NCBI GenBank assembly: GCA_034716895.1
Contig: JAYEKW010000155.1
Coordinates: 1-32,837, forward strand
DNA: 32,837 bases
Reading direction: 5' to 3'
Origin: Candidatus Neomarinimicrobiota bacterium
GTDB lineage: Bacteria > Fidelibacterota > UBA8477 > JABMPR01
Shown here: positions 1 to 32,837 of the stretch, one piece after another
How the letters are laid out: each line of letters begins with the position of its first letter
Position numbering within the stretch: position 1 is the stretch's first letter
The notes under the pieces: model-generated
What the model was told of the DNA's origin: nothing
Seen by the model: only the letters and a program-made list of their open reading frames with translations
The model's database searches: none
Translations under genes and position numbers: made by a program

Positions 1-1
1 G

Positions 2-166
2 TGGGAGATCATCAAACTACTGCACACCGGCATGCCGCAACGTGAGATTGCCAAGCAGCTTGGTGTTGCCATTGGAACCGTATCACGAGGAGCCCGGGAA
101 TTAAAATATGGGCACAATGGTTTTGTTGAGTTGCTGGACACACTGCAAGTGGAAGCCAACTCATGA
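2..166 (+). CDS. trpR: TrpR-family repressor, C-terminal part (5' end outside window)
   Basis: Only the last 54 codons are present, in the frame starting at base 2 and ending at TGA 164-166. The visible part holds a helix-turn-helix around QREIAKQLGVAIGTVSRG, followed by ARELKYG and a final helix FVELLDTLQ. This matches the C-terminal half of the Trp repressor family, where the E. coli equivalent is QRELKNELGAGIATITRG. TrpR binds operator DNA when loaded with tryptophan. The neighbours support this reading: a Trp-rich leader ORF overlaps the stop codon and a trpB gene lies downstream. The missing N-terminal half prevents a check of the tryptophan pocket. A YerC-like relative is a less likely alternative because the SRGARELK segment is closer to TrpR. 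No Trp-box-like operator was recognised between this gene and trpB. Confidence 0.75.
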   Translation, partial: WEIIKLLHTGMPQREIAKQLGVAIGTVSRGARELKYGHNGFVELLDTLQVEANS

Positions 167-222
167 CTTTCGTTCAAGATCAAATGATTACTTCATTTTG
201 GTGGACCTGGCAAATCGGCTAG
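163..222 (+). CDS. Putative trp leader peptide (Trp-rich, 19 aa)
   Basis: A 19-codon ORF begins at ATG 163-165, overlapping the trpR stop as ATGA, and ends at TAG 220-222. An internal in-frame ATG at 184 would give a 12-residue version. The product ends SFWWTWQIG, with Trp codons at 199-201, 202-204 and 208-210, so 3 of the last 7 residues are Trp, which is extremely rare by chance. A GGAAG at 151-155 inside trpR could serve as ribosome binding site at a 7-base spacing. The peptide resembles leader peptides of trp operons such as E. coli TrpL (a Trp-Trp pair in 14 residues), where ribosome stalling on Trp codons senses charged tRNA-Trp. It lies between a Trp repressor and trpB. The function is inferred from composition and position. 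Confidence 0.6.
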   Translation: MTFVQDQMITSFWWTWQIG

Positions 223-300
223 GCTCTTCATAAAACTATCAACTAGAAAATATTCTGAGCCATTGATGAGAGACAACTCAAGTTGGGGGTTATTGTGTGG
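222..300 (+). promoter_or_regulatory. Candidate attenuation/leader RNA region upstream of trpB
   Basis: Just after the Trp-rich ORF there are competing pairings. GGCTC 222-226 can pair with GAGCC 257-261. AGTTG 281-285 can pair either with CAACT 240-244 or with CAACT 274-278. Mutually exclusive pairing downstream of a leader peptide is what an attenuator needs. However, the stems are short and no run of Ts follows them, so a classic intrinsic attenuator is not shown. Control could instead act at a later site or on translation. Confidence 0.3.
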
Positions 301-307
301 AAAAATA

Positions 308-349
308 GAAATTGGAAATTAGAAATTAGAAATTAGAAAATAGAAGTTA
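308..349. repeat. Short tandem repeat, six 7-bp units (GAAATTA-like)
   Basis: Six consecutive heptamers GAAATTG, GAAATTA, GAAATTA, GAAATTA, GAAAATA and GAAGTTA run head to tail in the trpB leader. They are purine-rich and contain no coding sense. They may be slippage-prone and could alter the length of the trpB leader. Confidence 0.8.
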
Positions 350-395
350 GTAAAGTGAAGAAGTGTAATTGTGACTCAAGACATTTGACCTTCGA

Positions 396-423
396 CCGGA
401 CTACGCCGACTGGCTACGTCCGG
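396..423. repeat. Hairpin 38 bp upstream of trpB
   Basis: CCGGAC 396-401 pairs with GTCCGG 418-423, and GCC 405-407 pairs with GGC 412-414 inside the loop. No T run follows, so it is not an obvious intrinsic terminator. It could be a dispersed repeat or part of the leader RNA structure. Confidence 0.5.
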
Positions 424-461
424 CAAGCTTACAGACTTTTGACAAATCAAAAGGAGTTACC

Positions 462-1817
462 GTGAAAAAGATATTTCTTTCAGAAAATGACATGCCTAAA
501 AGCTGGTATAATATTGCCGCCGACCTGAAGACAGCACCCCTGCCGCCTTTGAACCCAGGATCCTTGCAACCGCTTGGTCCGGATGATCTTGCACCCCTGT
601 TTCCCAAGGCTTTGATCGAACAGGAAATGAGCATGGAGCGCGAGGTCGCCATTCCTGAGCCTGTTCAGGAAGGTCTCAAAATGTGGAGACCTTCACCTCT
701 GATCAGGGCCACCGGTTTGGAGCGGGCCTTGAAAACACCGGCCAAGATCTATTTCAAGCACGAAGGGGTCAGTCCGGCTGGCAGTCATAAACCCAACACC
801 GCCATCGCTCAAGCCTACTATAATAAGCAGGAAGGGGTCAAACGGCTCTCCACCGAGACCGGTGCCGGACAGTGGGGCAGTTCACTGGCGTTGGCAGGTC
901 AGATGTTTGACCTGGAAGTGAAAGTGTATATGGTAAAGATAAGTTTTGAGCAGAAACCCTATCGTCGCTCCATGATGAAGAGCTGGGGGGCTGAAATAGT
1001 TCCCAGTCCCAGTAATGATACTGAATTCGGACGCGCTATTTTAGCAGATGATCCCGATAATAGAGGATCACTGGGTATCGCCATATCGGAGGCCGTTGAA
1101 GATGCAGCCAGGCGAGAGGATACCAAGTATGCCCTGGGCAGCGTTTTAAATCATGTGCTTTTACATCAGACCATCATCGGTTTGGAAGCAAAGAAACAAA
1201 TGGAAATTGCCGGAGATACACCAGATATAGTTATCGGTTGTGTCGGTGGTGGCAGTAATTTCGCCGGATTGGCTTTTCCCTATTTACGGGATAAGATCAA
1301 TGGAGCTGATATCGATTTCAGAGCTATCGAACCGACGGCCTGTCCCACCTTAACCAGGGGAAAATTCACCTACGATTTTGGTGATATGGCACAAATGACC
1401 CCTTTGGTCTCCATGCACACGTTGGGACACACCTTTATGCCGCCAGGTATCCATGCCGGTGGTCTGCGTTACCATGGGATGGCTCCTCTGATGTCTCATG
1501 TTGTGCGAGAAGGATTGATTGAGGCTTATGCCTATCACCAGGTAGAAGTTTTTGATGCTGCATCCATCTTTGCCCGAACTGAAGGCATCATTCCGGCACC
1601 GGAATCAGCGCATGCCATCAAGGGAGCAGTTGATGCCGCCATCGAAGCGCGGGAAGCTGGCGAAGAGAAAGTGATTCTGTTCAACCTCAGTGGTCATGGC
1701 CACTTTGATATGAGCGCCTATGATGCCTACTATGCCGGTAAATTAACTGACCATCGTCCAACAGACGCTGATTTAGCGAAAGGTCTCTCGGTCACTGAAG
1801 GTTTGCCCCAGGTTTAA
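462..1817 (+). CDS. trpB: Tryptophan synthase beta chain, TrpB2 type
   Basis: The 451-residue protein is a PLP-dependent tryptophan synthase beta-like enzyme, which joins indole and serine to make tryptophan in the cytosol. The PLP lysine lies in AGSHKPNTA (K110), the substrate carboxylate loop is ETGAGQWG (132-139), and the phosphate-binding loop is GGGSN (262-266). The long N-terminal extension and total length fit the TrpB2 subfamily rather than classic ~400-residue TrpB1. TrpB2 enzymes often work without a tightly bound TrpA, and no trpA is visible in this window. Translation starts at GTG 462 with AAGGAG at 451-456. A trpR-like gene and a Trp-rich leader ORF lie upstream, so dual control by repressor and leader peptide is inferred. 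A short hairpin (1811-1816 with 1825-1830) overlaps the stop, but no terminator T run follows. Confidence 0.93.
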
Positions 1818-1856
1818 CCTGATGTAAACCCATTTAACTTGGTGATAAACTGTTTA

Positions 1857-1904
1857 ATACCATTTGTACTTCAGAGGGCGCGCAGTTTGAAGTACAAATG
1901 GTAT
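1857..1904. repeat. 17-bp perfect inverted repeat (stem-loop)
   Basis: ATACCATTTGTACTTCA at 1857-1873 is exactly repeated in reverse complement at 1888-1904, with a 14-base GC-rich loop between. It starts 39 bp after the trpB stop. The stem is strong enough to act as a 3' RNA structure for trpB, but no T run follows. Confidence 0.85.
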
Positions 1905-1919
1905 AACAGCAGACATTTC

Positions 1920-1951
1920 CTCCCCTCACAGGGGAGGTGCCACGGAGTGGC
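1920..1951. repeat. GC-rich double hairpin repeat, copy 1
   Basis: CTCCCCT 1920-1926 pairs with AGGGGAG 1930-1936, followed by GCCAC 1939-1943 pairing with GTGGC 1947-1951. The order of blocks matches the copy at 2036-2063 read on the opposite strand, so these are two inverted members of one repeat family. Confidence 0.65.
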
Positions 1952-2035
1952 GGAAGGGAGACTCCATAACGTGTAGATTGTAGTCGATGTATCCATGATA
2001 TGTGCTTATTGATCAAACTTCTCCCTCACATCTAT

Positions 2036-2063
2036 GCTGTGCCACCCCTCCTGAGCGGAGGGG
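2036..2063. repeat. GC-rich hairpin repeat, copy 2 (inverted relative to copy 1)
   Basis: CCCCTCC 2045-2051 pairs with GGAGGGG 2057-2063, preceded by GTGCCAC. Read on the minus strand, the GGGG then GTGGCAC order mirrors the repeat at 1920-1951. Confidence 0.6.
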
Positions 2064-2070
2064 GAATTCA

Positions 2071-2475
2071 AGTCATAATTTTGGTTCATCATAATAATGC
2101 GTACCTGGATACAATCATTGAGATTGGAGGTCAATAAAATATTCTGGGGTATAAAGGTATAAGTGTTACAGAGCCTGTGTGAGAATAGGGACAACGCTTA
2201 CCCCATGCTTTAGCATGGGGGGTATGATAACCCACTGATTCTTTGGGCTTTAGCCCAGTATTGTTGGGCTAAAGCCCTCCTTTTTAATATTTTTATAGCC
2301 CCCAGGCTGAAGCCTGGGGTAAGTATCTATATTAACAGCACCATAGGTAGATAACCAAAGCTAATGTTAGAAAGTAATTATTCCGGCGCAATGAAGTTTT
2401 CACACAGCCTCTATACCCTTATATCCCTAACATCCTCGTCTACAGGTACGCATTTGGGGAAAGAGTCATAATTTT
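2071..2475. mobile_element. Candidate MITE-like element with nested palindromes
   Basis: A 12-bp direct repeat AGTCATAATTTT (2071-2082 and 2464-2475) brackets a 12-bp inverted repeat (AATGCGTACCTG 2096-2107 against CAGGTACGCATT 2443-2454). Further inside, 2141-2184 and 2391-2427 are imperfect inverted arms sharing GCCTGTGTGA and GGTATA blocks. The core holds three palindromes: CCCCATGC/GCATGGGG (2201-2220), the pair GGGCTTTAGCCC and GGGCTAAAGCCC (2245-2256, 2266-2277), and CCCCAGGCT/AGCCTGGGG (2300-2319). There is no transposase. The direct repeats do not abut the inverted repeats exactly, so calling them a target duplication is tentative. Confidence 0.45.
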
Positions 2476-2605
2476 AATTCCATGCAAAGCGATTGTTCAG
2501 ATGGCTGATTTCACTTTCACCTATGATTTTTAGGTTTCAGAAGTATTTTCGTCGCCAATTAGAAGAGTAAATAACTTCCTATAGAAGAAGTTTAGGAGTA
2601 AGAAA

Positions 2606-3421
2606 ATGAAAAAACAAATCCAGAAATTTTATGACAATCCAGAAGTGATCCATAGCCCAAGTGGTCGGATGTTACGCATCATGAGTGAATATCTCGGTCC
2701 CCAGGATCTGTTTCGCAAAAATAAAGTACAGGACACAATTGTCTTTTTTGGCTCAGCCAGAACCCAGCCCAAGCATATTGTGGAACAAGCCATAGCAACT
2801 GCAAAAACCAATGGTAATTCTGTAGAAAAATTGGAAAAGCTAAAACGAGACCTGAAGATGTCCCGCTATTATGAAGATGCGCGTGAATTAGCCTACAAAA
2901 TGACCACGTGGTCCAAGAAATTAAAACAGGGGAGACGGCGGTTTATTGTCTCCACTGGTGGTGGTCCTGGAATCATGGAAGCTGCCAATCGGGGAGCTGC
3001 TGAGGCCAAAGGATTATCCATCGGTCTGAATATCTCACTACCATTTGAACAATCCGGAAACCCGTATATCAGTCATGAGCTGGAGATGGAATTCCACTAC
3101 TTCTTTATGCGCAAGTACTGGTTTGTTTATCTGGCTAAAGCACTCATCGCTTTTCCAGGTGGGTTTGGTACCTTTGATGAGCTATTCGAAACGTTGACTT
3201 TGATCCAAACCAAGAAGATCAGTAAATATATGCCCATTGTGTTATTCGGGAATGCCTTTTGGGATGAGGTAATTGATCTTGATGCCTTAGCCGATTTCGG
3301 AACCATCAATCGTGAAGATCTGGAATTATGTTACCGGACAGATACTGTTGATGATGCTTTTCATTATCTCACGCGGCAACTGACAGAACATTATCTGGAA
3401 GAGAAGCCGCCAGGAGAATAA
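2606..3421 (+). CDS. LOG-family nucleotide 5'-phosphate phosphoribohydrolase
   Basis: The 271-residue protein carries the two signatures of the LOG/lysine-decarboxylase-like family (TIGR00730): STGGGPGIMEAANRGA at 116-131 and PGGFGTFDE at 184-192. FFGSAR (47-52) forms the Rossmann-like first strand and R169-K170 lie near the active site. Known members cleave nucleoside 5'-monophosphates to a free base and ribose 5-phosphate (cytokinin activation in plants, nucleotide salvage in bacteria). The older label 'lysine decarboxylase' is a misannotation for this fold. An insertion around residues 55-110 makes it longer than ~190-residue LOG proteins. AGGAG at 2594-2598 supports ATG 2606. The gene converges on anmK with only three bases between stop codons, so no separate terminator fits there. 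The substrate is unknown. Confidence 0.88.
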   Translation: MKKQIQKFYDNPEVIHSPSGRMLRIMSEYLGPQDLFRKNKVQDTIVFFGSARTQPKHIVEQAIATAKTNGNSVEKLEKLKRDLKMSRYYEDARELAYKMTTWSKKLKQGRRRFIVSTGGGPGIMEAANRGAAEAKGLSIGLNISLPFEQSGNPYISHELEMEFHYFFMRKYWFVYLAKALIAFPGGFGTFDELFETLTLIQTKKISKYMPIVLFGNAFWDEVIDLDALADFGTINREDLELCYRTDTVDDAFHYLTRQLTEHYLEEKPPGE

Positions 3422-3424
3422 ATA

Positions 3425-4549
3425 TCAGATCCGGCTTCCCAGGATCGTTTGTCGACTGGCGCCAGTCACTGATGGGATGTTTCCAGGGAGATCGTTGATA
3501 TTGAGATATCCCAGATAAGCGAAGCCAAAAGCTTCTTTATTGCTTGTCGTGATTCCACTGTGATCGACCTGTCGGATATCAATATGGGGTAGTTCGGCTT
3601 CAAGAAGTTTTAACATTGTATTATTAAAACAACCACCGCCACCAATAAACAACACCTGTGGATCGTAGTCGGCAGAACATTCGTTTACACTGGAAACAAT
3701 AGTTTTAACAGTTAAAACTGTCAGGGTGTAAATTAAATCTTTAAACTGTTGATCTGTCTCTGGAGAAAACTGTTTAAGTATTTGATTGAAGTAGACAAGC
3801 CCGAATTGTTCCTGGCCGGCGGAACGCGGTGGCGTCAGTTGATAAAACTTATGCTCAAGCAGAAAAGAAAGTAGTTTTTGATTTAAAACTCCTTCGGCGG
3901 CAAATCTCCCTTCAGGGTCATAGGCCAATGTATCATTTGAGTATAAACGGACGGCCTTGTCGATCAGGGTGTTGCCAGGGCCTGTATCCCAGGCTAACAG
4001 GGGCTGAGAGCTCAGTGTTGCAGGGATGACAGTTAAATTGGCAATACCGCCGATGTTGAGGGCCAACACATCTGCCTGTTCCTGTTGAAAAAGAAACCGA
4101 TCAACAATTGGAATAAGTGGAGCTCCCTGACCACCTTGTTTGATATCTGCTGAACGAAAATCATAAATAACCGGAACATCAAAACGCTGTTTCATAAAAC
4201 TCGGCTCACCTATCTGCTGGGTGAAATGAGGTGGCTCGTGTTTAATAGTTTGACCGTGAGAAGCGATGACATCAAACTTTAGGTCAAGTTTAGCGATCTC
4301 GTCTGCAAACCATGTTCCTAATTCGGTGTCAAATATGGCTACATCATGATCGCTTAATTCCAGCGGATTACGGAAAGCCAACTGAAAGTGTTTGGGGTAA
4401 GGTATCTCAGTTGAAAAAATAACTGTAAAAGTTGGTGTGTCAGTCTTGCCAGAGAATTCCACCAGACAGATGTCAAGACCATCAGCAGAACTGCCTGTCA
4501 TGAGCCCCAGAATCCGGAGTTTTGATTTAGTTTTGATAGATAATTTCAT
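3425..4549 (-). CDS. anmK: Anhydro-N-acetylmuramic acid kinase
   Basis: The product (374 residues from ATG 4549) hydrolyses and phosphorylates 1,6-anhydro-MurNAc to MurNAc-6-phosphate in cytosolic peptidoglycan recycling. Visible motifs are the phosphate-1 loop MTGSSADGLD (17-26; family consensus MSGTSxDGxD), SHGQT (97-101), DFRSADI (130-136), GGQGAPLIP (139-147), NIGGIAN (165-171), DTGPGN (188-193) and a late FIGGGGCFNN. The frame stays open upstream to a TTG at 4603. ATG 4549 is preferred because it places the first motif near residue 17 as in the family and gives the usual length, although neither start has a clear ribosome binding site. The gene is divergent from tig, and a near-perfect 22-bp palindrome lies in its leader. 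Its presence fits an organism that recycles murein anhydro-sugars. Confidence 0.93.
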   Translation of the reverse strand: MKLSIKTKSKLRILGLMTGSSADGLDICLVEFSGKTDTPTFTVIFSTEIPYPKHFQLAFRNPLELSDHDVAIFDTELGTWFADEIAKLDLKFDVIASHGQTIKHEPPHFTQQIGEPSFMKQRFDVPVIYDFRSADIKQGGQGAPLIPIVDRFLFQQEQADVLALNIGGIANLTVIPATLSSQPLLAWDTGPGNTLIDKAVRLYSNDTLAYDPEGRFAAEGVLNQKLLSFLLEHKFYQLTPPRSAGQEQFGLVYFNQILKQFSPETDQQFKDLIYTLTVLTVKTIVSSVNECSADYDPQVLFIGGGGCFNNTMLKLLEAELPHIDIRQVDHSGITTSNKEAFGFAYLGYLNINDLPGNIPSVTGASRQTILGSRI

Positions 4550-4620
4550 AGCGACAGTGAAGCTATCATTTGTGAAGTTGAATTCAAAGGCTGGTATTTC
4601 CAATATATATTGTCATTGTA

Positions 4621-4642
4621 GAGACATTGCATGCAGCGTCTC
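4621..4642. promoter_or_regulatory. 22-bp near-perfect palindrome between anmK and tig (operator candidate)
   Basis: The arms GAGAC 4621-4625 and GTCTC 4638-4642 flank a central TGCATGCA (4628-4635). Only two symmetric base pairs on each side break the symmetry. It sits about 70 bp upstream of the preferred anmK start and about 155 bp upstream of tig, so a dimeric regulator could act on either. The dyad is seen; the role is inferred. Confidence 0.35.
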
Positions 4643-4796
4643 ACCAAACAAAATATCAACAAAAACAAGTGACGGAAACAAATTGATTTTGATTTCACAT
4701 CGACATCATCCCGATTATCTTGGCGCCCTGTTTTAGAATTAAGCTTGATGTAATAAGATGTTACAGGCTTGTAATAGATTGAATGGGAGAAGAGAA

Positions 4797-6089
4797 GTGG
4801 ATATCAAAATTGAAGTTGGGAAACCACACGAACGAACTTTGAAAGTCCATGTAGACTGGGCTGAAATGGAACCCGGTTTTGAGAAAAAATTAAAAAAATT
4901 GAATAAGCAGGTCAATCGTCCAGGATTCAGACCCGGTAAGGTTCCTCGCAAGATCATGCTGCAATCCTATGGACCCAGCGTTTTGGCTGAAATATTGGAT
5001 GAAACGGTTCAAGCTGCCTATTATAAAGGTATGATCGATCATCAATTGTCTCCTATCGACCAGGGAAGCATTGAGGATATGTCTGAGTTTGATATCGGGA
5101 AGGATTTGAAATTTACAATAAAGCTCCTGGTTGAACCTGATGTTGAGATGTTTGATTACAAAGCTGGATTCAAGATCACTAAAACTGAGTACAGTGCCAC
5201 AGATGAAGATGTAGCACACGCCTTGGAACATCTGCAGGAGCGCCTTGCCGAAGTAGAAGTACGTGATGATGGGGCTGTGGATGGCGATCTGCTGAAAGGC
5301 GATCTTCAATATCATGACGCTGATGGTGAACCCATTGAAGACAGTCATGTTGAAAATCGTTACATCAAAATTGGTGATGGCGTATTTGGTGGTGATGTAG
5401 CTAAGATCCTGATCGGTTCAAAGGCTGGTGAGGAAGTGTCTTTTGATATTCCTGCTCAAACCAAAGATGCCGAGGATCTGCATATCAACATGCAGATCAA
5501 AGCAGTGGAGACTCATATTTTACCAGAGCTGACAGATGAATTCGCCAAGCAGGTCGACCCTAAATTTGAGACTCTTGAATCGCTCAAGGAAAGCACTTTG
5601 GAAGACATCCAGAAGCAGCTTGACTATGATGTGACCAAGGCTCTGGACCAGACTTTGGCCAACAAATTAGTGGAAGAGACTGACTTGGATGTACCTGATA
5701 TCATGGTTGAGGATTACCTGGACAAATTGATTGAACGGGTACGGCAGGAACGCGGTGCTGATGTGGATGAGGCCGAGGTTCGGACTCAGAATCGCGAACG
5801 GGCGACCTGGGAGTTGTCCTGGTATTTGATCCGTAAAAATTTGATCGCTACTGAGAAACTGGAAGTTACAGAAGCTGATATTGATGCCAAACTTGATGAA
5901 CTGGTCGCTCAGATGCCTGGTGATAAAGAAAAAATGAAAGCACTCTACCGGGATAAACAATATCTCCCACAGATCAAAGATGATATTCTGGAAAAGAAGA
6001 TCTTCGCACATCTCGAGTCCTTTGCCAAGGTCAAGGTTAAACAGGACACCAGCAAAGCTATTGGAGGCTATCATGCTCACGCCCATTGA
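4797..6089 (+). CDS. tig: Trigger factor, ribosome-associated chaperone
   Basis: The 430-residue protein binds at the ribosomal exit tunnel and shields nascent chains. The N-terminal ribosome-binding domain carries the signature GFRPGKVP (43-50). A central FKBP-type prolyl isomerase-like domain spans roughly 155-235, with GDLLKGD and [11 protein letters not shown], and a helical chaperone arm follows to the end. The longer frame from ATG 4758 would add 13 residues with no homology look. GTG 4797 is chosen because GGGAG lies at 4785-4789 and [10 protein letters not shown] matches the usual first strand. The C-terminus ends in a His-rich GGYHAHAH, whose codons overlap the start of clpP by 17 bases. 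The order tig-clpP-clpX is classic, so the three probably act together in folding and degradation. Confidence 0.95.
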
Positions 6090-6672
6090 TCAACTGGTAC
6101 CCATGGTTGTAGAACAAACAGGTCGTACTGAACGAGCCTACGATATCTACAGCCGCCTACTGAAAGAGCGGATTATCTTTTTGAGTACACCTATTGATGA
6201 TACGGTTGCCTCGGTGGTTGTCGCTCAACTATTATTCCTGGAAGCTGAGGATAGTGAAAAGGATATTAATCTTTACATCAACTCGCCAGGTGGGATTATC
6301 ACCTCGGGATTGGCTATTCTGGATACCATGAATTTCATCAAACCGGCAGTTTCGACTATCGTGATTGGTCAGGCTTCCAGTATGGGTTCACTGTTGTTGG
6401 CAGCAGGCGCCAAAGGCAAACGGTTTGCCCTGCCCAACGCCCGCATTATGATCCACCAACCTATGGGCGGTGCTGAAGGACAAGCCTCGGATATAGTCAT
6501 TGCCGCTGATGAGATTCAGAAGACCAAAAAGAAATTGAACCAGATGTTGGCTAAATTCTGCGGGAAGCGGGTTACTCAGATCGAGAAAGATGCTGACCGG
6601 AATCACTTTATGTCAGCAAAGGATGCCCTGCAGTATGGACTGGTGGACGATATCCTGGAAAAACGAGGCTAG
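6073..6672 (+). CDS. clpP: ATP-dependent Clp protease proteolytic subunit
   Basis: The 199-residue subunit forms the tetradecameric proteolytic barrel that degrades proteins fed by ClpX. The start ATG 6073 lies inside tig (17-base overlap), with GGAGG at 6063-6067. Longer readings of this frame into tig are excluded by that site and by family length. The active-site Ser is S103 in GQASSMG and the His is H128 in MIHQP. The usual third triad residue, the last Asp of ERDTERDRF in E. coli, aligns with N177 in EKDADRNHF, so this copy seems to have an Asn there. NSPGG (70-74) forms the oxyanion region. A hairpin (GGCTAGA 6667-6673, TCTAGCC 6677-6683) overlaps the stop codon and may mark the transcript end. 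Confidence 0.95.
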
Positions 6673-6683
6673 AGATTCTAGCC
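6667..6683 (+). terminator. Hairpin at the clpP stop codon
   Basis: GGCTAGA 6667-6673 pairs perfectly with TCTAGCC 6677-6683 around a 3-base loop and includes the clpP TAG. No T tract follows, so efficient intrinsic termination is uncertain. The right arm can also pair with CAGGCTAG at 6852-6859. Confidence 0.3.
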
Positions 6684-6859
6684 TGAATAATTCATAGCCA
6701 CTAAGTCACCAAGACACAAAGTTTAATAAAATATATGCTTATCAAAAATTATCACTCACAGATGCAAATAATACTGTTTAAAATGACCTTGTTCATAACT
6801 TTAATACTTTTCGTGACTTAGTGTCTTCGTGGCAATAATTCATGAATAATGCAGGCTAG
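6678..6859. repeat. 182-bp inverted-repeat element between clpP and clpX
   Basis: CTAGCCTG 6678-6685 is repeated inverted as CAGGCTAG 6852-6859. Inside, AATAATTCAT arms and a second imperfect pair (GCCACTAAGTCACCAAGACAC 6697-6717 against 6813-6833) match. The inner arms belong to a block I recall as dispersed in many environmental genomes (CCACTAAG-CACCAAGACAC type). The middle is AT-rich and non-coding. It separates clpX from clpP by 300 bp. Confidence 0.65.
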
Positions 6860-6972
6860 CCGTAGGGTAGAAAATCACTGAGACACACAACTATTCTCCA
6901 TGTTTTTGTGACTTGCTGGCAGAGCGCTTATAAAACTATCAATGCTTAAAATTTTTTGAAGGGTCGTCGAAA

Positions 6973-8205
6973 TTGGCCAAACGTAAAATAGAAAAGAATT
7001 GCTCATTCTGTGGGCGACCCCAAGACGAGACCGGGATGCTCATTGCCAGTCCGACAGGTGCTAATATCTGTGCAAGGTGTATTGATCAAGCTCAAGAGAT
7101 CGTAAATGAGGAGGGTGTAAATACCCGGTCAGGACACTCCATTTTCTCTTCTCTGGCTGATATTCCCAAACCGGTTGTGATCAAGGCTCATCTGGATACG
7201 TATGTGATCGGACAGGAACAGGCCAAGCGAGCTGTTTCAGTCGCAGTTTACAATCATTACAAAAGAATTATGGTTCAGGACGATGTTGACGATGTCGATC
7301 TTGAAAAGAGCAACATCCTGCTCATGGGACCTACTGGAACCGGGAAAACTCTCATGGCCAGGGCTCTGGCTAAGTTTCTGGATGTTCCCTTTGCCATTGC
7401 TGATGCAACGGTGCTTACGGAAGCCGGTTATGTGGGGGAGGATGTTGAGAATATCCTGGTACGACTGCTGCAATCTGCTGATTATGATGTACCAGCCACC
7501 GAAGCAGGTATTATTTACATTGATGAGATCGACAAGATTTCACGTAAATCTGCAAATGCATCCATCACCCGTGATGTTTCTGGTGAAGGAGTGCAGCAGG
7601 CTCTGCTCAAGATTCTGGAGGGTACTGTGGCTCAAGTGCCACCGAAGGGTGGTCGTAAGCATCCTGAACAACCACTGGTCTCCATCAACACCCAGAACAT
7701 TCTGTTTATTGTAGGTGGTGCTTTCGAGGGTATTGAGGACATCATTGCCCGTCGACGGAAAAAGACCCTGCTTGGTTTCTCGAAGTTCGATGAAGAGGAG
7801 TCACGCCTTAAAGGTGCTGAATTATTGCAGGTGGTTGAACCTGAGGATCTACTGCAATATGGTTTAATCCCTGAGATTATTGGTCGTTTACCCGTGATTG
7901 CTGCTCTGGAGGAGCTCACCAGGAAGGCGTTGCGCGCCATTCTTTTAGAGCCCAGGAATGCGTTGGTCAAACAATATCGCAAGATGTTCGAGCTGGAGGG
8001 TGTTGAGCTCATTATTGAGGATAAAGCCCTGGAAGCGATCATTGATATAGCTCAGAAATATGGTACAGGTGCCCGAGCACTGCGACGTTCCATGGAAAAA
8101 GTGATGCAGGATATCATGTTCGATTTACCTGGCTGGAAAAAAATCAGCAAGTGTGTTATCACAGGTGATGTTGTCTCTAAAGGCAGTAAAGCTAAACTAA
8201 GCTGA
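6973..8205 (+). CDS. clpX: ATP-dependent Clp protease ATPase subunit ClpX
   Basis: The 410-residue AAA+ unfoldase recognises substrates and threads them into ClpP. The N-terminal zinc domain has C10, C13, C33 and C36 (CSFCGR, CARC). Walker A is GPTGTGKT (119-126), the pore loop GYVGED is near 152-157, Walker B is IIYIDEID (180-187), the RKH loop is at 228-230, and sensor 2 is GARALRR near the C-terminus. The start is TTG 6973, with GAAGGG at 6958-6963. No ATG or GTG lies close upstream in frame. The gene follows clpP after a 300-bp gap carrying an inverted-repeat element, so it may have its own promoter. A 20-bp palindrome lies 34 bp after the stop. Confidence 0.96.
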
Positions 8206-8964
8206 CGATTCCCTTTCCTATCTTATAACTGTATGGTAACCCACGACTTAAGTCGTGGGCTGCTCTGCTGAAACCATTTCAACAGTATTGGCATACTTTG
8301 GCGCGATGGCAAAGCCGAAAGAAAAAATGAGTACCTGATGCTTCTTGGGAAATCTCATGTTCAGGATTCAAATCGATTCAGGCAGAATAACCTGTTCCTG
8401 ATCCCGGATTCTATGCAAATACTAACCCTGTTCGTTGATATTTTGAGTGAAAGTCAAGACCAACGCCTACCCTAAACGTCTGAGATAATTACCAATAATG
8501 ATGACTGGGGATGTGGTTTTTTGCATGAGATAACCAGGCTTGGTAGTCTGAGATAGTAAAAAACGGTTTAGCAACTGAATAGTTATCAAGCTGAAGCAGT
8601 TGCGATATGCAGGAATTAGGATGGCTCTTATATGTTGATAATTAAGAGATTAGATGGCCTATTGAATTGCTGTTGAGCGGTGTATTTAACCACCTGGCGC
8701 TGTCAAAAGCCATCCAGTGTTAAGCGATAATCAGGAGGTTGAATTATTTTTGCAGGAACTGCGTTTTCTATTTGATACAGTTTTTATGAATGATAGTTTC
8801 GCGTCAGAAGAAAAATATTTTGGTAACTATTATTCTGAATATTACAAGATTCGCTGGTGTCTCTACACAATTAGGGACAGGAAATTGTGTTTTATGTCAC
8901 AATAGCAACTGGTTTTGTTATGCAGAAGATAGATAAATCGTAGAACAATAAAGGAGGATAAACG
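8206..8964. other. 759-bp intergenic region upstream of the first TonB receptor operon
   Basis: The only clear structures are a 20-bp palindrome at 8240-8259 and a short stem (TGAAA 8269-8273 with TTTCA 8277-8281). A 62-codon open frame at 8717-8905 has no recognised motif, starts without a ribosome binding site at its ATG, and is Tyr/Phe-rich from AT-rich DNA, so I do not call it a gene. The promoter of the downstream operon must lie here or further upstream, but no convincing -35/-10 pair stands out. Confidence 0.6.
8240..8259. repeat. 20-bp perfect palindrome
   Basis: CCCACGACTTAAGTCGTGGG is perfectly self-complementary. It is followed by a second hairpin, not by a T run. I recall similar palindromes scattered between genes in many bacteria, so it is more likely a REP-like repeat than a dedicated clpX terminator. 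Confidence 0.75.
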
Positions 8965-11900
8965 ATGACAAGAAGGCTACTATCATTAGTCGCTGTTATG
9001 GTGATTTTCTCTTCGATGGCTTTTGGCCAGACAAGTGGAAAGATTTCCGGAACAGTGTATGATGCGAGTCAGGATGCACCTCTAGGTTTTACCAATGTCG
9101 TAGTGAAAGGAAGTTCACTGGGAGCAGTCTCAGATGAGAACGGACGCTACGTCATCCTGGATGTTCCGCCTGGAACGTACACAATTATTTGTACTTACAT
9201 TGGCTATTCCACAATGGAAGTTCAAGAACTGGCCGTGATCAGCGGTTTAACAACTACCCAGGATTTTCAGATGCAAATTGAAGATGTGGTGGGTCAGGTT
9301 GTGACGGTTATTGCCGAAAAACCCCTGATCAACATGAATGCCACCAACACGACTCGTGTTGTTGATGCTGAACTGCTTGAGAATATGGCTGTTCGTGGTG
9401 TTCAGAATGTAGTTGCTCTGCAAACTGGTGTGGTTGCCACTGATGGTGAAATTCACATTCGTGGTTCCAGATATCAGGATGTGGCTTACTACGTTGACGG
9501 TGTTTACATGAACGATGTCTTTGACATGCGGAATACAAGCACAGTCTCCAATGTTGCCATGGAAGAAATGCAGTTGCAGACCGGTGGTTTCTCTGCTCAA
9601 TATGGTAATGCCAATGGTGGTGTTGTTTCAACCACTACCCGGACCGGTGGCGAAAAGATGAATCTGGATGTTGAATTTATTCAAGGTCTGGGAGCTTCTG
9701 GTGATGGCGCTGAAGAGAAATTGTATTCTCTGGGTTATCGACTTTATAATGTAAATGTTGGTGGCGCTCTTGGTTCCAAGATTCGCTACTTTGTGAATTA
9801 CGAGAATCGCACTACTGATGATCCCCGGGCTTCAAGTGCGGCGCACTATGCCATGGATCGCCAGGAATTGGATGTTGATTGGAGCAAATTCACATTTACT
9901 CATAATGCAACTGACGGAAAAGATTACGCTCAGGGTGAATTATGGGTTAGCGGTGAAAAAGTGGGAGATGTTGACCTGGTGTTGCACTCCATACTTGAAA
10001 CTCAGATTGAGAACATGCTGGGTGAATATTATGGTGCTGACTATGCTGTGATTGATGCAGCCCGCTTGTCAACTACAGGCACTGATCATCAATATGCCGT
10101 GAATGGCTACAGTAATTTTCAGGAACTCAATGGTGCCCGTCGCAATGTGGGTTCAACGAGAAATACGTTGACTGGTAACGTGATGTTCGATCTTAAGCCT
10201 TTTAAGATCAAAGTTGGTGGGACGATGAACGATATCAACTCACACAGTTACACCCATACTTTCTCGCTGGTCAACTCTGCCTATAACCGCCGGGTTGAAT
10301 CATTGCAAACCTCATTTTACACAAATCTGACCTGGGTGCTTTCCACCAAGTCCTATCTGAAAGCCAAATTCTCGCTGTTTAATTATGAAGAGACCATGGG
10401 TGACGAAACCCATTGGGACGATGTTGCAGCTTATGGCTCACCAGATGATGATTGGAATGCCTACATGAGTGGCGTTGGAATTAATCCATTGTCAATCGCT
10501 CAATTGGCAAATTTCCTTTCTTACGGACGTGTATGGGATGATTATTCATATCAGAACTCATCTTATACTGGTTTAACTCTGGATTATCTAAATCAGATCG
10601 GTGATCATGAAGTAACCACTGGTTTTGAGTATAGAGGAAACACGATCAAGTATTATCGGGTTGGACAGCCGGTTGAATTGGCTAAAAGCCTGGATGGTCA
10701 AACTGGTCTTACTGAAGATGAAAAATACATTATCTATCGTAATGCTTATACCGAGAACTTCGGTTTTGATCTTTACGGTGAAGATGATGAGAATGGTAAC
10801 AGCTATCAAGAGCCTGGAAAACCAACCATTTTTGGTGCCTATATTAATGACAAGTTGGAGTTGAAAGACCTGGTTGTTAACCTTGGTGTTCGTTATGAGT
10901 ACTTCAATCCGAATACTGAAGCACCTGAAGACTGGAATAATATTTCCATGACTAACGGTCGTATTGATCGTGCTGCCAGTAACTATAAAGCAGTTGATGC
11001 TGATGTTCAGGTAAATCCCCGTTTAGGGCTTTCATTTCCTGTAACAGATAAGACGAAATTCCATGCTCAGTATGGAAAGTTCTCCCAGCATCCCATTCTC
11101 AGCAGATTGTATCTGTCTGATGTAGTGTTTGCTGCGAATTTCACCCAGGGTAACTACACACAATCTCCCAACGCCAGACTTGCTACAGAGAAAACCACTC
11201 AGTATGAGATTGGTTTTTCACAGGTTGTTGGTAATAATGTGGCTCTTGATGTGACTGGTTTTTATAAAGAAGTACGTGATTACACTACGCTTAAAAACCT
11301 CTTTGGGGCAAACCTTGACGGAGCTGAATTCGTCTGGGCCCAATATCAGAACGGTGACTATGGTGTTGTTAAGGGCGTATCCTTTGGTTTGGGTATGAAC
11401 CGAACCGGTGGTCTCATGGCTAACTTGAGCTATACAGCCTCATGGGCTGAAGGTTCTGGTTCAGATCCTGAATCCAACTACTACATCGCCTGGCAGTCCG
11501 ACCAGGGTGAGGCCGGTTTCCCGACCTTGATCAATCCTCTGGACTATGATCAGCGCCATACCGGTAGTTTGATGCTGGACTATCGTTTTGACAAAATCGC
11601 TGATATGTTATCCAATACTGGTATCAACATGGTCTATACCTTTGGTTCCGGTACTGCTTACACACCTTCAGCAATTGAGTCCGCTCTTTATGGCCGTGGT
11701 GAGATCTATCCCACTGCTCCCATCAATAGCGGTATCACACCCTGGACCAGCAATCTGGATATCCGTCTGGATACCGGTGTTGAGCTTGGTTCCATCAACA
11801 TGACAGTTTACCTGTTGGTTCAGAATGCACTTGGCGCCAAGAATGTGATCGATGTATACGCCGGAACTGGTGACGCCAGTACTGACGGTTGGCTATATAC

Positions 11901-12039
11901 TGATCCTGGTAAAGCCTGGTTATCGGGTAACGAAGTAGCCGAGGATTATTATCTCGGTCAGATTCGCAATCCTACTAATTGGGATAAACCACGCTCTGTC
12001 CAACTGGGTGTGAAGATGAATCTATTCCAGGGAGAATAA
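8965..12039 (+). CDS. TonB-dependent receptor with carboxypeptidase-regulatory-like domain (cassette 1)
   Basis: This 1024-residue outer membrane receptor begins with a signal peptide cleaved near AFG-QTSG. A transthyretin-like carboxypeptidase-regulatory domain (about 24-107, GKISGTVYDASQDAPLGFTN) is typical of SusC-like and related FCB receptors. The plug (about 110-228) contains EIHIRGSRYQDVAYYVDG and GGFSAQYGNANGGVV. A long beta-barrel follows to the C-terminal GVKMNLF, with three extra residues. AAGGAGG 8951-8957 sets the start. It likely moves a substrate across the outer membrane using TonB energy, or serves as a platform for the exported partner encoded three bases downstream. The substrate cannot be told: no SusD-like lipoprotein accompanies it, which argues against an ordinary Sus glycan system. 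It is paralogous in layout to the receptor at 17269. Confidence 0.9.
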   Translation: MTRRLLSLVAVMVIFSSMAFGQTSGKISGTVYDASQDAPLGFTNVVVKGSSLGAVSDENGRYVILDVPPGTYTIICTYIGYSTMEVQELAVISGLTTTQDFQMQIEDVVGQVVTVIAEKPLINMNATNTTRVVDAELLENMAVRGVQNVVALQTGVVATDGEIHIRGSRYQDVAYYVDGVYMNDVFDMRNTSTVSNVAMEEMQLQTGGFSAQYGNANGGVVSTTTRTGGEKMNLDVEFIQGLGASGDGAEEKLYSLGYRLYNVNVGGALGSKIRYFVNYENRTTDDPRASSAAHYAMDRQELDVDWSKFTFTHNATDGKDYAQGELWVSGEKVGDVDLVLHSILETQIENMLGEYYGADYAVIDAARLSTTGTDHQYAVNGYSNFQELNGARRNVGSTRNTLTGNVMFDLKPFKIKVGGTMNDINSHSYTHTFSLVNSAYNRRVESLQTSFYTNLTWVLSTKSYLKAKFSLFNYEETMGDETHWDDVAAYGSPDDDWNAYMSGVGINPLSIAQLANFLSYGRVWDDYSYQNSSYTGLTLDYLNQIGDHEVTTGFEYRGNTIKYYRVGQPVELAKSLDGQTGLTEDEKYIIYRNAYTENFGFDLYGEDDENGNSYQEPGKPTIFGAYINDKLELKDLVVNLGVRYEYFNPNTEAPEDWNNISMTNGRIDRAASNYKAVDADVQVNPRLGLSFPVTDKTKFHAQYGKFSQHPILSRLYLSDVVFAANFTQGNYTQSPNARLATEKTTQYEIGFSQVVGNNVALDVTGFYKEVRDYTTLKNLFGANLDGAEFVWAQYQNGDYGVVKGVSFGLGMNRTGGLMANLSYTASWAEGSGSDPESNYYIAWQSDQGEAGFPTLINPLDYDQRHTGSLMLDYRFDKIADMLSNTGINMVYTFGSGTAYTPSAIESALYGRGEIYPTAPINSGITPWTSNLDIRLDTGVELGSINMTVYLLVQNALGAKNVIDVYAGTGDASTDGWLYTDPGKAWLSGNEVAEDYYLGQIRNPTNWDKPRSVQLGVKMNLFQGE

Positions 12040-12042
12040 TTA

Positions 12043-15000
12043 ATGAAAAATATAAAAAGAATATTTGCGTTCTTGCTGGTTGCTACACTAGTGGCTATGC
12101 CTTTGTTTGCTGGCATCACAGAGCAATCAGACAAGACTGCATTGGGAAAGACCTCAATTCAATCGACCGGTGCTTTTGATGGTAATCGTATTGATGATGA
12201 TCTCGAGAATAACGGTATGATTGTTTCACACCGGATCACTGGTCACTCAGGTCTTGGTTGGCCTGCTGGTAACTCAACTTACACCATCTATGCTTCAGGT
12301 ATATGGCTGGCAGGTAAGGTTACCCATACTGTGACAGGTTCTGCTGGACAGGATTCCTCTGTTACCAGTATCAGAACTGCTGTTGCTGAATACGGACCAG
12401 AATTTACCTCAGGTCCCTGGGGCTCCGATGGTACTGATCCGGCTGATGTACTTTATAAGGTGAACATCAGTGATCTTGATGATCCTGCTGGTAATCCTGA
12501 TTTTGCCGCCTGGCCGGTTGATCAGGGTGCTCCCTGGGTTGACGAAGATGGCGATGGCGTATACACACCAATGCCCGGTGGTCTTGATCATCCGGAATTC
12601 ATCGGTGATCAGGTGATCTACTATGTCATGAATGACGGCGTTACAACCGATCACAAGATCTTTGGTACAGATCCTCTAGGGGTGGAAGTTCGTACGACCA
12701 TCTGGGGTTATGACCGCGTTGATGCCTTTGGTGATATGATGTTTGTGAAAACTCAGATCTATAACAAGGGTGGAAATGATGTTAAAGACATGTATCTGGG
12801 AATCTGGTCAGATCCTGATCTGGGTAATGCCGGTGATGATTTTGTCGGTTGCGACCTTGACCTGAGTCTGGGATTCTGTTACAACGACGGTGCTGACCTT
12901 TCCTTTGGTTATGAAGCTCCCGCTGTTGGATATGATTTCTTCCAGGCTGCTTTTCCCACCAATGATCCTGCTGATCAGCAGTATTGCTTTGGTGAATTAA
13001 AAAGTGGTTATACTGGTCTGCCCATGTCCTCGTTTGTAAAATACATCAATGGTGATGATGTTTATACTGATCCCAATGATGAAATAGAGGCTTATAACTA
13101 TATGTCCGGTTTCCTGCGTGATGGATCACCATTCATCAATTCGGCAACTGGCGAAGCCACCAAGTTCGTCCACCCTGATGATCCCAGCCTGAATATTGAT
13201 GGTACGGATAATATCTGGGTCGATGGTGATGATAATGCTGCGGATGACCGCCGTTTTCTCATGAATGTGGGTCCTTTCAATTTCGATGCTGGTGATTCAG
13301 CTGAAGTTGTGTTTGGTATCCTGCATGCGCAGGGTAACAGCGCACTTGGTTCCGTTTCACTCTTGAAATTCAATGATAAGTATGCTCAGGCTGCTTATGA
13401 TGCGAATTTTGATCTTCCTCCAGCTCCTCCGGTTCCTGAATTAACGGTGAGCCGCGCCGCTGGTGAGATCATCCTGGAATGGGAAGACAATGCTGAAGAT
13501 TATTCAGTGTATGTAGCAGGAAATGACTCTTACTACGACTTTGAAGGTTATAACGTTTATCAGCACGAAACTGTAATCGGTGTGGGTGCCAAGACCTTGG
13601 TAGCCACCTATGATCTGAAAAACGGTATCACGACCATCAAAGATGAAGTCTTTGACCTTACCTATAATGATGTGCTCCTGCTGCCGGTTCAGTTTGGAAC
13701 CGACACGGGTGTCAAACGCTATATCTCCATCAAGACAGATACTCAGAATGGTGGGATTCCCCTGGTTGATGACAGAAAGTATTTCTATTCTGTATCAGCT
13801 TACGGGTATAATGGTTTCTCCACACCTGCTGTGCTTGAATCCAGTTCACCCATTCAGACAGTAAGACCACAGACTGATGTTTCAGAAGATCTTAACGCTG
13901 CTACTGGTGTTGCTGCTTTTGATGTGACTCATAGCGGTACCGCAGATGCTTCAGTTGCGGTTGCTATCTCAAATCCGTATTCACTTACGGGAGACGATTA
14001 TGAAGTCTATTTTGATCAACAACATTATTATGTTGATCTTAATGGAGTATGGCAAACCACAAATTATGCTGATTCAGTTGGTAGAGGTCTGGCTAAGCCA
14101 TCCGATTTAACTGGAACAGTAGTATCTGGAATCGCTTACACAAACCCAACTGCAGGTACGAGAGATCTTAAATTCATTTTGGATATTTCTGCATCTCCCG
14201 ATTATGACTGGTGTGATGGTTTAACCCTGACTTTTCCAGCTGGCATTACCATAAATTATGGTGAAGTAGCGGTAGGAAACGGTGATGGACATGGTTATGA
14301 CGCTGTTATTGATGCTAATAACAACACCGTAACCTGGGGTTCTATGGATACCACAACTGCAGGTTCTTTTGCAGGAGGTGAAGTCTTTACCGTAAATGTA
14401 AATACGCCAACCTTACCACTTGATGTTGATTTCCTGGCTTTTGATGATGGCTGGGGAGTGAGTTATGGTGCACCGTATGATACTTATGGAGTCCACCACG
14501 GTGCCGGTACTTGTACCATCACTGAAGAAGGATATGCCTTTACCACCATCAACCATTGGAATCTGAAAAACTCCGCTGGGACAGTGCTGTTGGAAGACAT
14601 GACTGTGCTCGATGGGTTTGAGTCAGATTATATTAAAAATGGTGTTTACCATACTGGACTTGGGAATATCGGTGGAACGACCATTCCCATTGTTGATGGA
14701 TTCCAGGTCAATGTTGTAGCAAACTACGCTGCTCCTCAGATGGAAAATTCCATCACACATGTTGGTGCTGGATCCTATGATTGGGATTCTTACCTCCATT
14801 ATGGTTGGGCTGCCTCATCCAGAGCGATTGATGCTTATGGATTGGGTACTTCCAGTGTGGATATGCTCCAGATGGATTATGAGATCCGTTGGACAGGTGA
14901 ATATGGTGATTCTGTTGATGTCCATGGTGATGGCTCGGTATGGTACCACAAGATCAAGGATGGAACTGGTTCCATCGCAACCTGGGTAGGTGCCCGCGGC

Positions 15001-15690
15001 TATGCTGCTGCTGACCACCCTGCGAATACTGGTGGCACTGACTTCTTCCAGATCAGAATTCCCTTTGAAGTTTGGAATAAAGATACTGATGAACAGGTCT
15101 CTTGTATCATCTACGATCGTAAAGGTGACGTAACTGCAGCTCATTTCTATGCTTTCAATCCAGCTGACCGAATGTATTTCTATCTCTGGAATGAAGCCTA
15201 TGATGCATCAGTTACTTTTGCCGATGCTGTTAATGGTGACAATCTCACCTGGAATTTAATCTCCTGGGCGGCTGACTGGGTTAAGGGTGATGTAACCACC
15301 ATCCTGTATGATAATCCAATTCAGCTAGGTGTGGATAATTTCACATTCACGACCACTGCACCTTCTGCTCTGGCAGAGGATCTGGATCTGATCAAAGTCT
15401 GGCCAAACCCATACTTTGGTTACAATCCTGAAGAGAGAACGCCTCTCAATAACTATATTCATTTCATTAATCTGCCCAACGAAGCAACGATCAACATCTA
15501 TTCGTTAGCCGGGCAATTGGTGAGAACTCTTGAACATAGTGGTGGTCAGGAAGAGATCTGGAATGCCCAGAACAGCTTTAACGTTCTGGTTGCATCAGGT
15601 GTGTACATCGCCGTTGTCTCTACGGATGAAGGTGATAAGGTACTTAAACTCGCAGTCGTGATGCCACAACAACGACTAGATGTCTACTAG
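12043..15690 (+). CDS. Large exported protein with FN3-like region and T9SS-like C-terminal domain (cassette 1 cargo)
   Basis: The 1215-residue protein has a signal peptide (about 1-23, LFA-GITEQ). Residues 24-450 resemble the N-terminal half of the 792-residue protein at 20522, including GIWLAG and 'intermittent interaction' style stretches such as DMMFVKTQIYNKGG. DEDGDGVYTP (167-176) is calcium-loop-like. A fibronectin-III-like segment begins near 457 (PPAPPVPEL, then EIILEWEDN). Residues about 620-1105 form a unique beta-rich part absent from the paralogue. The C-terminal domain (1117-1206) starts KVWPNPYFG and includes IYSLAGQLV and ASGVYIAVV, resembling T9SS type A sorting domains. Nine residues (MPQQRLDVY) extend past it. 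AGGGAG at 12029-12034 and the 3-base gap suggest translational coupling to the receptor. Export through T9SS to the cell surface is inferred; its activity is unknown. Confidence 0.8.
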   Translation: MKNIKRIFAFLLVATLVAMPLFAGITEQSDKTALGKTSIQSTGAFDGNRIDDDLENNGMIVSHRITGHSGLGWPAGNSTYTIYASGIWLAGKVTHTVTGSAGQDSSVTSIRTAVAEYGPEFTSGPWGSDGTDPADVLYKVNISDLDDPAGNPDFAAWPVDQGAPWVDEDGDGVYTPMPGGLDHPEFIGDQVIYYVMNDGVTTDHKIFGTDPLGVEVRTTIWGYDRVDAFGDMMFVKTQIYNKGGNDVKDMYLGIWSDPDLGNAGDDFVGCDLDLSLGFCYNDGADLSFGYEAPAVGYDFFQAAFPTNDPADQQYCFGELKSGYTGLPMSSFVKYINGDDVYTDPNDEIEAYNYMSGFLRDGSPFINSATGEATKFVHPDDPSLNIDGTDNIWVDGDDNAADDRRFLMNVGPFNFDAGDSAEVVFGILHAQGNSALGSVSLLKFNDKYAQAAYDANFDLPPAPPVPELTVSRAAGEIILEWEDNAEDYSVYVAGNDSYYDFEGYNVYQHETVIGVGAKTLVATYDLKNGITTIKDEVFDLTYNDVLLLPVQFGTDTGVKRYISIKTDTQNGGIPLVDDRKYFYSVSAYGYNGFSTPAVLESSSPIQTVRPQTDVSEDLNAATGVAAFDVTHSGTADASVAVAISNPYSLTGDDYEVYFDQQHYYVDLNGVWQTTNYADSVGRGLAKPSDLTGTVVSGIAYTNPTAGTRDLKFILDISASPDYDWCDGLTLTFPAGITINYGEVAVGNGDGHGYDAVIDANNNTVTWGSMDTTTAGSFAGGEVFTVNVNTPTLPLDVDFLAFDDGWGVSYGAPYDTYGVHHGAGTCTITEEGYAFTTINHWNLKNSAGTVLLEDMTVLDGFESDYIKNGVYHTGLGNIGGTTIPIVDGFQVNVVANYAAPQMENSITHVGAGSYDWDSYLHYGWAASSRAIDAYGLGTSSVDMLQMDYEIRWTGEYGDSVDVHGDGSVWYHKIKDGTGSIATWVGARGYAAADHPANTGGTDFFQIRIPFEVWNKDTDEQVSCIIYDRKGDVTAAHFYAFNPADRMYFYLWNEAYDASVTFADAVNGDNLTWNLISWAADWVKGDVTTILYDNPIQLGVDNFTFTTTAPSALAEDLDLIKVWPNPYFGYNPEERTPLNNYIHFINLPNEATINIYSLAGQLVRTLEHSGGQEEIWNAQNSFNVLVASGVYIAVVSTDEGDKVLKLAVVMPQQRLDVY

Positions 15691-15704
15691 AAGGAGGAAG
15701 AGCG

Positions 15705-16757
15705 ATGTATAAAAATAAAATTGCATTTTTCTTAATAGCACTTCTCGTTGTAACAACTGCCTTTGCCGGGACTGGTAAATCCGTGGGTACCTATGGTGCT
15801 CTGGAACTTACCATTCCCACCGGTGCCAAGGCTGTTGCTCTCAGCGAGTCAAATATGGCCGTTATGGCCGGTGCAGACGCCATGTTTTATAACCCGGCTG
15901 GCATTGCCAAGCTGAAAACTAACATGGAAGCACAGCTTTCACATTTGAACTATTTGGCAGACATTGGTGTGTCTTATGCTTCATTTGTAACCAAGTTTGG
16001 TAGTAATGCTTTTGGTATCTCTGCCAAGACATTGACCTTTGGTGATATTCTGCATACCACGGCAGAAGATCCCAATGGCTATCAGGAATCATACTTTTCG
16101 CCTAAATACATCACGGTCTCTGCTTCATTGGCCAAGATGTTTTTCGACCGTGTTGCTTTTGGTGCCACGTTCAAGGTGATCAGTGAAACCTTTATCCAAA
16201 CATCAGCCACTGGTGGTGCTTTTGATATGGGTGTTCAGTATAAGGCTGCTAACATGCCTTTAAGTGTTGGCGTTACCTTGAAGAACATCGGTGTTAAAAT
16301 GGCATTTTCCGGTAATGATCTGGAGCAAAAGCTTGATCCTGCGGGATCTGAAGAAGGTACGGTTGCAGAAAATTTTGCAGTCGTTGCTCAGGCTTTTGAA
16401 GTTCCAGCCTCACTGGATATTGGACTCAGCTATACAGTTGCCAACATGGTTAATCTCCATGGTGTATTCAAAAATAACTCCTTTGGGTTCAATGAATATC
16501 GCCTTGGTGCTGATTATGCCATGAAAACCGATGCCTTTTGTCTCTGGGCCGGCGGTGGTACCAGCATGTTTTCCGTTGATGACGATACTGATGGATGGGA
16601 TGAAGCCCTTACCGACAATACTTATGGTATTTCCTTCGGTGGTGGTATCAAGATTCCCGTATCAACTTTTGTCTTCGGTGTTGAATATGGTTATAAATCA
16701 ACTACGATTAATGGACTTAACGATCTAAGCGTATTGGCGTTTACTTTCGGTTTCTAA
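15705..16757 (+). CDS. PorV/PorQ-like outer membrane barrel protein (cassette 1)
   Basis: The 350-residue protein has a signal peptide (about 1-21, AFA-GTGK). It carries the PorV/PorQ family N-terminal signature at 40-70 (GAKAVALSESNMAVMAGADA, then FYNPAGIAKL), related to FadL-like barrels. The remainder alternates short beta strands and ends with a terminal Phe (LAFTFGF), as outer membrane barrels do. In studied T9SS, PorV carries substrates from the translocon to the attachment complex. Here a private copy follows a receptor and a cargo gene, so a dedicated shuttle or anchoring role for that cargo is a reasonable inference. AAGGAGG at 15691-15697 sets the start, 14 bases after the cargo stop. 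An intrinsic terminator follows. A generic UPF0164/PorV relative without T9SS function is the alternative. Confidence 0.82.
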   Translation: MYKNKIAFFLIALLVVTTAFAGTGKSVGTYGALELTIPTGAKAVALSESNMAVMAGADAMFYNPAGIAKLKTNMEAQLSHLNYLADIGVSYASFVTKFGSNAFGISAKTLTFGDILHTTAEDPNGYQESYFSPKYITVSASLAKMFFDRVAFGATFKVISETFIQTSATGGAFDMGVQYKAANMPLSVGVTLKNIGVKMAFSGNDLEQKLDPAGSEEGTVAENFAVVAQAFEVPASLDIGLSYTVANMVNLHGVFKNNSFGFNEYRLGADYAMKTDAFCLWAGGGTSMFSVDDDTDGWDEALTDNTYGISFGGGIKIPVSTFVFGVEYGYKSTTINGLNDLSVLAFTFGF

Positions 16758-16781
16758 TCCAAGCTAGTTGATCTAGAATAT

Positions 16782-16818
16782 AAAGAGGGTCATTCTGCAG
16801 AGAGTGACCCTCTTTTAT
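16782..16818 (+). terminator. Intrinsic terminator of the first receptor operon
   Basis: AAAGAGGGTCA 16782-16792 pairs with TGACCCTCTTT 16805-16815 around a 12-base loop that contains TCTGCAGA. The stem runs into TTTTAT on the plus strand and is preceded by an A-rich side, so it could work in both directions. It lies 25 bp after the PorV-like stop and closes the operon. Confidence 0.85.
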
Positions 16819-17268
16819 ATTTCATGGATAAGACATCCCCGTGAAGACGCGATTCATCGCGGCTTTCTCCATCTTTGCGATAACTAAGACTGCTTGCCAC
16901 GGCGTAGTCTGGAAGACATAGACTGGTGGCAATCTCCATCACGAAGACGAATACCAGGTAAATAGAGATGAAAACCTTGATCGGATAGGCGTTTGTTAAT
17001 CGCACATTACTTATTAAAACAATTTTTTAGATCATTTGACATTGAGCAGGTGCTCTTACCTCTGTAATAGAAATATGACATGCTTCAGAATTGACCGACA
17101 GACCCGTTGAATCTGTTCAGCTTACCATGGATCAACCAGAGCACGAATAGAGAAAACCCTTTATAAATAAGGCTTCACAAGGTGTAATAAAAAACTTGCC
17201 CTCGGAATTAATTTTAACTAAACTTCACGTCGATGCGTTATGAATGAACGTTAGTGGAGGTTTCATAA
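16819..17268. other. Intergenic region with hairpin repeats and the leader of the second receptor operon
   Basis: Two hairpins are visible: CGCGAT/ATCGCG (16848-16861) and GCCAC..AGTCT/AGACT.GTGGC (16896-16930). Both look like dispersed intergenic repeats. The rest is AT-rich and non-coding. TTGCCC with TAAACT 17 bp later, starting near 17196, is a weak sigma-70-like pair about 55 bp before the receptor start. The 71-codon minus-strand frame across 16790-17005 runs through the terminator and hairpins and is not credible. Confidence 0.5.
16896..16930. repeat. Interrupted hairpin repeat
   Basis: GCCAC 16896-16900 pairs with GTGGC 16926-16930, and AGTCT 16906-16910 pairs with AGACT 16920-16924 inside. 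It is non-coding and resembles a dispersed intergenic repeat. Confidence 0.5.
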
Positions 17269-20200
17269 ATGAGAAGGCATTTTTGCTTGCAGTGCATGCT
17301 GGTTCTGCTATTGGCCGCGCAATTGGTAATGGCGGGAACCACAGGGAAAATCATGGGAAAGGTCACCGATGCTTCAACCGGTGAACCATTGATCGGTGTC
17401 AATGTTTTTATCAAAGGATCGAACCTCGGTGCAGCTACTGATGGTGAAGGTCAGTACTACATTATCAATATACCAGTTGGCGTTTACTCTGTGCGAGCCC
17501 AGTACATTGGCTATACCCTGATCGAGATTCAGGAAGTACAGGTCAATGCAGACCTGACAACTCCCCTTGATATTGAGTTGGCCTCTGAAATTATTGAAAG
17601 CTCGGAAGCGGTTATTGTTGTGGCCAAGCGGGCTCTGGTTCAAAAAGATTTAACTGCCAGTCGCCGAACCCTTGCTGCAGAAGACCTGGAAGACATGCCG
17701 GTTGCCAATCTTGAAGGTGCCGTAGCCCTGTCTGCCGGAGCCGTCAATGATGGCGGTTTGCACCTGCGTGGTGGCCGTGCCAGTGAAGTTGTTTACCTCT
17801 TTGATGGGATCGCTCTGAATGATCCTCTAACTGGAAATCCTAATGATACTGACGTACCGGTCATGGCTGTTGATGAAGCCAATATCCTGTCTGGTGGTTT
17901 TGGGGCAGAATATGGTAATGCCCAGTCTGGTGTGATCAATGTTGTCTCTGCCGAAGGTGGTCGCAACATATCCGGTAAGGTGAGGTATACAACTTCCGCT
18001 ATTGTCGCTGATGCTTTTACTGGTGAAGATCCCCACGAACGTCAGAAGCTGGAGTTCAGTGGAAATCTACCCCTTCTGTCAGCTAAGTTGAATTTATTTG
18101 TCTCAGGTGAAATTGACGAGAACTCCGGTCGTTTCACCAATCAGTACGGTGACCTGAATAACTATACGGCCAAACTCACCTACCGGATCACTGATGCCAT
18201 TAAAGTTAATCTCAGCACATTATATACCCGATCCATTAGTCAGTGGGGCTATTCCCATGCCTATAGCCATACAATTTTAGAAGATCGGATGCGCTCCTAT
18301 ATGCCCCGTTATCTGGAGTCCTATGACGGATCTATCGAGGGTGAATTTGCCAATGGAACACTCCTGGATGAAGAAATACCGGACTACTATCTGAATTGGC
18401 TACAGTCGGATGGTCTCCAGACTGAAGATATCAACGGTAACGGTATTCTGGACGCCGGAGAAGATGTCAATGACAATGGTAAGATCGATACCGAGGGTCT
18501 ACTTGATTATTGGTATGGTAATGGCCAGCTGGATACGGAGGATATCAATTTTAACGGTGTTCTGGATGATGGTGAAGATCTGAATGGCAACGGTATCCTG
18601 GATTCCGAGGACGTTGACCGTAATCGGAGTCTAACCAGCTACAATATGTCTGATCGTTTACCCTGGACAGACCGAACCAGTAATCTGGTTATGGGTGGAT
18701 TCACCCACTCACTTTCCCCAAAAACATACTATGAGATCAAAATAGCTCGTTACGAGACCTCCCTTAATAACAATATTATCGAGCGGGTCAATGAGGACCG
18801 GAATTATAACGGTGTTCTGGACGATGGCGAAGATCTGAATGGCAATGGCATTCTGGATGCCTATGATGCTGACAAGGCAGTCTGGGGTTTTGATGACAGC
18901 CAGGATATGTTTCACGATTCCAATAACAATGATTATGTAGATGAATCAGAACGGGACTGGGATGGCGATGGCGATATCGACGATACCGACAGGGCGAATT
19001 GGATCGACTGGGTTGATTTTCCAGTTGATGAAGGGTTCAAACATTATCGCGATTTCTATGGAGTAGGACCTCATAATCCTTATACCTATAACCGGGATCA
19101 CTGGCATGCCGATAATAAAGTGACCACAACTGTAAAAGCCGATCTGGTTTCCCAATACAATAACAACAATAAGGTCAGCACTGGTTTGGAATACAAAGGC
19201 TATGACCTTTTTAATCATGATCCACCAGACCGTTACGGTTATGCTGAGAGTTATACTGTTACACCCTGGGACTTTTCAGTCTATGCCAATGACAAGATGG
19301 AATTTCCCGGTCTGATCATGAATATTGGTCTGCGTTGGGAATGGTTTGATCCAAATCAGGATTACCCTGGTGATGTGACTGACCCCACCTGGACTTCTGG
19401 AGATTATGCTGATTGGAATGGTGATGGAACTCCGGAGTATTATGATGAAGCTCTGTCAAGTACATACAAACATAAGCTTAGAGATATGAAAGATCCGCAA
19501 CCGGGTAAGAGTAAAATGAGATTTGCGCCCCGTCTGGGTGTCTCCCATCCCATCACTGACCATGACATGCTCTACTTCAATTATGGTCGCTATTATCAGA
19601 GACCACAGCTGAATTACCTGTTTAGAAACATCACCTATAATATGGGTGGTGGGTTTCCCATTGTAGGTGATCCTAATCTGGATCCTGAGTTAACTACATC
19701 TTATGAAGTGGGTGTCCGTCATGAATTCAACAATTCAATGATGGTCGAGGTCAAAGGATTTTACAAAGACATTTACGGTTTGACCGATACCAAAGCGATC
19801 TACTGGACGGTTTCAGATTGGTACACGACCTACTTCAATGCTGATTATGGATCTGTGCGTGGCTTTGAGTTCTCACTGGTCAAGATGCCTCCCGGTTTGA
19901 TTTCCGGTGAGTTGAATTACACTTATTCCATTGCCAAGGGAAAAGCCTCTGCTGCCGGTCAGGGATATACAACAGAATGGTCAGGAAACATCGTACCCAC
20001 CTTCGAATCCTTCCTGGACTGGGATCAGACTCATACCCTGGCTAGCAATATCAATTTTAGATATCAAGGCTTCTTGGCCAGCATGGTTGTGACTGCTGGT
20101 AGTGGTACTCGTTATACTCTTCCCGGTCAGGGTCGTCTGATCGTAGAGAATGAGGGTGTTCTGCCGCCTACTTCCAGGACTGACCTGCGGTTGTCCTATC

Positions 20201-20493
20201 GCTATCATTTAGGCAAAACCAATGCACAGGTCTTCATGATGATCACCAACGTGTTTGATGCCCAAAATTTCAACGGTGTTGCTGATGTTGAGTGGTACCA
20301 TACTTATCGTATGCTGGCTGAAGCCCACGATGCCGGCGATCTTACCGATGCTGAGTATCTCGCCCAGACTGATAGCGATAATGATGGTGAAACGGATTAC
20401 AATAAATCACATCCTGAAATGGGATCTGATCTAAACCCGGCGATCTATGCTGATTCACGCCGGTTTCAGATTGGGTTCTCTCTTGGTTTCTAA
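17269..20493 (+). CDS. TonB-dependent receptor with calcium-loop-like insertions (cassette 2)
   Basis: The 1074-residue receptor has a signal peptide (about 1-22, VMA-GTTG), a carboxypeptidase-regulatory-like domain (about 25-107, GKIMGKVTDASTGEPLIGVN), a plug (about 112-230 with GLHLRGGRASEVVYLFDG and GGFGAEYGNAQSGVI), and a barrel ending in IGFSLGF with the canonical terminal Phe. Two insertions in the barrel, 387-455 and 508-574, hold about eight 12-residue loops of the form DxNxNGxLDxxE, like EF-hand or dockerin calcium sites. They probably lie in extracellular loops. Further acidic repeats occur at WNGDG and near the C-terminus (DSDNDGETD). GTGGAGG 17254-17260 sets the start. It heads a six-gene same-strand run with gaps of 13-36 bases. 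Calcium binding and surface exposure are inferred; the transported substrate is unknown. Confidence 0.9.
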   Translation: MRRHFCLQCMLVLLLAAQLVMAGTTGKIMGKVTDASTGEPLIGVNVFIKGSNLGAATDGEGQYYIINIPVGVYSVRAQYIGYTLIEIQEVQVNADLTTPLDIELASEIIESSEAVIVVAKRALVQKDLTASRRTLAAEDLEDMPVANLEGAVALSAGAVNDGGLHLRGGRASEVVYLFDGIALNDPLTGNPNDTDVPVMAVDEANILSGGFGAEYGNAQSGVINVVSAEGGRNISGKVRYTTSAIVADAFTGEDPHERQKLEFSGNLPLLSAKLNLFVSGEIDENSGRFTNQYGDLNNYTAKLTYRITDAIKVNLSTLYTRSISQWGYSHAYSHTILEDRMRSYMPRYLESYDGSIEGEFANGTLLDEEIPDYYLNWLQSDGLQTEDINGNGILDAGEDVNDNGKIDTEGLLDYWYGNGQLDTEDINFNGVLDDGEDLNGNGILDSEDVDRNRSLTSYNMSDRLPWTDRTSNLVMGGFTHSLSPKTYYEIKIARYETSLNNNIIERVNEDRNYNGVLDDGEDLNGNGILDAYDADKAVWGFDDSQDMFHDSNNNDYVDESERDWDGDGDIDDTDRANWIDWVDFPVDEGFKHYRDFYGVGPHNPYTYNRDHWHADNKVTTTVKADLVSQYNNNNKVSTGLEYKGYDLFNHDPPDRYGYAESYTVTPWDFSVYANDKMEFPGLIMNIGLRWEWFDPNQDYPGDVTDPTWTSGDYADWNGDGTPEYYDEALSSTYKHKLRDMKDPQPGKSKMRFAPRLGVSHPITDHDMLYFNYGRYYQRPQLNYLFRNITYNMGGGFPIVGDPNLDPELTTSYEVGVRHEFNNSMMVEVKGFYKDIYGLTDTKAIYWTVSDWYTTYFNADYGSVRGFEFSLVKMPPGLISGELNYTYSIAKGKASAAGQGYTTEWSGNIVPTFESFLDWDQTHTLASNINFRYQGFLASMVVTAGSGTRYTLPGQGRLIVENEGVLPPTSRTDLRLSYRYHLGKTNAQVFMMITNVFDAQNFNGVADVEWYHTYRMLAEAHDAGDLTDAEYLAQTDSDNDGETDYNKSHPEMGSDLNPAIYADSRRFQIGFSLGF

Positions 20494-20521
20494 ATATTTA
20501 GGAAAGTTAGGTCTATAATTT

Positions 20522-22900
20522 ATGAAAGTGGCGTATTTAAATCTAGTCAGTACCCTTGTTGTTAGTCTTCTATTGCTATCTGCTCCTGAAGTGTTGCAGG
20601 CCCGCAATAAGTTGCATGACGAACAGGGTGGCAGCCAATTGGCCAAACCATCAGCTCGTCCTGAGAAAGCCTTTTTTATTCATACTACGGGTAACCTCTG
20701 GACTTCTGTTACCAACTATGGTAGTGTCGGTGACCCCAATTTTGAATCTGCAGGAAGACCGTCCATGCAATGGCCGGGTGGCTCAAATAATAACTATTTG
20801 TACGATTCTGGAGTTTGGGTAGGAGCAATGCTGGGTGGAGATCCAGCGGTAACCTCCTATTTCTATAATCCTGATCAGGAGTGGCTGCCCACTACAGGAA
20901 TCCCTGGTGAGCTTGGGACTACTGTCGGTGGAACCAAGGCAAAATCACTGGAAGACAGTTATATGGTCTTTGATGATCTGGAGGCGCACTCTGAAAGTAG
21001 CCACCTGCCCCTGGGTGTCCGTGTTGCTCAACGGGGTATGACCTGGAGTCTCCCTGATTATGATGATGCCATTGCCTTTGAGTATGAAGTGTTCAACACC
21101 GGTTTGAATGGTGACCTGACAAACGTTCATGTGGGCTTCTGGTATGATATTGATGCAGCGTCAGTCGACAATTCCATGTTGGCAATCGATGATCTGGTCG
21201 ATTACGATGGATGGGATGAAGGTGACACTGATACAGATATCCTCGATGCCGTTGATCCTTATGATCTAAACGGTGATGGATGGACTGGCTACGATGAATA
21301 TGGTGTTCCCTACTATCGGGACCAGGGACACAATCCCAATTATAACCCTGATTTAACCGAGGCAGACGGTTTTTATGATGAGTGGGGCATTGTATTTGAC
21401 GCTGCTGCACCTGTGATCAACTGGCAAAGTGATGTTGAAGATTTAGGTCGCTTTGCTGGAGAACCGGCCATTGTTGATGGTGATACGCTTCACGGGTATA
21501 TTTTCCCCCGAAGCCTGTCATATATCTATGATGGTGATGATCCAGTGTCATCCAGCAATGATTATGGTGAGCGTGAAATGAGTCCAAACGTGGATGGTTT
21601 TCTGGGAGGCATGTTACTGGCAACCGGAGCACCGTCGCACTTGATAGAGGGTCGCGACTACACGGCCGCCGTGTCACATCAGTGGTGGAACTGGGAATCA
21701 GATCCAAAAACTGATGATGATCGCTGGGATTACATGATGGGACAACATGTGGCGAGTCAATCCAAGAAGTTTCTTGATAATCCCCTGGAACTGGGATTCC
21801 CGCAGTTTGACTATCGTTATCTGCTGACAACCGGTCCCTTTGATCTACCTGAGGGTAGCTCAATTAAACTGGTCTTTGTTAGTGTTATTGGCCGCGGTCT
21901 GGAAGGACTGCGTCAGAATGCTGACAACCTTGTGGAAGCCTATTACTCAGGTAGTGAAACCAGTGATCCATATAATCCAAGTAACTGGGATGAGGATAAA
22001 CACTGGGTGCTTCCCATCCCGCCAGCTGTACCGAATCTTTCCTATTCACCCATTAATAATGGCATCGAGTTGGCTTGGGATCGTACAGCAGAGACCGGTA
22101 TTGACCCCAATCTGGGACAAACTGATTTTGAAGGTTATCAGCTCTATCGTTCTACATACAATCCTCAGGGTTGGGAGATGATCTACTCCTACGACAATGT
22201 AAATGGTGCCGTTTACATCGTTAACCAACAGGGGGACACTCTGAACCCCAAACTGGATGGTATGGATACTCTCTTTGTGGATGAAACTGGCTGGGAAGAA
22301 TCCGCTGGTAGCTGGATTCTGGTTGACCTGCCGAATATCGCTCAAACCTATCAGGATCTTGGTGGTATGACTCCCTGGGGTGTATCGATTGAACCTCCCA
22401 TGAATAGCATTCCCTATTTTTATGCGTTGAGTGCTTATGATCCGATCAAAACCGCTGCCGAAGCTGGACAAGATCTGCCCAGAGCATATTCTCCCTTAAG
22501 CAATTACAAAAAGACTTTGTCTGGAGCGCCTGTGGCAGTTTTTCCTTCACGTCTCTACGAAGTAGGGGAGAGCGTGCCCAGTTTGGATGGCGTAAAGGTT
22601 GTGCCTAATCCTTACCGTGGTACGGCACTCTGGGAAGCCCAATACGAAGATCGGCTCAAATTTGCCGGATTACCACCAGTGGCCAAGATCACCATCTTTA
22701 CCCTGGCCGGTGATATGGTGATTGAGATTGAGCACACCAATGGTACGGACTATGAGTTCTGGGATCTGGTCAGTCGTAACAATCAATCTGCTGTCAGTGG
22801 ACTGTACCTGTATGTCGTTGAAGCCCCGGACGTTGATGTCGTTGGGCAAAGTTCAACGAAGATGGTGAAAAAAGTTGATAAATTCGCACTGTTTCGTTAA
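20522..22900 (+). CDS. Exported protein with FN3-like region and T9SS-like C-terminal domain (cassette 2 cargo)
   Basis: The 792-residue protein has a signal peptide (about 1-27, LQA-RNKL). It is a shorter relative of the 1215-residue product at 12043: an N-terminal part with MQWPGGSNNNYLYDSGVWVG and FEYEVFNTG, a fibronectin-III-like part from about 500 (PAVPNLSYSP, IELAWDR, GYQLYRS), and a C-terminal domain from about 689 (VKVVPNPYRG, ITIFTLAGDMV, SGLYLYVV). A calcium-like loop DLNGDGWTGYDE is at 248-259. The C-terminal domain matches the PNPY type of the first cargo and differs from the PNPFNP type of the downstream genes. Its ribosome binding site is weak (TTAGGT at 20507-20512) and it starts 29 bases after the receptor, so coupling to it is likely. 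The function is unknown; surface export is inferred. Confidence 0.78.
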   Translation: MKVAYLNLVSTLVVSLLLLSAPEVLQARNKLHDEQGGSQLAKPSARPEKAFFIHTTGNLWTSVTNYGSVGDPNFESAGRPSMQWPGGSNNNYLYDSGVWVGAMLGGDPAVTSYFYNPDQEWLPTTGIPGELGTTVGGTKAKSLEDSYMVFDDLEAHSESSHLPLGVRVAQRGMTWSLPDYDDAIAFEYEVFNTGLNGDLTNVHVGFWYDIDAASVDNSMLAIDDLVDYDGWDEGDTDTDILDAVDPYDLNGDGWTGYDEYGVPYYRDQGHNPNYNPDLTEADGFYDEWGIVFDAAAPVINWQSDVEDLGRFAGEPAIVDGDTLHGYIFPRSLSYIYDGDDPVSSSNDYGEREMSPNVDGFLGGMLLATGAPSHLIEGRDYTAAVSHQWWNWESDPKTDDDRWDYMMGQHVASQSKKFLDNPLELGFPQFDYRYLLTTGPFDLPEGSSIKLVFVSVIGRGLEGLRQNADNLVEAYYSGSETSDPYNPSNWDEDKHWVLPIPPAVPNLSYSPINNGIELAWDRTAETGIDPNLGQTDFEGYQLYRSTYNPQGWEMIYSYDNVNGAVYIVNQQGDTLNPKLDGMDTLFVDETGWEESAGSWILVDLPNIAQTYQDLGGMTPWGVSIEPPMNSIPYFYALSAYDPIKTAAEAGQDLPRAYSPLSNYKKTLSGAPVAVFPSRLYEVGESVPSLDGVKVVPNPYRGTALWEAQYEDRLKFAGLPPVAKITIFTLAGDMVIEIEHTNGTDYEFWDLVSRNNQSAVSGLYLYVVEAPDVDVVGQSSTKMVKKVDKFALFR

Positions 22901-22920
22901 AGAAAGCAGCGAGAGAGACT

Positions 22921-23919
22921 ATGAATATGAAATTTAAAGCAATTGTCTTAATTACCTTTCTGCTCATCGGACGTGGTGCTGTTGGTCAGGAAATATTTGA
23001 AAAAATTGGAACTGCTGGAGCTCACTTCCTGGATATATCTCTGGATGCCAGAGTCCGGGGTATGGGAGACGCTTATGCTGCTCTCACCATGCCGGATGCT
23101 TCCGCCAGTCATTACAATCCGGCCACATTGGTCTTTGTGCCTTCCTGGAGTACTTCATTCGGAATGGTGAACTATTTTGCCGGTATATCGGTAAATGGTG
23201 GTTCAGCCGCTTATCGGCTGGATGGCATTGGCACCGTGGGACTCTCCTTCAGGGGCTTGAATTCAGGTACCATGGAAGAGACCACGGTTCTGCAACAGGA
23301 CGGTACAGGTAACACCTTTGAATGGTCAGATGTAGCAATAGGTTTGAACTTTGCCCGTTCTTTTACGGATCGATTTGCCTTTGGTATGAATCTGAAATAC
23401 ATCAAAGAATCAATTTCCGCTTATGATTTGAATGCCTCGGCCTGGGCGGTGGATCTGGGCACATATTATCGTACCGGTTTTCGCTCTTTGCGTCTGGGTA
23501 TGACCATCCGGAATTTCGGTCCGGAACTGGATTTCAATACCAGTTTCACCGATTTTAATAATGGTGAGATCGTACCGGAGCCAAGTGAGTATCACCCCTT
23601 CCACATGCCGCTGACCTTCCAGGTTGGTGTAGCTATGGATTTTCTTGAAGATACGAACAATCATTTTTTAACAGTTGCGATTGATGCAGTGCACCCCAAC
23701 GAAGCCGCTGAACGCTTGAATATCGGAGTTGACTATCGCTTTATGAATACCATTCACCTGCGTGGTGGTGGCTGGCTCGCTCCTGAGAATACTTCTTATG
23801 CTGCTCTGTTTGGAGGGGTTGGGATAGAAGTGGCTTCAATTGGTCGGTTTGACTACGCCATTTCCTCCTATGATCTCTTAGGGGCTGTACATCAGTTTTC
23901 ATTGACAATATCACGATAA
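22921..23919 (+). CDS. PorV/PorQ-like outer membrane barrel protein (cassette 2)
   Basis: The 332-residue protein has a signal peptide (about 1-22, AVG-QEIF). The PorV/PorQ signature at 41-70 includes LDARVRGMGDAYAAL and SASHYNPATL, as in PorV proteins where this segment precedes the barrel. It lies 20 bases after the cargo gene, mirroring the first cassette. A purine-rich GAGAGAGA precedes the start. ATG 22921 and the ATG at residue 3 (22927) are equally possible. By analogy with PorV it would shuttle or anchor T9SS substrates at the outer membrane. Sequence divergence from the other PorV-like protein in this window suggests old duplication or specialisation rather than a recent copy. Confidence 0.83.
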   Translation: MNMKFKAIVLITFLLIGRGAVGQEIFEKIGTAGAHFLDISLDARVRGMGDAYAALTMPDASASHYNPATLVFVPSWSTSFGMVNYFAGISVNGGSAAYRLDGIGTVGLSFRGLNSGTMEETTVLQQDGTGNTFEWSDVAIGLNFARSFTDRFAFGMNLKYIKESISAYDLNASAWAVDLGTYYRTGFRSLRLGMTIRNFGPELDFNTSFTDFNNGEIVPEPSEYHPFHMPLTFQVGVAMDFLEDTNNHFLTVAIDAVHPNEAAERLNIGVDYRFMNTIHLRGGGWLAPENTSYAALFGGVGIEVASIGRFDYAISSYDLLGAVHQFSLTISR

Positions 23920-23933
23920 GGATAGGTCTAGCT

Positions 23934-26900
23934 ATGATTTTAAAGCATAAAACAATTGATATAGCTCTATCGTTTATCCTGTCCAGTGCAGTGATCTTCG
24001 GTTCAGCTCCTGAACTTCAATTTGCCGGTTATCAGCCGGATGACAATCAATTGGTTCTGGTTTTTGATCAGGATGTGAAGGTTGATAATGTCTTTCTTGG
24101 CCTGATCTCATTTGATGATGATAATTCTGGACCCAACACCGATCTCTTTTTGCAAGGTGGTCAGGTAGTAAACCCTGCCGGGTTGGTCCTCAATGATACC
24201 ATTATTATTCATCTTATCTATCAGGACATTATAGACAGTTTTACCGGCAGCTTTTTCGGTGAGAATGCCTACCTGTTTGAACTGTGGGGAACTGATCTGG
24301 ATCAGATTAAAACCCTGGAAGGTATGGCTACCGATAATTTGACACTCCAACTGGATGCAGGTGCTTTCATTTCAGAAGATAATGAGATGTGTTTGGCCCA
24401 AGCTGTGGCGTGTACCGTTGCTCCGGATAATTCCCGGCCGGTCATTGAATCAGCTGTTTACGATGCCAACATCAACACCCTTACGCTGACTTTCGATAGT
24501 TATGTTCAATATGATCGATTGGCTGAAGACCGCTCTATCGCCGGCGGACCGGGAAATGGATTACTCCAAAACGCCATCCCTGGTAATGATGACGGAGAAG
24601 ATCGCAACGATAATGGCGCCCTGGACTTTGAAACCAATATTCAACCTTTTGAGATCGGTCTGGTTGGTTCTGCCGGCAGCATGACGCTGGAAAATATTGG
24701 GAGCCTGGTTCAGACAGAGGATTCTGATACACTTGATATCGTTCTTACCAGTAATGATGCAAAACGTCTGGAAGCCAGTGTTGGATTGGATGTTTTAAAT
24801 CTGGCAGTCAACGAATGGGCTTTTGTAGACACAAATTATAACCCGAACCTGGCCAGCAATGCCAGTGTGTCCGTTATTTCGGATTCAGTTGATTTTGCAG
24901 CTGATTCAGCCGTTTATGATCTGTCCAAGAACATATTGAGTATTTATTTCTCCAATATGTTTGCTGCAGGTCGTACCATTGGTCTCACGAATCCCAGCCC
25001 GGTATACACCAAGTTCAATCTGAACTCGGCTGCCGGCAGCTATTCTTTGAATGGCGTTGAGGGCAACCCCTCAAGCTTATCTGGGTTCAACAACACCGCT
25101 TTTAAATTCAAATTGCCCATAGGTGATCAAGCCGGAGTGGAGGGACTGTTGGACGGTTCAGCCTTGACCCTGTCTGTCAATTCTTTCGCGCTTTATGACA
25201 ATTATAGTAACGGTAACAGTGAATTTTCCGGTGTACCTGTAAGAGTAACAGAGAACAGCTCAGCCAATGAGCAACCACCTATTCTGGTGACTTCGAACTA
25301 TGATGTTGAACAGCACACCCTGACCCTGACCTGGGATCTGAATCTTGGTGTTGGTTTTTATCAGGGAGATGCTCTCACCGGGTTAGATAATGCCGATGAA
25401 CAGGAACTTAGCGGACTTTATCTGTATGATAGTGTTGCAGATTCTGCCATTGTTTTAGGCACTGGATCCGTATACTACTCCGGAAGCAAGAAAAATACTT
25501 ACATCCAGCTTTCTGAGGCTGATGCTATCACACTTGAGACCTATGCAAATCTGGACGACCTGAGTACTTACATCGATCGAGATGTCTTTAATGCCTTCTT
25601 GTTTCTCAATGGTAATGCTGCTGTTGGAGCAGTGGATTCGATCCGATTTGAGGTTGTGGCAGATACAACAGCTCCTGTGATCGTGGGCTCGCGATTGAAT
25701 GTCTTTACCAAGACCATCGAAATTGAGACCAATGAACCGGTGAGTTACGCTAGTATCACAGTGGCTGATTTTGCTTTAGCCGGTTTGAATCTGAATGGAA
25801 CCATTTTAAATGAAGCCGAACTCAATTATGGCAGGCAGATCGAGCTGGAGCTTGATGAAGCCTCCTTTAATGCTTTTGAAGCCCTGGTCGATAGCGTTCG
25901 CATTGCTCCTGATCTAACCGTAAGTGCTGGAGCATTTACCAATATCTCAAGTTTGACCTCAGTGACAGATACACTCAGTTCGGCAGTTGGCAGAACCTTC
26001 TATTTGCGAAGTTTCGAAGCTTTCGCACCCGGTCCGAAACTAAGGTTTGGAGCGCTGAAACTGATTGGTGAATCCTGTGATATCTATGTGGATGATGAAA
26101 TGTGGGCTGACGGCAAAGTCAGTCAAGCCAATCTCATTGAAATTCAAACTGCTTTTGAGACCTCCACTCCTGTAGATAGTACCCGGGGTATCCAGGCCAT
26201 TGTTGATGCCTACTATGGTGGTATCCTTGATACTGATGGTAATGATAAAGTAGTGTTCTTTCTGGCAGATCTGCTGGATGAATATGATCTGGGGCGAAAT
26301 GATACCCAGGATAGCTTTTTTGAGAGTGGATTTGTGACTCTCCAGGATACTTCAGATGGACAATATTCCAATCATAGTGATCTGATCTATCTGGATGTTG
26401 ACCCACAGCTCGTGGGTGTAGCTCCCTATTCTGAATGGGATGAGAGCATGTTCAATGCCCTGACCTATCAATACACCCTGTTGTCAGCCATGACCAACAA
26501 ACCAGAGCAGGAAAGATGGATTAATTATGGTGTTGCCTTGAAGATGCAGGAGCAAACTGTAGGCAATATCAAGTTTTTTGGTGATGGTGTTAACACTAAG
26601 GCCACTGCCAATAATGAGTTGACCTATATCGCTCAGAGTCTTCTGAAGTCCCGGGGTGACCTCTTCAATGTTTATAATTATTTCACTTATCTGACTGAAA
26701 AGTTTCCCGGTGCAACTGATTCACTGGCGATCATCAAAACGATCGCAGCATCAGATGTAATCGGTATCGCTGCTGTCGATGCTGCCCTGGAAGAGTTGGG
26801 GTATAGCATAAGTGCAGCCCAATCCTACCAAAACTATGCAGTGGCCTGTTTTCTAGATCTGACGCAATACAGTGACAGTGATAGCGCGAGGTACGGCGGA

Positions 26901-28406
26901 ATCTATAATTTTCAGGCATTAGCCCTGGACGGTGCTCCTGGTGGCAAGAACGCCGGTAATCTGGCCTGGGATAAAGCTTCTGGAAGCGGGGCACCCTTTG
27001 CCAAGGATCTGATTCAGCCCTGGTCTTTCAATTTCTATGTTGCTCGTTCCTATTTCATCGATATTGAGGGGAATTTTAACATCGTTTCCCCTGATCTAAA
27101 TGCAAGTGATACGCTGGTGTTCGATGGCTATGACGGAATCAAATTCATGGCCAGCAAGGTTCTCTTGCATAGTGGCTATCTGGATCCCATGACCCGCGAT
27201 TATGAGGTTGTTGATTTTGATCTGGATCCGCTTACCAGTCGTGGTCAACTCCCAATGACGACGGATGATCTGTTTTCATTTCGGTCAACAGTACCTGACA
27301 CTGCAAGAGGCGTTCAGCTTCTGGCTTTGGTGGTTGCCAAAACAGATTATGCCCAGCCACCGGTTACCTTTGATTATGTCTTTACCAACGTAACCAGTAA
27401 ACCTGAGTTTGGCGATTTCTATGCCGTTCAGAATCCAGATGCTGAGAATTACCTCGATCTGTTTGTCGTTTCAGAGCGTCCTATCTACGGCCTTACTGGT
27501 GAAGAGGGAGCTGTGGCTCAGATCAATGGTCTGGTTGATACGACCCTGGTTGAGTTGCCCCTTTTGGATGGCCGAGACGGAATCGTTTCCATCTATTCCG
27601 GGAAATACACGCTGACCGCCGAAGGAGCCTACAGTCTGGTCTTCAGTGGTCGTGATCAAAACGGGGTTTCACTGGATCCGGTTACCCGGAACATCAGTAT
27701 TGGTCTGGCCAGACGGAATAGCTCGCTGGCCATGCTTTTACCAGACGGATCGGGACAGTTATCCATCCCGGAAAACGCAGTCTCATATTCCCGCTATATC
27801 GTGGCGGGTCGATTGCATGAGCATGAAAGTGCAGGGATGGGAGGGATACCGGATTTACCGGATGGTATTCAATCGGTTTCCAATATTTATTATATCGGTC
27901 ATGATCAACTCCGGCTGAACCGGGAAGCAACTCTGACCCTCTCCCTGACCTCAAATCAGCTGGAGCAGGCTGCTACTCTTGGTGTCTATCTGCTCCGTGA
28001 TGAGCACTGGCGCTATCTGGGTGGAATTGTTGATGTTGCTGATCAACAGTTGGATGTGACCACTGGTCAGTTGGGACGCTTTGTGATCGCAACAGGGGAT
28101 CACCCACAGGCAGAACTATTCATTCCCAAGGTGTTTGCTCTGGAGCAGAATTATCCCAACCCGTTCAATCCCTCGACGACTATCTCGTTTAGCCTACCCC
28201 GGGATGCTGCTGTAACGGTCAAGGTGTTCAATATGCTGGGGCAGGAGGTTACCACGCTGGTGGATGGTCACTATCCTGCTGGAATGCATGCCATCCAATG
28301 GAATGCACGCAATGGGAGTCCGGCTCAGGTTGCCTCAGGAGTATATTTTTATACGATTGAAAGCGCGGATGTCCGGCTGGTCAAAAAAATGGTCTTGTTG
28401 AAATAA
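23934..28406 (+). CDS. Giant exported protein: Ig-like repeats, M30-like pseudo-peptidase, T9SS type A sorting domain
   Basis: The 1490-residue protein has a signal peptide (about 1-24). About five beta-sandwich repeats start near residues 25, 168, 319, 448 and 580, each opening with a strand pattern like SAVYDANINTLTLTFD. Residues about 715-940 follow the plan of secreted M30/hyicolysin-type metallopeptidases: CDIYVDDEMWADG, a DGNDKVVFFLADLLDEYD stretch, DLIYLDVDP (816-824), then the place where HExxH is expected. That site reads TYQYT (844-848), and the downstream NEG motif reads INYGVA, with Y865 replacing the metal-ligand Glu. Catalytic zinc binding therefore looks lost. A calcium-like loop DRNDNGALDFE is at 223-233. 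The last ~95 residues (EQNYPNPFNPSTTISF, ASGVYFYTI, KKMVLLK) are a canonical T9SS type A sorting domain. AAGGATAGG at 23918-23926 precedes the start. Probably a surface binding or scaffold protein. Confidence 0.82.
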   Translation: MILKHKTIDIALSFILSSAVIFGSAPELQFAGYQPDDNQLVLVFDQDVKVDNVFLGLISFDDDNSGPNTDLFLQGGQVVNPAGLVLNDTIIIHLIYQDIIDSFTGSFFGENAYLFELWGTDLDQIKTLEGMATDNLTLQLDAGAFISEDNEMCLAQAVACTVAPDNSRPVIESAVYDANINTLTLTFDSYVQYDRLAEDRSIAGGPGNGLLQNAIPGNDDGEDRNDNGALDFETNIQPFEIGLVGSAGSMTLENIGSLVQTEDSDTLDIVLTSNDAKRLEASVGLDVLNLAVNEWAFVDTNYNPNLASNASVSVISDSVDFAADSAVYDLSKNILSIYFSNMFAAGRTIGLTNPSPVYTKFNLNSAAGSYSLNGVEGNPSSLSGFNNTAFKFKLPIGDQAGVEGLLDGSALTLSVNSFALYDNYSNGNSEFSGVPVRVTENSSANEQPPILVTSNYDVEQHTLTLTWDLNLGVGFYQGDALTGLDNADEQELSGLYLYDSVADSAIVLGTGSVYYSGSKKNTYIQLSEADAITLETYANLDDLSTYIDRDVFNAFLFLNGNAAVGAVDSIRFEVVADTTAPVIVGSRLNVFTKTIEIETNEPVSYASITVADFALAGLNLNGTILNEAELNYGRQIELELDEASFNAFEALVDSVRIAPDLTVSAGAFTNISSLTSVTDTLSSAVGRTFYLRSFEAFAPGPKLRFGALKLIGESCDIYVDDEMWADGKVSQANLIEIQTAFETSTPVDSTRGIQAIVDAYYGGILDTDGNDKVVFFLADLLDEYDLGRNDTQDSFFESGFVTLQDTSDGQYSNHSDLIYLDVDPQLVGVAPYSEWDESMFNALTYQYTLLSAMTNKPEQERWINYGVALKMQEQTVGNIKFFGDGVNTKATANNELTYIAQSLLKSRGDLFNVYNYFTYLTEKFPGATDSLAIIKTIAASDVIGIAAVDAALEELGYSISAAQSYQNYAVACFLDLTQYSDSDSARYGGIYNFQALALDGAPGGKNAGNLAWDKASGSGAPFAKDLIQPWSFNFYVARSYFIDIEGNFNIVSPDLNASDTLVFDGYDGIKFMASKVLLHSGYLDPMTRDYEVVDFDLDPLTSRGQLPMTTDDLFSFRSTVPDTARGVQLLALVVAKTDYAQPPVTFDYVFTNVTSKPEFGDFYAVQNPDAENYLDLFVVSERPIYGLTGEEGAVAQINGLVDTTLVELPLLDGRDGIVSIYSGKYTLTAEGAYSLVFSGRDQNGVSLDPVTRNISIGLARRNSSLAMLLPDGSGQLSIPENAVSYSRYIVAGRLHEHESAGMGGIPDLPDGIQSVSNIYYIGHDQLRLNREATLTLSLTSNQLEQAATLGVYLLRDEHWRYLGGIVDVADQQLDVTTGQLGRFVIATGDHPQAELFIPKVFALEQNYPNPFNPSTTISFSLPRDAAVTVKVFNMLGQEVTTLVDGHYPAGMHAIQWNARNGSPAQVASGVYFYTIESADVRLVKKMVLLK

Positions 28407-28419
28407 GGGTGGTGAAGAG

Positions 28420-29601
28420 ATGAAAATTAAAATATTGATGTCCCTTGTCTTGTCTGCCCTCATGTTTGGTTGTGCCAGCGAGTTTAGTGACAATGCGGAT
28501 TATTTGACAGAGCCTCCGGAATCATTCGATGACCTTATGATTCAGGGTTGGGCTGCCTTTGAAAGTGAACGTTATGCAACTGCAATAGAAACCTTCTCAG
28601 CTGCTGCCGAAAGGAAAGCTACCCTGCCGGAAGTCTATCTGGGGTTGGGTTGGAGCAATATCCGTGATCTGAACCTGGAAAACGGTCGGATCTATCTGGG
28701 CTCGGCCATTGCCTTTGCCTTCCTGGACGAAGAGAATGGTGCCGGGATAGAGTTGGATGCGCAAGCTGGTTTGGCTGGGATCGCTCTCATCGAAGGAGAA
28801 TATGATCACGCAATCAGTTATGTCAGCACCATTATTGCCGCTGATCCTGATTATGAATTTGGTCACGATACTGAAATAAATCTGAATGCCTTAAAACGGA
28901 TCAGAATGCTCGCTGCTTACTACCAGGGCGACTATGCTGATGCTTTTCAGGAAGTTCTGGACCTTGGTCTGGAGATGTCCAGTGTTATCCGGGAAACCCC
29001 AGTCTCAGGCAGTGTATCTGCACTGACCGTGGTTGACTCCGGGTTTGTTATCACTCCAGGTGATACTCTCTCAACCCCCTGGTTGAGCATTAGTGCGACA
29101 GGTCACAATTTAGAGTTGGCTGATTATGTTATTCTGACCGGACTAAGTGACAATGGTGATGGAGCACTCACACCCCTGGTTGACAGCTACTCCAGGAATA
29201 GTGGTTGGAAGATCAAGTACATTCTGGATGACGACACATTCCTGCTTTCAGCAATTTCTACTGCTGATGCAGGTTTGGTAAGCTCCATTTCTCTAGCAAA
29301 CGCCCATTATTTCGAAGCCACGGGCCAGGCACTGGCAACAGCTGGATCCGAATTAAATGGTCTGCTGAATATCAATGTGTATTCAGGCCGTCAATTAATC
29401 CAGGTGAATTCAGTGACAGCAGTTGTGGATGACGGAGCCAGCTACAGCGTAACTGATATTGATGAAGGTCACAATCAGTTCCAGATTTTTGGAAATCCAG
29501 TATTTACAACTGGACAACGAGTATCAGTAGACTATTATTACACTGATAATTTTGGTGCATTTCTATCAGATTTGATAGATTTAGTAAGTACGTTAGAATA
29601 A
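28420..29601 (+). CDS. TPR-containing lipoprotein with beta-rich C-terminal half
   Basis: The 393-residue protein begins with a short hydrophobic segment and a lipobox-like LMFGC (Cys18), followed by Ala rather than Asp, compatible with outer membrane placement. Residues about 38-185 form helical TPR-like repeats (GWAAFESERYATAIETFSAA, EVYLGLGWSN, GLAGIALIEGEYDHAISY). Residues about 190-393 are beta-rich, with a SDNGDGAL turn, and are unlike anything I recognise. It is encoded 13 bases after the 1490-residue gene and before another sorting-domain protein, with GGTGAAGAG as ribosome binding site. A role as periplasmic or surface adaptor for the exported proteins is inferred only from position. 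It is not SusD by sequence, although SusD also pairs TPR helices with a receptor. Confidence 0.75.
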   Translation: MKIKILMSLVLSALMFGCASEFSDNADYLTEPPESFDDLMIQGWAAFESERYATAIETFSAAAERKATLPEVYLGLGWSNIRDLNLENGRIYLGSAIAFAFLDEENGAGIELDAQAGLAGIALIEGEYDHAISYVSTIIAADPDYEFGHDTEINLNALKRIRMLAAYYQGDYADAFQEVLDLGLEMSSVIRETPVSGSVSALTVVDSGFVITPGDTLSTPWLSISATGHNLELADYVILTGLSDNGDGALTPLVDSYSRNSGWKIKYILDDDTFLLSAISTADAGLVSSISLANAHYFEATGQALATAGSELNGLLNINVYSGRQLIQVNSVTAVVDDGASYSVTDIDEGHNQFQIFGNPVFTTGQRVSVDYYYTDNFGAFLSDLIDLVSTLE

Positions 29602-29637
29602 GTAGGCTACACAAATATCCTAAAAGGAGGATGATGT

Positions 29638-32600
29638 ATGACAAAGAAGCTACTTGCAATCACATTGGGACTATTGCTTATAGTGCCGGTAACGTTTGCG
29701 AAAATTGATGGGCCAAGTCCCCAGATACAAGGCAACAGCGTTCAAGTTTTAATGCCCGGTACTGGACAACAGGTTCCATCGAATTTACTCGAAGTTAAAA
29801 AGGTTGGTAATTCTGACGATTTGGAAGTCATCAGGATCAAAACCGCCAGAAATGAGACCACGCCCGCTGCAGAAGCAACTCGCGAAGATCTGCTCTGGAC
29901 ACTCAAGCATGTCGATGATAATGCTGAATATTATCTGGGTTCAGGTGCAGCAGAAGATACTTTCGCTGTAGTTTTTACCCCGGCAGCTCCTGCTGTAGTC
30001 ACTGAAGTATATGCTCAGTGGTTCACTCCGGGAAACATCAATGCTTTTGGTGCTGATTATAGTGCTGCAGCTGCAGCTATCAGCCCTGATGGTGAGTGTA
30101 GCCAGATCGACCGTGGATCCTTTGATGGAACACCTATTGGCGAAATGCGTACTACCATCACCCCCAATACGGTTGATGCCTATGTAGCCGATTGGTCCTA
30201 TCAACTGGACATCGGTGGTACTTTTGTGGTTGGTGATTCCACTGACTTAAGCAATGTACCCCCTTTTGTTATTGGATTTGTTAAGGGTGGTGAAACTCCC
30301 AATCCACTGGCAGATGCCACTGATGATCAGGGCAATATCAGTTATACCTGGCTTGGTGGTCCTTGGACTGAAGGTTTGTGGGGTCGCTACAGTGGTGCAA
30401 TTGATGTCATGATGATGGTTAAGGTAACTTACCCCTGGGGTGCTCCCATTGCTGTAAATTACTTATCACAGGCCAACAACACTTATGACACTGATGGTCC
30501 ATTCACTATCGTTGCTGATCTGTTTGATGATGATCAGGATGGTGTAGCCATTGATGCCAACGATACGATCGTTTTCCATTGGGCACTGAATGATGTTGAG
30601 ACTACTGGTTCAATGACTGCTGGTGAGACATTGCCTAATGGTAATGGTCTGTACACCTATGATATCGCAGGTGCTTTTGAACCTGGTGATAAGATCTCAT
30701 ACTGGATTACAACTGTTGATAATGATGGTCTTCCATCAGAATCAATCGCATTGAGTTTCTTTATTACAGAACCAGCCAATCCAGATGCTGACCTGCTTAT
30801 CGTCTATGATTCCAATAATGACGATCAGCTAGCCAATGCTCTTTTTGAGACGGTTGCCAGCGATCTCGGTATTGTTTATGAGTACTGGAATACCTCTGTT
30901 GAAGCTGGTATAGATGCTTCCATCATCAATGCTGGTTGGTCAAATATCGTTGTTTATGGCTGGGGAACTACCAATGTTCCTGCTGTTGCCGGTGAATATG
31001 ATCCTGGTTTTGCAGCCTTCCTGGACAATGGTGGTAATTTGATCCTGTCTGATCAGGACTGGTATTATGGTCATGGTCTGCCTGCTGAGATAACTTTTGC
31101 AGCTGGTGATTTTGCTTATGACTATTTTGGTATCGGATCCGGTACCAATGATCCTGCTGATGAAGATGGCGTTTCAACTGCTGATACCATGTTCTATGGT
31201 ATTGGTGGAACCGAAATGGATTTGGATTTTGCATCCACACCATTGGTTATTCAGCATAACATCTATGGTACAACCAACTGGGGTGACCCGGTTGTTCCTG
31301 CCAGTGGCACAGCTCTGTTTGCTGGTGGTGACGGTCTGACCTATGGAGTTGCCTATGAATCAGGTACCTTCCAGACCGCTTATTTTGGCTTTATGATCGA
31401 TGCAGCTGTTGATACTGCTGCAGATGGCTCTTTGACCTATGAGCAGTTCGCCGATTTCTTTACCGGTGCACTATCCTGGATGGGTGTCAGTACACCTGCC
31501 AAGATCTCTGAAGTTTCTGGTCCTGGTGGAACCGTCCTTTCAGGTCCCTATGCTGTAAGTGCAACTATCGTTGATGCTGATGGTGATGCCATCACAGCCA
31601 ACGTGCTGTTCAGTCCTGACGAAGGTGCCAGTTGGACTTCAATTCCCATGACCGCTGATGGTGATGTCTATTCAGCTGAAATTCCTGATGTATCCGAAGC
31701 CGGATTATACTATTGGGGTATTGAAGCTGTATCAGATGGTGATACCAGCACCATGCCGCCAGCCAACGAAGAAGCTTACGAGTTCGAACGTTTTGTACCG
31801 ACTGCACCGACTCTGGTAGTATTCAATGGTTTGGCCACTGCTGGTTATCCTTCTGATTACTATTTCGGTATTGGCGACTATACGAACTATACAACAGCTG
31901 ATTTTCCACACGATGTCTGGGGTAAAGCTCTTACCGCAGAACTCGCCTCGGAATATACCACGATCTATGAGATCACTACTGACGGTCCGGTTTATGACCA
32001 TCGCGCAGTGATCACCGCCTGGTTGGCCGAAGGTGCCAAGAACTATTTCCTCGCTGGAGATGAATGGTTTGGTGCTTTGGCAGGTTGGGCTGATCTGGAT
32101 TTTGTAGCTGGTGATTTCGAATATGATGTGTTGGGTGTTTCCCACAGTTTTAATGACATCAATGCCAGTTCCGCTGGAGCAGATGCCATTGAGGCCGTTG
32201 CTGGAAACGTACTAACAGGTGATCTTTACACTGCTCATACAGCAGTTGGTGATACACTTATGTATGATCCTGTCTATGAGATCGATGTCTCTAACTGGTT
32301 AGACGGATTTACCCCTGTGAATGCTACTGATGTCAATATGACCACCTTTGGTGACACTCCGATCGCTATCGGATTGAACCGCGAAGTGGGCGATGACAAA
32401 GTTGTCTTCCTGGGCTTTGATCCGCTCAGTGTGAATGCCACACCTTATACCTGGTGGGGTTTTGCAGCTGAATCACCTCAGACCATGTCACTGACCTGGT
32501 TTGGTATCCTGACCGGTATTGATAATCGTGCCAGTCTGCCAACTGAGTTTAAACTTGCTCAGAACTATCCAAACCCCTTCAATCCGACTACAACCATCGC

Positions 32601-32820
32601 CTTTGAGATTCCAAGCTCAAGTGATGTTGTGATCTCCGTATACAACATGCTGGGACAGAAAGTTGTTGACCTGGTCAACAGCAACTATGCACCTGGTGTA
32701 TACAACGTGATGTGGAATGGTTTGAATACCAATGGCAAACCAGTTGGTTCCGGGCTGTATATTTACCACATGAATGCTGGTAAATATTCCGCAACAAGTA
32801 AGATGCTTTATCTGAAATAA
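29638..32820 (+). CDS. Exported protein with duplicated Ig-plus-Rossmann-like units and T9SS type A sorting domain
   Basis: The 1060-residue protein has a signal peptide (about 1-21, TFA-KIDG). After an unrecognised N-terminal part, two tandem units follow. Unit A runs from about 263, with an Ig-like domain to 378 and an alpha/beta-like domain to about 615 (ADLLIVYDSN, GGNLILSDQDWYYG, FAAGDFAYDYFGIG). Unit B runs from about 621, with an Ig-like domain to 720 and then TLVVFNG, KNYFLAGDEWFG and FVAGDFEYDVLGVS. No catalytic motif is recognised. The last 90 residues (971-1060) are a T9SS type A sorting domain: LAQNYPNPFNPTTTIAF, VYNMLGQKVVDLV, GSGLYIYHM. AGGAGG 29625-29630 selects ATG 29638 over out-of-frame ATGs at 29631 and 29634. 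It is the last gene in the window; whether the operon continues is unknown, with only 17 bases left. Confidence 0.85.
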   Translation: MTKKLLAITLGLLLIVPVTFAKIDGPSPQIQGNSVQVLMPGTGQQVPSNLLEVKKVGNSDDLEVIRIKTARNETTPAAEATREDLLWTLKHVDDNAEYYLGSGAAEDTFAVVFTPAAPAVVTEVYAQWFTPGNINAFGADYSAAAAAISPDGECSQIDRGSFDGTPIGEMRTTITPNTVDAYVADWSYQLDIGGTFVVGDSTDLSNVPPFVIGFVKGGETPNPLADATDDQGNISYTWLGGPWTEGLWGRYSGAIDVMMMVKVTYPWGAPIAVNYLSQANNTYDTDGPFTIVADLFDDDQDGVAIDANDTIVFHWALNDVETTGSMTAGETLPNGNGLYTYDIAGAFEPGDKISYWITTVDNDGLPSESIALSFFITEPANPDADLLIVYDSNNDDQLANALFETVASDLGIVYEYWNTSVEAGIDASIINAGWSNIVVYGWGTTNVPAVAGEYDPGFAAFLDNGGNLILSDQDWYYGHGLPAEITFAAGDFAYDYFGIGSGTNDPADEDGVSTADTMFYGIGGTEMDLDFASTPLVIQHNIYGTTNWGDPVVPASGTALFAGGDGLTYGVAYESGTFQTAYFGFMIDAAVDTAADGSLTYEQFADFFTGALSWMGVSTPAKISEVSGPGGTVLSGPYAVSATIVDADGDAITANVLFSPDEGASWTSIPMTADGDVYSAEIPDVSEAGLYYWGIEAVSDGDTSTMPPANEEAYEFERFVPTAPTLVVFNGLATAGYPSDYYFGIGDYTNYTTADFPHDVWGKALTAELASEYTTIYEITTDGPVYDHRAVITAWLAEGAKNYFLAGDEWFGALAGWADLDFVAGDFEYDVLGVSHSFNDINASSAGADAIEAVAGNVLTGDLYTAHTAVGDTLMYDPVYEIDVSNWLDGFTPVNATDVNMTTFGDTPIAIGLNREVGDDKVVFLGFDPLSVNATPYTWWGFAAESPQTMSLTWFGILTGIDNRASLPTEFKLAQNYPNPFNPTTTIAFEIPSSSDVVISVYNMLGQKVVDLVNSNYAPGVYNVMWNGLNTNGKPVGSGLYIYHMNAGKYSATSKMLYLK

Positions 32821-32837
32821 ATCATCTCACTTCAGTT

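Follow-up and report, generated by a model that had tools for sequence, protein, structure and literature searches.

Background

Outer membrane barrels that hold a partner protein at the cell surface have been described in several secretion and uptake systems. In the T9SS attachment complex of Porphyromonas gingivalis, PorQ anchors PorZ (PMC5562754), whose C-terminal domain is left uncleaved (PMC8545088). The PorQ-PorZ and PorV-PorU pairs each consist of a PorV/PorQ-family barrel holding a surface protein with a T9SS C-terminal domain, and both PorZ and PorU serve cargo attachment. Type B cargos form a second case, in which a cargo gene with a TIGR04131 domain is followed by the gene for its own PorP/SprF-like barrel, the pairing is cognate, and the barrel acts as shuttle or anchor; no receptor gene is described for these systems (PMC12618676, PMC9143113). 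In SusC-SusD and BtuB-BtuG, a TonB-dependent receptor is encoded beside one large surface partner, and SusD and BtuG are lipoproteins. The BamG-BamH pair of the Bacteroidota BAM complex also has a FadL-family barrel that fixes a large extracellular partner (PMC12611786, PMC12578637), but BamH is a lipoprotein complexed with BamA, and neither a TonB receptor nor a T9SS domain is involved.

The three-gene cassettes analyzed here share elements with each of these systems. They resemble PorQ-PorZ in their barrel and C-terminal domain, a likeness detected at the sequence level, but a genome can hold up to ~15 such pairs, each accompanied by a TonB-dependent receptor and built on a different cargo body. 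Unlike the type B pairs, they combine PorV/PorQ-family barrels with a type A-related domain. The receptors are SusC-like in their N-terminal CarboxypepD_reg extension, but their partner, instead of being a lipoprotein, is a cargo of T9SS type encoded next to a barrel. BamG-BamH was considered as the nearest system and rejected for lack of support from the barrel matches, BamG giving a weak match to one cassette barrel. No description of the receptor-cargo-barrel triplet was found in the literature searched, which covered few subscription journals and no preprints.

Results

Gene layout

The window, the entire 32,837-nucleotide stretch of Candidatus Neomarinimicrobiota DNA that was analyzed, contains two receptor-cargo-barrel triplets in the same gene order, as the initial annotation had described. 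All six open reading frames were recovered on one strand at the coordinates given there, with intergenic gaps of 3, 14, 28 and 20 bases within the two triplets. The features are as follows.

4758..8205, + strand: trigger factor, ClpP and ClpX, upstream of the cassettes
8965..12039, + strand: TBDR1, TonB-dependent receptor of cassette 1, 1024 aa; signal peptide, CarboxypepD_reg, TonB box, plug, barrel
12043..15690, + strand: cargo of cassette 1, 1215 aa; signal peptide, beta-sandwich body, FN3-like part, C-terminal sorting domain
~15370-15657, + strand: VPNPY-type sorting domain of the cassette 1 cargo, C-terminal
15705..16757, + strand: PorV/PorQ-family barrel of cassette 1, 350 aa; NF033709 111 bits, nearer PorQ than PorV
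16782..16815, + strand: terminator-like hairpin of 15 pairs with a weak T tail, separating the cassettes; consensus match only
17269..20493, + strand: TBDR2, TonB-dependent receptor of cassette 2, 1074 aa; barrel (3e-26), plug, CarboxypepD_reg
20522..22900, + strand: cargo of cassette 2, 792 aa; signal peptide, beta-supersandwich-like body, FN3-like part, C-terminal domain
22565-22897, + strand: VPNPY-type C-terminal domain of the cassette 2 cargo
22921..23919, + strand: PorV/PorQ-family barrel of cassette 2, 332 aa; NF033709 190 bits
23934..28406, + strand: cargo 3 (1490 aa), in the operon of cassette 2; type A sorting domain of the ordinary NYPNPFNP kind, position conserved
28420..29601, + strand: TPR lipoprotein (393 aa), in the operon of cassette 2; lipobox LMFGC, TPR matches weak, position conserved
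29638..32820, + strand: cargo 4 (1060 aa), in the operon of cassette 2; sorting domain of ordinary type A, position conserved

Cassette 2 runs unbroken into cargo 3, the TPR lipoprotein and cargo 4 (23934-32820). The source genome, a metagenome-assembled Marinimicrobia genome that is ~95% complete, holds ~15 units of the cassette type. The SprA translocon of the T9SS was matched above its cut-off on contig C217 of this genome.

Receptors

CarboxypepD_reg and Plug domains were detected in both receptors, with Plug above its cut-off in each, and both carry a conserved TonB box (EAVIVVAKR at residue 113 in TBDR2). The barrel model exceeded its cut-off in TBDR2 only; judged by plug and TonB box, both cassette receptors are true TonB-dependent transporters. 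They are related to each other (phmmer ~1e-78), and neither reached the SusC/RagA cut-off (TIGR04056, 368 bits), with TBDR2 scoring 61 bits and TBDR1 giving no match. The initial annotation had also stated that no SusD is present. This holds for the window and, genome-wide, for SusD_RagB (PF07980), the one SusD family searched at that scale, which gave no match in the ~95% complete genome; the Bacteroides control was positive.

Cargos and their export domain

The two cargos are homologous at the profile level only (HHalign E=5e-59; phmmer no match), and a one-round HMM of the cargo body reached just three further cargos of the source genome. The units are linked by their distinct C-terminal export domain with the motif "VPNPY…GKFxIxR". 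Cargo 1 exceeded the type A sorting-domain cut-off (TIGR04183, 29.2 bits against 23), and cargo 2, at 16.7 bits, fell below it and carries a divergent version of the domain. A profile built from cargo-2 orthologues alone (A2) scored 70.6 bits with the export domain of cargo 1, and by these comparisons both domains probably belong to a divergent, type A-related subclass. The type B combination of TIGR04131 domain and PorP/SprF barrel gave no match in either cargo or either barrel.

The A2 profile matched exactly 15 domains in the source genome (70-147 bits; next best 36). For 12 of these 15, the next gene downstream encodes a PorV/PorQ-family barrel, against 1/103 ordinary type A domains (Fisher P=7e-13, a value that counts paralogues, which share ancestry). 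One of the three A2 cargos lacking a barrel (C60) ends at a contig end, where the barrel should come.

The export domains resemble PorZ. All 17 cargo-2 export domains tested (17/17) match PorZ, and cargo 1 gave 33.5 bits with the PorZ model NF052228 through its C-terminal domain alone; it is not a PorZ, which scores >260 bits and has two beta-propellers. Some cargo domains of the source genome match ordinary type A or PorU models as well as PorZ, and the PorZ and PorQ matches of cassette proteins are far below the equivalog cut-offs. PorZ was likewise the best PDB match of both cargo structure models (5m11 for cargo 2, whose model has a pLDDT of 87.5), and the body of the cargo 2 model resembles the N-terminal sandwiches of GH94-type phosphorylases. 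A PDB sequence search with the cargo-2 profile returned nothing.

Barrels

Both barrels exceeded the 90-bit cut-off of the PorV/PorQ family NF033709 (barrel 1, 111.1; barrel 2, 190.2) and fell below the equivalog cut-offs of PorV (NF033710, 250 bits) and PorQ (NF033711, 220 bits), and therefore were not assigned to either. Within the family they score higher with PorQ than with PorV (84.6 versus 46.4 bits for barrel 1, 101 versus 78 for barrel 2), as do 11/12 of the cassette barrels tested, the exception being C157, which is nearer PorV. The housekeeping PorV of the genome (C241) shows the reverse order. Barrel 2 also matches Flavobacterium johnsoniae PorV (6h3i, E=2.9e-7). The initial annotation had proposed that each receptor has its own T9SS cargo and its own PorV-like shuttle. 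The dedicated cargo and barrel fit these results; since PorQ serves as the anchor of PorZ and PorV as a shuttle, the term anchor describes these barrels better.

Conservation across FCB genomes

In a survey of ten other genomes from several FCB phyla, 68/80 A2 domains are followed directly by a PorV/PorQ-family barrel, and 47/66 loci examined hold the exact receptor-cargo-barrel triplet, extending its conservation far beyond the source genome. Among relatives of cargo 2 from named genomes, which span nine or more lineages, the barrel is directly downstream in 70/78 and the receptor directly upstream in 52; in others, ExbB-ExbD-ExbD-TonB genes intervene or immediately precede the receptor. Cassette 2 belongs to an operon common to nine or more FCB lineages, with ExbB-ExbD-TonB as part of it in some. 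Trigger factor, ClpP and ClpX are conserved upstream neighbours of one or both cassettes in Marinimicrobia, KSB1 and Calditrichota. The two cassettes of the window are members of a large, ancient three-gene family in little-studied bacteria.

Neither of the two outcomes that the initial annotation had named as refuting it, a triplet confined to this genome or unlinked gene trees, was observed: besides the conservation above, receptor, export-domain and barrel trees agree (r=0.73, 0.72 and 0.63), and none of 1000 within-genome partner shuffles reached the observed values (maximum 0.28). Such congruence follows from physical linkage alone and is no proof of contact. Gene order differs in C41 and C7, and one genome (G012) has an array of about seven cargos beside one barrel; cargo-barrel pairing is therefore not strictly one to one.

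Discussion

Because the barrels are PorQ-like and the export domains PorZ-like, we infer that each receptor has a surface partner that stays uncleaved and is anchored by a barrel, and a dedicated barrel probably holds the cassette cargo on the cell surface. We lean towards reading the cassette as a TonB receptor, a T9SS-delivered cargo and a PorQ-like barrel anchor that form a SusCD-like uptake machine. Each cassette would encode one outer-membrane machine. Its cargo, a large beta-sandwich surface protein, would be exported by Sec and then pass the T9SS translocon SprA, presumably because of its C-terminal domain. The adjoining PorQ-like 14-stranded barrel would take this domain as it leaves SprA, the domain being kept uncleaved, and the cargo would stay fixed to the membrane next to the receptor, much as PorZ is kept in place by PorQ and type B cargo by PorP. 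There it may act as the extracellular capture or lid protein of the receptor, with TonB-ExbBD driving uptake. The plan would be that of SusC-SusD or BtuB-BtuG, except that the surface lipoprotein is replaced by a partner delivered through the T9SS and anchored by a barrel. Cognate recognition, non-cleavage, a physical complex with the receptor and uptake are what we infer in this model.

Tentatively, these cassettes could represent ancestral, FCB-wide TonB uptake machines whose extracellular lid is delivered by the T9SS by means of a dedicated class of export domains and is then held by a cognate PorQ-like barrel, so that the T9SS would serve as a transporter assembly route; in streamlined 1-Mb Marinimicrobia, one cassette may be the main reason why the T9SS is kept. 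Three 1-Mb genomes retain SprA and two PorV-family genes. If true, the T9SS would build nutrient transporters in many uncultured FCB phyla, beyond the export of enzymes and adhesins, and cognate barrel-cargo pairing, so far that of type B/PorP, would take in the PorV/PorQ family as well. It would also offer a possible reason for the survival of a very large secretion channel in 1-Mb genomes, give a testable function to many proteins annotated as "T9SS sorting domain" or "PorV/PorQ family", and make the route of surface partners to TonB receptors testable in a new setting.

The cargo could instead be a structural or adhesive protein anchored by its barrel, with the receptor serving signalling or TonB-driven movement or release and not nutrient uptake. 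The cargos are large beta-sandwich chains, type B cargo/PorP pairs of F. johnsoniae serve adhesins (PMC12618676), and the G012 cargo array follows a single barrel. T9SS release needs energy (PMC10994853), and a GldM search of the source genome gave no match, the control being silent too. We consider this unlikely, however, given that a receptor with a Ton box is nearly always there, has its own ExbBD-TonB in some phyla, and is generally absent beside ordinary cargos.

Distinctly unlikely is an arrangement of operon convenience, in which ordinary T9SS cargos are served by the housekeeping PorV while the adjoining barrel and receptor act separately. That PorV is present, ~100 ordinary type A cargos have no barrel neighbour, and the congruent trees are explicable by linkage alone, but an export-domain class confined to barrel-linked cargos and a linkage retained across many phyla would both be unexpected, and one 1-Mb genome holds a cassette barrel beside a PorV-like one.

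Uptake of hydrophobic substrates, in which the barrel would be a FadL-like channel next to the receptor and the cargo a binding protein, would draw on the homology of PorV, BamG and FadL barrels (PMC12578637) and on a weak Toluene_X match in barrel 2; it appears very improbable, as that match is below cut-off whereas the PorV/PorQ match is above it, and the barrel tracks the export domain.

Origin of the two cassettes

In the barrel tree, barrel 1 groups with cassette-1 barrels of other families (support 100/100); barrel 2 falls among the cassette-2 barrels from other lineages. From these sequence relationships, cassettes 1 and 2 are paralogues of ancient origin: both have orthologues in other families, and those of cassette 2 extend to other phyla. 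The initial annotation had called the cassettes tandem duplicated. A recent tandem duplication of a single cassette in the source lineage, suggested by the shared order and domains and the profile-level homology of the cargos, is practically untenable, since each half has closer relatives in other families and, for cassette 2, other phyla, and either half is found alone at the clpX locus. A late insertion of cassette 1 in part of the genus was also dropped, as other genomes, including one from another family, carry cassette 1 at this clpX locus, and in a 1-Mb genome it stands alone. An ancient duplication is possible, with an AU p of 0.25 for joining both barrel clades.

Organization of the receptor-cargo-barrel units

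The initial annotation described two consecutive gene triplets, each consisting of a TonB receptor, an exported protein with a sorting-like domain, taken as cargo of type IX secretion (T9SS), and a PorV-like barrel, and its coordinates for the six open reading frames proved exact, all on the + strand.

Genes of cassettes 1 and 2
8965-12039, +, cassette 1 receptor, CarboxypepD_reg and plug domains
12043-15690, +, cassette 1 cargo, above the type A sorting-domain cut-off
15705-16757, +, cassette 1 barrel, above the PorV/PorQ family cut-off
17269-20493, +, cassette 2 receptor, CarboxypepD_reg and plug domains
20522-22900, +, cassette 2 cargo, below the type A sorting-domain cut-off
22921-23919, +, cassette 2 barrel, above the PorV/PorQ family cut-off

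A terminator-like hairpin lies between the cassettes, and cassette 2 is a six-gene unit because its triplet is continued on the 3' side by a third cargo, a TPR lipoprotein and a fourth cargo. The genome (3.45 Mb in 258 contigs, 95% complete, the window being contig C155) has Candidatus Neomarinimicrobiota (Marinimicrobia) MAGs as its closest named relatives; it encodes SprA, and no SusD_RagB protein was found in it by a search with a positive control.

PorV-family genes occupy 18 places in this genome, with a gene reported in two pieces counted as one. Reading of the loci revealed the same receptor-cargo-barrel order on contigs C166, C39, C17, C64, C209, C245 and C186, with one additional gene on C157, units truncated by contig ends on C133 and C80, and a different gene order on C41 and C7. 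Contig C226 carries a barrel and then a receptor truncated by the contig end, and C60 ends after receptor and cargo. The C241 barrel, which has no receptor and is nearest to true PorV (203 bits versus 47 for PorQ), is likely the housekeeping PorV. The neighboring gene encodes an M6-like metalloprotease that is inactivated and carries a sorting domain (L282:3719-6559; NF052323 314 bits, below cut-off).

Association of the export domain with the barrel

A profile (A2) for the VPNPY-type export domain, built only from the C-termini of cargo-2 orthologues, gave exactly 15 strong matches in this genome (70-147 bits; the next scored 36). A barrel lies within 1.5 kb downstream of 12 of these 15 domains versus 1 of the 103 other type A domains (Fisher 7e-13, which overstates independence, as the paralogues counted share ancestry); the remaining three are cut by the contig end (C60) or share a gene cluster with a barrel (C41 and C7). 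Across ten other genomes spanning several phyla, 68 of 80 A2-type domains (83 matches minus the three weakest) have a barrel within 2 kb downstream. Exact triplets account for 47 of the 66 cargos examined in eight of these genomes, with one extra gene in most others; these regions were picked around export domains, mostly near barrels, and the independent part of the count is the receptors. Together there is good support for the gene unit, for its conservation and for its class of export domain.

Cassette 2 represents an old core operon, with cargo-2 relatives in genomes named Marinimicrobia, KSB1, Calditrichota, Gemmatimonadota, Electryonea, WOR-3, Hydrothermus, Fermentibacteria and Aegiribacteria. 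The barrel is directly 3' in 70 of 78 relatives and the receptor directly 5' in 52 of 78 (several others are contig-cut), and cargo 3, the TPR-type lipoprotein and cargo 4 often come next. An ExbB-ExbD-ExbD-TonB set sits between receptor and cargo in Fermentibacteria and Aegiribacteria and immediately 5' of the receptor in Hydrothermus and WOR-3.

Energy-coupling genes of the cassette 2 operon
L136:7112-9850 and L140:4648-6768, ExbB-ExbD-ExbD-TonB set, within the operon or immediately ahead of it

These calls rest on Pfam for the two loci listed and on gene sizes and sequence elsewhere. This placement ties the receptor to TonB energy, and the receptors share a conserved TonB box.

The position of the TPR-type lipoprotein is kept across lineages (window 28420-29601; L074:17626-18552; L140:16473-17393), with a swapped order at locus L132; SprE/PorW of the T9SS translocon is likewise a TPR lipoprotein. 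A GWxTD-domain protein follows the barrel at the expected place of cargo 3 in Fermentibacteria (L136:13270-14412). Cassette 2 contigs labeled Woesearchaeota, Actinomycetota, Rhodospirillaceae or ANME-2 archaeon (L089, L096, L098, L111, L159) are probably mis-binned or mislabeled MAG contigs.

Paralogy and linked trees

The cassettes had been described as tandem duplicated, which as a recent event is contradicted by a larger barrel tree, where the cassette 1 barrel clusters with cassette 1 barrels of other families (100/100) and the cassette 2 barrel with those of other lineages. Receptors and barrels of different cassettes share 19-46% identity, and for both proteins the window's two copies are no more similar than other cassettes are. 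A topology joining the two barrel clades was not rejected (p=0.25), and an ancient duplication is therefore possible. The cargo-1 and cargo-2 families are homologous by profile-profile comparison (HHalign probability 100, E=5e-59, 421 columns). Versions of the locus behind the upstream genes tig-clpP-clpX carry cassette 1 only, cassette 2 only or both.

Linkage among the three gene trees, proposed initially as a test of the triplet, was borne out across 56 triplets by distance-matrix correlations of 0.73 (receptor-barrel), 0.72 (receptor-domain) and 0.63 (barrel-domain) versus a maximum of 0.28 in 1000 within-genome partner shuffles, a result that physical linkage alone could yield. The same pattern was seen within most single genomes.

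Three small genomes (G045, G027 and G051; 0.9-1.0 Mb, 96-98% complete) retain SprA of >2000 residues and exactly two PorV-family genes each, with few sorting-domain proteins seen alongside. In G045 one of the two is PorV-like and the other is a cassette 1 barrel adjoining receptor and cargo, which are the sole receptor and sole sorting-domain protein found in a 357-kb sample that includes the cassette. In G027 the receptor and cargo 1 extend to the contig end.

Proposed function of the unit

The PorQ score exceeds the PorV score in 11 of 12 cassette barrels scored, and the reverse holds for housekeeping PorVs. The PorZ model gave matches to all 17 export domains of cargo-2 proteins, and PorZ is the top PDB match of both cargo models, with low overall TM-scores and moderate quality of the cargo-1 model. 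In published work, PorZ is anchored by PorQ (PMC5562754) and its C-terminal domain stays uncleaved (PMC8545088); type B cargos are anchored by binding to their PorP-like barrels (PMC9143113), which they recognize in cognate pairs (PMC12618676). Because of the PorQ/PorZ likeness and these published cases of anchoring, we read the cassette barrel as a putative anchor rather than a shuttle, by which each cargo would be fixed beside the receptor. The cargo, delivered by the T9SS and anchored by the barrel, would then act as a lid of the TonB receptor, a model that we consider the best explanation with slightly better than even confidence. A limited search of the open-access literature found no earlier description of the triplet.

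The modeled body of cargo 2 resembles the N-terminal sandwich of sugar phosphorylases, a weak hint of a possible link to carbohydrate. In one genome (G012), approximately seven cargo-1-like proteins form an array after a single clpX-receptor-cargo-barrel unit (L296:12783-19899, L297:2-13733), an arrangement in which one barrel may serve many lids.
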